Shown here: positions 1-58,524 of the stretch, piece by piece
How the letters are laid out: the number at the start of each line of letters is the position of its first letter
How positions within the stretch are numbered: position 1 is the first letter of the stretch
DNA from: Bacteroidales bacterium
GTDB lineage: Bacteria > Bacteroidota > Bacteroidia > Bacteroidales > UBA10428
Length of the DNA stretch: 58,524 nucleotides
Direction: 5' to 3'
NCBI GenBank assembly: GCA_016936215.1
Contig: JAFGPL010000235.1
Coordinates: 1 to 58,524, forward strand
Program-made: the position numbers and the translations under genes
The notes under the pieces: model-generated
What the model was told of the DNA's origin: nothing
Database searches by the model: none
What the model saw: only the letters and a program-made list of their open reading frames with translations

Positions 1-2
1 TA

Positions 3-698
3 AAGGATTTTATTAGTATTAGAAATAAGAAAGATAAATCAAAGAAAGCCACAAATGATGCTTTTGATAATCAATACGTAGATTTTGAGATATATAATAA
101 AATATTAAATAAAGAACTAAGAATAATTCCTCTTATTAATCCAAAACAAATTGGTACTACATCATTAGATATAAGGTTAGGTACATCTTTTCAATTCTAT
201 TTTCCAAATCAGATTGGAATACTTGATTATACAGACAATAAATCTCTTGACAACACCGAGCAGAATACTAAAACAGTTGATTTAGATTATTTAGAATCTA
301 TCACTATTGCACCTAAACAATTTATGCTTGGACATTCATTGGAATATATTTTATTGCCTGATGATTTATCTGCAGAACTTGATGGGAGAAGTAGTTTTGC
401 GAGATCGGGATTACAAATACATATGACAGCTGGTTTCGTTGAACCCGGTTTTGCCGGTGTTTTAACATATGAATTTTATAATACAGGGCCTAATCCAATA
501 AGATTATTCCCAGGTATGAGAATAGGTCAATTAAGGTTTATACCAGTAAAAAAACCTGCAATTCCATATAGCAAAAAAAGGGATGCAAAATATAAAGGGC
601 TTTTATCACATAATAAAGGGCTTCAATCAAAAGATGAGGAAGTACAAATAATATTAAAAGCAATTAATTCTGAAAAAAAGAAACTCTTAAAAACATAA
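3..698 (+). CDS. dCTP deaminase/dUTPase-family protein, 5' end outside the window
   Basis: The reading frame is open from base 3, so the gene starts upstream; an ATG at 324 is internal. Visible motifs match dCTP deaminase: SLDIRLG, GRSSFARSGL, MTAGFVEPGF, the catalytic-Glu segment YEFYN, GMRIGQLRF and the C-terminal KYKGL segment. In the family these bind the nucleotide and deaminate dCTP to dUTP. Ordinary Dcd starts about ten residues before the segment ELRIIPLINP; here at least 35 more residues (lysine-rich, then FEIYNKILNK) precede it, so there is an N-terminal extension or fused domain of unknown size. It is followed after 2 bp by a membrane-protein gene and is much richer in A+T than the rest of the window. 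A defence-type Dcd is possible (inference); a housekeeping Dcd is less likely in this context. Confidence 0.8.
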   Translation, partial: KDFISIRNKKDKSKKATNDAFDNQYVDFEIYNKILNKELRIIPLINPKQIGTTSLDIRLGTSFQFYFPNQIGILDYTDNKSLDNTEQNTKTVDLDYLESITIAPKQFMLGHSLEYILLPDDLSAELDGRSSFARSGLQIHMTAGFVEPGFAGVLTYEFYNTGPNPIRLFPGMRIGQLRFIPVKKPAIPYSKKRDAKYKGLLSHNKGLQSKDEEVQIILKAINSEKKKLLKT

Positions 699-700
699 TT

Positions 701-1453
701 ATGATTACAGAATTTTGGTCATATTTTTGGGTAATACTGCTAAGTGTTTTAACAGCATATACAGAACTACTTAGTAGGTACGATGATCCTTTACTCATAT
801 TATATAAATTTCCTAGCATTTTCTACTTACTTTTAAATGCTCTTTCGGCTGGATTGGTATATACATTAATAGATAATATGGGTATAAAAATTTCAATCAA
901 TGGTTCTGACAATTCTTCAATTAGTCAAATTATTTTAGCGGGTACATCTTCTCTTCTTTTATTACGTAGTTCATTTGGTATATTTAAAAAAGGTGATACT
1001 GACATAGAAATTGGAATTTCTGGAATACTTAAAATAATTTTTACATTTTGTGATAGAAGATTTGACCAAATCTTCACCCAGATTAGACTTAGTAGTATTG
1101 AGCGAATTATGAAGGATAAAGATAAGGTAATTGATTTTGAGAAAGCTAAAACGGACTTACCTGTATTGTGTATGAAAATGATGGCGAACTTGACAATTGA
1201 AGAGTCTCAAAAATTTGGTGCAGAAGTTGCAGATATTGACCAACCTGAAAGAAAAAATAATGAATTATTGTTTAATAAAAGTAAAATAATAATTCTTGGA
1301 TTTATTATATCAAAGTATACAGGTACAAAGCTTCTTGAAGCTGCAGTAAAAACTTTAGAAGATGATATCAAAATCCTTGAAGGAGAGCAAGATGAGACGA
1401 CAAATTTATTAGAACAATTAAATTCAATAAAATCTTCCTTTAAGAAGAAATAA
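701..1453 (+). CDS. Membrane protein of unknown function, 250 aa
   Basis: I do not recognise this family. The N-terminal ~95 residues contain three likely membrane segments (about residues 5-25, 38-58 and 72-90). The remaining ~150 residues are charged and probably cytoplasmic, with a lysine-rich C-terminus and a likely helical/coiled segment near residues 210-245. The ATG lies 2 bp after the stop of the dCTP-deaminase-like gene, so the two are almost certainly co-transcribed and perhaps translationally coupled. Base composition is AT-rich like its neighbours, suggesting joint acquisition. A membrane effector or anchor in a defence-like operon is a guess from context only. Confidence 0.75.
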   Translation: MITEFWSYFWVILLSVLTAYTELLSRYDDPLLILYKFPSIFYLLLNALSAGLVYTLIDNMGIKISINGSDNSSISQIILAGTSSLLLLRSSFGIFKKGDTDIEIGISGILKIIFTFCDRRFDQIFTQIRLSSIERIMKDKDKVIDFEKAKTDLPVLCMKMMANLTIEESQKFGAEVADIDQPERKNNELLFNKSKIIILGFIISKYTGTKLLEAAVKTLEDDIKILEGEQDETTNLLEQLNSIKSSFKKK

Positions 1454-1479
1454 TTTACTAATTTTAAAAAGAAATTATT

Positions 1480-1887
1480 ATGAAACCAAAAGCAGAAGAT
1501 AATATAAGTGGTTTTCTTGATGGTTATAAAGCAAGAAATATAGCTATACTTGAAGATACTCTAGTTTATGATATTAAAGATTTAGAGAAACTTTTATTCT
1601 TGTTAACCGAATTAGCAAAAGAAAACCAAGATTTCAGACATGAGTTTGAAACAATAAGTGATATATATAATCATTTTAAGAATAATTCATTTGATATATT
1701 AAGTCGTCTAATTGAACTTGGTGGAGATTTAAACAATTTTCTTGATATTATAAAAGATAATTTTAAAGGTAAATATTCTAACCGAATTGAGGATATAATA
1801 TTCAAATACATAGAGATTTGCGAGAAAAGTAAAAATCAGGAACTTCTTAAACGTGCCATCAAAGTAGCTTCAAAGATAAATTCTTAG
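1480..1887 (+). CDS. Small hypothetical protein, 135 aa
   Basis: No family recognised. It is a soluble, acidic-to-neutral, helix-rich protein without signal peptide or cysteine motif; residues ~25-60 and ~85-135 look amphipathic. It lies 26 bp after the membrane-protein gene and about 40 bp before the methyltransferase start, on the same strand and with the same low GC content, so it is probably the third gene of the four-gene operon. It may be a partner of either neighbour; nothing in the sequence decides which. Confidence 0.65.
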   Translation: MKPKAEDNISGFLDGYKARNIAILEDTLVYDIKDLEKLLFLLTELAKENQDFRHEFETISDIYNHFKNNSFDILSRLIELGGDLNNFLDIIKDNFKGKYSNRIEDIIFKYIEICEKSKNQELLKRAIKVASKINS

Positions 1888-1926
1888 AGTTTTGATGTGC
1901 TTTTAAAGTTTGAAAATTATTTCAAA

Positions 1927-2736
1927 ATGCAAATCTCAGATGAAATTTTCAAAATTCTTCAAGGTGATAGTAGAGATATTCTAAAAGATATTAAATCTAA
2001 TTCAGTTCAATGCATCATAACATCACCACCTTATTGGGGCCTTCGTGACTACCATCGCGAAAATCAAATAGGTTTAGAGCCATTATTAGATGAGTACCTA
2101 TCTCAATTAGAAATAGTGTTTAATGAGTTATACAGAATATTAAAACCAAATGGCGTTTTGTTTTTAGTAATTGGTGATGGTTATACTAGTGGAAATAGAA
2201 AATATAGGGCAATTGATAAAAAGAATCCCTCAAGATTGCTTGCAGTTAGACCTGACACTCCACCTGGTTTAAAAAATAAAGAATTAATTGGAATTCCTTG
2301 GAAACTAGCATTTTTATTGCAAAAAAATGGTTGGTATTTACGTAATGATATAATTTGGCACAAACCAAATGCAATGCCAGAAAGTGTAAAAGATAGACCA
2401 TATAGGTGTCATGAATATATATTTATGTTTTCAAAATTGGAAAAATATTTTTTTGATTTATCTAAGCTAAAAGATGCTAATCATAAATTACTAAGAAGTG
2501 TATGGGCAATTAATACATCATCTAAATCAGCCATTCACTCGGCAACCTTCCCATTAGAGTTGGTAAAATATTGTATATATTCTTCAACAAAACCAAAAGA
2601 TATTGTTTTAGATCCTTTTTGCGGGATTGGTACTGTTGGAATAGCATGTGTTGAAACTAATAGAGGTTTTTTAGGAATAGATATTAATGATTTATATATT
2701 AATGAGGCGATTCAAAATATAAAAGAAATAATTTAG
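1927..2736 (+). CDS. Site-specific DNA methyltransferase, beta class (N4-cytosine or N6-adenine)
   Basis: About 270 aa. The catalytic motif IV TSPPYWG lies near the N-terminus (about residue 32) and the SAM-binding motif I DPFCGIGTVGIA near the C-terminus (about residue 230), the motif order of beta-class amino-methyltransferases. SPPY rather than DPPY slightly favours N4-cytosine. I use ATG 1927; a GTG at 1897 would add ten residues. The protein would methylate a short DNA sequence using S-adenosylmethionine. No restriction endonuclease gene is visible next to it, so it is an orphan methylase or part of a larger system extending left of the window. Last gene of the AT-rich operon. Confidence 0.9.
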   Translation: MQISDEIFKILQGDSRDILKDIKSNSVQCIITSPPYWGLRDYHRENQIGLEPLLDEYLSQLEIVFNELYRILKPNGVLFLVIGDGYTSGNRKYRAIDKKNPSRLLAVRPDTPPGLKNKELIGIPWKLAFLLQKNGWYLRNDIIWHKPNAMPESVKDRPYRCHEYIFMFSKLEKYFFDLSKLKDANHKLLRSVWAINTSSKSAIHSATFPLELVKYCIYSSTKPKDIVLDPFCGIGTVGIACVETNRGFLGIDINDLYINEAIQNIKEII

Positions 2737-3269
2737 TATGGCTTGCAAAGCTATCCTCCCTTCGCTCCAAGGCACATTGACAAAACGCACAAAGCCTACG
2801 CTACAACCAAATTTTGCCAAAGAGCCTTTTCGCCCGTCCCACTCCACTGCTAAATTGATATACAGTGTAGACTTGATAAATAAATGGATTGAGAATATAA
2901 ACCGCCAGTGCCTAACAATATAGGATTTAAGGCACAGTTGAGCCAAAAAAAGAGGCAGTATGGTAGAGAACTTACTGGTTCAAAAAAAGGTTTGTGAGTT
3001 TGTTTACCTGCTCAATTGTGTTTTATCCCCCAACCTGGCGCAAGCGTCACACTTGTGCCCCCACTCTATCTCAACCATCCCGCTTCTGCCCTTTCCCGCC
3101 CATCCCTCCACACATACGCGCATCCCCCTCAGCCCTGATCCCTTATTTACCCGCCTCACAAAAAATACCCATCATCAAAAAAAATTTTTTATTTCAAAAT
3201 AAAATTTTATATATTGCGTTCTTTAACAACATGTTATTCTATAATTGTCTAAACTAATTAAAAATTACC
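2737..3269. other. 533-bp non-coding spacer with repeat copy A
   Basis: No convincing gene. The segment 2802-2898 is a diverged copy of 4346-4442. At 2908-2935 the arms GTGCCT and AGGCAC flank AACAATATAGGATTTA, a small hairpin. Composition changes abruptly here from AT-rich coding DNA to C-rich DNA (3030-3140) and back to AT-rich DNA just before the next gene at 3270. Confidence 0.6.
2802..2898 (+). repeat. Dispersed intergenic repeat, copy A
   Basis: Begins TACAACCAAATTTTGCCAA and ends GATTGAGAATA. It aligns end to end with 4346-4442 with roughly three quarters of positions identical and only short gaps, including the shared words AGAGCCTT, GCCCGTCCC and GATTGAGAATA. The two copies frame the gene at 3270-3998. 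Their nature (mobile element remnant, cassette boundary or conserved untranslated sequence) cannot be decided from two copies. Confidence 0.7.
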
Positions 3270-3998
3270 ATGGCAAAAAATCGCAATTACAGTTGTAAAG
3301 ATGTCGATATGTTAATGGCATCTAAAACAATCGCCGAAAATTTCTGGGCGAACATTTCAGAACTTTCAGCAACACGTACCGATTGGTCGGAACAGTATGC
3401 AAACGATTTGATTACACGAATCGACAATGCAATCGAAACCCATCTGGGTATTGATGCAAAAAAAGATTTGCGTAATGCAACAGTAACGTTGGCATCCATT
3501 CAGGTTCCGGCCAGGCGCGATGTATCTTATTTCAAAACACAGGTAGACGAAGACTTTAAGAAAGAAACGTCCAAACGTGATGAAATATTAAAAACCCTCG
3601 GTTTTGCAAATCACCTTCGTGGTGTGCAAAAAGGCAACCAGGAATCTTTAATCCAGTTGCTTTACCAGTTCAAAACCAACCTTACGGATACATTGCGTCA
3701 GGAGATAACCGCCAAAGGGATGAACCCGACCCTTCTTGATAATATAATCGGTTATGCTGATACATTCAAACAGGCAAATGTCACCCAGGAAACGTTAAAA
3801 GGCTCAACCAAAGAGATAACACAGGAGGTTTCAGATGTTTTCAATGGTATCTACGACGAGATAATCGGTATCTGCAAGAAAGCATCAAACTACTACCAGT
3901 ATGAACCCCTAAAGAAAGAACAGTTCACTTTCGCAAAAGCGCTTTCCAACCTTGGGGCAGCAGCTAAAATAGCCGGGACAGAGCCAACAGCGGCATAA
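3270..3998 (+). CDS. Hypothetical protein, 242 aa, helix-rich
   Basis: Family not identified with certainty; it resembles Bacteroidetes-specific cytoplasmic proteins of unknown function. There is no signal peptide or membrane segment. The sequence is rich in polar and charged residues and appears almost entirely alpha-helical, with an Ala/Thr-rich tail. It stands alone between two repeat-filled spacers and its GC content (~43%) is much higher than that of the operon to its left. Immediately after its stop codon, the same frame runs through a 21-bp tandem repeat for about 25 further codons, so the repeats could once have coded for a heptad-repeat tail. ATG 3270 is preceded by an AT-rich stretch that probably holds the promoter. 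Confidence 0.75.
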   Translation: MAKNRNYSCKDVDMLMASKTIAENFWANISELSATRTDWSEQYANDLITRIDNAIETHLGIDAKKDLRNATVTLASIQVPARRDVSYFKTQVDEDFKKETSKRDEILKTLGFANHLRGVQKGNQESLIQLLYQFKTNLTDTLRQEITAKGMNPTLLDNIIGYADTFKQANVTQETLKGSTKEITQEVSDVFNGIYDEIIGICKKASNYYQYEPLKKEQFTFAKALSNLGAAAKIAGTEPTAA

Positions 3999-4003
3999 AA
4001 ATT

Positions 4004-4262
4004 CCCTGTCTAAAAAGGGACAACGTTCTCAAAGAAGGGACATCAACTGACAGACAAGGGAACTCATCCGACAAAGAAGGGAGTGAATTCGGCAGATAAG
4101 TGATATCATTCTCAGGGAAGGGAGCAAACCCGGCAAAGAAGGGACACAATCTGGCAGACAAGGGAGCCCGGTTGACAAAGAAGGGACTCAATCTGGCAGA
4201 CAAGGTAGCTAACCTGGCAAAGAAGGGACAATGCCTGACAAAAAAGGGAGCATATACATAGC
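4004..4262 (+). repeat. Degenerate 21-bp tandem repeat, about 12 units
   Basis: Typical unit: CAAAGAAGGGACNCAATCTGG alternating with CAGACAAGGGAGCCCGGTTGA. The period is 21 bases, so any frame through it encodes a seven-residue repeat (for example K-K-G-x-x-L-A on the plus strand). Units differ mostly outside the AAGGGA core. It starts within a few bases of the stop codon of the 3270-3998 gene. Confidence 0.85.
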
Positions 4263-4345
4263 CCCAGGTGCATTGTCCCTTCTGCTTTAAGGCACATGCG
4301 GCAACCGACGTAAGGAGCTCACGAAGTAAACCCCGCAGGCAAACA

Positions 4346-4442
4346 CACAACCAAAGTTTGCCACAAGAGCCTTCAAGCCCGTCCCGCCCCAATGCTTGAC
4401 TGATAGACTTTACAAATATAAATGATATGCAGATTGAGAATA
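4346..4442 (+). repeat. Dispersed intergenic repeat, copy B
   Basis: Starts ACACAACCAAAGTTTGCCAC and ends GATTGAGAATA; homologous to 2802-2898. Similarity probably also includes the preceding AAGGCACAT words (4289-4297 here, 2769-2777 in copy A), with different DNA between. Confidence 0.7.
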
Positions 4443-4515
4443 AAAAACCAAAAGTACCTAAGGCTGTCATAAAACATAGCGCAGAAAGTAGTAAATTTGA
4501 GCAATATAACACCCG

Positions 4516-4532
4516 CCTGCCGGTCGGGCAGG
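4516..4532. repeat. Palindrome CCTGCC-N5-GGCAGG
   Basis: CCTGCCGGTCGGGCAGG, a short perfect hairpin. Similar CCTGCC/GGCAGG cores occur at 5370-5387 and, with one mismatch, at 35469-35488, so this may be a dispersed small palindrome of the genome. Confidence 0.6.
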
Positions 4533-4635
4533 TTTAATCAACCTCAGCAACGGTCTGATACGAAAGTGCTTCGCAGTGCGCTACGTTTCATACAGCCAAA
4601 CCGCTAATGCATCATGCTAAAAGACTCCGAAATAA

Positions 4636-5301
4636 ATGAGTAGACGGTTAAATTACATATTGCTTCTTTTAATTGGATTTTTATTATTTGGAATCGTGCC
4701 AAAATCACGAATTATTGATAAGGATTGCAAAATAAAAATTCAATGGATTGCTAATTTAAAAGGTGATTTTAACTTTAGGACAAAATGGAGTTACCCTGAA
4801 GGTGTTTTTAGGAATGAATTTGGACAATTAAGCTGTGATGGATTTTGCCCTGAAGGGACTGAATCCATGAAAGATAGTGTTGGTAAGATATATGCAGATT
4901 CATTGACTAGGTTTTATCAATTGGTTGATACAACTCATCAATATCATTCAATTTCGTGTGATGCATGGTGTTATGAATGGGCGGGAACTGATTTTATTAC
5001 AGCTAAACAGACAAATAAAAATCACTTAACTTGTTCAACGCATAAAAATGTGGGGACTCATTGCAGTCTGATTATTGAGATTATCAACGGCACTTGCATC
5101 CCGAGGATTGAATTAATTAGCATTTCTTCACCTGGATTAAAAACTTATTTTTGTAAAAACGGATTTCTTAAAATTGATAAGAATTTGTTATTAAAAGGGA
5201 TTATAAAAGCTGAATTTAATTTTGATTTTATTAATTCAGATGAACCGAACCGAAATATATTTTGGAAAGGTAAAATTTATGCAACGATTGAAAAACAATA
5301 A
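4636..5301 (+). CDS. Hypothetical exported or membrane-anchored protein, 221 aa
   Basis: No family recognised. Residues ~5-22 form a hydrophobic signal/anchor segment after two arginines; no lipobox cysteine is evident. The rest is likely extracytoplasmic and contains about ten cysteines, several in close pairs (CDGFC, CDAWC), suggesting disulfide bonds. The gene is isolated, AT-rich (unlike 3270-3998), and bounded on both sides by palindrome-containing spacers, which fits separate acquisition. Function unknown. Confidence 0.65.
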   Translation: MSRRLNYILLLLIGFLLFGIVPKSRIIDKDCKIKIQWIANLKGDFNFRTKWSYPEGVFRNEFGQLSCDGFCPEGTESMKDSVGKIYADSLTRFYQLVDTTHQYHSISCDAWCYEWAGTDFITAKQTNKNHLTCSTHKNVGTHCSLIIEIINGTCIPRIELISISSPGLKTYFCKNGFLKIDKNLLLKGIIKAEFNFDFINSDEPNRNIFWKGKIYATIEKQ

Positions 5302-5340
5302 AAAAGCACGAACGCCCAGCACACAATATAGCCAATAAGG

Positions 5341-5394
5341 GTGTCGCTGGTTTGCGAAAGTTTGTAATCCCTGCCTTTGCCGGCAGGCAGACAC
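5341..5394. repeat. Palindromic element with CCTGCC/GGCAGG core
   Basis: GTGTC (5341-5345) pairs with GACAC (5390-5394) and CCTGCC (5370-5375) with GGCAGG (5382-5387), giving a nested hairpin in the spacer between 5301 and 5526. It shares its core with 4516-4532. Confidence 0.5.
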
Positions 5395-5525
5395 TTCAGT
5401 TTTTCGTGTTCCGTGTTAGGAAATCGCCCAAACATCTTACTGGTCATTGTCAAACATTGTGACATATGAAATGTGAACAACAGGTACATATAAACAAAAT
5501 TTCAGCAAATAGCGAATTAACAAAT

Positions 5526-7901
5526 ATGAGGTTTTTATTTCTCACAGTTCTGGTATTGATAATCCTTAATAGTGCAAAAGCACAAAACTATGTTCAAACA
5601 ATTTCCGGTACAGTTTTCGACAAAGACAGCAAAGAAACTTTAATTGGAGCAACGGTAGTATTGGTAGGTTCAGACTTGATAATCGGCACGATTACAGATG
5701 CAGATGGAAGTTTTTTTTTAGAAAATGTTCCGGTTGGCAGACAAACCTTAATGGTTTCATATATTGGATATTCAGATATTAGTATTCCTGAAATACTGGT
5801 CACAACAGGGAAAGTAGTAGTTCTCAATATTGAACTTAGTCAAAATTTAATGCATTTACAGGAAGTACAGGTAATAGCCTCCGAAAGCGATAAAGACAAA
5901 ACTTTAAACACCATGTCGACAATAAGTGCCAGAAAGCTTAATATGGAAGATGCAAGCCGCTATGCCGGAGGTTTTTTTGATGCATCAAGAATGGTGAGCT
6001 CGTTTGCCGGTGTTACAGCTGTAGAAGGCGATGGTGTAAATGATATAATCATTAGGGGAAACTCATCAAGAGGTTTACTCTGGAAATTAGAAGGCATTGA
6101 GATACCAAATCCTAACCATTTTACCGATGGGCAAGGTGGAACAGGTGGGACTGTAAGTATAATCAGTTCGAAAATGCTTTCTACTTCCGATTTTTTTACC
6201 GGCGCTTTTCCTGCTGAATATGGAAATGCAACTTCCGGTATTATGGATATAAATTTAAGGACAGGAAAAACCGGGGAACGTGAATATGCTTTTCAATTGG
6301 GAGTGGTTGGTACTGAATTTTGCCTTGAAGGAGGCTTTACAAAACAGTCAAAATCTTCCTATCTGATAAATTACCGTTATTCAACATTTGGATATCTTTC
6401 GAAAATGGGAATGATTGACTTGGGCAATAACAACCTTCCCCCAATATTCCAGGATTTATCAGCAAAGATCAATTTCCCGACAAAAAAATCCGGTACTTTT
6501 TCATTATTTATAGTAGCCGGGCAAAGCAACACAGGCACACAAGCAATTAAAGATTCGACACAATGGTTGTCAGATCCCGACCTGAGCTATTTCGAAAATG
6601 AAGACCATAAAATGGCAATTGCCGGTTTAAAACATTTTTACTTATTCCACGGAAATAAAACATCAATTAAAACTGTTGTTGCTGGCACATACCAATCAGA
6701 TGAGTGGACAGAAGGTTCTTTAACGCATAATTATGAAAAATTTCATGATTACTATAACATTTTCACCTATCCGTCAATAAGGGCAAGCATTGTTTTAAAC
6801 AGCAAAATTAACAACCGTAATGTATTAAGGGCTGGTATTATGTTTAGTTCTTTGGGCTTTGATATGTTTTATCGTGATTATAATTTCAATATCGGCACAT
6901 ACGACACTTTGGTCAATCAGAATGGTTACAGCAGCTTGAGCCAGGCTTTTATTCAACATAAATACCGTTTTTCTGATAAAACTGAAATGAATATTGGCAT
7001 TCATACCCTTTATTTTCAATTGAATGGAAATTCATCAATTGAGCCACGTCTGGGAGTAAAACATAAAATTACCGACAAAGTATCATTAAATTTTGGCTTT
7101 GGCATGCATTCCCGGGCAGAAGCAATTTCAGCCTATATGGCTTTGATACAGCAACCTGACGGAGAATGGTCGGCTGTAAACAAAAACATTGGGTTCGGAA
7201 AGGCATCACATACAGTTATCGGATGCGATTATTCACTCAACCAAAACTGGCGTATTAAAGCAGAGGCATATTATCAATATCTTTTCAATGCAGCAGTAAG
7301 TATGGATACCACAAGCGTGGTTTCATCTATAAATTTCGGGTATGGCATACCTGACCAGGAACTTATTAATAGCGGAAAAGGTTACAACTTTGGAGTTGAG
7401 TTAACCGTTGAAAGATTTTTCAATCAAGGATATTATGTGCTTTTTACAACTTCAATTTTCGACTCAAAATTCAAGGCACCAAATGGCAATTGGTACAATA
7501 CAGTTTTTAATTGTGGTTATGTCGGTAATTTTTTAGCGGGCAAAGATTTCAATTTCGGTAATCATCATCAAAACGTTGTCGGTATCAATACAAAATGTGT
7601 GTTGAGAGGGGGATATAGAATTTCCCCAATCAACAGGGAATTATCAATTTTGGACCATGAGGTGGTTTTTGATGAATCACGGTACAACGAAAATCGCTTA
7701 CCCAATTTTTTAAGATTCGACTTCGGCACTTATTGCAGGATTAATAAAGTCAACTATTCATATATATTTTCACTTGATATACAGAACTTTATCAATCGTA
7801 AAAACATCATGTGGTATGAGTATTCCGCATCAAAAAACGATATTGTACCTGTGGAAGGCATGGGACTAATACCTATTCTAAATTTTAGAATTGAGTTTTA
7901 A
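5526..7901 (+). CDS. TonB-dependent receptor with carboxypeptidase-like N-terminal domain
   Basis: About 791 aa from ATG 5526, chosen because it places a clean signal peptide (MRFLFLTVLVLIILNSAKAQ) at the N-terminus; an in-frame ATG at 5466 would bury it. After the signal come a CarboxypepD_reg-like domain (residues ~25-115, ISGTVFDKDSKETLIGATV), a plug domain (~120-250, with IIIRGNSSRG, LEGIEIPNP and YGNATSGIMDINL) and an outer-membrane beta-barrel ending in aromatic strands (FRIEF-stop). It would take up an unidentified substrate across the outer membrane using TonB energy. There is no SusD partner and it is monocistronic. The spacing and composition suggest it marks the start of the core genome after the accessory region. 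Confidence 0.88.
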   Translation: MRFLFLTVLVLIILNSAKAQNYVQTISGTVFDKDSKETLIGATVVLVGSDLIIGTITDADGSFFLENVPVGRQTLMVSYIGYSDISIPEILVTTGKVVVLNIELSQNLMHLQEVQVIASESDKDKTLNTMSTISARKLNMEDASRYAGGFFDASRMVSSFAGVTAVEGDGVNDIIIRGNSSRGLLWKLEGIEIPNPNHFTDGQGGTGGTVSIISSKMLSTSDFFTGAFPAEYGNATSGIMDINLRTGKTGEREYAFQLGVVGTEFCLEGGFTKQSKSSYLINYRYSTFGYLSKMGMIDLGNNNLPPIFQDLSAKINFPTKKSGTFSLFIVAGQSNTGTQAIKDSTQWLSDPDLSYFENEDHKMAIAGLKHFYLFHGNKTSIKTVVAGTYQSDEWTEGSLTHNYEKFHDYYNIFTYPSIRASIVLNSKINNRNVLRAGIMFSSLGFDMFYRDYNFNIGTYDTLVNQNGYSSLSQAFIQHKYRFSDKTEMNIGIHTLYFQLNGNSSIEPRLGVKHKITDKVSLNFGFGMHSRAEAISAYMALIQQPDGEWSAVNKNIGFGKASHTVIGCDYSLNQNWRIKAEAYYQYLFNAAVSMDTTSVVSSINFGYGIPDQELINSGKGYNFGVELTVERFFNQGYYVLFTTSIFDSKFKAPNGNWYNTVFNCGYVGNFLAGKDFNFGNHHQNVVGINTKCVLRGGYRISPINRELSILDHEVVFDESRYNENRLPNFLRFDFGTYCRINKVNYSYIFSLDIQNFINRKNIMWYEYSASKNDIVPVEGMGLIPILNFRIEF

Positions 7902-8230
7902 GATTGACAGATGACTAATTATTTGCCGAATAAAAGATTGCCATATTCATAGTAAATCCGAATGAATAGTTACACGATAAGTTCCTTTAAGTGCTTGTAT
8001 TTTATATAGATTACCTTATCCCACGATTTATTTTGGTTTTTTTTTGAAATATTTCTCATGAAAAATACCGGAAAATAAATGATGCCAAATAATCCTTGGT
8101 CCCCGGAAAAATAAAATCCTTGTAATAGTGTCCGTGTTTTTGTTTTTTGTAACTTGTTGCTAAAATAGTATATTTGTTACAATTCGTTTTTTGCTAATGA
8201 TTTTGTCACCTGAATTACAATCCACCAAAT
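7902..8230. other. 329-bp intergenic region with promoter only
   Basis: Between the receptor stop and the sensor kinase start. Apart from the promoter at 8146-8176 and a T-run at 8036-8045, I see no structure or gene in it. Confidence 0.5.
8146..8176 (+). promoter_or_regulatory. Bacteroidetes-type promoter of the kinase/regulator pair
   Basis: TTTG (8146-8149), 19-bp spacer, TATATTTG (8169-8176): an exact match to the phylum consensus TTTG-N17-23-TAnnTTTG. Start of transcription is expected near 8183, leaving a leader of about 48 bases before ATG 8231. Confidence 0.75.
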
Positions 8231-10357
8231 ATGAAGGTCGTAATAATTTGCCTATTATTTGTAAGCATAAATTCTGCGATTTCTTCTCAAACCGTTACTA
8301 AAACGGATAGTCTTAAAAAGGTATTAAAATTAGCGGCAAACAAGGCAAAAGTATTCAACGAACTCTCCCGCGAAGAACTTAACGGCTCTCCGAAAGAGGC
8401 GCTTCGTTATGCACTGATGGCATTGTCTGAGTCACAAAAAACGAATGATATCATGCAAAAAGGTGATGCATATTGGTACATAGCACGTTCGTACCAGATG
8501 CTGAACGATTATGATAAATGCAATGAATATGCCGACTCTGCAGTACTCGTTTTTCAAAAAACAAAAAACCGGGATAGTGAAATAAATTGTCAGGTACTGA
8601 AAGCGAGCACATTAATGTTGCAGGGAAAATACAACGAGTCGCTGGAACTCTTTGAACAAACTGCTGAAAAGGCAAAAAAGACAGATGCAAAGCATGTTTA
8701 CGCTTCAATTCTGATAAATATGGGCAGAATTCACCGTACACGGGGAAATTTTGTATCGGCCCTGAACCATTTTGAAAAATCACTTAAAATAGCTGAAGAA
8801 ATCAATCATGTTTTCCTGATGGGAAACGCATATTACTTTATCGGCGCTACATATCAGGATCAACAAAACTATGATGTTGCAATTGAGAATTTTTTACTTG
8901 CACTTTCTATTTATGAAAAAAACAATTTCAATATCCAGATACCTTATTTATTAATATCACTGGGATCGGCCTACCAGGAAAGTAAAAACTATACTGAAGC
9001 CCTGAATCATTTTCAGGAAGCCCTTGGATATCATATTGCTTCAGACGACAGGTGGGGACTGAAAGAGCTTTATGGCAATATTGGCAATGTATATTTTGAA
9101 TTAAACAACCTTGATTCGGCCTGGGTATATCATCAGAAATCGCTTGACATAAGTAAAGAAATTAAGGATATGTCAGGTGAATGCTCTGCTTTAAATTCCC
9201 TGGGTGAAGTTCTGATACAGCAAAAGAAATACAAGACTGCACTCACCTATTTTAACAGCGCACTTGAATTAAACTCAAAGGTTGAAAATAAATTTAAACT
9301 TGCTATTATACTTTATAACCTGGGACGTTGCTATGCTAATCTTGATAATACAGACAAAGGGCTGGAACTGCTTCATGAAAGTCTGCATCTTGCAGATTCA
9401 TTGAATGTAAAATATGAACGGATGATTTTGAATAAGGAAATTTCTATAATCTATTCAGGTTTAAAAAAGTTTGAAAAGGCATTGGCTTATTACGAAGTGT
9501 ATTCCGGGCTGAATGACTCTATATACAAAGAAGAGTCTCACAGGCATTTTGTCAATATGGAACAGAAATATCAATCGGAAAAACAAAAACAGGAAATCAG
9601 CAATCTTAAGATTAATAATATCGAACAGGAAATAATAATCAGGAAACAGCGATCGGTAAGAAATTTCTCGATTTTGGGATTTATATTTTCAGTGATTACG
9701 GGATTGTTATTTTACAGGAGTTATCTTTTAAAAAAGAGAGCCAACAATGAAAAAGAGGCGCTGTTGAAAGAAATTCACCACAGGGTAAAGAACAATCTGC
9801 AGATTATATCCAGTTTGTTAAGTATACAAAGCGAATACGATGCAGATGAGAAAGTAATCGGTGCATTTCTTGAAAGTCAGAGCCGGGTAAAAGCAATGGC
9901 GCTCATCCATCAATTACTTTACCAGGCTGAAAACCTTACAAAGGTTAATTTCGGTGAGTATCTCAAACAATTGGTTTCGAATCTGTCTGCGGTATTTCAG
10001 AAGCCGGGAACCAGCATTCAAACCATAATTCATGCAGATGGATACAAATTTGATATCGAAACCTCAATTCCCCTGGGGTTAATTGTTACCGAACTGGTAT
10101 CGAATGCTTACAAATATGCCTTTACCGGCAAAACAACGGGTGAAATAAATATTTCGCTGTACCCTGAATCAGACAAGGTATTCCTGATGTCCGTGGCCGA
10201 TAATGGAACCGGATTACCGGACGGGAAAAATCCCGATGATTTTAATACGCTTGGATTAAGGCTTGTTAAAATATTAACCGGCCAGTTAGATGGAAAATTT
10301 TCATACAAATATAACCATGGCGCAGTCTTTAACGTAGAATTCACAGAAAGTTTGTAA
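8231..10357 (+). CDS. TPR-containing sensor histidine kinase (HisKA_2 type)
   Basis: 708 aa. A signal peptide (residues 1-20) is followed by a periplasmic array of about eight to nine TPR-like repeats (~45-430), a coiled-coil (~440-475), one membrane span (~477-497) and a cytoplasmic kinase core. The phosphoacceptor region reads KEIHHRVKNNLQ (His516/517), typical of HisKA_2, and the ATPase domain has N-box VTELVSNAYKYA and the DNGTGLPDG segment. The TPR region probably senses a periplasmic protein or peptide signal (inference). The LytTR regulator gene starts 11 bp after its stop, making them an evident two-component pair. Confidence 0.92.
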   Translation: MKVVIICLLFVSINSAISSQTVTKTDSLKKVLKLAANKAKVFNELSREELNGSPKEALRYALMALSESQKTNDIMQKGDAYWYIARSYQMLNDYDKCNEYADSAVLVFQKTKNRDSEINCQVLKASTLMLQGKYNESLELFEQTAEKAKKTDAKHVYASILINMGRIHRTRGNFVSALNHFEKSLKIAEEINHVFLMGNAYYFIGATYQDQQNYDVAIENFLLALSIYEKNNFNIQIPYLLISLGSAYQESKNYTEALNHFQEALGYHIASDDRWGLKELYGNIGNVYFELNNLDSAWVYHQKSLDISKEIKDMSGECSALNSLGEVLIQQKKYKTALTYFNSALELNSKVENKFKLAIILYNLGRCYANLDNTDKGLELLHESLHLADSLNVKYERMILNKEISIIYSGLKKFEKALAYYEVYSGLNDSIYKEESHRHFVNMEQKYQSEKQKQEISNLKINNIEQEIIIRKQRSVRNFSILGFIFSVITGLLFYRSYLLKKRANNEKEALLKEIHHRVKNNLQIISSLLSIQSEYDADEKVIGAFLESQSRVKAMALIHQLLYQAENLTKVNFGEYLKQLVSNLSAVFQKPGTSIQTIIHADGYKFDIETSIPLGLIVTELVSNAYKYAFTGKTTGEINISLYPESDKVFLMSVADNGTGLPDGKNPDDFNTLGLRLVKILTGQLDGKFSYKYNHGAVFNVEFTESL

Positions 10358-10368
10358 TTTAACCACCT

Positions 10369-11115
10369 ATGGCAACCATAAAAATTCTGATAGTTGAGGA
10401 TGAATCAATTATCGCTGAAGATTTAAAATTACAGCTCGGTAAACTGGGATATGGAGTTACCGGTATTGCAAAATCGTATGAAAAAGCCCTGGAAATGTTT
10501 GGGGAAAATCAACCCGATATCATGCTTGTGGACATTAAATTAAAAGGGGCAAAAGACGGGATTGACCTTGTCAGCACTATACGCGAAAAGTCTGATATAC
10601 CTGTCATATTTTTAACCAGTCATGCCGATAAAGCTACCGTAGAAAAGGCAAAAACTGTTAAACCAGAAGGATATTTAGTAAAACCCTTTCAGACAGAGGA
10701 TTTATACACTGCCATCGAAATCGCATTTTCAAATTATATCTCAAATCAAACCAAAATTCAGGCATCAAAGGTTTTTGATGAAGATTCAAGCCCTGTTCTA
10801 AAGAATAGTATTTTTGTTAAAAAAGACCACCTCCTGATAAAAATCCGCTTTTCTGAACTGCAGTGGATAAAAGCAGAACGCAATTATGTTGAATTGCATT
10901 GCGAAGATAAAATGCACCTTACCCGTTCCACACTTAAAGAATTACTTGATAAACTCCCTCCAAACCTGTTTATACAGGTACACCGGTCATTTGCTGTAAA
11001 TGTTGAACACATTACCGCAATCGAGTATTGCGTGCTGTTTATCGGGAAAATTCAGATACCTCTGGGCAGGTCATTTGCAGAAGCTATTAAGAACAAGCTA
11101 AACATTACCATGTAG
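10369..11115 (+). CDS. LytTR-family response regulator
   Basis: 248 aa. The receiver domain (residues ~5-120) has the acidic pair E10/D11, the phosphoacceptor D55 (MLVDIKLKG) and a conserved Lys in the VKPF motif. The LytTR DNA-binding domain spans ~145-245 (WIKAERNYVELHC, FIQVHRSFAVNVEHI). It would bind DNA when phosphorylated by the kinase encoded just upstream. Target genes cannot be read from the sequence; the following delta-60 genes are 540 bp away and could be candidates only by position. Confidence 0.93.
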   Translation: MATIKILIVEDESIIAEDLKLQLGKLGYGVTGIAKSYEKALEMFGENQPDIMLVDIKLKGAKDGIDLVSTIREKSDIPVIFLTSHADKATVEKAKTVKPEGYLVKPFQTEDLYTAIEIAFSNYISNQTKIQASKVFDEDSSPVLKNSIFVKKDHLLIKIRFSELQWIKAERNYVELHCEDKMHLTRSTLKELLDKLPPNLFIQVHRSFAVNVEHITAIEYCVLFIGKIQIPLGRSFAEAIKNKLNITM

Positions 11116-11655
11116 TCCTCTTGCATTTTTCTTATTTGTTTATCATTAGTGTCCGGGCAAATTAAAAAAATGCCACAAAGGCTCAAAAGCTCAGCGCCTC
11201 CGCAGAGAAGCTTTAGCGCTCGCGGAAAGTCTCACAAAGTGTAACGTGTTATGAATCTATTCTTTGTGAATTCTTGGTGACTTTGTGTCTTGGTGGCAAA
11301 AATATTTTATAAAATAAACCCTGTAAAAAGCAGCAAACTCGGAATATCCTTTATTCTTTAGCTTTCATGCATGTAAAAATAATTTATCCGTTCAGTAATA
11401 TTTGTTTATATTATTTATCAGATTCAAGACAATCATTTTGGTTCATCCTTTGAAAATTTATGCTTGTCCCTTATTCCTGCAACTCAGCACAAATATTTGA
11501 ATTTCAGCGGTTCAATATCCTATATTTAACCAAAGAATAGTTCCGGGAGGTAACATTGTTGGCATAAATAAAACCGGCGTTTCCTTCCAGCTATTTTTTA
11601 AAATTGCAATCAGTCACCAATCTAAAATAAAGGATTAATTATAAGGTCAGACTAT
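11116..11655. other. 540-bp intergenic region containing a CACAAAG fold-back repeat
   Basis: Holds the repeat at 11171-11298. The remainder is AT-rich without a gene or an exact TAnnTTTG box that I can see. A promoter for 11656 probably lies in the last 200 bp but I cannot place it. Confidence 0.5.
11171..11298. repeat. Imperfect fold-back repeat with CACAAAG motifs
   Basis: Left end TGCCACAAAGGCTCAAAAG and right end CTTTGTGTCTTGGTGGCA are imperfect inverted repeats; internal TCACAAAG (11231-11238) and TTTGTGAA (11265-11272) words continue the pattern. The type resembles the common intergenic CACAAAG repeats of Bacteroidetes genomes. Non-coding. Confidence 0.55.
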
Positions 11656-13215
11656 ATGAAAACTTTGATTATACCAATGCTGTTTTTATTGGTTATTGCC
11701 ACCAATCTGAACGGACAACCCGGGAGCCTGGATAGTGAATTCGGGACCGGCGGCAAAGTCACTACCCTGCCAGGCAATTATTCTGGCGGAATCAATTCAA
11801 TTGCATTGCAGCCCGATGGAAAAATTATTGCAGCAGGATTTGTCATCATTGGTTCAGAGTATGATTATGCTTTAGTCCGGTATAATTCAGATGGAAGTTT
11901 AGATAACTCATTCGGCACAAACGGATGCGTTATTATTTCATTTGTAACTGATACAATGGAAATACTTAAATCTGTTGCATTGCTTCCTGACGGAAAAATT
12001 CTGGCTCTCGGAAACTATGGATCGGGTTCAAAAAACCATTTTATCTTATTCTGTTTTAACCAGAATGGTTCCCCTGATTTAGAGTTCGGGTATAACGGCA
12101 TTGCTTCAGACAGCGGAATGACATATGTGGCTGTTAAACCGTTGCTGGTTCAGCCAGATGGTAAAATTGTAATTTCGGGAGTTGCCAGGAGTGAAGAAGG
12201 TTATGATTTATTTATTACAAGGTATCTGAAAAACGGAAACCTGGATAAAAGTTTTGGCAATAACGGAATTGCTTTAAACGACCTGGGAACCAGCCAGGAA
12301 TCTTCAAGTGCATTAATCCTGCAACCTGACGGAAAAATTGTATCTGTCGGCTATGCATTAACCGACCCGAAACACGATTTTGCTTTGGTACGTTATCAAT
12401 CAGACGGTTCTTTAGACACTACCTTTGGTGACAAAGGGATAATTATAACCCCGTTAAGTTCCGATGCAGATCAGGCAATGGCTGGTGCTATTCAGAAAAA
12501 TGGTAAAATTGTTGCTGCAGGATATTTAGATATTGAAGGTGACAAGGATTTTGCCTTAGTCAGGTATAATACAGATGGTTCGCTCGATAATGGTTTCGGC
12601 ATAAATGGGATTGTAACTACCTCAATTGGTACGGGCAATAACCAGGGTACCGCTCTGATAGTTCAGCCCGATGAAAAAATTCTGCTGGCCGGATTTTCTT
12701 CAATCAATTCACAAAAAGATTTTACAGTTGCCCGATATGATACAAGCGGTAACCCTGACCAGGGATTCGGAACAGGAGGTATAGTCACAACCGATATTAC
12801 AACTTCACAAGATTACGCATACGATATTGAAATGCAGCCTGACGGTAAGATAATCGTAGCAGGTTATTCAAATGACGATGCTGACATATATTTCTCGCTT
12901 GTACGGTACCTTACAGGCTTAAATTTAGGCACATTAGATTTTTCTATTCCTGAAAATGAAATTCTGTTATATCCGAATCCTCTATCAGGGGTCGCGACTC
13001 TTGAATACAATCTCCTTTTCGATGAACAGATTACCATACATTTGCTTGACTTATCCGGCAAGATAATACAAACTTTTCTTGAAAACACATTGCAACCAGC
13101 CGGAGTATATAAACAAACCTTATCACTACCTGGTAATATACTGCCTGGTAACTATATTATTGCTGTTTGCAGTCAACTTAGCAATATTTATGTAAAAGTT
13201 ACTTTCTGTAATTGA
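11656..13215 (+). CDS. Delta-60 repeat protein with T9SS sorting domain
   Basis: 519 aa. Signal peptide (1-20, ending NLNGQ), then about eight ~52-residue delta-60 repeats, each with the pattern LQPDGKIIAAGF..FALVRYNSDGSLDNSFGTNG, expected to form a beta-propeller-like or solenoid surface structure. Residues ~430-519 are a type A T9SS C-terminal domain (ILLYPNPLSG ... GNYIIAV), directing outer-membrane export and surface anchoring. Function is unknown; such proteins may be adhesins or ligand-binding. It is followed 46 bp later by a paralogue with the same architecture. Confidence 0.88.
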   Translation: MKTLIIPMLFLLVIATNLNGQPGSLDSEFGTGGKVTTLPGNYSGGINSIALQPDGKIIAAGFVIIGSEYDYALVRYNSDGSLDNSFGTNGCVIISFVTDTMEILKSVALLPDGKILALGNYGSGSKNHFILFCFNQNGSPDLEFGYNGIASDSGMTYVAVKPLLVQPDGKIVISGVARSEEGYDLFITRYLKNGNLDKSFGNNGIALNDLGTSQESSSALILQPDGKIVSVGYALTDPKHDFALVRYQSDGSLDTTFGDKGIIITPLSSDADQAMAGAIQKNGKIVAAGYLDIEGDKDFALVRYNTDGSLDNGFGINGIVTTSIGTGNNQGTALIVQPDEKILLAGFSSINSQKDFTVARYDTSGNPDQGFGTGGIVTTDITTSQDYAYDIEMQPDGKIIVAGYSNDDADIYFSLVRYLTGLNLGTLDFSIPENEILLYPNPLSGVATLEYNLLFDEQITIHLLDLSGKIIQTFLENTLQPAGVYKQTLSLPGNILPGNYIIAVCSQLSNIYVKVTFCN

Positions 13216-13261
13216 AAAAATTATTAATATAAATTATGCCAGCCATCTAAATCATAATACA

Positions 13262-14827
13262 ATGAAAAAAAATTATCCTGTTATTCTCTTACTTAGTGCA
13301 TTTTATGCAGTCAGATTATCTGCCCAGCCTGGTTCGCTTGACAAGGATTTCAATATTGATGGCAGAGAGACTTCACCTATTACAACCGGTAACGATGAAG
13401 CACATGACATTGTTGTTCAACCCGATGGTAAAATTTTACTTGCAGGCACTACCTTTATGGAAAGCACATTTAATGATTTTGGTATGATTAGGTACAACAG
13501 CAACGGCACCCTTGATAATAGTTTTAAGAGTACGGGTAAATTAATAAAAGATATTGGCACCCGAAATGATGGTATTATGGCAGCAGCCCTGCAACCGGAC
13601 GGCAAAATAATTGTTGCAGGTTATTCATTGGCCAGTGCTACCAATAATGATTTTGTAATTGCAAGATTTAACGGCGATGGAACTATAGATAATAGTTTTA
13701 GTGAAGATGGAATTCAAACAACCGATTTTGATGCAAAAAGTGATTGGATTATGGACCTGGCAATACAAAAGGATGGCAAAATCGTTGCAGCAGGATATTC
13801 ACTTATCGGTTCTACTTATGCATTTTCACTGGTACGATACAACACAGACGGCACACTGGATAACACTTTTGATTCAGATGGAAAGGTATTGGTATTCATT
13901 GAAAATTCAAATCATGCAAATTCAATAGCAATTCAACCTGATGGAAAAATTGTAGTTGCAGGTTACTCATACACTTCAGAAACGAAAAATGATTTTACAC
14001 TTATAAGGTTAAATACCAATGGCTCAATGGACGATACATTCGGACTTGGTGGGAAAGTAAGGACTCCTTTAAGTCAGCTTTATGATGAAATAAATTCAAT
14101 AGTTATTCAACCGGACGGGAAAATCCTTGCAGTCGGATCCTATTCCAACAGTTCATCTGACAAGGACTTTGCTGTTGCCCGCTATAATAAAAACGGCACT
14201 ATTGACAACACTTTTGGTTCAGACGGAATTGTGATAAGATCATTTGGAACAGGTGCAGATGTTGCCACCGGAATAATTCTTCAACCGGATGGTAAAATTG
14301 TTGCAGGGGGCTATATGAATAATGGTTCCGACAATGACTTTGCAATTATTCGCTATAACAGCAATGGTACACCTGATAATAGTTTTGGCACCAATGGTTC
14401 TGTTTCAACAGCCATTGGTACTGGAAATGATATTGCATTATCAATTGGCATACAACCGGATGGGAAAATTTTGATGGCCGGATACTGTAATAATGGCACC
14501 AATAATGATTTTGCAGTGGTGCGTTATCTTTCAGGACTGATTATAAACGACCTTGATTTTAAGCTTTGTGACAATTCGTTATTAATATATCCAAACCCGG
14601 TTGAACATGAAACCACACTTGAATACAACCTGATGGAGGATAATGTATTAACTATCTGCCTGTTTGATATGCACGGCAAGTTAATCACCACCTTTCTTGA
14701 ATCGGAAAAACAAAAAGCCGGAAAACACCAACATTTGCTTAAAATCCCGGAAATGATGCCCCCGGGCAATTATATTCTTTCCATTTCATCACCAAACGGA
14801 ATTGTAAATATAAAAGTTATAAAATAA
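13262..14827 (+). CDS. Delta-60 repeat protein with T9SS sorting domain (tandem paralogue)
   Basis: 521 aa, nearly the same length and domain order as the preceding gene: signal peptide (1-21, LSAQ), roughly eight delta-60 repeats (for example IQPDGKIVVAGY and NTNGSMDDTFGLGGKV) and a T9SS C-terminal domain (LLIYPNPVEHETTLEYNL ... GNYILSI). The gene pair arose by tandem duplication and has diverged considerably. Probably co-transcribed with 11656-13215, given the 46-bp gap. Secreted to the cell surface; substrate or partner unknown. Confidence 0.88.
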   Translation: MKKNYPVILLLSAFYAVRLSAQPGSLDKDFNIDGRETSPITTGNDEAHDIVVQPDGKILLAGTTFMESTFNDFGMIRYNSNGTLDNSFKSTGKLIKDIGTRNDGIMAAALQPDGKIIVAGYSLASATNNDFVIARFNGDGTIDNSFSEDGIQTTDFDAKSDWIMDLAIQKDGKIVAAGYSLIGSTYAFSLVRYNTDGTLDNTFDSDGKVLVFIENSNHANSIAIQPDGKIVVAGYSYTSETKNDFTLIRLNTNGSMDDTFGLGGKVRTPLSQLYDEINSIVIQPDGKILAVGSYSNSSSDKDFAVARYNKNGTIDNTFGSDGIVIRSFGTGADVATGIILQPDGKIVAGGYMNNGSDNDFAIIRYNSNGTPDNSFGTNGSVSTAIGTGNDIALSIGIQPDGKILMAGYCNNGTNNDFAVVRYLSGLIINDLDFKLCDNSLLIYPNPVEHETTLEYNLMEDNVLTICLFDMHGKLITTFLESEKQKAGKHQHLLKIPEMMPPGNYILSISSPNGIVNIKVIK

Positions 14828-14934
14828 ATTAGCTCAGTACCGTCAGCCGCATTCTTCAATGCACCTTTACAAGGATTTTTTAAAAACAATTATCAAATAA
14901 ACCAACCGGCATTTTATACCTGGCCAGACATGAA

Positions 14935-14995
14935 CTTTTTACAAATATTTATTAATGAAAAAAGCCGGCTTCTTAAGACCGGCATTTCGTGAACT
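14935..14995 (-). repeat. Second copy of the tRNA-Arg terminator segment
   Basis: Direct repeat of 15153-15213, including the hairpin GCCGG/CCGGC, the T-run (minus strand) and the last bases of the tRNA (…TTTCGTGAACT on the plus strand). Identity over the central 38 bp (14958-14995) is 33 of 38, differences clustered in the hairpin loop and its closing base. Confidence 0.8.
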
Positions 14996-15175
14996 TACCG
15001 ACCAGGATTTTGTAACTCATTCTTCGTAACAAAATCCAGGCCGGTATAAACTCCGGGACTTCCCGATTGTTTTTTCTGTGGATTTTTTCGTTCCTCAAAA
15101 ATCTTACGAAAAATACATCGGGACAGGCATCTCGTCTCTCCTCGTTTTAAAGCTTTTTACCAACATTTATCAAAT

Positions 15176-15200
15176 AAAAAAGCCGGCTTGTTCTTGCCGG
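15176..15200 (-). terminator. Rho-independent terminator of tRNA-Arg
   Basis: On the minus strand GCCGGC-AAGAACAA-GCCGGC followed by TTTTTT, starting 8 bases after the tRNA. Perfect 6-bp GC stem. Confidence 0.85.
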
Positions 15201-15207
15201 CATTTCG

Positions 15208-15280
15208 TGAACTCGGAGGGACTCGAACCCCCAACCTTCTGGTCCGTAGCCAGATGCTCTATCCATTAAGCTACGAGTCC
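15208..15280 (-). tRNA. tRNA-Arg (anticodon ACG)
   Basis: 73 nt on the minus strand. The acceptor stem GGACTCG pairs with CGAGTTC (one G-T wobble); the anticodon stem TCTGG/CCAGA closes the loop CTACGGA, giving anticodon ACG (A34 expected to be edited to inosine, reading CGU/CGC/CGA). The T-arm has GGTTCGAGTCC-like bases (GGGGGTTCGAGTCCCTC). The CCA end is not encoded. A TATATTTG box lies 12 bases upstream and a terminator 8 bases downstream. Confidence 0.95.
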
Positions 15281-15292
15281 TAAAACGGAGTG

Positions 15293-15300
15293 CAAATATA
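15293..15300 (-). promoter_or_regulatory. -7 box of the tRNA-Arg promoter
   Basis: CAAATATA on the plus strand, i.e. TATATTTG on the minus strand, exact TAnnTTTG. A TTG about 18 bases further upstream (15319-15321, read as CAA on plus) can serve as the -33 element. Confidence 0.65.
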
Positions 15301-15380
15301 GAAAATTTATGCCAAATGCAAGAGATTGCATTTGCATAAAATAATATTGCAAATCAAATATAAGATAGATTTATTTTTGC

Positions 15381-16985
15381 TTATTGAGGGATTGTAAAGA
15401 TCACCTTAGTACCTGATCCTGGTTTGCTTTCAATAGTGATTTGGCCTTTATGCCATTTAATAAAATCTTTCACAATTGAAAATCCGATACCTGAACCTTT
15501 TTCATTATCAGTGCCCGGTGTGGAACTGCTCTCCTCTTTGCACAGTTTATTATGGATTTCACTTTCAGCCATGCCTATACCAAAATCTGTTACACTTATA
15601 ATGAATTCATTCTCACGTTTAACGGCATCAATTATCACCTCAGATTTCCTGTTTGAAAATTTTATGGCATTGGAAACCAGGTTCCTGAAAATGGTTCTCA
15701 ACATATTCAGATCGGCAAAAATGATCGTATCGGGTGCTATGTTGTTTACCAGTTTTATTTCCTTTCTTTCTGCGGCAAGATAATACAATTCGTTCGCGTC
15801 TAGCACTGCGGTATGAAGGTCAAATTTTTCGGGGGAAAAGTTTATCACTCCCCGCTGCATCTTCGACCACTCGGTAAGATTCTCAAGCAGCGCGTAATTG
15901 CATCTGACAGATTGATCTATAATATTTACTATTTCCCTGATTTTTGTTTTGTCGTACCTGTCAATTTTTTTTCGCAGCAATTCTGAATACCCCAAAATGG
16001 TATGAACCGGGTTTTTCAGATCATGGGCAATTACCTGCAGAAACTTATCTTTAGTAACATTAACCCTGGCCAGCTCTTCTGTATGTGTTCGCAATTTTTC
16101 TTCAGCCTCCATTCGTTCCATTTCAGCACCGGCTCTCGATGCAAGTATTGACAGAATGTTTCGTGAATTGGGTATTTCGTGCATCGGTTTTTCATCTATT
16201 ATCACGATCATACCTGTTACATTGCCTTCTTTATTATACACAGGGGCGCCCAGAAAACTTTCTGCATTCAGTTTCTTTAGCAGTGAACATTCAGGAAAGA
16301 GGTCTTTTATGTTTCTTGGATAATATGTTGCATAACCGTTGATTACATTGTTGAAAGGGCTTTTGATCAGATTAAATCTGAAATTATCGGTATGTTTTCC
16401 TCCGGAATAAAACTCAATTGATTCGGCTGAATCATTTATATCGCCTGTTAAACGGGCAGCAAGGGCATATTTTGCTTCAAATGCTGAAGCAAGTAAGCCT
16501 GTAAGTGTTTTAAAAAATCCAGCGCCTGTTTCTTTAGATGTGTGCCTGATTATTGTTTCAAGCACTTCGGAAGTTTTGTTATAATCTGTGATTTTATTGA
16601 TACGAAGCAAAACAATGCTGGTACCGTTATAATTTAACAATTTCTGACTCAGTTTTCCCCAGAATGTATTGTTGTCAAAAGTCTTAAAATTAAGTTCCTG
16701 TATATATTCTTTACCTTTTAAGGTCTCTTCAATAAAATTCTTTTTGCTAAATTCAACCGGTTCGCTGCCATACAGATTAAAGCTCTGCATATCTATAAAC
16801 TCAAGCTTATCAGAAGCCTGAAATAACTCAATAGCCTTGCGGTTACAATCAAGTATCTGAAAATTAAAAGGATTAAGTATAAAAATTGCATCCGGAGAAT
16901 CGTCAAAGACGGACTGCAGCAATGGATTTGTATTGATAAAATCCTGTTTGTAAGGCTGATGTTCAACTAATCTGAACTTCCTCAT
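15381..16985 (-). CDS. Soluble PAS/GAF sensor histidine kinase
   Basis: 534 aa, no signal peptide or membrane span. A PAS domain occupies residues ~20-130 (FDDSPDAIFILNPFNFQILDCN), a GAF-like domain ~140-300 (NAESFLGAPVYNKEGNVTGM), a coiled linker ~295-315, then HisKA (IAHDLKNPVHTILGYSELL, phosphoacceptor His) and HATPase_c with FRNLVSNAIKFS, DFGIGM and GSGIGFSIV. It probably senses a cytoplasmic small molecule or redox state. There is no adjacent response regulator, so it is an orphan kinase. It is transcribed towards the tRNA. Confidence 0.9.
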   Translation of the reverse strand: MRKFRLVEHQPYKQDFINTNPLLQSVFDDSPDAIFILNPFNFQILDCNRKAIELFQASDKLEFIDMQSFNLYGSEPVEFSKKNFIEETLKGKEYIQELNFKTFDNNTFWGKLSQKLLNYNGTSIVLLRINKITDYNKTSEVLETIIRHTSKETGAGFFKTLTGLLASAFEAKYALAARLTGDINDSAESIEFYSGGKHTDNFRFNLIKSPFNNVINGYATYYPRNIKDLFPECSLLKKLNAESFLGAPVYNKEGNVTGMIVIIDEKPMHEIPNSRNILSILASRAGAEMERMEAEEKLRTHTEELARVNVTKDKFLQVIAHDLKNPVHTILGYSELLRKKIDRYDKTKIREIVNIIDQSVRCNYALLENLTEWSKMQRGVINFSPEKFDLHTAVLDANELYYLAAERKEIKLVNNIAPDTIIFADLNMLRTIFRNLVSNAIKFSNRKSEVIIDAVKRENEFIISVTDFGIGMAESEIHNKLCKEESSSTPGTDNEKGSGIGFSIVKDFIKWHKGQITIESKPGSGTKVIFTIPQ

Positions 16986-17214
16986 GGTATTAAAATAAGT
17001 TGGTTTGCTTTAGTGGTTTTCTCTGTTTAACAATACGTAATAAACAGTTAAACGAGTGACATTATTTGACAAATGCATTATTTTATTTGGTAGATGGACG
17101 GTATTCATTAAAGGATGCTAATGAAATATAAAAAATAACGGTAAAACCGTTTTGAATCTTTTTTTTTGAATAAACAATTATACATTACTGGTTGTTATAT
17201 AGAACAAACTCAAA

Positions 17215-18027
17215 ATGAATACAATGATGACCAAAAAAATCGCGCTGGCAGTGGTTATTTTTACTGCCGGTATTTATAGCCAGGCACAGGATTTTGCACT
17301 TCAGCAACTTGAAAATTCACCCCGGCATCATGAATGGGTTCAGGTGAAATCAGGAAACAGGACATTACATGCTTTTGTAGCCTTTCCCGAAGTACCTGGT
17401 AAGACCCCTGTAGCCATTGTTATTCATGAAAATCGCGGGCTTACAGAATGGGTAAGAAGTTTCGCAGACCAGATTGCTGCTGCAGGTTTTATCGCTGTTG
17501 CCCCTGACCTGCTGTCTGATTTTGCCGCTGATAAAGAAAAAACCAGCAGTTTTGCAAACTCTGATGATGCCCGTAATGCACTCTATCAGCTTAACCCTGA
17601 ACAGGTAACGCATGATCTGGATGCTATACAGGAGTATGCAGCCAAAATTAAAGCATCAAATGGAAAGGTGGTAGTCATTGGATTTTGCTGGGGCGGCTCA
17701 CAAAGTTTCAGGTATGCCACAAATAGTTCTGCAATAAGTGCAGCTATGGTTTTTTATGGAAGCGCACCCACCGATAAAACCGATATCAGCAGAATTACCG
17801 CTCCTGTATACGGTTTCTATGGTGGAAACGATGAACGCATCAATGCAGGCATACCCGAGACAGAAAAACTAATGAAAGAATCCGGCAAAACATATGATTA
17901 TGTTATTTATCCGGGTGCCGGGCATGCCTATATGCGTGCAGGCGATGATCCTGATGGTTCACCCGAAAACAAAGAGGCCAGAAACAAGTCGTGGGAAAGA
18001 ATAAAAATGATCATATCGGGTTTATAG
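17215..18027 (+). CDS. Exported dienelactone hydrolase family protein
   Basis: About 270 aa with alpha/beta hydrolase fold. An N-terminal signal peptide (residues ~5-24, ending SQAQ) sends it to the periplasm. Motifs: IVIHENRGL, the nucleophile elbow GFCWGG with Cys as nucleophile, YGGNDERI (acid region) and the catalytic His in YPGAGHAYM. Family members hydrolyse dienelactone or related esters; the true substrate is not evident. ATGs at 17215, 17224 and 17227 are all possible starts. It converges with the thioesterase gene, 4 bp apart. Confidence 0.85.
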   Translation: MNTMMTKKIALAVVIFTAGIYSQAQDFALQQLENSPRHHEWVQVKSGNRTLHAFVAFPEVPGKTPVAIVIHENRGLTEWVRSFADQIAAAGFIAVAPDLLSDFAADKEKTSSFANSDDARNALYQLNPEQVTHDLDAIQEYAAKIKASNGKVVVIGFCWGGSQSFRYATNSSAISAAMVFYGSAPTDKTDISRITAPVYGFYGGNDERINAGIPETEKLMKESGKTYDYVIYPGAGHAYMRAGDDPDGSPENKEARNKSWERIKMIISGL

Positions 18028-18031
18028 GATA

Positions 18032-18445
18032 TCAATCCTGATCAAAATATTGTTCAAACTTTTTCAGAAATGACTCAGGCGCCCTGATGGGTTTTCTTGT
18101 CTGTGAATTTACAAAAGCATTTACCGAATTAGCCGTGCAGATAGATTGCCCGTTCTGGTTATATACATTGTAACCGATAATCAGTTTTACCACAGGCAGC
18201 ATTTTCATTTCGCATGTTACCGTGAGTTCGTCATCATAAAATGCCGGAAGCTTAAAATCAATGTTAAGAGAATAAACCGGCAGCAGAATACCGGAATCTT
18301 CCAGTTGTCTGTATGAAGTTCCGAGACTTCTGAGCATTTCGGTACGGGCAATTTCAAGGTACACAGGATATACGCCATGATGAAGGTAACCCATCCTGTC
18401 GGTTTCATTATACCTTACCCTGATTTTGATTTCAAAAGTAACCAT
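18032..18445 (-). CDS. Acyl-CoA thioesterase, YbgC-like hotdog protein
   Basis: 137 aa. The signature RYNETDRMGYLHHGVYPVYLE (split here as RYNETDRMG and YLHHGVY) matches 4HBT/YbgC thioesterases, with the catalytic Asp in ETDRMG. A single hotdog domain fills the protein (to about residue 125). It would hydrolyse a short- or medium-chain acyl-CoA or acyl-ACP in the cytoplasm. The SDR gene lies 41 bp upstream on the same strand, so the two probably form an operon of acyl/lipid metabolism. Confidence 0.88.
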   Translation of the reverse strand: MVTFEIKIRVRYNETDRMGYLHHGVYPVYLEIARTEMLRSLGTSYRQLEDSGILLPVYSLNIDFKLPAFYDDELTVTCEMKMLPVVKLIIGYNVYNQNGQSICTANSVNAFVNSQTRKPIRAPESFLKKFEQYFDQD

Positions 18446-18486
18446 GTTGTAATACTGTTTAAATCAATCTTTCAGCAACATATTGC

Positions 18487-19293
18487 TCATTTGAAAGGTG
18501 AATCCGGTTCTTTGGCCAGCGCCTTATAAGCCCCTCTGTCAACCACTTCGGGAACAATTCTTTGAAGCAGGGCAATAAGCTGACCTTCAATTGTTAATAT
18601 TTTAATGCGTTTTTTTCTCCTAATGGCCCTGATTAGTTTCTTTGCAACCTGTTCGGGCATCATCATTTTTTCTTCCTCACGCGGAGTAAAACCTTGTTGT
18701 GAACCGTCTGCAGTGAGTGCATGTTTTCTTATTTCAGATTTGGTAAACCCGGCACAAAGAATCATCACATGCAGACCATTTTTCAGATTTTCTATACGCA
18801 ATGTTTCCATAAAGCCGTGCATGGCAAATTTTGAGGCCGAATAACCCGATCTGCCGGGTAACCCGTGGTAACCTGCTACAGAAGAAATTCCTACCAGTGA
18901 CCCTTTGGTTTTGATAAGGTGCGGAAGTGCATATTTCGTACAATAAACTGTTCCCCAGAAATTAACATCCATCAGCTTTTTAAGCACCTCAATATCGGTA
19001 TCAACAAAAAGGGCACGCATTGAAATACCGGCATTATTGATCAGGACATCAATTTTCCCATATTTCTCCAATGTTCTGTCAATAAGGTTTTTGCAATCCT
19101 CCATCAGGGTAACGTCAGTCTTAACGGCAAAAACCTCATATCCCTTCTGTTTTAATTCATTTTCAACCTGAATTATAGCCTCCTGGCTTCTGGCGGCAAG
19201 CACAACTTTCGATCCTATTGATGCGAACTCCCTGGCCGTGGCGAGGCCTATGCCTGAAGAGGCACCTGTAATAATAACAACTTTGTCTTTCAT
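18487..19293 (-). CDS. Short-chain dehydrogenase/reductase
   Basis: 268 aa from ATG 19293 (a TTG at 19299 adds two residues). Rossmann motif GASSGIG near the N-terminus binds NAD(P); NNAG, the catalytic Ser (GISSVAG) and YSASKFA follow. The C-terminal ~60 residues (basic RRKKRIKILTIEG and a hydrophobic IALLQRIVP) resemble membrane-associated SDRs acting on lipids or 3-ketosphinganine-like substrates (inference). Substrate unknown. Co-directional with the thioesterase gene. Confidence 0.85.
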   Translation of the reverse strand: MKDKVVIITGASSGIGLATAREFASIGSKVVLAARSQEAIIQVENELKQKGYEVFAVKTDVTLMEDCKNLIDRTLEKYGKIDVLINNAGISMRALFVDTDIEVLKKLMDVNFWGTVYCTKYALPHLIKTKGSLVGISSVAGYHGLPGRSGYSASKFAMHGFMETLRIENLKNGLHVMILCAGFTKSEIRKHALTADGSQQGFTPREEEKMMMPEQVAKKLIRAIRRKKRIKILTIEGQLIALLQRIVPEVVDRGAYKALAKEPDSPFK

Positions 19294-19306
19294 GGGCAAA
19301 ATCAGC

Positions 19307-19390
19307 TTGGGTTTGGGAGGATATCTAAAAAGTCAATACATTACAGGCTTCTGAAAAACTTTTTAGACGACCTCTCAGTTTGAAACCCAA
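19307..19390. repeat. Nested fold-back element between divergent genes
   Basis: TTGGGTTT (19307-19314) pairs with AAACCCAA (19383-19390), AGG with CCT, and CTAAAAAGT (19325-19333) with ACTTTTTAG (19358-19366). The whole 84 bp can fold into one long interrupted hairpin. It sits in the shared upstream region of the SDR gene and rarA. Confidence 0.7.
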
Positions 19391-19497
19391 AATAACCTCA
19401 ATTGATGTTATTATGCAAATGATAAATGAAAATATTTCTTTTTTTTCTTCCAAACTATGGTATTGTTTTAATTTTACACTTAAAAATTAAAACTCTT

Positions 19498-20784
19498 ATG
19501 GCGCAGAATCAACCGCTGGCCGACCGGCTCAGACCCAAAGACCTCGATGAATATGTAGGACAGGAACATCTGGTAGGTAAGAATTCTATCCTCAGGATGA
19601 GCATTGAGTCGGGCAACCTGCCGTCGTTCATACTCTGGGGACCTCCGGGAGTAGGCAAAACCACGCTGGCCAGTATCATTGCCAATCGGCTCAAACGGCC
19701 ATTCTACAGCCTCAGCGCCGTGCATTCGGGAGTAAAAGATGTACGCGAAACCATTGAAAAAGCCAAAAAAAACCAGTTTTTCAATCAGCCCAACCCGATA
19801 CTCTTTATTGACGAAATACACCGTTTCAGCAAGTCTCAGCAGGATTCCCTGCTTGGCAGTGTAGAACAGGGAATTGTAACGCTGATTGGCGCCACTACCG
19901 AAAATCCTTCCTTTGAGGTGATTTCACCCCTGTTGTCGCGTTGCCAGGTATATGTGCTCAAACCGCTGGACAAAAATGATTTGACAAAAATCCTTCAAAA
20001 AGCATTGACAACCGATGAAGAGATGAAGAAATACAATATTGTCATCAAAGAGTATGAAGCCATTCTGAGATACTCGGGGGGAGATGCGCGCAAACTGCTC
20101 AACATTCTCGAACTGGTTGTTTTCTCATCTCTTAATCATAACAATGAGGTAACTATTGATAACGAGCTTGTAATAGCCAAAGTACAGGAAAACATTGTAC
20201 TGTATGATAAAAATGGAGAACAGCATTACGATATTATTTCGGCTTTTATCAAATCTATACGGGGCAGCGACCCCAATGCGGCGGTATACTGGCTTGCCAG
20301 GATGGTAGAAGGCGGCGAAGACCCGAAATTCATTGCCCGCAGGCTTGTAATACTTGCAGCAGAAGACATCGGGCTTGCCAATCCGAATGCCCTGTTGCTC
20401 GCCACCAATTGCTTTCAGGCTGTAAATCTTATCGGCTGGCCCGAATCAAGGATCGTCCTGTCAGAAACAGCAATTTACCTCGCCACCTCACCCAAAAGTA
20501 ATTCAGCCTATATGGCTGTTAACGAAGCACAGGAACTGGTAAGAAAATCAGGTGACCTTCCCGTACCGTTAAACATAAGAAATGCCCCCACCCGATTAAT
20601 GAAGGAACTTGGCTATGGAGACGATTACAAGTATGCCCATAGTTATGAAGATAATTTTGTAGTTGAAGAATTCATGCCCGAAAAAATAAAAAATACCATT
20701 CTTTATGCCCCCCAGGAAAATCCCCGTGAAAATGAGACCCGTGAAAAACTAAAAAAAATGTGGAAGGGTAAATACAAGTATTGA
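19498..20784 (+). CDS. rarA: Replication-associated recombination protein A (RarA/MgsA)
   Basis: 428 aa from ATG 19498; an upstream in-frame ATG at 19426 would prepend a non-conserved hydrophobic stretch. The protein begins MAQNQPLADRLRPKDLDEYV, the conserved RarA start. Walker A GPPGVGKTT (~46-54), Walker B ILFIDEIHRF (~100), sensor 1 IGATTENPSFEV, arginine-finger LLSRC and the tetramerisation region (IRGSDPNAAVYWLARM, RRLVILAAEDIGLANP) are intact. This AAA+ ATPase acts at stalled replication forks and ssDNA gaps. Confidence 0.96.
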   Translation: MAQNQPLADRLRPKDLDEYVGQEHLVGKNSILRMSIESGNLPSFILWGPPGVGKTTLASIIANRLKRPFYSLSAVHSGVKDVRETIEKAKKNQFFNQPNPILFIDEIHRFSKSQQDSLLGSVEQGIVTLIGATTENPSFEVISPLLSRCQVYVLKPLDKNDLTKILQKALTTDEEMKKYNIVIKEYEAILRYSGGDARKLLNILELVVFSSLNHNNEVTIDNELVIAKVQENIVLYDKNGEQHYDIISAFIKSIRGSDPNAAVYWLARMVEGGEDPKFIARRLVILAAEDIGLANPNALLLATNCFQAVNLIGWPESRIVLSETAIYLATSPKSNSAYMAVNEAQELVRKSGDLPVPLNIRNAPTRLMKELGYGDDYKYAHSYEDNFVVEEFMPEKIKNTILYAPQENPRENETREKLKKMWKGKYKY

Positions 20785-20808
20785 CTGTAAGGTTTTTCAA
20801 CAGAGGTT

Positions 20809-20825
20809 AACGTAAAATTTACGTT
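20809..20825. promoter_or_regulatory. 17-bp palindrome upstream of the xylose operon promoter
   Basis: AACGTAAAATTTACGTT is a perfect palindrome with an 8-bp arm on each side of one central base. It ends 3 bp before the -33 box of the xylB promoter, centred about 50 bp upstream of the expected transcription start, the position of an activator site. Binding protein unknown; no xylose regulator gene is in the window. Confidence 0.55.
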
Positions 20826-20828
20826 TAG

Positions 20829-20860
20829 TTTGTAAATACCGAATTATTAATATAATTTTG
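20829..20860 (+). promoter_or_regulatory. Promoter of the xylB-GH3-xylA operon
   Basis: TTTG (20829-20832), 20-bp spacer, TAATTTTG (20853-20860): exact consensus. Transcription should start near 20867, leaving a ~100-base leader before ATG 20966. Confidence 0.75.
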
Positions 20861-20965
20861 GAATGTAATTACCCCTTAAGGTGATCTGTTGATATAAAAC
20901 AGCAAGTGCCTGACAAGGTGTATTTTTATATTTTCTGAATATTTAATATAGCTTATATAATTTAT

Positions 20966-22456
20966 ATGTATATCCTGGGTTTTGATATTGGTAGTTCTTC
21001 GGTTAAAGCAAGCCTGATTGAAGCAGTCACAGGAAGATGTGTTGCATCTTCTTTTCAACCAAAGCAGGAGATGGAAATAATGGCAGCCAGCCCGGGCTGG
21101 GCGGAACAGGATCCCGAAATGTGGTGGAAATACCTCAAAATGGCCCTTATGGATGTACTGGAACAATCGGAGGCTGACAAATCCGACATTAAATCCATTG
21201 GAATTTCATACCAGATGCACGGGCTGGTGCTTATTGACAAACAGATGCATGTACTTCGTCCTTCAATAATCTGGTGTGACAGCCGGGCCGTTGAAATCGG
21301 TGACGAGGCGTTCACAAAAATAGGCCCTGCCATATGTCTTGAAAGCATGTTAAATTCACCCGGTAATTTCACAGCATCCAAGCTAAAATGGGTCAGAGAC
21401 AACGAACCGGAAATCTACAGAAAAATACATAAGATCATGCTGCCTGGCGATTATATTGCCATGAAGTTCACCGGAAAAATAAACACCACTGTTTCAGGCC
21501 TTTCTGAAGGTATTTTCTGGGATTTTAAGAAAAACAGCCTGTCGGGTGCCATTATGTCAACTTATGGTTTTGACAGGGAATTAATACCGGATATAGTACC
21601 TACCTTTTCAATACAGGGTGAACTTACAAAAAAGGCAGCAGAAGAAACAGGGTTAATTGCAGGAACCCCGGTGGCATACCGTGCAGGAGACCAGCCAAAC
21701 AATGCCTTGTCCCTTAATGTACTTAACCCGGGCGAGATTGCAGCTACTGCAGGCACATCGGGCGTTGTATACGGGGTAAGCGATGTTGTTAAATACGATC
21801 CGCAATCAAGGGTCAATACCTTTGCACATGTCAACCACACTGCTGATACTACCCGATTGGGCGTACTTCTGTGTGTAAATGGTACCGGTATACTCAATTC
21901 ATGGCTTAAGAAAAACGTAGCCGGTGAAATTACCTACCACGACATGAACAAACTTGCTGAAGAGATACCTGTTGGTTCTAATGGTCTTATTGTATTGCCT
22001 TTTGGCAACGGGGCTGAAAGAATGCTCGGGAACAAAAATACAGGCGGCAACATCACCAATCTGAATTTTAATATACACAACAAAGCACATCTGTTTCGTG
22101 CAGCACAGGAAGGTATCGTGTTCTCGTTTAAATACGGTATGGATATCATGGAATCAACAGGCATAAAACCTTCTGTTATCAGGGCTGGTAATTCCAACAT
22201 GTTCCTGAGTGAAATTTTCCGCGATACACTGGCAGGCATTACAGGTGCGGTGATTGAATTATATAACACCGACGGGGCCCAGGGTGCTGCCATTGGAGGG
22301 GGCATCGGGTCCGGCATTTTCAAATCGTTTAATGAAGGCTTATCCAACCTGAAAAAACTCCAGGTGATTGAACCTGACAGGTCTAAGATGGAACAATACA
22401 AAGCTGCCTATTTGTCCTGGAAGTCTCATCTTGATAAAATGATTAAAAACATATAA
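20966..22456 (+). CDS. xylB: Xylulokinase
   Basis: 496 aa FGGY-family carbohydrate kinase. The N-terminal phosphate motif is GFDIGSSSVKASL; SYQMHGLV (about residue 85) is the substrate-loop signature of xylulokinases; IIWCDSRA, the ATP-site GTSGVVYG and the FGGY-type C-terminal region (GAAIGGGIGSGIF) are present. It phosphorylates D-xylulose to xylulose 5-phosphate for the pentose phosphate pathway. First gene of an operon; the beta-xylosidase start codon follows one base after its stop. Confidence 0.95.
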   Translation: MYILGFDIGSSSVKASLIEAVTGRCVASSFQPKQEMEIMAASPGWAEQDPEMWWKYLKMALMDVLEQSEADKSDIKSIGISYQMHGLVLIDKQMHVLRPSIIWCDSRAVEIGDEAFTKIGPAICLESMLNSPGNFTASKLKWVRDNEPEIYRKIHKIMLPGDYIAMKFTGKINTTVSGLSEGIFWDFKKNSLSGAIMSTYGFDRELIPDIVPTFSIQGELTKKAAEETGLIAGTPVAYRAGDQPNNALSLNVLNPGEIAATAGTSGVVYGVSDVVKYDPQSRVNTFAHVNHTADTTRLGVLLCVNGTGILNSWLKKNVAGEITYHDMNKLAEEIPVGSNGLIVLPFGNGAERMLGNKNTGGNITNLNFNIHNKAHLFRAAQEGIVFSFKYGMDIMESTGIKPSVIRAGNSNMFLSEIFRDTLAGITGAVIELYNTDGAQGAAIGGGIGSGIFKSFNEGLSNLKKLQVIEPDRSKMEQYKAAYLSWKSHLDKMIKNI

Positions 22457-22457
22457 G

Positions 22458-24659
22458 ATGGATAAGGTATTTTTGATGATTATATTATCCCTCTCACTTG
22501 TAACCTGTAAGAACAAAACAGAACAAACGGATTACCCATCGGTTGATCTTTGGAAAAACCCAACCCTTACGGCTGATGAAAGGGTGAAAGACCTGCTGTC
22601 GAGAATGACACTTGAAGAGAAAATCTCACAAATGACCAATCACAGCACCGCTATTGAAAGACTCGGGATACCTGAATATGACTGGTGGAATGAATGCCTG
22701 CACGGGGTGGCCAGGGCAGGAAAAGCAACGGTTTTTCCGCAGGCAATAGGACTGGCCGCAACTTTTGACGAAGATTTGATTTTTAGGGTAGCATCTGCAA
22801 TATCAGACGAGGCAAGGGCTAAATACAATGCCGCGCAAAAAAAAGGTAACACGAAAAGATATATGGGCCTTACTTTCTGGACACCAAATATCAATATTTT
22901 CAGGGATCCGCGCTGGGGGCGGGGACAGGAAACATATGGCGAAGACCCATTTCTTACCAGCACGATAGGCATTGCATTTGTAAAAGGCCTGCAGGGGAAT
23001 GATCCCAGGTACCTTAAAACGGCTGCCTGCGCCAAACATTATGTTGTACATTCGGGGCCGGAAGCCATAAGGCACGAATTCAACGCAGAAGCCCCGTTGA
23101 AGGATTTTTATGAAACCTATCTGCCCGCATTCGAAGACCTTGTAAAAAAGGCCGATGTTGAAGCTGTAATGTGCGCCTATAACCGCACTTACAAATTACC
23201 CTGCTGTGGCAGTGGTTTCCTGCTCAAGGAATTACTAAGAGATAACTGGGGATTCGACGGACACATTGTTTCTGACTGCGGGGCACTGAATGACTTTTAT
23301 GATGGGCACAATGTTGTGGAAAATGCCGCCGAAGCAGCAGCCATGGCGCTCAAAGCAGGTGTCAATGTTGATTGCGGAAGGGTTTATCCTTCACTAAAAG
23401 AAGCTGTTGAGAAAAATCTTGTAACAGAAGCCGAAATTGACATGCAACTGAGCTACCTCCTGCGGACAAGGTTTCGGCTCGGTATGTTTGACCCTCCCGA
23501 ACTCGTGCCATTCACCTTAATAAGTGAGGATGTTGTAAGATCTGATGAAAACATTTCGCTCTCGAGGGAAGCTGCTGTTAAATCTATAGTTATGCTAAAA
23601 AATAATGGCGCCCTACCCCTCAAAAAAGACCTGAATGACATTCAGATTGTAGGTGTCCACGGTAACGACGCACAGGTATTGTATGGCAATTACCATGGAT
23701 TATCAGAAAATGCCGTAACCGTAGTCGAAGGTATCATGTCGAAAATAGGCCCGGGGACCAAAGCCGACTTCAGACAGGGAACTTTACTCGCGCGTGAGAA
23801 AGACAACCCTATTGACTGGACCAGCGATGCCGCCGCCACTGCTGACGCTGTTATTGCTGTAATGGGAATTTCTAACCTGATTGAAGGTGAGGAAGGAGCC
23901 TCGATTGCCTCGGCACATAAAGGAGACCGTATGGATATTAAACTTCCCGGGAACCAGGTGAAATTTCTGAAATCGCTGCGATCAAGGGGAGATGCGCCTA
24001 TCATTCTTGTGGTTACAGGTGGCAGCCCAATATCACTCGTTGAGGTAGAAGATATCGCAGACGCCATCCTTTTTGTGTGGTATCCCGGAGAACAAGGTGG
24101 CAATGCCGTTGCCGACATCATTTTCGGTGATGCAAATCCTTCGGGACGGCTACCGGTAACTTTTCCGAAAGGTATAGAACAATTGCCTGATTATGAGAAT
24201 TACTCGATGGAAGGCAGAACCTACAGGTATATGCAGGAAGAACCCGAGTTTGCTTTCGGCTTTGGGCTGAGTTACACAACCTTTGAATATTTTGACCTGA
24301 TATTAAACAGTGAAAATATAACCCCGAACGAAATACTTAAAATCGAAGTATCAGTAAAAAACACAGGCAAAAGGGCGGGCGAAGAGGTCGTACAACTCTA
24401 TCTTACAGACCTTGAAGCTTCTGCCCGGACACCAATGTATGCATTAAAGGGAATGAAGCGTGTGCACCTCGATGCCGGTGAGGCCAAGACCATTAGCTTT
24501 GAACTGGTTGAAAGTGATTTTGCACTCGTTACCGAAAACGGAGAAAAAATCACCGAACCCGGCAGTTTTCGAATCACCATTGGTGCAGCAAGCCCTTCAC
24601 CATCATGCGTTAAAAAGGGTTCTGCCATACCTGTTTCAAAAGAGTTTACACTGAAATAG
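22458..24659 (+). CDS. GH3 beta-xylosidase lipoprotein
   Basis: 733 aa. The N-terminus has a lipoprotein signal (ILSLSLVTC, Cys18), so the mature enzyme is anchored in the periplasm or outer membrane. The GH3 N-domain (~30-330) contains the substrate motifs WWNECLHG and GRGQETYGEDP, KHY and the catalytic nucleophile Asp273 in HIVSDCGAL; the C-domain (~375-600) and a fibronectin III-like domain (~640-730) follow. The WWNE(C)LHG form is typical of bacterial xylan 1,4-beta-xylosidases. Position between xylB and xylA supports release of xylose from xylo-oligosaccharides. Overlapping regulation by one promoter is likely (1-bp and 34-bp gaps). Confidence 0.93.
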   Translation: MDKVFLMIILSLSLVTCKNKTEQTDYPSVDLWKNPTLTADERVKDLLSRMTLEEKISQMTNHSTAIERLGIPEYDWWNECLHGVARAGKATVFPQAIGLAATFDEDLIFRVASAISDEARAKYNAAQKKGNTKRYMGLTFWTPNINIFRDPRWGRGQETYGEDPFLTSTIGIAFVKGLQGNDPRYLKTAACAKHYVVHSGPEAIRHEFNAEAPLKDFYETYLPAFEDLVKKADVEAVMCAYNRTYKLPCCGSGFLLKELLRDNWGFDGHIVSDCGALNDFYDGHNVVENAAEAAAMALKAGVNVDCGRVYPSLKEAVEKNLVTEAEIDMQLSYLLRTRFRLGMFDPPELVPFTLISEDVVRSDENISLSREAAVKSIVMLKNNGALPLKKDLNDIQIVGVHGNDAQVLYGNYHGLSENAVTVVEGIMSKIGPGTKADFRQGTLLAREKDNPIDWTSDAAATADAVIAVMGISNLIEGEEGASIASAHKGDRMDIKLPGNQVKFLKSLRSRGDAPIILVVTGGSPISLVEVEDIADAILFVWYPGEQGGNAVADIIFGDANPSGRLPVTFPKGIEQLPDYENYSMEGRTYRYMQEEPEFAFGFGLSYTTFEYFDLILNSENITPNEILKIEVSVKNTGKRAGEEVVQLYLTDLEASARTPMYALKGMKRVHLDAGEAKTISFELVESDFALVTENGEKITEPGSFRITIGAASPSPSCVKKGSAIPVSKEFTLK

Positions 24660-24693
24660 AAAATCAATTTTATAAACAAATAAATCAATCAAA

Positions 24694-26022
24694 ATGGAAT
24701 ATTTATTAGGAAACAAGGAATACTTTCCCGGAATAGGCAAAATAAAATTCGAGGGAAAAGAATCGAAAAACCCGCTTGCATTCAAGTTCTATGATGAAAA
24801 AAAGGTAGTGGGCGGAAAAACAATGAAAGACCATTTCAGGTTTGCAATGGCATACTGGCATACGCTATGCGGTACAGGCGGTGATCCGTTTGGCCCCGGC
24901 ACTAAAACTTTCCCCTGGGCAGAAGGCAAAGACCCCATGTCGGTTGCAAAGTCCAAAATGGATGCCGCATTTGAATTTATGACCAAAATTGGCATGCCCT
25001 TTTATTGTTTTCATGATTTCGACCTCGTGGAAGAAGGTGATTCCATCCCTGAATCAGAAAAACGTCTGCAAACCATTGTGGAATATGCCAAAGAAAAGCA
25101 GAAAGCATCGGGTGTAAAGCTGCTGTGGGGAACGGCTAATTTATTCTCGCACAAACGTTATATGAACGGCGCTGCCACCAACCCCGATTTCCATGTAGTA
25201 ACCTATGCTGCTACACAGGTAAAAAATGCCATTGATGCAACCATAGCCCTTGGCGGTGAGAATTATGTTTTCTGGGGTGGCCGTGAAGGCTACAGTTCTT
25301 TGTTAAATACCAATATGAAGCGCGAGCTCGAGCACATGGGCCGTTTTCTTACCATGGCGCGCGATTATGCACGCAAACAGGGATGGAAAGGAACATTCCT
25401 CATTGAGCCAAAACCTATGGAACCAACCAAACACCAGTACGATTTTGATGCAGCAACGGTGGTAGGGTTTTTGAGGCAATTCGGACTTGAAAAAGATTTT
25501 AAACTGAACATAGAAGTAAACCATGCTACCCTTGCGCAACATACATTCCAGCACGACCTTCAAGTATCTGCCGATGCCGGGATGCTCGGAAGTATTGATG
25601 CAAACCGTGGAGATTACCAGAACGGTTGGGATACAGACCAGTTCCCGATCAACCTTTATGAGCTTACGGAAGCTATGCTGGTCATACTCGATGTAGGCGG
25701 TTTTACAACCGGGGGTATTAATTTCGATGCCAAAACAAGAAGAAACTCTACCGATCTTGAAGATATATTCATTGCCCATATCTCTGGCATGGATGCTTTT
25801 GCGCGGGCGCTGATAATTGCTACCGATGTACTTGAAAAAACACCTTACAAAAAAATGAGGGTTGAAAGATATGCTTCATTTGACAGCGGCGACGGAGCCG
25901 ACTTCGAAAAAGGAAAACTGTCAATTGAAGACCTAAGAAACCTGGCCATTAAACAAGGAGAACCAAAACAGTTAAGTGGTAAGCAGGAGTTATATGAATC
26001 ATTTATCAATCAGGTTATGTAA
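24694..26022 (+). CDS. xylA: Xylose isomerase
   Basis: 442 aa, the usual length for the long (class II) enzyme. Key segments: [18 protein letters not shown], the catalytic His in [14 protein letters not shown], the metal-ligand segment [30 protein letters not shown], and DANRGD. It converts D-xylose to D-xylulose in the cytoplasm, feeding XylB. Last gene of the operon, followed at once by a strong terminator. Confidence 0.97.
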
Positions 26023-26038
26023 ATTTATTTTCCTGATA

Positions 26039-26080
26039 AAAGAGTGCCTTGAAGAATAGTGGCTTCAGGCACTCTTTTTC
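26039..26080 (+). terminator. Terminator of the xylose operon
   Basis: AGAGTGCCTGAAG-type stem: AGAGTGCCT (26041-26049) pairs with AGGCACTCT (26067-26075), inner bases TGAAG/CTTCA extend it, then TTTTTC. Confidence 0.85.
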
Positions 26081-26287
26081 TATATTTTTAAGTTTCACTT
26101 GTTTTTTATAAAAAGGCAGACCTCAATTAACAGATATCCTATCAGTAATTACTTAATTCTTTTCTCTTCAGTCACCGGTTCATTTTCTCCCCGGAGTAGT
26201 TTTTTTAACTATATGTTGAAATAGTTATTTTGCTTGGCGAAAAACAAAGGTTTATTTACATTTGAAGGTTCTTTAGCGTATTCAACC

Positions 26288-28696
26288 TTGAAAAAACACC
26301 TTTTCACGATATTTGCCCTTTCCGCAAGTTTAACACTGCTTGCGCAGACAGTTACAGTAAGGGATTATATTACCCACCAGCCTGTGGAATTTGCTACAAT
26401 CTATTCAATCAATCCTGTTATATCAACAATTACAGATGCCAGGGGACGGGCAGATATTTCTGCTTTTAAAGGATTGGACAGCATTTATTTCAGGTACATG
26501 GGTTATGAGCCAATCGTCAGGAAATTCAGTGATATTGAAAAGAAACGGTTTGTTATTTATCTCAAACCCTCAGATATCAACCTTGATGAGGTAATTGTAT
26601 CAGCATCGAAGTGGAAACAGCAGAAAAATGAAGTGCCACTAAAAATTGTGGTAATAAAACCCATAGACATGATGCTTGAAAACCCGCAAACTGCAGCCGA
26701 TATGCTGGGCAGTTCGGGAACGGTTTATATTCAGAAAAGCCAGTTGGGCGGTGGCAGCCCCATGATCAGGGGATTTGCCACCAACAGGGTGCTTATTGCC
26801 GTTGACGGGGTTAGAATGAACAATGCCATTTTCAGGAGCGGAAACCTTCAAAATGTTATTTCACTCGATCCTTTTGCTGTTAACACCACAGAGGTAATTT
26901 TCGGTCCGGGTTCTGTTATTTATGGAAGCGACGCCATTGGTGGAGTGATGAGTTTTTATACCCTGGAACCTGAAGTGCCAAAAGACAGAAAATTCTTCAT
27001 AAAAGGTAATGCAACCACCCGGTATGCCTCAGCCAACAATGAAAGAACCGGTCATTTAGATATTAATTCCGGGTTCCAAAACTGGTCTTTTTTAAGCAGC
27101 ATAACCCTGTCTGACTTCAACGACCTGAAAATGGGCTCGCATGGCCCCGATGAATACCTCCGTCCTGAATATGCTGACCGTATTCAGGGAAAAGATTCTG
27201 TTCTAATCAATCCCAATCCCGAAAGACAGCTCTTTTCAGGCTATGGTCAAATGAACCTTATGCAGAAAATACGCTATAACCCGAATGAAAACCTCGATTT
27301 CATATACGCTTTACATTATTCAGCAACCACAGATGTACCGCGATATGACAGGTTAATTGAATGCCAAAATGGTAAACTAAGGGACGGGGAATGGTACTAC
27401 GGTCCGCAAAAGTGGTTGATGAATTCGTTCTTGCTGAAATATAAGGCCGGTAACGTTCTTTTTGACAATGTTAACACTTTAATTGCATACCAGGCGTTTG
27501 AAGAAAGCCGCCATAACAGGGGTTTTGGAAAAGAAATCCTATCACACCGCACCGAACAGGTGACTGCAATATCTGCAAACCTGGATTTTGAGAAAAAGAT
27601 TAACGAAAAATTACAGATACAATATGGCGGTGAAATAGCAACGAACCTGGTACATTCAACCGGTGAAGATGAAAATGTGGTCACCGGCGTAAAGTCTGCC
27701 GGCAGCACCCGCTATCCTGACGGGTCAGCATGGAATTCGCTTGCTTTTTATCTTTCCTCGGGTTATCATATTAGCAATGTTGCAATTATACAAACAGGTA
27801 TAAGGTATAACATTGTAAATCTCGAGGCAGAATTCGATACTGCGTTTTACCCTTTCCCTTTTACAAATGCTGCAATTACAAATGGCGCTCTTACCGGTAG
27901 CGCCGGACTGGTGGTCAATCCCAATGCATCAACCTCAGTTGGGTTTAACCTTTCCACCGGTTTCAGGTCTCCAAATATTGATGATGCCGGGAAAGTCTTT
28001 GACTCGGAACCAGGTTCGGTAGTCGTACCCAATCCCGGGTTAAAACAAGAATATGCCTATAATGCAGAAGTATCTTTAATAAAAATATTCAAAGACAGGT
28101 TCAGAACAGAGGCATCAGTTTTTTTCACCTATCTTGACAATGCGATGGTTCGTCGCGATTTCTCCCTTAACGGATCAGACAGCCTTGTTTACAACGGGGA
28201 GATGAGCCGTGTGCAGGCTATTCAGAATGCGGCAAAAGCATGGGTTTGGGGGATACAGGCAGGGGTCGACCTCAAACTCCCTGCAGGCTTTGGTATTTCT
28301 GCAAAAATAAATTATCAGAAAGGGCGTGAAGAACTTGATAACGGCTCGGAAGCCCCGTTAAGACATGCTGCCCCGCTATATGGTAACTTTCATCTAACCT
28401 ACTCTGCCAATCGCTTTAAAATAACTTTTTATGAAGTATTTAACGGTGGCATCCCGTTTAACGAACTTGCCCCGTCGGAGCAAAGAAAACCTCACCTTTA
28501 TGCACTTGACAGCAATGACAATCCTTATTCCCCTTCATGGCATACGTTGAACCTGAAAGCAATTTATCAAATTACCGATAACATATTGCTTAGCTCTGGT
28601 ATTGAAAACATTACCAATCAAAGATACAGGATGTATTCATCGGGGATTACTGCACCAGGCATCAATTTTATTATTTCTTTAAAGGCTGCATTTTAA
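26288..28696 (+). CDS. TonB-dependent receptor, heme/siderophore type
   Basis: About 803 aa. No ATG fits: TTG 26288 gives a normal signal peptide (KKHLFTIFALSASLTLLAQ), whereas TTG 26234 adds 18 non-signal-like residues and lies at the likely promoter. After the signal come a short carboxypeptidase-like domain (~20-105), a TonB box region (LDEVIVSASKW), a plug (~125-240, with MIRGFATNRVLIAVDGVRMNNA and IYGSDAIGGVMSFYT) and a barrel ending in FIISLKAAF. The plug wording resembles hemoglobin/heme and siderophore receptors. The substrate is not certain. It stands alone. Confidence 0.85.
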   Translation: MKKHLFTIFALSASLTLLAQTVTVRDYITHQPVEFATIYSINPVISTITDARGRADISAFKGLDSIYFRYMGYEPIVRKFSDIEKKRFVIYLKPSDINLDEVIVSASKWKQQKNEVPLKIVVIKPIDMMLENPQTAADMLGSSGTVYIQKSQLGGGSPMIRGFATNRVLIAVDGVRMNNAIFRSGNLQNVISLDPFAVNTTEVIFGPGSVIYGSDAIGGVMSFYTLEPEVPKDRKFFIKGNATTRYASANNERTGHLDINSGFQNWSFLSSITLSDFNDLKMGSHGPDEYLRPEYADRIQGKDSVLINPNPERQLFSGYGQMNLMQKIRYNPNENLDFIYALHYSATTDVPRYDRLIECQNGKLRDGEWYYGPQKWLMNSFLLKYKAGNVLFDNVNTLIAYQAFEESRHNRGFGKEILSHRTEQVTAISANLDFEKKINEKLQIQYGGEIATNLVHSTGEDENVVTGVKSAGSTRYPDGSAWNSLAFYLSSGYHISNVAIIQTGIRYNIVNLEAEFDTAFYPFPFTNAAITNGALTGSAGLVVNPNASTSVGFNLSTGFRSPNIDDAGKVFDSEPGSVVVPNPGLKQEYAYNAEVSLIKIFKDRFRTEASVFFTYLDNAMVRRDFSLNGSDSLVYNGEMSRVQAIQNAAKAWVWGIQAGVDLKLPAGFGISAKINYQKGREELDNGSEAPLRHAAPLYGNFHLTYSANRFKITFYEVFNGGIPFNELAPSEQRKPHLYALDSNDNPYSPSWHTLNLKAIYQITDNILLSSGIENITNQRYRMYSSGITAPGINFIISLKAAF

Positions 28697-28926
28697 TTAG
28701 TGGCTCGAAGAAAACGCCAATTACTGCCTTATGCTCGTCTTTCAAGTCAGTCATTTACTTTAGTAAACTCCTGACTTTCAAAACTTGCATGCCTTGTTCT
28801 TGACGCTTTCTTAGAAGCCACTTCTGAGTAACAAGAGTTTTCTTAGAGACATTAATTAAAATTGATACAACTTGCATTAATTTCTGATAAATTTTTATAA
28901 TTTAATGCAAAAATTACATCGCCGGA
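28697..28926. other. Intergenic region occupied by fold-back repeat copy 1
   Basis: Most of the 230 bp is the repeat described at 28700-28851; the last ~70 bp before ATG 28927 are AT-rich and probably hold the promoter of the hybrid kinase gene. Confidence 0.5.
28700..28851 (+). repeat. Fold-back repeat, copy 1
   Basis: Its last 79 bp (28773-28851) match 30844-30922 at 77 of 79 positions. An inner hairpin GTCAG-tca-TTTAC-ttta-GTAAA-ctc-CTGAC occupies 28746-28775, and imperfect inverted ends (AGTGGCTCGAAGAAAACGCC at the left, GACGCTTTCTTAGAAGCCACT at 28801-28821 split as GACGCTTTCTTAG / AAGCCACT) bracket it. Confidence 0.8.
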
Positions 28927-30681
28927 ATGCTGAAAACAGCGTTGAAAATAGTATTGATCTATATTCTTCTCGGATTGGTCTGGATTCTTTTATCGAAAGA
29001 TATCCTTGGCGTGTTTAACGGTGAACATAAGGTAATCACTGCAACACCATTCAATATTGCCAATCTCCTCCCTTTATTTTTGTCCTCTGTCCTGGTTTTT
29101 GTCCTCACATTGTTTTTACTCAGAACAAAAACCACCAAAGCAATTGATAATTCGGGTGAATATTTCGAGAAACGGAGCATGAGGCTTTTTTTTGATTATT
29201 TTAATGACGCCGCATACATTTACGAACTGGATAAATACAATAAGCCCGGTAAATTCCTTGATGTAAACCAGAAAATGGTGGAACAGCTTGGCTACTCGAA
29301 AGAAGAATTGTTGCAAATGTACCCTTATGACATCCTGGCACCCGGTGCTGCAGAAATAATTAAAAGAACTGAACAGGAGTTGTCAAAAATCCGGCATCAT
29401 TACCTCGAAATTGACCATATCAACAATCTTGGCAAGAAATTTCCTGTTGAAGTAAGCCTTCACCTTTTTGACATCAATGGTGGAAAGCTGGTTTTTGGCA
29501 CCGTTAAAGATATCAGGGAACAAAAAAAATACATACGCAAATTGCGTAAAGCTAAAGAAAAAGCCGAAGAAAGCGACCGTTTAAAAAGCGCATTCCTTTC
29601 TAACATGAGCCATGAGATCAGGACCCCGATGAACGGGATCATCGGGTTTTCTGAACTTATCGTACAGGAAAATCTTGATAACGAACAAAGAATCGCTTAT
29701 TCAGGCTTAATTAAAAGATGTACTGTACAATTGCTCAGCATTGTAAATGATATCCTCGATATATCAAAAATCGAAACAGACCAGATGACCATGATTGAAT
29801 CTAACTGTTCGGTAAACAGTATCATGGATTGTCACTATACAGAATTAAAGCAAAGAATTTCAAAAAGGGAAAATATTGAGATACATTATGTAAAGCATTT
29901 TGATAATGGAAATGACCGTATTTTATCAGATCAGAGCAGGCTTCACCAGGTAATTGGCAACCTTATTAATAATGCAGAGAAATTTACTTTCTCCGGTTCA
30001 ATTGATTTCGGTTACACCCTCGAAAATAACAGCAATTTGAAATTCTGGGTGAAAGATACCGGTATCGGCATTCCTGATGATAAACAAGAAGTAGTATTTG
30101 AACGGTTCCGGCAGGCAGACGACTCCAACACCAGGGAGTTTGGAGGCACTGGCCTCGGCCTGCCGATAGCAAAAGGTATTGTAGAGCAGATGGGTGGAAA
30201 AATATGGATTGAATCAGAAATTGGAAAAGGTACCAGTATCTTTTTTACCATACCATACAAAAAGGCTGAAAATGATCATATTATTGAAGAAGTTAAGCCC
30301 ATAAAAGAAACCATTAATTTCAGTGGTAAAACCATCTTTATTGTAGAAGATAATCTCGAAAATTCATTGTTGCTTGAAGAAATCGCAAAACTTTATAAAA
30401 TAAGAACGCTAAAGGCCTTCAATGGCAGTGAAGCAATTAGCTATCTTTACCAGAATAACGATATTGACCTTATTTTCATGGATATCCGGCTTCCGGATAT
30501 CAGCGGTATCGAGGTGATTAGCACCGTTAAAAACATGGTAACAGCGCCGTTTGTTGCACTTACAGCTTATGCATCACCCGAAGATAAAATAAAATGCCTT
30601 GCGGCAGGGTGCGATGATTACATTTCCAAACCGGTAACCCGGGTTGAATTTGAACGGATGCTTATCAAATATTTGTCCTGA
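28927..30681 (+). CDS. Hybrid sensor histidine kinase (PAS-HisKA-HATPase-REC)
   Basis: 584 aa. Two membrane segments (residues ~5-25 and ~38-66) with almost no periplasmic loop, then PAS (~85-195), HisKA (FLSNMSHEIRTPMNGIIGFSEL, split at about residue 222-243), HATPase_c (NLINNAEKF, DTGIGIPDD, GGTGLGLPI) and a C-terminal receiver (~460-580) with phosphoacceptor Asp in LIFMDIRLPD and Lys in ISKPV. It lacks an AraC domain, so it is not a classical HTCS and must pass phosphate to another protein. Near-identical repeats lie on both sides of the gene. Confidence 0.93.
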   Translation: MLKTALKIVLIYILLGLVWILLSKDILGVFNGEHKVITATPFNIANLLPLFLSSVLVFVLTLFLLRTKTTKAIDNSGEYFEKRSMRLFFDYFNDAAYIYELDKYNKPGKFLDVNQKMVEQLGYSKEELLQMYPYDILAPGAAEIIKRTEQELSKIRHHYLEIDHINNLGKKFPVEVSLHLFDINGGKLVFGTVKDIREQKKYIRKLRKAKEKAEESDRLKSAFLSNMSHEIRTPMNGIIGFSELIVQENLDNEQRIAYSGLIKRCTVQLLSIVNDILDISKIETDQMTMIESNCSVNSIMDCHYTELKQRISKRENIEIHYVKHFDNGNDRILSDQSRLHQVIGNLINNAEKFTFSGSIDFGYTLENNSNLKFWVKDTGIGIPDDKQEVVFERFRQADDSNTREFGGTGLGLPIAKGIVEQMGGKIWIESEIGKGTSIFFTIPYKKAENDHIIEEVKPIKETINFSGKTIFIVEDNLENSLLLEEIAKLYKIRTLKAFNGSEAISYLYQNNDIDLIFMDIRLPDISGIEVISTVKNMVTAPFVALTAYASPEDKIKCLAAGCDDYISKPVTRVEFERMLIKYLS

Positions 30682-31397
30682 TTCTCAGCTACAATTAAGT
30701 AATTATTTTTTGTTAAACAGTGGCTGTCTATAAATTCGTGTGGCTGTTCTTTAAAGCTCGCAGACGAGGCGCGTGAAGTCCGGAAAAAGGGAGTTTACCA
30801 TGCGTAAATGACCTTTTTGAGGACGAGTGCAACGAAGTATGCGGACTTTCAAGACTTGCATGCCTTGTTCTTGACGCTTTCTTAGAAGCCACTTCTGAAT
30901 AACAAGAGTTTTCTTAGAGACACTAAATAACTATTTTAATCCTTCAAAATTTAGCATTGTAAGACGCTTTTTTCAAAAAAAATCTATATCTTACATCCCA
31001 ATAAGAAAACAACCATACAATTGATCCTGACATGTTTCATCTTGTATATCAATGGTTTTAAACATATTTTTTGACCGTTGCATTACCAGGTTCTGATAGC
31101 TTGTCTGTTATAGGCTTACACTGTTAAGCATCTGAAAATATCCCCGGGTTTTGGAGGATAGTTAATAATTCAAATCAGATTATAATTAAAGATTGAATTA
31201 TCAGATTATTATTTTTTAACTTGACAAGAACCTTCTTAAATATTGATAACCCTGCACGCAATAAGTTATATATTTTGCTTATTGTATTTGTTCTGTCTTT
31301 AAAACCTCCCTGACAAAAGTATCGTCGGCATGATTACATAAATGCTTAACCTCAAATTTTTCAATGACGATTTAAACCTTAATATAAGACCAAGAAA
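30682..31397. other. 716-bp intergenic region, fold-back repeat copy 2 plus leader
   Basis: 30720-30922 is repeat copy 2. The rest (30923-31397) is AT-rich, without a gene or exact promoter match that I can point to; TTATATATTTTG at about 31268 is one base too widely spaced for the consensus. It presumably carries the promoter of the lyase gene. Confidence 0.5.
30720..30922 (+). repeat. Fold-back repeat, copy 2
   Basis: Same 79-bp right part as copy 1 (30844-30922). The inner hairpin is AAAAAGG-gag-TTTAC-catgc-GTAAA-tga-CCTTTTT (30784-30818), extended by GTCC/GGAC. Core GAGTTTAC..GTAAATGA is the reverse complement of that in copy 1, while the outer stem is different but still base-paired. 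Confidence 0.8.
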
Positions 31398-34300
31398 ATG
31401 AAAAAAAACTACCTAACCATGATAATAACCTTTTTGGTTATATCACTATCAATTAATTCATTAGGCCAGCGTCAGATGGAGAATCTCTCACGTGGCCTTG
31501 TTGCAATCAGGACAAGCTCCAGCCAGGTATTTGTCAACTGGCGCATGCTGGGCACCGAATACAACAGCGGCGCTACATTCAATCTCTACAGCGGGTCTAC
31601 ACGTATTGCATCAAATCTAAACACTACCAACTATGTTCACAACACCAGTTCAAACGGCACTTATACAGTACGTGCTGTAATAAACGGCTCTGAACAGGCC
31701 TCTTCTGCCGCAGCAAGTATAAGAACTTCAAACTATCTTGATGTTGCCCTTCAGATTCCGCCGGGGGGAACCACCCCATCGGGAGAATCGTACACATACA
31801 GCGCCAACGATTGTAGTGCAGCAGACCTTGATGGTGACGGAGAATATGAAATTGTTTTAAAATGGGACCCGTCTAATTCAAAAGATAATTCGCAAAGCGG
31901 GTATACCGGCAACCAAATACTTGATGCTTATAAACTTAATGGTACCCGTATGTGGAGAATTGATCTGGGTATTAATATCCGTTCGGGCGCACATTATACC
32001 CAGTTTATGGTTTATGACCTTGATGGCGACGGTAAGGCAGAAGTAGCCTGCAAAACAGCGCCCGGAACCAGGGCGGGCACCGGCAGTTACCTAAGCAGTG
32101 GGCCTGCAGCCAGTGACAACGATGCGGCTGATTACAGGAATTCAAGCGGTTATATATTAACCGGCCCTGAATACCTTACCATTTTCAACGGGCAAACAGG
32201 AGCAGAAAGAGTTACTGTTAACTATGAACCTCCCAGGGGTACTGTTTCTGATTGGGGTGACTCGTATGGCAACAGGGTAGACCGCTTTCTTGCCTGTATT
32301 GCTTATCTCGATGGGTCAAGGCCCAGCCTGGTAATGTGCCGGGGGTACTACACAAGAACTGTACTGGTAGCATACGATTTCAGGAACGGTTCTTTAACAA
32401 GAAGATGGACCTTCGACAGCAATTCAAGCGGAAACGGAAGTTATGCCGGGCAAGGCAACCATAACCTGAGCGTGGCAGATGCCGATGCAGACGGAAAGGA
32501 TGAAATCATATACGGGTCATGCGCTATTAACGACAATGGTACCGGTATGTGGACCACCGGACTGGGACATGGTGATGCCTTGCACGTGTCTGATATCAAT
32601 ACATCACGTTCCGGACTGGAAGTATGGGGTATTCATGAAGGAAGTGCCACACCGGGTTCTGCACTGCTTGATGCACGCACAGGACAAATATTATGGCAAA
32701 CCGCTAATGCAGATGTTGGCCGCGGAGTAGCTGCCGACCTCACAGGTTCATATGCAGGCATGGAAGTCTGGGGTGGGACCAGCGGGCTTCGGACAAGCAC
32801 AAATGGAAGTGCAGGTAGCTCCCCTGCTTCTTCAAACCATTTAATTTGGTGGGATGGTGATGAGCTTAGAGAACTACTTGACGGCACTTCTATCACCAAA
32901 TACGGGGGCAGCACCCTTTTATCTGCCAGCGGTTGTGCCTCAAACAACGGTTCCAAATCCAACCCGGCGCTTACTGCCGACATTTTTGGCGACTGGCGCG
33001 AAGAAGCAATATGGCGGACGAGCGACAGCCGGTACTTAAGAATTTTTTCGTCAACAACAACCACAAGCCGCAGAATGTACACCATGATGCACGATCCGCA
33101 ATACAGATTAAGTATTGCATGGCAGAATACCGGCTATAACCAGCCGCCCCATACAGGTTTCTTTTTCGGAAGCGGTATGTCGAATCCCCCCAACCCGAAT
33201 ATCACGCTTGTAGGAGGTACAACACCAAACAATCCCCCAAGCGTATCCATCTCCTCTCCTGCCAATGGTGCAACGTTTACTTCCGGAGCAAACATAACCG
33301 TAAGTGCAAATGCCTCCGACAGTGATGGCAGTATTTCTAAAGTAGAGTTTTACCAGGGTTCGGCCAAACTGGGTGAAGATGCTTCATCACCCTTTGCTTA
33401 CACATGGAACAACGTTGCTGCCGGAACGTATTCATTAACTGCACGTGCAACAGATAACGATGGGGCAACCAGTACATCTTCGGCAGTAACTATCACTGTT
33501 AACCAGGGAGGCACCGGCACTACCATCACCATACAGGAAAACCAGACCGGATTCTGCAGTGTTGACGGTACAGTAGATAACAATAACAGCGGATTTACCA
33601 GTGATGGTTTTGCAAATACCAGCAATACAACCGGCACCGGCATAGACTGGAAAGTAAACTTCTCTACTTCAGGAACCTATACGTTTGGTTTCAGGTATGC
33701 TACCACAAGCGACAGGCCTGCAAGGCTTATTATAAACGGCTCAACAGTGGTTTCCAGTATTGGTTTTCCATCAACCGGTTCCTGGACGACCTGGTCTACC
33801 GTATCGGCAAATGCCACTGTTGGCGCAGGAACCTTTGATGTCCGCCTTGAAGCAACCGGATCAAGCGGATTGGCAAATATTGATTACATTACTGTAACCG
33901 GAAATACTCCATCGGCTGCAAGTTGTAGCGGAACTACCAACAATCCGCCATCGGTAAGTATTACTGCTCCGTCAAATGGTGCATCTTATACTGCCGGTAC
34001 AAATATTACCATTGGTGCAAATGCATCAGACAATGACGGTAATGTTACTTTGGTAGAGTTTTTCCAGGGCTCTGTGAAACTTGGAGAAGATGCAACATCT
34101 CCTTATTCATATACATGGAACAATGTTGCAGCAGGAAACTATTCTCTGACAGCACGTGCAACCGATAACGGGGGGGCCGTCACAACCTCTTCTGCAATAA
34201 GTATTGCCGTAACATCAAATACCTGCAATCCCACAACCATTACTCCCTATATACAGATTGACGGGGGAACATGGCAGCAGGCTTCAACTGTAACCGTTAA

Positions 34301-35231
34301 TGCAGGTTCTTCGGTTAAGTTCGGCCCGCAACCTGTAAGCGGCGGATCATGGAACTGGAGCGGCCCGAATAATTTCAGCGCCACAACACGCGAGGTTACC
34401 ATCAGTAATATCCAGACTAACCAGGCCGGAACTTATGTTGCAACATACACCAACGATTGCGGTACAAATTCAACACAGAATTTCGTAGTTACAGTGAATG
34501 GTGGAAGTACCCCGGTTACACTTACCATCCAGGAAAATACCACAGGCTTCTGCAGTGTTGACGGCACTGTTGACAATAATAATTCAGGTTTTACCGGTAC
34601 AGGATTTGCCAACACCACCAATGCAAGTGGGATGGGGATTACCTGGTCAGTAAGCATTCCTGCCTCCGGATCATACACACTGAAATGGAGACATGCCAAC
34701 GGTGGCAGTGCCGACAGGACAGCCCAACTGATGGTTGACGGCTCAACTGTTGCATCGGGATTGAATTTTCCTGCTACAGGTTCATGGACCACATGGTCAG
34801 AAACATCAGGGACCAATGTAACATTGTCTGCCGGTACAAGGTTGATCAGGTTGCAGGCTACCACCTCTGGCGGCCTCTCAAACATTGACTATTTCATTAT
34901 AACCGGAAACAACCCTCAACCTGTAAGCTGCACAGGGCAGAAGAGCACCATGAACAGTTCATTAACCAATCATGGTTTAAACATTGAAATCTTCCCCAAT
35001 CCTGTTACCGAAAACCAGCTTGAGGCAAAAATCAGTATTGAAAAAGAATCAATACTGAACATGTATATTTACAATGCAGCCGGTGAACTGGTTATTACAG
35101 ACTATGCAGGTTTATGCGAAGCAGGCCTGGTAGAAAGGTTAATAGATGTTGGAAATCTAACTCCCGGATTGTATGTCTTGATGATTCAATCTGACAATGG
35201 GTACAAAACTGTTTCATTTATAAAACAGTAG
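31398..35231 (+). CDS. Rhamnogalacturonan lyase PL11 with Ig and CBM modules, T9SS-secreted
   Basis: 1277 aa. Signal peptide (1-23, SLG-Q), then the PL11 catalytic seven-propeller region (~25-600; MENLSRGLVAIRTSS, AADLDGDGEYEIVLKWDPSN, GQGNHNLSVADADADGKDEI). After it come an Ig-like domain (~610-700), a CBM35-like domain (~705-835), a second Ig (~847-939), a third Ig/PKD-like domain (~941-1034), a second CBM35-like domain (~1039-1171) and a T9SS sorting domain (~1192-1277). It cleaves the rhamnogalacturonan I backbone of pectin at the cell surface, giving unsaturated oligosaccharides that feed uronate catabolism. It stands alone and ends with a strong terminator. Confidence 0.92.
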   Translation: MKKNYLTMIITFLVISLSINSLGQRQMENLSRGLVAIRTSSSQVFVNWRMLGTEYNSGATFNLYSGSTRIASNLNTTNYVHNTSSNGTYTVRAVINGSEQASSAAASIRTSNYLDVALQIPPGGTTPSGESYTYSANDCSAADLDGDGEYEIVLKWDPSNSKDNSQSGYTGNQILDAYKLNGTRMWRIDLGINIRSGAHYTQFMVYDLDGDGKAEVACKTAPGTRAGTGSYLSSGPAASDNDAADYRNSSGYILTGPEYLTIFNGQTGAERVTVNYEPPRGTVSDWGDSYGNRVDRFLACIAYLDGSRPSLVMCRGYYTRTVLVAYDFRNGSLTRRWTFDSNSSGNGSYAGQGNHNLSVADADADGKDEIIYGSCAINDNGTGMWTTGLGHGDALHVSDINTSRSGLEVWGIHEGSATPGSALLDARTGQILWQTANADVGRGVAADLTGSYAGMEVWGGTSGLRTSTNGSAGSSPASSNHLIWWDGDELRELLDGTSITKYGGSTLLSASGCASNNGSKSNPALTADIFGDWREEAIWRTSDSRYLRIFSSTTTTSRRMYTMMHDPQYRLSIAWQNTGYNQPPHTGFFFGSGMSNPPNPNITLVGGTTPNNPPSVSISSPANGATFTSGANITVSANASDSDGSISKVEFYQGSAKLGEDASSPFAYTWNNVAAGTYSLTARATDNDGATSTSSAVTITVNQGGTGTTITIQENQTGFCSVDGTVDNNNSGFTSDGFANTSNTTGTGIDWKVNFSTSGTYTFGFRYATTSDRPARLIINGSTVVSSIGFPSTGSWTTWSTVSANATVGAGTFDVRLEATGSSGLANIDYITVTGNTPSAASCSGTTNNPPSVSITAPSNGASYTAGTNITIGANASDNDGNVTLVEFFQGSVKLGEDATSPYSYTWNNVAAGNYSLTARATDNGGAVTTSSAISIAVTSNTCNPTTITPYIQIDGGTWQQASTVTVNAGSSVKFGPQPVSGGSWNWSGPNNFSATTREVTISNIQTNQAGTYVATYTNDCGTNSTQNFVVTVNGGSTPVTLTIQENTTGFCSVDGTVDNNNSGFTGTGFANTTNASGMGITWSVSIPASGSYTLKWRHANGGSADRTAQLMVDGSTVASGLNFPATGSWTTWSETSGTNVTLSAGTRLIRLQATTSGGLSNIDYFIITGNNPQPVSCTGQKSTMNSSLTNHGLNIEIFPNPVTENQLEAKISIEKESILNMYIYNAAGELVITDYAGLCEAGLVERLIDVGNLTPGLYVLMIQSDNGYKTVSFIKQ

Positions 35232-35248
35232 GATATAATCATTCAGCT

Positions 35249-35303
35249 TAAGAGGCTGTCGGAAGGTTTGATTTTTCAACTTTCTGACAGCCTCTTGATT
35301 TAT
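35249..35303 (+). terminator. Terminator after the PL11 gene
   Basis: AAGAGGCTGTCGGAAGG pairs with CTTTCTGACAGCCTCTT across a short AT-rich loop, with T-rich DNA after it. Stem of about 10 perfect base pairs plus extensions. Confidence 0.8.
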
Positions 35304-35420
35304 TATCATTACCATATACTTATTAAAAATGAAAGGTTAAAAATATTTGGTCAAAAATCATAAAAAAAGCTACTTTTTTTGCAACTAAATACGTTTTAAA
35401 ATGTCATATATAATGAAAGG

Positions 35421-35549
35421 ACTTAAGTCAATGTCGTTTAATTAAGGTAATTATTTTATATCCTCTCCCCTGTCTGACGTCAGGCAGGCTGCACCCTCTC
35501 CCGAAGAGGGACATAAATGGTCGTAATTAAACGACATTGGGTCTTAAGT
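35421..35549. mobile_element. Small MITE-like inverted-repeat element
   Basis: CAATGTCGTTTAATTA (35429-35444) is the perfect reverse complement of TAATTAAACGACATTG (35524-35539); outside it ACTTAAG (35421-35427) pairs with CTTAAGT (35543-35549). The ~80 bp between hold a CCTGTCTGA-CG-TCAGGCAGG palindrome (35469-35488) and CCCTCTCCC/GAGGG words. No coding capacity. A non-autonomous mobile element is the simplest reading. Confidence 0.6.
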
Positions 35550-35576
35550 ATCGAATAATCTAAAACTAATTTTAAA

Positions 35577-36584
35577 ATGACAACAATACCTTTCGATTTA
35601 AATTTCACTGCCCGGAAACTCCTTCATTTGATAAGCCGAAAGGATGTCACCGGTGATGATAAGAGAAAAAACACAGTACCGGATTTTTTGAAGCAAAAGG
35701 ATAAAAAGTCTGATTCCATTAACAATGGACCTAAATCTAAGACTTTGTCACTTTATGAAAACAAATCGTTTGTGGAACAAAAACCAGTTGCAATTATTAC
35801 CGGGGCTACAAGCGGCATTGGTAAAGAGTTCGCTTACAGGTTTGCCAGTCTGGGTTTTAATTTAATAATCACAGGCCGCAGAAAAAACATCATTTCGCAA
35901 ACGGCTTCAGAGATCATTAAAAACTACAAGGTTAATGTGAAAGTTGTGATTGCTGACCTTTCTGTAAAAAAAGATATGGACAATCTTTTAAAAACCATCG
36001 AAGCCCAGAAAAATATCGAAGTGCTTGTTAACAACGCAGGGTTCGGGCTTTATGAAACCTTTGAAACACATAAAATAAAAAACCAGCTCACCATGTTAAA
36101 GGTGCATGTTGCCGCACCAGTTATATTAATTGATAAGGTTATTCCTCAAATGGTCATTAACAAAAAAGGCATAATTATCAATGTAACATCGCTTGCCGCC
36201 TACACCCCGACAGCCCATAATGCTATGTATACCAGTACAAAAAGTTTTCTCACAAGTTATTCTGAGTCCCTGGCCATGCAGCTTCAGAAATACGGAATTC
36301 ATGTGCAATGCCTTTGCCCGGGTTTTACAATAACTGATTTTCATAAGAAAGCGGACTATCAAAAAAACTTGTTGCCTGCAGGTATAGTCAACTGGATGTC
36401 CCCTTCGCAGGTTGTTGACTATTCACTTGAACATTTAAAGAACGGAAAGGTAATATGTATTCCCGGAGCCGCAAACCGTTTCCTCATGCACCTTATCTCG
36501 ATAGTCCCGCGAAAAATGTATTACTACCTGACCAACCATTATTACCGTATTGGCATCCATGACAAAAGTAAACAATATGCTTAG
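35577..36584 (+). CDS. SDR family oxidoreductase with N-terminal extension
   Basis: 335 aa. The SDR core starts near residue 70 (VAIITGATSGIGKEFAYRF) and has NNAG (VLVNNAGFGLYE), the catalytic Ser (NVTSLAAYTPT) and YTSTKSF (Tyr and Lys). The first ~65 residues are polar, lysine-rich and not part of the fold. The C-terminal region (MHLISIVPRKMYYYLTNHYY) resembles membrane-associated ketoacyl/sterol-type SDRs. Function not known. It directly follows the MITE-like element and converges with 36648-37253. Confidence 0.82.
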   Translation: MTTIPFDLNFTARKLLHLISRKDVTGDDKRKNTVPDFLKQKDKKSDSINNGPKSKTLSLYENKSFVEQKPVAIITGATSGIGKEFAYRFASLGFNLIITGRRKNIISQTASEIIKNYKVNVKVVIADLSVKKDMDNLLKTIEAQKNIEVLVNNAGFGLYETFETHKIKNQLTMLKVHVAAPVILIDKVIPQMVINKKGIIINVTSLAAYTPTAHNAMYTSTKSFLTSYSESLAMQLQKYGIHVQCLCPGFTITDFHKKADYQKNLLPAGIVNWMSPSQVVDYSLEHLKNGKVICIPGAANRFLMHLISIVPRKMYYYLTNHYYRIGIHDKSKQYA

Positions 36585-36647
36585 ACAACAATATTTTTTG
36601 AGATTCAGGAAATAATCTGAGTTTTTCCAATTGTAACAGAAAAAAAA

Positions 36648-37253
36648 TTACCAATTTGTTTCCCGGGCAAAATAAGAATTCAGGTTTTGAACAAGCGCTG
36701 AAATTTTCTTTTCAATTTCATTAAAAAAATAGGCATAAGCTTTGCGCTGATCTTCATCACATTTATCAACGGGGTAATAATCTTCGGCATCGTTGATGAT
36801 TATCTCGTCTTCATCTTTTTGGATATAATAAGGCTGGTAGTCAATTTTAACGGTATAGGTATATGCTTCTTTAATTTTTAAAATCTTAAAATTTCCAATG
36901 GTATACCTTATTTTATTATCCCTGAACTCAAGTGTTACATTGAACCTTATCCCTCTCTCGCGCGGAGGATCGTAGTCAAAAAAACCGCCTGAACCCGGGT
37001 ATCTTGACTTAAACATTTTCTCAGCCAGAATTCGTGTTGATGCACTGTCTTCCAAAAGTATAATTAAATCATTGATCAGTAACCACTCTTTGGCAAGATG
37101 GTAGATCATGGCTTGATTACTGTTAACATATTCATTAACACCCTGGTATTCAATTTTGTTTGAACTACTGTTTAATGGTAATTCCTGTCCCGGGATGTTT
37201 ATGATAAAAACCATTCCGGTTAAAAGCAAAAAAAATAGTTTTAGTGGTTTCAT
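36648..37253 (-). CDS. Exported DUF4468-like protein
   Basis: 201 aa with a signal peptide (~1-23, NIPGQ). The segment YHLAKEWL ... RFNVTLEFRDNKIRYTIGNFKI matches the pattern of DUF4468 (TBP-like fold) proteins of Bacteroidetes. Function unknown; periplasmic. Located between an SDR and the kduD terminator, it appears to be a single gene. Family call moderately sure. Confidence 0.65.
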   Translation of the reverse strand: MKPLKLFFLLLTGMVFIINIPGQELPLNSSSNKIEYQGVNEYVNSNQAMIYHLAKEWLLINDLIILLEDSASTRILAEKMFKSRYPGSGGFFDYDPPRERGIRFNVTLEFRDNKIRYTIGNFKILKIKEAYTYTVKIDYQPYYIQKDEDEIIINDAEDYYPVDKCDEDQRKAYAYFFNEIEKKISALVQNLNSYFARETNW

Positions 37254-37284
37254 ATTGCGGTTGTTTTAAAGGTTATAAAATAAA

Positions 37285-37333
37285 AATCAGGTAGTTGACC
37301 TATTCTTTATTTCAATGGTTAACTGCCTGATTT
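37285..37333 (-). terminator. Terminator of kduI-kduD
   Basis: AATCAGGTAGTTGACC (37285-37300) pairs with GGTTAACTGCCTGATT (37318-37333), about 13 of 16 positions; reading the minus strand, a run TTTTTATTTT follows. Lies ~30 bp after the kduD stop. Confidence 0.75.
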
Positions 37334-37362
37334 GCCGCAATTTTCGTGCCAGAATATCTGAA

Positions 37363-38157
37363 CTACATCTCTCCGCGATGCTTGCCAAGTGTGGCCAGCA
37401 TCCCTCCGTCAACATATAAAATATGACCGTTGACAAAATCTGAAGCCTTAGAAGCCAGGAATATTGCTGCACCCTGCAGTTCGTCGGGCTCTCCCCAGCG
37501 TTTAGCAGGTGTCCGGCTCATGATGAGTTCGTTGAAAGGATGACCATCTACCCGTATGGGGGCTGTCTGAGAGGTTGCAAAATATCCGGGACCGATGCCA
37601 TTTACCTGGATGTCAAATTCGGCCAGTTCTGCTGCCATGTTCTTGGTAAGCATCTTTAAACCGCCTTTGGCAGCAGCATAGGCAGAAACTGTTGGCCTGC
37701 CAAGCTCACTCATCATCGAACACATGTTGATAATTTTCCCACCGGTTTTGCGGGCAATCATCGTTTTTGCAACCCTTTTCGACATAATGAAAGGGCCGAC
37801 CAAATCAATGCTTATTACCTGTTCAAAATCGGCAGCTGTCATTTCAACCACTGGTATCCGCTTGATAATTCCGGCATTATTTACAAGAATATCAATCGGG
37901 GCAACCTCTTTCTCTATCTTTGTAATGAACTCATCAACTGCCTTTTCGTTTGTAACATCAAAAAGATAGGTATGTACTTCTATACCCTTTTCTTTATACT
38001 CTTTCTTAGCATTGTCGAGTTTTTCCTGCGACACATCATTGATTACGATTTTGGCCCCTGCGTTTGCCAATCCTGTGGCTATGGCCATTCCCAAACCATG
38101 GGTGCCGCCGGTTACCAATGCTGTTTTACCGGTAATGTCAAATAGTGTTATGCTCAT
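37363..38157 (-). CDS. kduD: 2-dehydro-3-deoxy-D-gluconate 5-dehydrogenase (KduD-type SDR)
   Basis: 264 aa. NAD(P)-binding GGTHGLG near residue 17, NNAGIIKR, catalytic Ser (CSMMSELG) and SAYAAAKGG (Tyr/Lys), and a C-terminal DFVNGHILYVDGG. It reduces 2,5-diketo-3-deoxygluconate (from KduI) to 2-keto-3-deoxygluconate with NAD(P)H. Bacteroidetes versions are often called gluconate 5-dehydrogenase, but the neighbour kduI, 119 bp upstream on the same strand, supports KduD. Confidence 0.9.
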   Translation of the reverse strand: MSITLFDITGKTALVTGGTHGLGMAIATGLANAGAKIVINDVSQEKLDNAKKEYKEKGIEVHTYLFDVTNEKAVDEFITKIEKEVAPIDILVNNAGIIKRIPVVEMTAADFEQVISIDLVGPFIMSKRVAKTMIARKTGGKIINMCSMMSELGRPTVSAYAAAKGGLKMLTKNMAAELAEFDIQVNGIGPGYFATSQTAPIRVDGHPFNELIMSRTPAKRWGEPDELQGAAIFLASKASDFVNGHILYVDGGMLATLGKHRGEM

Positions 38158-38276
38158 TTTTGATTCGTTTTAAATAACATGTTTAAGTTATACTATGCAA
38201 GGTAAAATTACCCGGTACCTCTTTTTATCAGTGCCGGTAATAAATATATTCTTCTAACAGTGATGCTGAAGCCGAA

Positions 38277-39119
38277 TTAACGAAGCTCGTTTGGTTGAAT
38301 TCCGTCCATATCGCTGTAATCGAGGTTTTCCCCGGCCATACCCCAGATAAAATTATAATTGGCGGTACCGCTTGCAGCATGCAATGACCATGGCGGAGAA
38401 AGAACAGCCTGTTCATTTTGCATCCAGATATGCCGGGTTTCCTGTGGTTGTCCCATATAGTGGCATACGGCCTGGTTTTCCGGCACGTTAAAATAGAAAT
38501 ATGCCTCCATCCTGCGCGAATGGGTATGGGCAGGCATGGTGTTCCAAACGCTGCCAGGCTTAAGCTCCGTGAGCCCCATCTGCAACTGGCAGGTGCTGAT
38601 CACGGTGTTGACCAGTAATTTATTGATGCGTCGGGCGTTTGATGTTTCAAGCGACCCAAGTTCGGCAACATCAGCCTTGTCGAGTGTTACATGCTTAATG
38701 GGGTTTTCTTTATGTGCCGGCGCTGAATTGATATAAAAATGTGCAGGCTTTGAAGCGTTGTTGCTTCCAAACTGAACATCTTTGGTGCCCCTGCCCAAAT
38801 AAAGTGCTTCTTTGTATTTTAGTTCATATTTGGTACCATCGGCCAGGATATAACCATCCCCTCCTACATTAATCACCCCCATTTCACGCCTTTCAAGGAA
38901 ATATGAGGATTTCAGGGGGTCAATGGCAACAAGCTTTATAGGCTCGCCAAGTGGTACTGCGCCTGCAACAATGTACCTGTCATAATGTGAATAGGTAATG
39001 TTGAGGTTACCCGGTTCCATAAGGTTCTGGATTAGAAAATGCCTGCGTATCTTCTCTGTGTCATAATTTTTAAAATCTTCGTGGTGAACGGCAAAGCGTT
39101 CTTCATAATTTACTGCCAT
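38277..39119 (-). CDS. kduI: 5-dehydro-4-deoxy-D-glucuronate isomerase
   Basis: 280 aa, the full family length. Cupin-type metal ligands are seen in [16 protein letters not shown] (two His and a Glu) and [11 protein letters not shown] (His). The N-terminus ([20 protein letters not shown]) and the [11 protein letters not shown] segment are also typical. It isomerises 4-deoxy-L-threo-5-hexosulose uronate, the product of unsaturated uronates from pectin lyases, to 2,5-diketo-3-deoxygluconate. Its promoter carries the shared LacI-type operator. Confidence 0.96.
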
Positions 39120-39143
39120 ATCATTAAATTTTTAATTATTATT

Positions 39144-39160
39144 TGTGCAATCGATTGTAC
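39144..39160. promoter_or_regulatory. LacI-type operator upstream of kduI
   Basis: TGTGCAATCGATTGTAC, the exact reverse complement of the site at 42893-42909. A palindrome centred on the CG of ATCGAT (TGCAATCGATTGTA). It overlaps the first base of the -7 box and the expected transcription start of kduI, the position of a repressor. Confidence 0.85.
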
Positions 39161-39167
39161 AAAGGTA
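39160..39167 (-). promoter_or_regulatory. -7 box of the kduI-kduD promoter
   Basis: CAAAGGTA on the plus strand is TACCTTTG on the minus strand, exact TAnnTTTG. Leader of about 34 bases to the kduI start. No clear -33 TTTG, which fits a regulated promoter. Confidence 0.7.
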
Positions 39168-39192
39168 TAAAACATCTGTGAAAAATACCCGT

Positions 39193-40218
39193 TTAAACTC
39201 CTTTTTTCAATGACGATGACCTGATGATAAGTTCCGGTTCTATTACAATGTGTTTATAATCATTCTTTTCCGCCGAATGTACCTCATCAAGAAAAAGAGC
39301 TGCAACTTCTCTCCCGATCTCCAGGCTGTTCTGGTCTATTGAAGTCAGGCCGGGTTCCATAATTTTGGTAAAAGGCTCATTTGAAAAGCCAACCACAGCA
39401 CAATCACCGGGAATATCGTAACCAGAAGCCTTAAGGTACCCAATCGCACCGAGCGCCGAAATATCACTTGCCGAAAAAATCGCATCAGGCTTGTTTTTAT
39501 ATTTCATCATATTTTCACATGACCTCCAGCCTTTATCTTCTGTAAGGCAATCATGAAAAATATACCCGTCAATTTGTTGAATTTTATTGTCGTTCAACGC
39601 TTCAAGGTATCCAAGCATTCTGTTTTTGTATACATTTATATGCGGTGGGCCTGCAAAATGAACTATTTTTCTGAACCCTTCATTGATAAGGTGTGATACC
39701 GCCTTATAGGCTCCCTTGAAATCATCAACCATTACTTTATTAGCTTCTATCTCATCTGCTACCCGGTCGAAAAAAAGCAAAGGAATTTTATTTTGCTTCA
39801 CCAGGTTAAAATGATCGAGATTATGTGTCTCCCCCGATATAGATACAAGTATGCCATCAACCCTGGCGTTAATCAGCGCCTTTACATTATCAACCTCCTT
39901 TTCATACTTCTCGCAGGTTTGGGTAATAATGGTCCGGTATCCGGCATTACTGGCAGTTTCTTCTATACCCCCGATAACATTGGAGAAAAAATTACGGTTA
40001 ATATGCGGTACAATCACCCCTATAGTTTTGCTACGTCCGGTGCGCAGGTTCGAGGCAACAATATTGGGCTGGTAGTTTAATTTAACAGCAAGCTCTTTAA
40101 CTTTTTTGCGCGTGCTCAGACTAATCCTCGGATTGTCGCTCAAAGCCCTTGATACCGTTGATGCAGAAATTTTAAGTTCCCGCGCAATATCATGTATGGT
40201 TACCTGTGAAGATTTCAT
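39193..40218 (-). CDS. LacI-family transcriptional regulator of uronate catabolism
   Basis: 341 aa from ATG 40218. I reject the ATG at 40239 because a -7 box (40237-40244) would overlap it. The N-terminal HTH reads VTIHDIARELKISASTVSRAL, divided here at about residues 6-26, followed by the hinge (NYQPNIVASNLRTGRSKTIG) and a periplasmic-binding-protein-like effector domain (~60-330). The natural ligand is likely an intermediate such as 2-keto-3-deoxygluconate (inference). The identical operators upstream of kduI and eda on either side make this the probable repressor of both units. Confidence 0.93.
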   Translation of the reverse strand: MKSSQVTIHDIARELKISASTVSRALSDNPRISLSTRKKVKELAVKLNYQPNIVASNLRTGRSKTIGVIVPHINRNFFSNVIGGIEETASNAGYRTIITQTCEKYEKEVDNVKALINARVDGILVSISGETHNLDHFNLVKQNKIPLLFFDRVADEIEANKVMVDDFKGAYKAVSHLINEGFRKIVHFAGPPHINVYKNRMLGYLEALNDNKIQQIDGYIFHDCLTEDKGWRSCENMMKYKNKPDAIFSASDISALGAIGYLKASGYDIPGDCAVVGFSNEPFTKIMEPGLTSIDQNSLEIGREVAALFLDEVHSAEKNDYKHIVIEPELIIRSSSLKKGV

Positions 40219-40236
40219 TATTATGTGAAAAGTTTT

Positions 40237-40244
40237 CAAATTTA
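40237..40244 (-). promoter_or_regulatory. -7 box of the lacI-family gene
   Basis: CAAATTTA on plus = TAAATTTG on minus, exact TAnnTTTG, 18 bases before ATG 40218, leaving a leader of about 10 bases. Decides the start codon of the regulator. Confidence 0.65.
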
Positions 40245-40396
40245 AGAAATTACGTTTAAAAGCACATTATGTAAAATAATATGTTATTAAATGTATCAAA
40301 GCCAAATTGAATATTGAAAATTCTAAACTAATTACTTAGCTTAGACACTTCGTTTTATATCAATAATCCTTTACTAAAAAACTAAAAATCAGACTT

Positions 40397-42832
40397 ATGA
40401 AATTCGGTTATTTTGATGATCAAAGAAGAGAATATGTTATTACCAATCCTGAAACACCTTACCCATGGATTAATTATCTTGGAAATAAGGATTTCTTCAC
40501 ATTAATCTCGAATACTGCCGGCGGATATAGCTTTTACCGCGATGCCAGGCTGAGACGCATTACCCGGTACAGGTATAACAACGTGCCCATTGATGACGGC
40601 GGAAAATACTTCTATATAAACGATAACGGAACAGTCTGGAACCCGGGATGGAAACCTGTGAAGGTAAGACCGGATAAATATGAGTGCAGGCACGGACTTG
40701 GTTACACGGTTATCAGGTCTGAAAAAAACAACCTTGAAGCCGAGGTTACATATTTTGTACCTTTAAACAACACCTGCGAAATTCAAAAATTGAAGCTTAA
40801 CAACACGGGTAAATCAAAAAAAAGCTTCAGATTATACTCTTTTGTTGAGTGGTGTCTCTGGAATGCAAATGATGACATGACCAATTTCCAGCGCAATTTT
40901 TCTACCGGCGAGGTAGAAGTTGAAGGTTCAGTGCTTTATCATAAAACCGAATACCGCGAAAGGCGCAACCACTATGCCTTTTATTCTGTTAATTCACCTA
41001 TCGTGGGCTTTGACACCGACAGGGATTCATTTATAGGCCTTTACAACGGCTTCGATGCCCCGCGGGCAGTATTTGAAAATAAGCCGTCTAATTCTGTTGC
41101 CCACGGATGGTCACCGGTGGCTTCCCATTGTCTGGACATTGAGCTGGAGCCCGGCGAAAGCAAGGAATATATTTTTTTAATTGGTTATATTGAGAACGCT
41201 GATGATAAAAAATTCATCTCAAAAGCAGTTATTAATAAAGATAAGGCTAATGAGATGATCCAAAAATTTAATTCGTCTGAAAAGGTAAATGCAGCATTTG
41301 AAGAACTAAAAAGCTATTGGGACCAATTATTGTCGGTTTATCAGCTCAAACATAAAGATGAAAAATTAAACCGCATGGTAAACATATGGAACCAGTATCA
41401 GTGCATGGTTACTTTTAACATGTCGCGAAGCGCTTCTTATTTCGAGTCGGGTATCGGTCGCGGTATGGGTTTCAGAGATTCCAACCAGGACCTGGTAGGT
41501 TTTGTTCACCTGATACCCGAAGCCGCCAAAGAAAGGATTCTGGACATTGCAGCCACGCAATTTGAGGACGGCGGGGCTTATCACCAGTACCAGCCGCTAA
41601 CCAAGCGGGGCAATGCCGATATCGGGGGTAACTTTAACGATGACCCGCTCTGGCTTATTTTAGCGGTAACTGCTTATATCAAAGAAACAGGTGATTTTTC
41701 AATTCTTGGCGAAATGGTTCCGTTCAACAATGATGAAACAAAATCTAAAAGCCTTTTTGAACACCTGAAGGTATCGTTTTACCATGTGGTAAACAACCTT
41801 GGGCCACATGGCCTTCCGTTGATTGGCCGTGCCGACTGGAACGACTGTCTCAACCTGAACTGTTTTTCCAGCAATCCCGACGAATCATTCCAGACTACTG
41901 AAAACAAGGCAGGGGGCGTGGCTGAATCAATCTTCATTGGTGGAATGTTTGTATTATATGGAAATGAATTCATTAAACTCTGCTCCAGGATCGGGAAAAG
42001 CAATGAAGCCGATGATGCCAGGCCTCATGTAACCAGCATGCTGAAAGCAGTGAACGAACACGGATGGGATGGTGAATGGTTTCTGCGCGCCTATGACTTC
42101 TACGGTAAAAAAATCGGCAGCAAAGAAAACGACGAAGGACAGATATTTATTGAGCCTCAGGGTTTCTGTATAATGGCAGGAATAGGTGTTGAAGACGGTA
42201 AAGCAGCCAAAACCTTAAAATCTGTTAAAGAGCGTCTTGACTGTAAATACGGCATCGTGCTTAACAACCCTGCTTTTACAGAGTATAAAATCAATATGGG
42301 AGAGATTTCAACTTATCCGCAGGGATACAAAGAGAATGCCGGTATTTTCTGTCACAACAATCCCTGGATAATGATCGCCGAGACTTTAATGGGCAATGGC
42401 GACCAGGCATTTGAATATTACAGCAAAATAGCCCCTTCGTATCTTGAAGAGATCAGCGACTTGCACAAAACCGAACCCTATGTATATTCGCAAATGATTG
42501 CAGGTAAAGATGCCTTTAAGCCCGGGGAGGCTAAAAATTCTTGGCTGACAGGTACGGCTGCCTGGAACTTTTATGCCATATCGCAATATATCCTTGGGAT
42601 ACAACCCGATTACAATGGCCTCAGAATTGACCCCTGCATACCAAAATCATGGGAATCTTTCAGTATTTCGCGTAAGTTCAGGGGTGCTACTTTTAATATC
42701 AGCATCAAAAATCCGTCGCATGTGATGAAGGGGGTTAAAAAAATCACCCTCGACGGAAAAGAGCTGGGCAGTAATTTAATTCCGGTTTTAACAGATCGTG
42801 GCTTTCATAATGTAGAGGTTATTTTAGGATAA
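40397..42832 (+). CDS. GH94 cellobiose phosphorylase
   Basis: 811 aa, the typical length of cellobiose phosphorylase. It starts [20 protein letters not shown], matches the family through [43 protein letters not shown] and [12 protein letters not shown], and has the catalytic acid Asp480 in [13 protein letters not shown]. No signal peptide, so cytoplasmic. The family phosphorolyses cellobiose to glucose 1-phosphate and glucose. Here it lies between a uronate regulator and KDPG aldolase, which raises the possibility of an acidic disaccharide substrate; sequence nonetheless favours cellobiose. I see no copy of the 17-bp operator in its own upstream region. Confidence 0.92.
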
Positions 42833-42860
42833 ATAATTTTTCTTTTCTATTTTTAACACC

Positions 42861-42888
42861 TTTGAGTAACAAATAATTTTTATATTTG
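42861..42888 (+). promoter_or_regulatory. Promoter of the eda-hexuronate transporter operon
   Basis: TTTG (42861-42864), 16-bp spacer, TATATTTG (42881-42888). Transcription should start near 42895, inside the operator that follows. Confidence 0.75.
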
Positions 42889-42892
42889 CCCG

Positions 42893-42909
42893 GTACAATC
42901 GATTGCACA
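42893..42909. promoter_or_regulatory. LacI-type operator upstream of eda
   Basis: GTACAATCGATTGCACA, identical (inverted) to 39144-39160. It begins 4 bp after the -7 box, so a bound repressor would cover the transcription start. Confidence 0.85.
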
Positions 42910-42920
42910 TAAATTATTAT

Positions 42921-43595
42921 ATGGCCAGATTCACAAGAATACAAGTAGCATTAGCGATGAAAGAGACCGGTATGGTACCGGTATTTTATCACCCCGACCT
43001 TGAAGTCTGCAAGAAAGTTGTAAAAGCCTGTTACGAAGGCGGGGTAAAAGTATTTGAATTCACCAACAGGGGTGACTTTGCCCACGAAATATTTTCTGAA
43101 CTTAACAAATACGCTATAAAAGAGATGCCCGAAATGATCATGGGCGTTGGGTCGGTATCCGATCCGGGAACTACGGCACTCTATATTCAGCTTGGGGCAA
43201 ATTTTATTGTATCTCCCCTGTTAAATGAAGAGATGGCTAAAATTTGCAACCGTAGAAAGATTTCATGGTCACCCGGTTGCGGGTCGGTTTCTGAAATATC
43301 AAAAGCAGAAGAACTGGGTGCCGAAGTGGTTAAAATTTTTCCCGGCTCACAGGTTGGTGGGCCTAAATTTGTTTCAGCCGTCTTGGGCCCAATGCCCTGG
43401 ACAAGCATCATGCCAACAGGCGGTGTGGAACCTACCGAAGAAAATCTCGGGGCATGGTTCAAAGCAGGTGTACATTGTGTAGGTATGGGTTCACAGCTAA
43501 TAACCAAAGACCTGATTCAAAAAAGTGATTACCAAAAATTAACCGAAGATTGCAAGAAGGCGTTGGAGATAATTAAAAAATACAGGAAGAAATAA
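42921..43595 (+). CDS. eda: 2-keto-3-deoxy-6-phosphogluconate aldolase
   Basis: 224 aa from ATG 42921; a TTG at 42903 would start inside the operator. KDPG/KHG aldolase motifs: VFEFTNRGD (catalytic Glu region), SPGCGSVSEI, Schiff-base Lys138 in VVKIFPGSQVGGP and MPTGGVEP. It splits KDPG into pyruvate and glyceraldehyde 3-phosphate, the last step of pectin-derived uronate breakdown. The hexuronate transporter gene follows after 27 bp in the same operon. Confidence 0.93.
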   Translation: MARFTRIQVALAMKETGMVPVFYHPDLEVCKKVVKACYEGGVKVFEFTNRGDFAHEIFSELNKYAIKEMPEMIMGVGSVSDPGTTALYIQLGANFIVSPLLNEEMAKICNRRKISWSPGCGSVSEISKAEELGAEVVKIFPGSQVGGPKFVSAVLGPMPWTSIMPTGGVEPTEENLGAWFKAGVHCVGMGSQLITKDLIQKSDYQKLTEDCKKALEIIKKYRKK

Positions 43596-43622
43596 ACAAT
43601 TATTAACCCAAATATCATTTTC

Positions 43623-45104
43623 ATGAGCTTTAACGAAATCAATGAAAAAATCGGCAAATACAGGTGGACAATCTGTACACTGATATTTTTTGCCACAACA
43701 ATCAACTACCTCGACCGGAATGTCCTGGGGCTGCTCAAAGAAACACTCTCTAAAGACGGCGTGTTTGGTGATGATGTTGCAAACCAGGAGCAGTATTATT
43801 CGTGGGTGGTAATGAGCTTTCAGGTAGCTTATGCCATTGGTATGATCCTGGCAGGAAGGTTTATTGACTGGATAGGCACCAAAAAAGGTTATGCATACTC
43901 ACTCCTGGGATGGAGTTTAGCTGCCATCGGTCATGCTTTCGGCCACACCACCTTCACGTTTGGAATCTGGCGTGCAGCTTTAGGTATTAGTGAAGCAGGA
44001 AATTTTCCTGCAGCCAATAAAACTGTTGCGGTCTGGTTCCCAAAGAAAGAAAGGGCATATGCCACCGGAATATACAATTCAGGTGCCAATGTCGGCGCAA
44101 TTTTTGCACCACTGGTGGTACCCTGGATTGCTTCACACTGGGGATGGGAATGGGCATTCGTTCTAACCGGTGCGGTAGGGCTTATCTGGATATATTTCTG
44201 GCTAACCTCTTATTCATCACCAGATGAAAAACTGGCTGCGGGTAAATTATCACAGGCTGAGTATGACTATATCCATAGCGATAAAGACGAAATAAAAGAA
44301 AACAATGGCGCAGGTGATAGCAGAGTTTCCTGGGGCAAGCTTTTAAAATACCGTCAGACCTGGGCATTCTTTTTCGGTAAATTCCTCACCGATCCCATCT
44401 GGTGGTTTTTCCTGTTTTGGCTACCGGCATTTCTTGGCGGAGAAAACACAAGAAAGATTACAGAACACCTTAACTATTTACTCAGCCAGGGAAAGCTTAC
44501 TTTAGAGCAATTCAATGAACGCCTTGCTGCATTAGCTGCCGGAAAAACTGAGGCGACATTAGATATCTTCAAAGAGTTTATGACTTATCCAGGTTATATT
44601 AGCTGGCCTTTTGCAGTTGCAGTAGTTTATACTGTTGCTACTTTCGGTTCAATACTTGGCGGCTGGCTGCCAAAAAAATTCATTAATGGTGGTATGGATG
44701 CCAATAAAGCACGTAAGCTTTCTATGTTTATTTATGCCCTGTTCCCGCTGACAGTTTTACTTGCCAGAGAACTTGGAGAGATTAATACATGGCTTGCCGT
44801 ATTTACCATTGCTATTGCCTGTTCTGCTCACCAGGCATGGTCTGCAAATATATTTACCACCGTTTCGGATATGTTCCCGAAAAAAGCTGTTGCCTCTGTT
44901 ACTGGCATAGGCGGTATGGCTGGAGCTGGTGGCGGTATCCTGATAGCATGGTCTGCCGGGTTGCTTCTGAAACACTTTGCTGCCCTTGGTAAAATCGAAC
45001 TTGGTTACGGCATAATGTTTATTGTCTGCGGAACAGCTTATGTTTTGGCTTGGGTGATTATGCACCTGTTCGTTCCTAAATTTAAACAAATTACTGATTT
45101 ATAG
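43623..45104 (+). CDS. MFS hexuronate transporter (ExuT-like)
   Basis: 493 aa with about 12 membrane spans. The N-terminal half has the ExuT/anion:cation symporter look: INYLDRNVLGLL, SFQVAYAIGMILAGRFIDWIG, EAGNFPAANKTVAVWFPKKE. A hydrophilic loop of ~55 residues (TEHLNYLLSQGKLTLEQFNE…) between spans 7 and 8 is longer than usual. It would import galacturonate/glucuronate or unsaturated uronate across the inner membrane. The shared promoter with eda and the operator make it part of the LacI regulon. Confidence 0.9.
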   Translation: MSFNEINEKIGKYRWTICTLIFFATTINYLDRNVLGLLKETLSKDGVFGDDVANQEQYYSWVVMSFQVAYAIGMILAGRFIDWIGTKKGYAYSLLGWSLAAIGHAFGHTTFTFGIWRAALGISEAGNFPAANKTVAVWFPKKERAYATGIYNSGANVGAIFAPLVVPWIASHWGWEWAFVLTGAVGLIWIYFWLTSYSSPDEKLAAGKLSQAEYDYIHSDKDEIKENNGAGDSRVSWGKLLKYRQTWAFFFGKFLTDPIWWFFLFWLPAFLGGENTRKITEHLNYLLSQGKLTLEQFNERLAALAAGKTEATLDIFKEFMTYPGYISWPFAVAVVYTVATFGSILGGWLPKKFINGGMDANKARKLSMFIYALFPLTVLLARELGEINTWLAVFTIAIACSAHQAWSANIFTTVSDMFPKKAVASVTGIGGMAGAGGGILIAWSAGLLLKHFAALGKIELGYGIMFIVCGTAYVLAWVIMHLFVPKFKQITDL

Positions 45105-45125
45105 TTTTTTTTCAAAATATTCTTA

Positions 45126-45157
45126 AAAGGCTGGCTCAAACGAGACAGCCTTTTTTA
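45126..45157 (+). terminator. Terminator of the eda-transporter operon
   Basis: AAAAGGCTG … CAGCCTTTTTT with a 12-base loop, about 20 bp after the stop codon. Confidence 0.85.
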
Positions 45158-45219
45158 TTTTAGGGGTATAATATTTTCCCATTGTCATATGGCAAAACAA
45201 CTCACCAAAACACATTGCC

Positions 45220-48132
45220 ATGAAGACAATTTTCACACTTTTACTTACGCTGCTTATCACGCAACAATCAATTGCACAGCAGAAGATCATTACTGTTTCA
45301 GGTCAGCTTACCGATAATAACGGTGAACCGCTACCCGGGGTAAATATCATCATTAAAGGAACTGCCACCGGCACCATTTCAGATATTGACGGGAATTATA
45401 GCATTAAGGCGCCAGTTGGTTCAGTGCTGGTATTTAATTTCATTGGTTATTTATCTGAAGAAGTAGTTGTAACTGAGGATATGGCCGATGATTACGTTAC
45501 CGGTGCAGAGAATAATACCCCAGTAAACAAGGAAAGAAGGAAATCAATAGAAAAGTATAGATTACCCGGTGACGGAGACATTGCTACAGCCTGTTTTTCA
45601 GATTCATCCTCAAGGTTTCAGATTTACGATCTCAAACAATCAAACTGGTACAACAGGTTTAATTTAAACAACGTAAATTGTAATTATAAACTCGATCCTG
45701 AAACTATATGGAGCATCAGACCTTTAAAAACAGGAAAAAGCAATAATTGCATTTACACCGTAAAAACCAACAAAACCATTAAGTGCTACCTTCCCCGTAT
45801 CTCGTACCTTTTTTCTTATAGTGTTGATATACCAGTATATTTTCAGAAAACTCAATCGCAATATAGTCAGGGGGTACCTTCAGAAGGCGGGTATAAATGG
45901 TTCGGCCCCGAAACGGGAGTTGCCATGAGCTGGGGACCTGATATAAGGTTGCTTGAATACGATGGTTCAGACTATGCCTTCGACCCTAACGGCCGTCTGG
46001 TTAATGCAGGTGAGGGAAACGGCAAACCTGCCGGGATATATAACCCGACCCGGTTTTTCACCAACGGTGGTTATCTTACCAGCAAACTGAAAATTGAAGA
46101 CAACTTTGGCATGTTTGGGTATTCGTTCAACTATCAAAACAATGCTGCCACAGGAATTATAACGGGCACAAAACAACAAAGCAACAATGCAGGTTTAAAA
46201 CTCGATTATAACCATTATGACCGATTTAAAATGAGCGGAAACCTGATGTATCATACATCAACAGGAAACCTCTCTCTTTCAGGTTCAAACCTGTTGCGGC
46301 TAATGAAATCGGCATACCTTACACCACCTACATTTGACAATGGCCATTCCTCCACCCTGCCCGATGGCAGCATCCGTTCCTTCAGCCCGCAAACATATTA
46401 CAATCCTTACTGGCTGATCAACAATATACCCGATGAAGAAAAAAACAGCAGGTTAATCGCAGGCCTCAATGGTGAAATGAGGTTTAGCTCCTCGAGGTTA
46501 AATTACAATATCAGTTATGACAACCAGCAGATTGATAATATATCGGGTATCGGGGCCAGCAATGTGGCTTTTGAAAACGGGCTGGTCACGAACAGGAATG
46601 AAACCTTTATAATGCTACATAACGAATTGGGTTACGATTATTATTTACATTATTTCAGAAATATCCGGTTAGACTTTTTTGTCTCCCTTCAGGCTGATTA
46701 TTATGAACGCAGCCTTTACCGTAAAGATATGGAGGGATTCCCGAAAATGGATACTGATCCTTCTGCTAATCCCATAAGTCTTTTTGACTCCATTAACCAA
46801 AGGCAGACCCTTATGGTTCAAACCTCATCTGTTTTAAGGGTAAAAGAGTTCCTTAATCTTATAATATCAAATACAATCAACTGGTCATCAACGAAAAGGG
46901 ACAACAAACCTTTTTTGTGCCCGGGTATCGGTTTGAATTTGAATGTTGACAAATTGCCATTCTGGAATTTCCGTTTCTTTTCTAATCTCGGTATCTATAC
47001 CAATTATAATCATGTACTTATCGAAGCACCAATCAACTACAGGTTTGGAAAATATAGTTCATTGCTGCTTCAACCTGAAAATTCAAACAGCTTTTATGAA
47101 AGCAACGAAATCTTTTTTAACAGTATGCTCCACCCTGAACAACATGATAAATTCACGGCAGGAATAAGGGCAGGCTTCTTCCGCAACCTTCTGCAGACAG
47201 ATTTCAACGTCTTCAATTCGTCAGTAAAGAACCATTTATTACCGGTTATTTCACAGAATTCAATCAGCCTCATAAACGGGGCTGATATAAATGACCGGGG
47301 ATTTGAACTTACAGCTTCTGTTCTTGGCAGCATCAGGTTTCTAAAAATAGAAAAGGCGCAACTCAACCTGTCACTTGCACATAGCTATCCTGTAGTAAAA
47401 AATGTTTATGAACCTTATGATAAAATAAAAGTCGCCGGCTTTCAAACAGTTGGATCATACCTGGTTAAAGATCAGCCTTACGGGGTACTCATCGGGAGCA
47501 CGTACCTCAGGGACGACAAGGGTAGAATGGTAATCGGACCTGATGGCTATCCCATGACAGACACAGAATCCGGGATAATCGGGAATCCTAATCCCGACTG
47601 GACTTTAGGAGTTGAGGGAAGACTGGATTGGGGAGGATTTTCTTTGCAGTGTCTGGTTGATCTGCGCAAAGGCGGCGACATATGGAACGGTACCCTTAAC
47701 ACGATGAACTATTTCGGGGTTTCAGAAACCACCGCGAAGCTGAGAAATACCTATCATTTTCTTTTTGAAGGGGTAACACAGGATGGATTACTGAATACAG
47801 TACCTGTAGATTTTGCAAATCCCGCCGACGGCCTTTCACAAAACAGGTGGGTAAGATACGGGGAGAACGGGGCAGACGAAGAAGCCATTAACGACGGATC
47901 TTATATAAGGCTTAAAGAATTGAAAGCAGCATACTGTTTTAATATGCGAAGGGCCTTTAATTTCAACCTAAATGCAAGTATTGCACTTTTCGGAAGAAAT
48001 CTGTTTGTCCTGAGTAAAAACAATCTTCTTCCCTGGAATACTTTTTCAGGCAGGCCCGAAGGCAACGGCTTTGATTATTTCAACCTGCCAGGCACCAGAA
48101 GCTACGGATTTGTCTTCGAAATGGATTTCTGA
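45220..48132 (+). CDS. SusC-like outer-membrane barrel with degenerate, TonB-box-less plug
   Basis: 970 aa. Signal peptide (1-19, SIAQ), CarboxypepD_reg-like domain (~27-85, SGQLTDNNGEPLPGVNI). Where SusC proteins have the TonB box (…EVVVVGYG) and a ~120-residue plug, this protein has ~100 atypical residues (~88-188) without VRIRG or VDG motifs; only LDPETIWSIRPLK (158-170) and NNCIYTVKTNK look like worn relics of the plug's last strands. The barrel from ~190 to the end is normal SusC (YSQGVPSEGG, MSWGPDIRLLEYDGS, final aromatic FVFEMDF). There is no SusD next to it. The following gene encodes a complete plug, suggesting that the two act together (inference). Confidence 0.85.
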   Translation: MKTIFTLLLTLLITQQSIAQQKIITVSGQLTDNNGEPLPGVNIIIKGTATGTISDIDGNYSIKAPVGSVLVFNFIGYLSEEVVVTEDMADDYVTGAENNTPVNKERRKSIEKYRLPGDGDIATACFSDSSSRFQIYDLKQSNWYNRFNLNNVNCNYKLDPETIWSIRPLKTGKSNNCIYTVKTNKTIKCYLPRISYLFSYSVDIPVYFQKTQSQYSQGVPSEGGYKWFGPETGVAMSWGPDIRLLEYDGSDYAFDPNGRLVNAGEGNGKPAGIYNPTRFFTNGGYLTSKLKIEDNFGMFGYSFNYQNNAATGIITGTKQQSNNAGLKLDYNHYDRFKMSGNLMYHTSTGNLSLSGSNLLRLMKSAYLTPPTFDNGHSSTLPDGSIRSFSPQTYYNPYWLINNIPDEEKNSRLIAGLNGEMRFSSSRLNYNISYDNQQIDNISGIGASNVAFENGLVTNRNETFIMLHNELGYDYYLHYFRNIRLDFFVSLQADYYERSLYRKDMEGFPKMDTDPSANPISLFDSINQRQTLMVQTSSVLRVKEFLNLIISNTINWSSTKRDNKPFLCPGIGLNLNVDKLPFWNFRFFSNLGIYTNYNHVLIEAPINYRFGKYSSLLLQPENSNSFYESNEIFFNSMLHPEQHDKFTAGIRAGFFRNLLQTDFNVFNSSVKNHLLPVISQNSISLINGADINDRGFELTASVLGSIRFLKIEKAQLNLSLAHSYPVVKNVYEPYDKIKVAGFQTVGSYLVKDQPYGVLIGSTYLRDDKGRMVIGPDGYPMTDTESGIIGNPNPDWTLGVEGRLDWGGFSLQCLVDLRKGGDIWNGTLNTMNYFGVSETTAKLRNTYHFLFEGVTQDGLLNTVPVDFANPADGLSQNRWVRYGENGADEEAINDGSYIRLKELKAAYCFNMRRAFNFNLNASIALFGRNLFVLSKNNLLPWNTFSGRPEGNGFDYFNLPGTRSYGFVFEMDF

Positions 48133-48177
48133 AAATATTTCACTGTTTAATCATTTGAAATTTTAAATTATAAAATC

Positions 48178-51100
48178 ATGAAAACAATAAAATACACCAT
48201 CGTTATAGCAGCCTTTTCACTACTGGCTTTAGCAACATATAAATACAGAATGGTTGATCTAACCGGTTTCCTGAACCTTCTGAAGGAGAAACTGACCAGC
48301 TTCAATGAAAAACTTCCACAGGAAAAGATTTATGTACATGTTGATAAACCGCTTTACACACCGGGCGATGACATTTGGTTTAAAATTTACCTGTGTAACG
48401 GGGCAGACCACAGCCCTTCTCAAATAAGCAATGTTGTATATGCTGAACTTATAGATCCAAAGGGCGGCGTTAAAGAGAGCAAAACACTTCCGGTAATTAA
48501 AGGAGGCGCCAAAGGCGATTTCAGCCTGAGCCAGGGTGATCCCGGGGGCATCTATAAAATCAAGGTATATACTACCTGGCTTAAAAATTCAGGTGAAGAT
48601 GATTTTTTCACTAAGGAAATTACTGTGCAGAAATTGGTTGCCCCACGGTTGCTGATGGACCTTGAATTTGCGAAGAAAGCTTATGGCGCTGGCAATCTCG
48701 TAGAGGCAAAGACTTCAATAAAAACTCTTGAAAACGAACCACTAACAAATTATACAGTCAGGTACTCGGCTTTTTTAAAGGGAACAGAATTCCTTAACGG
48801 AACGCACAAAACGAGTGCAGAAGGCAAACTAACAATTTCATTCAACCTGCCGGATACATTAACTACCAATGATGGATTGTTAAACGTGGTAATTAATTAT
48901 GAAGGCAACAGTGAATCAATATCCCGGTCAATTCCTATAGTACTTAACAATATTGATCTTCAGTTTTTCCCCGAAGGTGGTGAAATGGTGCATAATACCG
49001 AATGCCGTGTGGCTTTCAAAGCTTTGAATGAATTCGGAAAACCTGCCGATATCGAAGGTGTGATTGTTGATTCAGACGATAACCGTGTGTGTAGCTTTAA
49101 AAGTTTTCATCACGGGATGGGGGCATTTATCCTTATCCCTGCATCAGACAAACAATACCGGGCGCTGATTACAAACCCCAAAGGGATCAGTAAAAAATAC
49201 GAACTTCCCAAAGCATTGGTATCGGGCGCTGTAATGAGGCTTGACACAGTCACCCAAAATATCATAAGAATAAGCGTATGCGCCCCGGAATTTCCTCAAT
49301 ACAGCATTGTTTTGCAGGTTAGGGGGAAAATCTGCCACACAGTTACCCATTCGGGGAAAAAGGGATTCAGGGAGGTTGAACTACCAATAAATGAATGTCC
49401 TGCAGGCATTGCACAAATTACGATATTCGACCACCATGGCGTTGCATGCGCCGAAAGGCTTGTATTTATAAATCCTGAAAAGAACCTGAAAATCTCCATA
49501 TCTACAGATAAAAAGAAATACGCCCCAAGGGAGATGGTGAAGCTAAATATCAGGACCACAGATTATAAGAATAAGCCCGTAAGTGGCAATCTATCGGTAT
49601 CAGTTGTCAACGAAAAGATTATCAGCATGATGGCCGACAAGCAAGACCATATCTTGTCATGGTTGCTCATGTCTTCGGACCTGAAAGGTAAAATTGAAGA
49701 GCCTTCATTCTATTTTAAAAAAGATGAACCAAAAGCGCCAAAGGCACTCGATTACCTGCTAATGACACAGGGATACCGGCGGTTCACCTGGGAAGAAGTT
49801 TTAACCCGCGAGCCGGTACCCCAGTTCCTTCCCGAACAGGAAGGATTGGTTTCGGGAAGGGTTAATACCCTTAATGGTAATGGCGTTAAGGCTACCATTT
49901 ACATGCTTGAACTAAACAACCAGAGGAGAATTGAAAAACTGAAAACCGGAAAATCAGGACGGTTTATGTTCATGGGTTCAGATCCTTCAGTGCCGAGGTT
50001 TATATTTGCTGATGCCCCATGGCACAGGGAAAAAGCAGTTTTACTAAGCATTGATCAGGAGTCGCTGATTTCAAAAGGAAAAAACCAGTTGACAAATCCG
50101 GCAGCAGAACATATCATTATTCCCGAAATAATATGTCCAAAAGTTATCGAAAAGAAACCGGTTAATGAAGTAATACCGGTAAAAGGTTCTGCGACAAAAA
50201 AAATATCATTAACCGAAGACATCCAGGCACTTGAGGAGGTGGTTGTGGTTGGTTATGGTATCGTGAGAAAAGCAGATATAACCGGCGCTATAACAGTTGT
50301 AAAACCCGATGAAATTAGAAGCATGTTACCTCCAAACCGCACGCTCGAACAGGCATTGCAGGGAAGGGTTGCCGGCCTGGCAATTACGAACAACGATGGC
50401 GTGCCAAATGCTCCTGCAAATGTAAGAATCAGGGGCATTGCCACACTTGAAAATTCAGGCCAGCCACTTTACATTGTGGATGGAATACCTGTTTCACCTG
50501 ATATTGGTGAAAACACTGGTTCTATCATCAATCCCGAAAACATTACCAGTATTGAGGTTGTCAAAGATGCTTCACTCACTTCAATTTACGGATCAAGGGC
50601 AGCCAACGGGGTGATAATCATAACTACAAAAAATATTGGCAGAAGCAATCACAGAAAATTAACTAAAGAGCTGCAGAACAAATATTCATGTACATATCTT
50701 GCCCCGAGGCAATTTTCACAGGTAAGGGAATTCTATTCCCCAAAATATGCTTCAACCGAAATACCCGGGGTAAGAACCGACTTTAGAAATACGATTTACT
50801 GGAACCCGGATGTTATTACCAATGAGAAAGGTGAAGCAACTTTGAATTTCTATAATTCAGATGAGGTTACCACCTTTAATGTAACTGCCGAAGGAATCGG
50901 AACAGAAGGTTTGGCCGGGAGGGAAGAGTACAGGTATTATACCCAATTGCCGTTCAGTATGGATATTAAAATCCCGCCCTACATGGTTTTTACCGATACG
51001 GTATATTTTCCGTTAATCATTAAAAACAATACTGATCATAAGGTAACCGGCAGTTTAATCATAGATGCACCTGCATGTCTTGAGCCTTTCGACACAATTC

Positions 51101-52842
51101 CTGTGAACATTTCCATTGATGCAGGCACAGCTACAACACTTTATCCCGGTTATATCGTAAAGAACATTCCTGGTATTTTCAAAATATCTGTGCTTTTTTC
51201 AAGCAACAATTATTCAGATTCCTTTGAAAAAGAGATTGAAGTGTTCCCCGTAGGTTTTCCCGCAAAAGTAAGTTTCTCAGGAAACGAAAAATCAAGGAAC
51301 ATAGAATTCATGACCGGAGATATTGTTCCTGGTTCGCTTTCAGGAAGGTTTACGGCATTTCCAAGTATCCTGTCGGATTTAATGTCGGGTATCGAATCCA
51401 TCCTCAGGGAACCCTATGGTTGCTTCGAGCAGACATCATCAAGTACATATCCCAATATAATGGTACTTAGATATTTAAATGAAACAGGACTGAACGATAA
51501 TGCGCTGCGCAACAAAGCCCTCGGTTTGATTAAGAAAGGCTACAGTAAGCTTATCTCTTTTGAAACATCGCAAAACGGGTACGAGTGGTTTGGCCAAAGC
51601 CCTGCACATGATGGCCTTACCGCATACGGCCTGCTCGAATTCACTGATATGAAGGCAGTTTACCATGGAGTGGATGAAGAAATGATAAACCGCACATTGA
51701 AGTGGGTGCTTAACCAGCGTGACGGCAAAGGCGGTTTTGTAAAAAGTCAGCGTGCCCTCGACCAGTTTGGAAGGGCCAGTAAAGAGGTCACCAATGCATA
51801 TATTGTATATGCACTGTCTGAATCGGGTTATAAAGATAATTTGCCCGAATACCTTTCTGCGTTCAATGAAGCCAAAGAATCGAAAGACCCCTATCGTTTG
51901 GCGCTGATTGCAAATGCTGCCTTTAACCTTAACCGGGATGCCGATGGTGATATGCTGTTAGGTATTATGGCAGAGAAAATAAAGAACAGCAGTTGGGATA
52001 AATTGCGGATAGATCCCTCAATTACCTGTTCGGGAGGAAAATCTTTAAGTATTGAAACTGCTGCACTTTATACAATGGCTGAACTGAAAGCAGGGCCACG
52101 AAATATCGGCGTTTTTAACCAGTCGCTGGAATATATTGTATCCGGCAGAAATGGCGGCGGATTCGGATCAACGCAGGCTACCATACTGGCATTAAGGGCG
52201 CTGACAGAATACGCAAAATTTAACAGGGCATCTTCCGGGGGCGGTATGATCGAAATCAGCTATAATGGTTCAAAAATCAACGAGTTGGCATACTCATCCG
52301 GGGACAAAGAAGCGATTGTTGCCGACAACCTTGAAAGATTTCAGAAACCGGGAAGGCAGTCCTTTACTGTTTCATATTTCAATACAGAGAACCCCCTGCC
52401 CTACTCGCTCGATTTTTCTTGGACATCGCGCACTCCTTCTAGTGACACTGATTGTAAGGTTGACATAACAACCAAAACAAATAATAGTACAGTATTAATG
52501 GGCGAACTGGTAAGAATTACCACAACTGTAAAGAACAAGACAAATGAAGGTTTGCCCATGAATGTAACCCTGGTGGGCATTCCTTCGGGTTTAAGTCCGC
52601 AACCCTGGCAGCTTAAAGAGTTACAGGAGAAAGGTGTTGTTGATTTTTATGAAATAAGAAAGAATTATGTGGTATTCTATTTCAGGCAGTTGAAGCCAGA
52701 AGAAACAAAAACCGTTAACCTTGACCTGAAAGCTGATATACCCGGTACCTTCCGGGCCCCGGCCAGTACGGCTTATTTATACTACACCAACGAGTATAAA
52801 GACTGGGAGGCTGGTGAAAGGGTGATTATCAGAAAAGATTAG
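48178..52842 (+). CDS. Alpha-2-macroglobulin-like protein with inserted TonB box and SusC-type plug
   Basis: 1554 aa. N-terminal hydrophobic signal/anchor (~5-22), macroglobulin MG1/MG2 domains (EKIYVHVDKPLYTPGDDIWF, ~50-150) and further MG domains to ~550, then a carboxypeptidase-like domain (~555-620). Residues ~684-818 are a complete SusC-type plug: TonB box LEEVVVVGYG, LEQALQGRVAGL, NVRIRGIATL, PLYIVDGIPV, SIEVVKDASLTSIYGSRAAN and VIIITTK. The A2M domain (~838-930), the thioester motif GCFEQ (Cys1082-Gln1085), the alpha-helical thioester-domain repeats (~1060-1390) and a receptor-binding-like C-terminus follow. Bacterial A2Ms trap proteases; the plug makes this one a likely outer-membrane partner of the SusC-like barrel encoded 45 bp upstream. 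Confidence 0.88.
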   Translation: MKTIKYTIVIAAFSLLALATYKYRMVDLTGFLNLLKEKLTSFNEKLPQEKIYVHVDKPLYTPGDDIWFKIYLCNGADHSPSQISNVVYAELIDPKGGVKESKTLPVIKGGAKGDFSLSQGDPGGIYKIKVYTTWLKNSGEDDFFTKEITVQKLVAPRLLMDLEFAKKAYGAGNLVEAKTSIKTLENEPLTNYTVRYSAFLKGTEFLNGTHKTSAEGKLTISFNLPDTLTTNDGLLNVVINYEGNSESISRSIPIVLNNIDLQFFPEGGEMVHNTECRVAFKALNEFGKPADIEGVIVDSDDNRVCSFKSFHHGMGAFILIPASDKQYRALITNPKGISKKYELPKALVSGAVMRLDTVTQNIIRISVCAPEFPQYSIVLQVRGKICHTVTHSGKKGFREVELPINECPAGIAQITIFDHHGVACAERLVFINPEKNLKISISTDKKKYAPREMVKLNIRTTDYKNKPVSGNLSVSVVNEKIISMMADKQDHILSWLLMSSDLKGKIEEPSFYFKKDEPKAPKALDYLLMTQGYRRFTWEEVLTREPVPQFLPEQEGLVSGRVNTLNGNGVKATIYMLELNNQRRIEKLKTGKSGRFMFMGSDPSVPRFIFADAPWHREKAVLLSIDQESLISKGKNQLTNPAAEHIIIPEIICPKVIEKKPVNEVIPVKGSATKKISLTEDIQALEEVVVVGYGIVRKADITGAITVVKPDEIRSMLPPNRTLEQALQGRVAGLAITNNDGVPNAPANVRIRGIATLENSGQPLYIVDGIPVSPDIGENTGSIINPENITSIEVVKDASLTSIYGSRAANGVIIITTKNIGRSNHRKLTKELQNKYSCTYLAPRQFSQVREFYSPKYASTEIPGVRTDFRNTIYWNPDVITNEKGEATLNFYNSDEVTTFNVTAEGIGTEGLAGREEYRYYTQLPFSMDIKIPPYMVFTDTVYFPLIIKNNTDHKVTGSLIIDAPACLEPFDTIPVNISIDAGTATTLYPGYIVKNIPGIFKISVLFSSNNYSDSFEKEIEVFPVGFPAKVSFSGNEKSRNIEFMTGDIVPGSLSGRFTAFPSILSDLMSGIESILREPYGCFEQTSSSTYPNIMVLRYLNETGLNDNALRNKALGLIKKGYSKLISFETSQNGYEWFGQSPAHDGLTAYGLLEFTDMKAVYHGVDEEMINRTLKWVLNQRDGKGGFVKSQRALDQFGRASKEVTNAYIVYALSESGYKDNLPEYLSAFNEAKESKDPYRLALIANAAFNLNRDADGDMLLGIMAEKIKNSSWDKLRIDPSITCSGGKSLSIETAALYTMAELKAGPRNIGVFNQSLEYIVSGRNGGGFGSTQATILALRALTEYAKFNRASSGGGMIEISYNGSKINELAYSSGDKEAIVADNLERFQKPGRQSFTVSYFNTENPLPYSLDFSWTSRTPSSDTDCKVDITTKTNNSTVLMGELVRITTTVKNKTNEGLPMNVTLVGIPSGLSPQPWQLKELQEKGVVDFYEIRKNYVVFYFRQLKPEETKTVNLDLKADIPGTFRAPASTAYLYYTNEYKDWEAGERVIIRKD

Positions 52843-52870
52843 GTGATTTGTGAATAGTTCATGGGTTGTA

Positions 52871-52911
52871 TGGCTTCCGGTGAAATTTTACCGGAAGCCG
52901 TTTTTTTATTT
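52871..52911 (+). terminator. Terminator after the macroglobulin gene
   Basis: GGCTTCCGGT-GAAATTT-TACCGGAAGCC followed by GTTTTTTT: a perfect 9-10 bp GC-rich stem, ~30 bp after the stop. Closes the SusC-like/A2M operon. Confidence 0.9.
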
Positions 52912-52979
52912 AACGGAAGCAATTAAACCTTTTTGTAACTTTATAATCAAACCTTCAAAACATAAAAAAACAGTAAATC

Positions 52980-53384
52980 ATGAAATCAGTAAATCTAAAA
53001 GTATTATTTACATTATTTATTATTGCAACAATAAGCATGTCATCGGTGAATGCCCAAAAACCCCGGTGGGAACTTTTGGGGATGAGAAAAGTGGATTTTA
53101 AGCTCGACAGGGATGTTATTCCCGTAACATGGCGCGAAGGAGCTTTTAATGCGGTAAGAATTGTTGTAAGACAAGGCCAGCTTAACATGCACAAATGTGT
53201 CATTCATTTTGAAAACGGTGGCACCAAAGAGGTAGAGCTTCGTCATAATTTTGCCGGAAGAAGCGCTTCACGCTTGATAGACCTGCCCGGAAACAAAAGA
53301 CTTATTGAAAAAATCGAGTTCTGGTACGACACAAAAAATATGGCAGGGAGAAAGGCTACTGTAATGGTGTATGGCAGGCATTGA
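52980..53384 (+). CDS. Exported DUF2541-type protein
   Basis: 134 aa. Signal peptide (1-25, SVNAQ), then a single beta-rich domain: WELLGMRKVDFKLDRDVIPV, FNAVRIVVRQGQLNMH, RSASRLIDLPGNKRLIEKIEFWYDT, the characteristic order of DUF2541 proteins. Periplasmic, function unknown. It follows the macroglobulin terminator and so is transcribed separately; it converges with the C1q-domain gene. Confidence 0.8.
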   Translation: MKSVNLKVLFTLFIIATISMSSVNAQKPRWELLGMRKVDFKLDRDVIPVTWREGAFNAVRIVVRQGQLNMHKCVIHFENGGTKEVELRHNFAGRSASRLIDLPGNKRLIEKIEFWYDTKNMAGRKATVMVYGRH

Positions 53385-53688
53385 TGCATTCACATAATTA
53401 CTTTTATTAAATACCAAAAAAATTGAGTGGATTATAAAAGAACCTTGCCATTAAAGGCTTATAGAATTTATTTATAATCAGAAACCTTTAGCAGGTTTTT
53501 CTGAAAGAATTATGGGTAATCAAGATTATGGATTACCCATAATTTATTAGTATTCAATTGATAATTACCATACCTAAAAAACTATATCATTTACTCAAAT
53601 GCAAAAAATAATCTTCTTTTCAATTAATCATGATGAAGAATAAAAAAATTCAGCACATTATACAGCATACCACACCATAATGCTGTTA
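53385..53688. other. 304-bp region between convergent genes
   Basis: Contains the hairpin at 53508-53544 and otherwise only AT-rich DNA; no gene seen. Confidence 0.5.
53508..53544. terminator. Bidirectional hairpin between convergent genes
   Basis: AATTATGGGTAATC (53508-53521) and GATTACCCATAATT (53531-53544) are perfect inverted repeats of 14 bp around a 9-base loop. No long T-run, so termination would be imperfect in vitro terms; its place between converging genes supports the role. Confidence 0.6.
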
Positions 53689-54660
53689 TTAATAAATCAG
53701 GCAAACCGAGAAATATGAATCTTTTTTTCTGATTGAAACATCTGAACCGCTATTTTGAAATGCTCTGACATCAAGTACATCGCCTGCCTCAAGTCTTACC
53801 GTTATTGAAATACTCCTGTTTACTGCAGCTCCGTCCATTGAATTTGATGCATAGTTTGAAATATATAAACCACTATTTTTATACAGATAAATATTATATC
53901 TTGTTGCATCATCTCCCGGACAAAACTGAATTGCAGCTGAAACATGGTATGTTCCGGTACGGGGTGCAGTGAATTCACCTGAAGAATAAACACCACCGAC
54001 ATCAAACATTTGTGTAAATGTCATTTTTGTTGAAGCTCCGCTTTCAAGAGCTAAATCAGCGGAGAGTTGTGCCAGGAATGCATATTTTCTGCCATATAAA
54101 GTATCAGCCTGCGATCGCAGCAGAATATCACTCATGCTGCTATTATCAAGTCGTCCCGATTCACTGAGGTCATCATACGCATTAAACCGGGCGTTATCAA
54201 GGGTACCGGCATTAATATTTGCAGCACTCCGGTAATAAGCGCCGCTTTGCCCGTCAAGCTTATCTGCATCTTCAGAAAATAATGAATAAGGTACCGATAA
54301 CATCTGAGAAGTTGAGTAATGCGAATAGGAAGTACCTCCTAATGCATCTAATTCTACCTTTAAAAAATATTTGTTTGCTGCCCAGTTTATCCCGGCAAAA
54401 TTATCTGTTGAACTGCCACCGCCAATTTTCAGGTTTACCAAACCCTGCGAGTTGGTGCTGGCATTATGTGTCTCGGTGTAAACGGCAGTTCCGGTTTCTG
54501 TAGCCTGCAGGATACTTATTCTGAAATTCACCGTGGCATTTTTAATCAGTTCACCGCCGCTGTTTCTCACCACAGCCTGGTAGTTCAGCATTTCAGGAGC
54601 TTGCGCAAAAATAATTACTGAAACAAATGCTGATAATACTGTTAAGATAATATTTTTCAT
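53689..54660 (-). CDS. Secreted protein with C-terminal C1q/TNF-like domain
   Basis: 323 aa. Signal peptide (1-19, IFAQ). Residues ~20-125 form a beta-rich domain common in Bacteroidetes surface proteins (APEMLNYQAVVRNSGGELI), a linker follows, and residues ~190-323 resemble a C1q domain (KYAFLAQLSADLALES, GEFTAPRTGTYHVSAAIQF, ISITVRLEAGDVLDVRAF), a trimerising jelly-roll fold used for ligand binding. The upstream gene ends 11 bp before its start, so they form an operon. Ligand unknown. Confidence 0.8.
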   Translation of the reverse strand: MKNIILTVLSAFVSVIIFAQAPEMLNYQAVVRNSGGELIKNATVNFRISILQATETGTAVYTETHNASTNSQGLVNLKIGGGSSTDNFAGINWAANKYFLKVELDALGGTSYSHYSTSQMLSVPYSLFSEDADKLDGQSGAYYRSAANINAGTLDNARFNAYDDLSESGRLDNSSMSDILLRSQADTLYGRKYAFLAQLSADLALESGASTKMTFTQMFDVGGVYSSGEFTAPRTGTYHVSAAIQFCPGDDATRYNIYLYKNSGLYISNYASNSMDGAAVNRSISITVRLEAGDVLDVRAFQNSGSDVSIRKKDSYFSVCLIY

Positions 54661-54671
54661 AGATTGAGATT

Positions 54672-55163
54672 TTAAAGTTTGACAATTTTGAAAGATTTTA
54701 AAACATTTCCATTGAAACCGGTGATATTCAGTATGTAATGTCCGGATGAATATGACTGCATGTCAATCTGGTTGACTTCTTTGCCAAGGCTTTTCTGATC
54801 TACAATCCTGCCATTCAGGTCATAGAGTACAGCTTTCAAATCAGAGAAACCTCCGGTGCCTACCTTGATGGTAAGAAAATCGGAAGCAGGAAGCGGGTAT
54901 ACATCAAGTGTAAAAGAGAGTTCGGGGGCTTCAACCAGGGTCTGCACCTCGTAAGCAGGCTGCTGAAACCCTTGTGTTATTTGTGCCCCGGCAACAACAC
55001 CTGAAGACTGGATAACGCTTTCCCCGAGCGTCCACTGCAGATTTGCACCGGCGGCAATTCCTTCCCCTCCGGAGCTCGCCACCACCTGATGCTGGGCAGA
55101 GATCATCAGAGTAATCCCCCATGCCAGCAGGAATGTCAGAGCTAAAGTTGATTTTTTTAACAT
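54672..55163 (-). CDS. Small T9SS-sorted protein
   Basis: 163 aa from ATG 55163 (another ATG at 55193 would precede the signal peptide by ten polar residues). Signal peptide (~1-23, MISAQ), a short domain with the frequently seen pattern LQWTLGESVIQSSG ... TQGFQQP (residues ~30-70) and a T9SS C-terminal sorting domain (LDVYPLPASDFLTIKV ... GHYILNITG). Such tiny proteins commonly stand next to collagen/C1q-like surface proteins in this phylum. Role unknown. Confidence 0.8.
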   Translation of the reverse strand: MLKKSTLALTFLLAWGITLMISAQHQVVASSGGEGIAAGANLQWTLGESVIQSSGVVAGAQITQGFQQPAYEVQTLVEAPELSFTLDVYPLPASDFLTIKVGTGGFSDLKAVLYDLNGRIVDQKSLGKEVNQIDMQSYSSGHYILNITGFNGNVLKSFKIVKL

Positions 55164-55391
55164 AGTATTAATTTTAATTTGGTTTGATTTCAAAATAAGA
55201 TTTATGAATTGTGATTTGAAGCAATTTGCATACTTTGGTCCTTTTCTTTATCTCTATGCTGCAAACTTGCATGACCTGAAAATAAATTACAGGATTAGAA
55301 GAAAAAAAAATATGTGTTAAAAGATGCTTATAGAGGGATAAACAACAGGATATGAAGAATGAATAATTCTATAAATTGCAACAGACTGAAT

Positions 55392-56084
55392 TTACATTTT
55401 TCCAATTAAGTCCCTGATCTGAGAATCTATTTTATCCTGGTGAACTGCAAAAATTTCATTTTCTATAGAACCAAAGTCGCTGCTGTCTTTGGTAAATTGA
55501 ATCTTACCGTTGTTCAGGTAACTGATCTGATCGCAGATACCCGTAAGTGATTCAAGAATATGGGAGGTAACCAATATGGTCATGTCTGATTTTAATTGTT
55601 TCAGCAGGAGCTTTATTTTCTGAACAGTTTCCATGTCAATGCCATTGAAAGGTTCATCAAGAATCAGAATTTCTCTGTTAAGGGTAACAATTCCTATAAA
55701 AGCCAGTTTCTTCTTCATCCCGGTTGAATAGTCATCTACCAGCTTATCAAGCGGCAATTCAAACAAATTGTTCCACTTATCAATTTCGAAATTTTTGTTT
55801 TTGATTGAGAAAATAGCCAGGTACTCTCTTCCTGTTATTCTGGGGTAGAAATAATTGATAGTTTCAAGGTAGGCAATATCTTGTCGCTTCATTGCATGGC
55901 CATTATATAAAATGTCACCCTGTGTCATTTTCTTGATACCAAATATTGTATTTAACAGGGTGGTTTTACCCGAACCGTTTAATCCCACAAGCCCGTGAAT
56001 GGTGTTTGGTTTAATCTCCAGATCAAGATTATTCAATACATTCTGGTTTCCGTAATCAACTTTTATATTTCTAATTGATATCAT
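55392..56084 (-). CDS. ABC transporter ATP-binding protein
   Basis: 231 aa from ATG 56084 (TTG 56087 possible). Walker A GLNGSGKTT (~33-41), an unusual Q-loop region, signature DDYSTGMKKKLAFIG, Walker B ILILDEPFNGID and the switch His in LVTSHIL. One NBD of the drug/lipid-export type (ABC-2 class). Its start overlaps the end of the membrane-protein gene by 14 bp, which implies a coupled complex. Substrate unknown. Confidence 0.92.
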   Translation of the reverse strand: MISIRNIKVDYGNQNVLNNLDLEIKPNTIHGLVGLNGSGKTTLLNTIFGIKKMTQGDILYNGHAMKRQDIAYLETINYFYPRITGREYLAIFSIKNKNFEIDKWNNLFELPLDKLVDDYSTGMKKKLAFIGIVTLNREILILDEPFNGIDMETVQKIKLLLKQLKSDMTILVTSHILESLTGICDQISYLNNGKIQFTKDSSDFGSIENEIFAVHQDKIDSQIRDLIGKM

Positions 56085-57072
56085 CAAAATAATTTTCGAG
56101 GTTGTTTTTTGCTTTATTGTAATACTTTATGCCCATAAAAACCGGGGCCGGCCAGAAAAAGGGTACCAGTAAGAAAATAGTATTCAGCGCAACCAGGATG
56201 CTGTTACGGTTTAGACTGGCATGTTCCTGAAACAGTGCATACTTAAAAATAACAGAAAATATTTGTACAGAAACAGATATAAACAAGCCAAACGCCAGAA
56301 AATACCAGGTACCCGGCTGAAAAATCAATGATACCAAGATAATTGGAGCATATAAGATAAACAAATATCTCAGGCTTGAATATATTTTCCGGGTAAGAAA
56401 ACTCCCGGGTCCCGGGGCATAAATTTCTATTAGCTCCCTGGATTCGCCGTACAAATAAAATCCCGAAATTACAAATGAAATAAGAATTAATCCTACCGGG
56501 GCAAAATATGCCTTAAAAGCAAAAGCAGTGAAAAACAGGTAAAGCGGCAGCAGAATAACCAGATTTTTTCTGATTCCGCTTATCCATTCAAAATCTACCG
56601 GTTTTACAAATGGTACTTTGAACTTCAGCTTAATACTGTTTTGGGAAATAAAAGGATAAATAATGAATTTCAACCACTTTGACAGTATATTAATGTCAGT
56701 CTTAATCCTGAATAGCGGTATCAGTAAGCAAATTGCCATAAGCCCTGAAATACCTGTCCACTGCTTGTAGACGAGGCTAATGATAAATACGGGGACAGAT
56801 AATACCAGGTATTCAAACAGATAAACCGGGTAAGGATTAATGAATACTGTATGCAGAAACCGACTGTCTTTTCTGATGGTGTGGATTATAAAAAGAACTG
56901 CGCCGAATAAGAAAGGAATGATGGATACCTGTCCCGATTGCCCGACACCATTGATACATAGCATCGAGACATAGATACTTATTGCTAACAGCACAATCAG
57001 CCGTAAAATCCCTATCTCATTCAGAAATCTGAAAAGTTGAAAAATCCGTATCCTTAAAAATACTTTAATCAT
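56071..57072 (-). CDS. ABC-type membrane subunit, 8-10 spans
   Basis: About 333 aa from ATG 57072; GTG 57087 would add five residues. At least eight hydrophobic segments spread over the protein, with no recognised catalytic motif. Its place immediately upstream of, and overlapping, an ATPase gene makes it the probable permease of that transporter. Family not identified beyond this. Confidence 0.78.
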   Translation of the reverse strand: MIKVFLRIRIFQLFRFLNEIGILRLIVLLAISIYVSMLCINGVGQSGQVSIIPFLFGAVLFIIHTIRKDSRFLHTVFINPYPVYLFEYLVLSVPVFIISLVYKQWTGISGLMAICLLIPLFRIKTDINILSKWLKFIIYPFISQNSIKLKFKVPFVKPVDFEWISGIRKNLVILLPLYLFFTAFAFKAYFAPVGLILISFVISGFYLYGESRELIEIYAPGPGSFLTRKIYSSLRYLFILYAPIILVSLIFQPGTWYFLAFGLFISVSVQIFSVIFKYALFQEHASLNRNSILVALNTIFLLVPFFWPAPVFMGIKYYNKAKNNLENYFDDIN

Positions 57073-57195
57073 ATCACTTACTGACACATGACCTTAAACG
57101 GCTGAATAAATAATTTTTAATTGCAGCCTGAATTTCAGATACATGTTACATAAACACTATTTGACCGACACACAAGAAACGCAGAAAATCAGAAT

Positions 57196-58230
57196 TTATT
57201 CCTGCGGCACCTGTCTTTTTATCACAGCTTCTTCCCGAATTCTGTAGGCAATGATTTTGTAATAATCGTTCCCCCTTTTTTCACCGTATTCGGTATATGA
57301 TTTGGCAGCCCATTCCTTAGCTTTTTCAAGATCGCCCAGTACTTCGTATGCTACGGCAATGTTGAAAGCCGCCCGACGTGCCGCTTTCCGTTTACCGTTC
57401 AGCGCTTTTGTCCACGATTCGATAGCGCCGTTCCAGTCTGCTACTTCCGATTTTCTCACTCCAGCCCTGAGGTTATTATCCCTTTTGGGTTTGTTATAAA
57501 ACTCACGTGTCACCCTGTAATAACTTGGCGATATTCTTTCACCATATACCTTTCCTGCACCATAACTTGTCTGGTTAATTGCTTCCATTTTATTAAGTAA
57601 ATGATTCATGGCATCCTGTGCAGAGCTTCCCGAACCTTCAAAATTAAGTCGGTGTGCCACCTGGTACTCATCAAGAATTCTTTTGTTCACAGGATCATAC
57701 AACCTTACCCCATAATTAATAACGGCCACTGCTGTTACACGAAACCCGCCACCTTTTAGCGCATTGCCCTCGAGCACTTGTAAAGCAAGGTTTACGGGAT
57801 TGGCTATAATAAAGTCTGAATCGAAAATCTCGATACTCAGGATTGCATCTGCCTGGTGTTTGGTACATAAATCAGATACTTGGTTCCAGGGGAGAGGTGC
57901 CGGAAAAGTGGTTTTAGTACCACCACCCTTCATGCGCTCTGCTGATCTGATAATCTGAAACATATTGAATTCTGCACATACCTCCAGTGTACCGTCAATA
58001 GCCCTTTTAAGCGCCTGTTCATCTTGTTTGAACATTTCACCGGTCAATATCTGTTCGGTTTTTGTCTGAGAGGTGGGGTCCTTTAAAGTTCTGTCAATTA
58101 CTGCAATACTCCTTATATGTTCTGGTAATGTAATTAAGGCCGGCTGTAAAATATTCAATCTTACCCAGGCCATGCTGCATAGCAAAATTATTGTAACAGC
58201 AGCCAATATTGAGAATAATACTTTTTTCAT
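57196..58230 (-). CDS. DUF6340-like protein with TPR-like C-terminus
   Basis: 344 aa. An N-terminal hydrophobic segment (~5-21) contains a Cys (LLCSMAW) and is a signal or anchor; the start NILQPALITLPEHIRSIAVIDR resembles the DUF6340 lipoproteins of Bacteroidetes. The middle region has DAILSIEIFDSDF and NYGVRLYDPVNKRILDEYQ, and the last ~90 residues (WNGAIESWTKALNGKRKAARRAAFNIAVAYEVLGD, split) form two TPR-like repeats. Envelope-located, function unknown. A -7 box lies 25 bp upstream. Confidence 0.72.
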   Translation of the reverse strand: MKKVLFSILAAVTIILLCSMAWVRLNILQPALITLPEHIRSIAVIDRTLKDPTSQTKTEQILTGEMFKQDEQALKRAIDGTLEVCAEFNMFQIIRSAERMKGGGTKTTFPAPLPWNQVSDLCTKHQADAILSIEIFDSDFIIANPVNLALQVLEGNALKGGGFRVTAVAVINYGVRLYDPVNKRILDEYQVAHRLNFEGSGSSAQDAMNHLLNKMEAINQTSYGAGKVYGERISPSYYRVTREFYNKPKRDNNLRAGVRKSEVADWNGAIESWTKALNGKRKAARRAAFNIAVAYEVLGDLEKAKEWAAKSYTEYGEKRGNDYYKIIAYRIREEAVIKRQVPQE

Positions 58231-58255
58231 CCGTTCAAAATTTTATCATTTATAT

Positions 58256-58263
58256 CAAATATA
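58256..58263 (-). promoter_or_regulatory. -7 box of the DUF6340-like gene
   Basis: CAAATATA on plus = TATATTTG on minus, exact TAnnTTTG, 25 bases before ATG 58230. Confidence 0.6.
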
Positions 58264-58457
58264 TTAAAGATGTTTGACAATCGTTTTATTTATTACTTCA
58301 TTTTAGATAATAATGTTACATTTCAAAAATCCTGCCAATACCAATATTAAAAGTTCAACCTCAACATACAATTCTTATAGGAGTAAATAAAGTATTCAGG
58401 TATTTTGTTTATAATTTTACCTTAAATCCGCAAGTTATTTTGGTTTTTCCTATCAGG

Positions 58458-58502
58458 CTTCGACTACGCTCAGCCTGACAGTCACCCTGAGCGTAGTCGA
58501 AG
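58458..58502. repeat. REP-like palindrome
   Basis: CTTCGACTACGCTCAG (58458-58473) and CTGAGCGTAGTCGAAG (58487-58502) are perfect inverted 16-mers around 13 bases. This sequence type is found in many bacterial intergenic regions; one copy seen here, downstream of nothing visible at the window edge. Confidence 0.8.
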
Positions 58503-58524
58503 GGTGTTTATTTACAATTATATA

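Follow-up and report, generated by a model that had tools for sequence, protein, structure and literature searches.

Judging from its sequence, one locus in a Bacteroidales genome very likely encodes a TonB-dependent receptor whose plug acts in trans, being carried on a different polypeptide from the barrel that it would close. The locus lies in a 58,524-nucleotide contig (GenBank identifier JAFGPL010000235.1), the whole of which we refer to as the window, and consists of a gene for a plugless SusC-type barrel of 970 residues (45220..48132, + strand; domain and HMM scans, AlphaFold) followed after 45 bp, and in the same reading frame, by a gene for a plug-bearing alpha-2-macroglobulin-like protein of 1554 residues (48178..52842, + strand; domain scans). 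A TonB box, a plug and a barrel are thus all present, distributed over two chains. Alpha-2-macroglobulin (A2M) is a protein-trapping relative of complement C3.

Terminator-like hairpins flank the pair on both sides, so that the two genes appear to form an operon of their own. The 5' hairpin (AAAAGGCTG..CAGCCTTTTTT, 45125..45156, + strand) was read by eye from the sequence and has a loop of 12, longer than our hairpin scan allows; the scan did report the 3' hairpin (52870..52901, + strand), a strong one with 14 pairs followed by a T-run. The genes upstream (window positions 31398-45104) resemble a cluster for pectin/rhamnogalacturonan use, with an RGL11 lyase, a GH94 protein and an MFS transporter, and are apparently separate from the pair. 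A 134-residue DUF2541 protein is encoded 3' of the pair (window positions 52980-53384) and was absent among the recurrent neighbours of homologous loci. A SusD HMM, built from 10 seeds and unvalidated on divergent SusD, had no match in 84 loci, and no pbp1C-like gene was among the recurrent neighbour clusters listed, in which neighbours are only partly annotated.

The barrel protein begins with a CarboxypepD_reg-like domain (residues ~22-85; 45283..45474, + strand) that was recognized by Pfam (PF13715, 1.5e-14; CarbopepD_reg match at residues 26-85) and modelled by AlphaFold at pLDDT ~83-93. Its C-terminal part (residues 193-970; 45796..48129, + strand) is a SusC-type beta-barrel by barrel HMM (1e-104), Foldseek and VIA, and with 65 homologues was modelled at pLDDT ~95. 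The nearest solved structure by Foldseek was SusC (5fq6_B, E-value 5e-46), and a VIA comparison of the model (residues 190-970) with 5t4y_C gave a Z-score of 24.1 and an rmsd of 3.8 over 664 aligned residues. The TIGR04056 match was best over residues 297-970 (model positions 300-981) and scored 180 bits, which is below the curated cut-off of 368. Canonical and split barrels have many conserved structural columns in common, in which the lumen side and the lipid side are indistinguishable without coordinates. Between the two domains, at the usual site of the SusC TonB box and plug, lies a linker (residues 91-189; 45490..45786, + strand) that AlphaFold, again with 65 homologues, left disordered (pLDDT <50, mostly <40), and that arguably retains a relic of the last plug hairpin and nothing more. 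Neither PF07715 (Plug) nor a plug HMM built here matched the barrel protein. Among 74 homologues of the barrel, none had a plug match and none had an 8/8 match to the TonB box pattern within residues 60-230. A frameshifted plug was considered and rejected, as a search of all six frames of 45220-46000 found no plug-like sequence and the loss is common to the homologues. The original prediction that this barrel lacks both plug and TonB box was therefore borne out by Pfam, the plug HMM, the six-frame search and AlphaFold; the finding it had named as contrary, a full plug with a TonB box at residues 88-188, was the opposite of the disordered stretch that we saw.

The macroglobulin has the features by which the A2M superfamily is recognized, namely MG2, A2M and thioester-containing (TED) domains and a CxEQ thioester, here GCFEQ. 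The MG2 domain (residues 50-135; 48325..48582, + strand; PF01835, 2.9e-10) is followed by a region (residues 379-483; 49312..49626, + strand) resembling MG5/MG6 of C3/C5 and A2M_BRD, a weak match (PF07703, 0.0033, below cut-off) in a stretch (residues 360-488) that also aligns weakly with C3/C5 MG5/6. After this comes a CarboxypepD_reg-like (CarbD) domain (residues 557-625; 49846..50052, + strand), assigned from AlphaFold secondary structure at positions 13-81 of the model; in one homologue (L046) the corresponding domain ahead of the TonB box is matched by PF13620 (1e-7). The TonB box LEEVVVVGYG (residues 685-694; 50230..50259, + strand) is aligned in 65 homologues, of which 52 match the pattern at 8/8 positions and 61 at 7/8 or better. 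It immediately precedes a SusC plug domain (residues 698-818; 50269..50631, + strand) with matches to PF07715 (6.4e-18, residues 698-812) and to the SusC-specific plug signature TIGR04057 (8.6e-14), and TIGR04056 matches residues 665-829 at 1.6e-54. The prediction that the macroglobulin 45 bp downstream has both its TonB box and its SusC plug intact thus held against PF07715, TIGR04057 and the 65-homologue alignment. Beyond the plug lie the A2M domain at the start of MG7 (residues 872-959; 50791..51054, + strand; PF00207, 1.7e-10), the TED (residues 1064-1345; 51367..52212, + strand; PF07678, 1.3e-30) with the thioester motif GCFEQ (residues 1081-1085; 51418..51432, + strand), which is invariant in the homologues, and a receptor-binding or C-terminal MG domain (residues 1462-1539; 52561..52794, + strand; PF07677, 2.4e-7).

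An AlphaFold model of residues 545-1554 showed, in order, the CarbD domain, a linker of low confidence that includes the TonB box, the plug, a further low-confidence linker and a confident MG7-TED-MG part that resembles the structures of A2M, C3 and C5; for the plug alone confidence was moderate (mostly 50-75 pLDDT). In profile comparison the segment that follows the plug aligns with the part of human A2M just past the bait region. Since the plug precedes this post-bait segment and follows the MG5/6-like stretch, the CarbD domain, TonB box and plug occupy the site before MG7 where a bait region or anaphylatoxin domain would be. The TED half (window positions 51367-52212) is far closer to human A2M and CD109 than to E. 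coli YfhM (5.7e-58 for human A2M versus 3e-19 for YfhM). No clear signal peptide cleavage site was seen in the window macroglobulin, nor was a lipobox; a regular expression for the latter hit 3 of 65 homologues, none convincing by eye, and in the two macroglobulins scanned with Pfam there was no match to a T9SS tail. The same genome encodes a second A2M of 2168 residues (L060:6173-12676, - strand) with CarbD and bMG10 domains and no plug match.

A search for relatives turned up this gene pair in four further genomes, and a GTDB scan returned 301 relatives, of which 80 loci were kept for analysis; their record names cover Cytophagales, Marinilabiliales, Bacteroidales, Flavobacteriales, Chitinophagales, Sphingobacteriales and Saprospirales. 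The plug is kept in 78 of the 80 macroglobulins, and after setting aside three of these loci that end at a contig edge, 75 could be assessed. A plugless barrel adjoins the macroglobulin in 74 of them (upstream in 72, downstream in two) with a median gap of 7 bp, the gap being 20 bp or less in 53 of the 74. In the 75th (L127) the plugless barrel (996 residues, 653 bits) is on another contig of the same genome, so that the adjacency which the original prediction had proposed to look for turned up throughout, save for this one unlinked pair. Conversely, a genome-wide search found no plugless barrel for L078 or L114, two loci whose macroglobulin lacks a plug, and the top-scoring barrels there were canonical SusC with plug; a third such locus (L161) has no barrel nearby, its genome (G192) being absent from the random-genome barrel matches. 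At L078, a 2005-residue protein with a plug at residues 1194-1346 (L078:13124-19138) is encoded directly after the plug-free macroglobulin. In an even sample of 392 genomes plus our own, macroglobulins with both TED and plug and the strongest plugless-barrel matches (at least 842 bits) fell in the same four genomes and were adjacent in all; the next-best barrels (716 bits or less), of which eight were read, were all canonical SusC with plug. This puts prevalence, besides our own genome, at no less than 3 of 392 evenly drawn genomes (~1%), a lower bound with two candidates scored per genome. We attach no p-value to the co-occurrence because the sampled genomes are related, but the split arrangement is far beyond chance: a sequencing or assembly artefact is ruled out by the agreement of 74 of 75 loci, and a chance neighbourhood by the co-occurrence and the unlinked pair in the L127 genome.

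A natural control came from 16 further loci (L142-L157) with frequent MG2 proteins of 800-980 residues that have no TED, most of which carry a plug-like segment. None of these 16 loci adjoins a plugless barrel, none of the proteins has a convincing TonB box, and no plug among them exceeds 84 bits, versus 134-174 bits in three split pairs of the same table. An intact plug with a TonB box thus tracks the presence of a plugless barrel, and a plug on an MG2-type chain is not in itself proof of docking, since such proteins occur with no plugless barrel beside them.

A TonB box acts on the periplasmic side of the outer membrane, and in TonB-dependent transporters of known structure the plug has its two ends on that side as well. 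As the plug here is mid-chain, we infer that the macroglobulin body would very likely lie in the periplasm, where its plug, on flexible linkers, would close the adjacent barrel from its periplasmic side. Since the macroglobulin has the plug and the TonB box and the barrel lacks them, TonB would very likely pull on the macroglobulin, which would open the pore. It is moderately likely that the placement of the plug at the bait site lets docking, cargo binding or TonB pulling reshape the macroglobulin and expose its thioester, which would then covalently capture a protein or peptide coming through the opened pore as it reaches the periplasm. Candidate cargo might be a nutrient protein, a protease or a bacteriocin. 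Activation of the bacterial macroglobulin ECAM follows release of its bait region (PMC4498604), so a plug in the place of the bait could make force or cargo binding the trigger, and protein import through a TonB-dependent transporter has a precedent in the Fus system (PMC7593965). Taken as one scheme, a self-contained two-gene split receptor with a periplasmic macroglobulin, a trans plug, a TonB pull and thioester capture is the reading we favour and think probable. A stricter version, a TonB-powered trap in which the proton-motive pull on the bait-site plug would open the pore and at the same time prime the thioester, with a mechanical instead of a proteolytic trigger and the gate in trans, we put forward only tentatively.

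Other readings share some of this evidence. The joint between plug and barrel might serve only to hold the macroglobulin against the periplasmic face of the outer membrane; there it would trap proteases or toxins that breach this membrane, and the barrel would transport nothing. Bacterial A2Ms have been proposed to be periplasmic protease traps (PMC4498604), and with a lipid anchor seemingly absent here such a joint could stand in for one; however, a plain tether would have no use for a TonB box, which almost all of the 65 homologues retain, and the barrel keeps its full SusC fold, so we regard this as rather unlikely. Quite improbable, in our estimate, is a macroglobulin plug that works outside this barrel, recruiting TonB or docking elsewhere; what shuts the barrel would then be the degenerate segment it carries or a different protein. 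The orphan MG2-plug proteins, the further plug-bearing genes at some loci and the absence of residual plug-barrel covariation (below) would agree with it, but plug-bearing macroglobulins and plugless barrels co-occur tightly in both directions, the barrel's own segment is disordered in the AlphaFold model, and it is the orphan plugs that have decayed while the paired ones are intact.

Two readings would send material the other way or place the trap on the other side of the membrane. Gated export, in which TonB-driven opening releases the macroglobulin or a periplasmic cargo, could point to the TonB-dependent transporter Oar, which is reported to be required for protease secretion in Myxococcus (PMC6434023), but comparison of neighbours across loci found no conserved cargo gene adjoining the pair, and we hold it to be very improbable. 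The original prediction had suggested a surface trap, an extracellular macroglobulin that catches proteins and hands them to the barrel. SusC systems do usually have surface partners, but the TonB box must be periplasmic, as must both plug ends, and neither the lipobox search nor Pfam gave a convincing sign of surface lipoproteins or T9SS export, which leaves this reading with hardly any likelihood; the split itself, and with it TonB action on the macroglobulin, is the part of that functional proposal that the motifs upheld and the survey strongly favours.

As to how the favoured split receptor arose, a single branch of the barrel tree (SH-aLRT 99) separates the plugless barrels from the rest, and their sister (99) is the barrel of a single-chain receptor (L048) of Dysgonomonas sp. 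511, whose genome also has a split pair; this placement relies on a single sequence of that kind in a quickly built tree. The receptor (L048:7411-12279, - strand, 1623 residues) and another of its kind (L051:4337-8917, - strand, 1527 residues) are single chains with the order CarbD-VIT-VWA-TonB box-Plug-barrel. Because the sister barrel sits in a receptor of this type, the split may derive from one that already had VIT/VWA domains, which are also carried by inter-alpha-trypsin inhibitor heavy chains. The plug tree did not separate A2M plugs from SusC plugs, and in it transfer from the same SusC and later gene conversion are indistinguishable. By distance covariation the barrel tracks the MG domains (partial r 0.56), and once the rest of the macroglobulin was allowed for, plug and barrel showed a partial r of 0.00, a weak test with so short a plug and so poorly resolved a plug tree.

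We know of no natural TonB-dependent transporter with gate and barrel on separate chains. The plug and barrel of FhuA, produced as separate chains in E. coli, reportedly give a precedent for two-chain function, as a laboratory construct. Among known systems, the SusC/RagA transporters (BT2264, 5fq6; BT1763, 5t3r; RagA, 6sli) share the barrel fold, the CarbD extension and the type of TonB box and plug, whereas here a different chain bears the plug and TonB box, and the 10-seed HMM found no SusD neighbour. ECAM/YfhM (4rtd, 5a42) and the Salmonella A2M (4u48) share the MG domains, the A2M domain, the TED with CxEQ thioester and a likely periplasmic location, but here no lipobox or lipid anchor was seen, nothing like pbp1C was seen among the recurrent neighbour clusters listed and the bait site holds CarbD, TonB box and plug. 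The MG2-plug proteins of Bacteroidota (800-980 residues) have MG domains and, in most, the plug-like segment, but not the TED, TonB box or plugless barrel; the L048 receptor has the sister barrel, with VIT/VWA ahead of its TonB box, but in one chain. Fus (FusA/FusB/FusC) imports protein through a TonB-dependent transporter with dedicated partners, but FusA is one chain with its own TonB box and there is no macroglobulin. In the open-licence literature searched we found no description of a macroglobulin with a TonB/SusC plug. When gate and barrel share one chain, it is difficult to address whether the plug comes out of the barrel as transport proceeds, and a separate gate protein can be deleted, swapped or cross-linked independently of the barrel. 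A covalent trap of complement type placed beneath a pore of the outer membrane would also suggest a widespread bacterial means of protein import or interception and a second kind of macroglobulin trigger.

Some split pairs are preceded by genes of regulatory appearance. In Chryseobacterium and a relative (L160:1360-7038 and L135:3473-7904) the pair follows a sigma-factor-like gene and a gene whose product combines an anti-sigma-like N-terminus with a single membrane helix and a periplasmic SusC plug of its own; in L160 this product has the TonB box EIDEVVVTAYG as well as a VWA domain and a T9SS tail. Carried by such a regulator, the plug could signal the state of the barrel in the pair. At another locus (L158:2677-4090) a sigma-factor-like gene, an anti-sigma-like gene and a gene for a 156-residue protein with two half-plug motifs lie directly 5' of the split pair, and in five Flavobacterium loci (L130, L131, L139, L140 and L159) a divergent sigma-factor-like gene and a membrane protein gene are found upstream of it.
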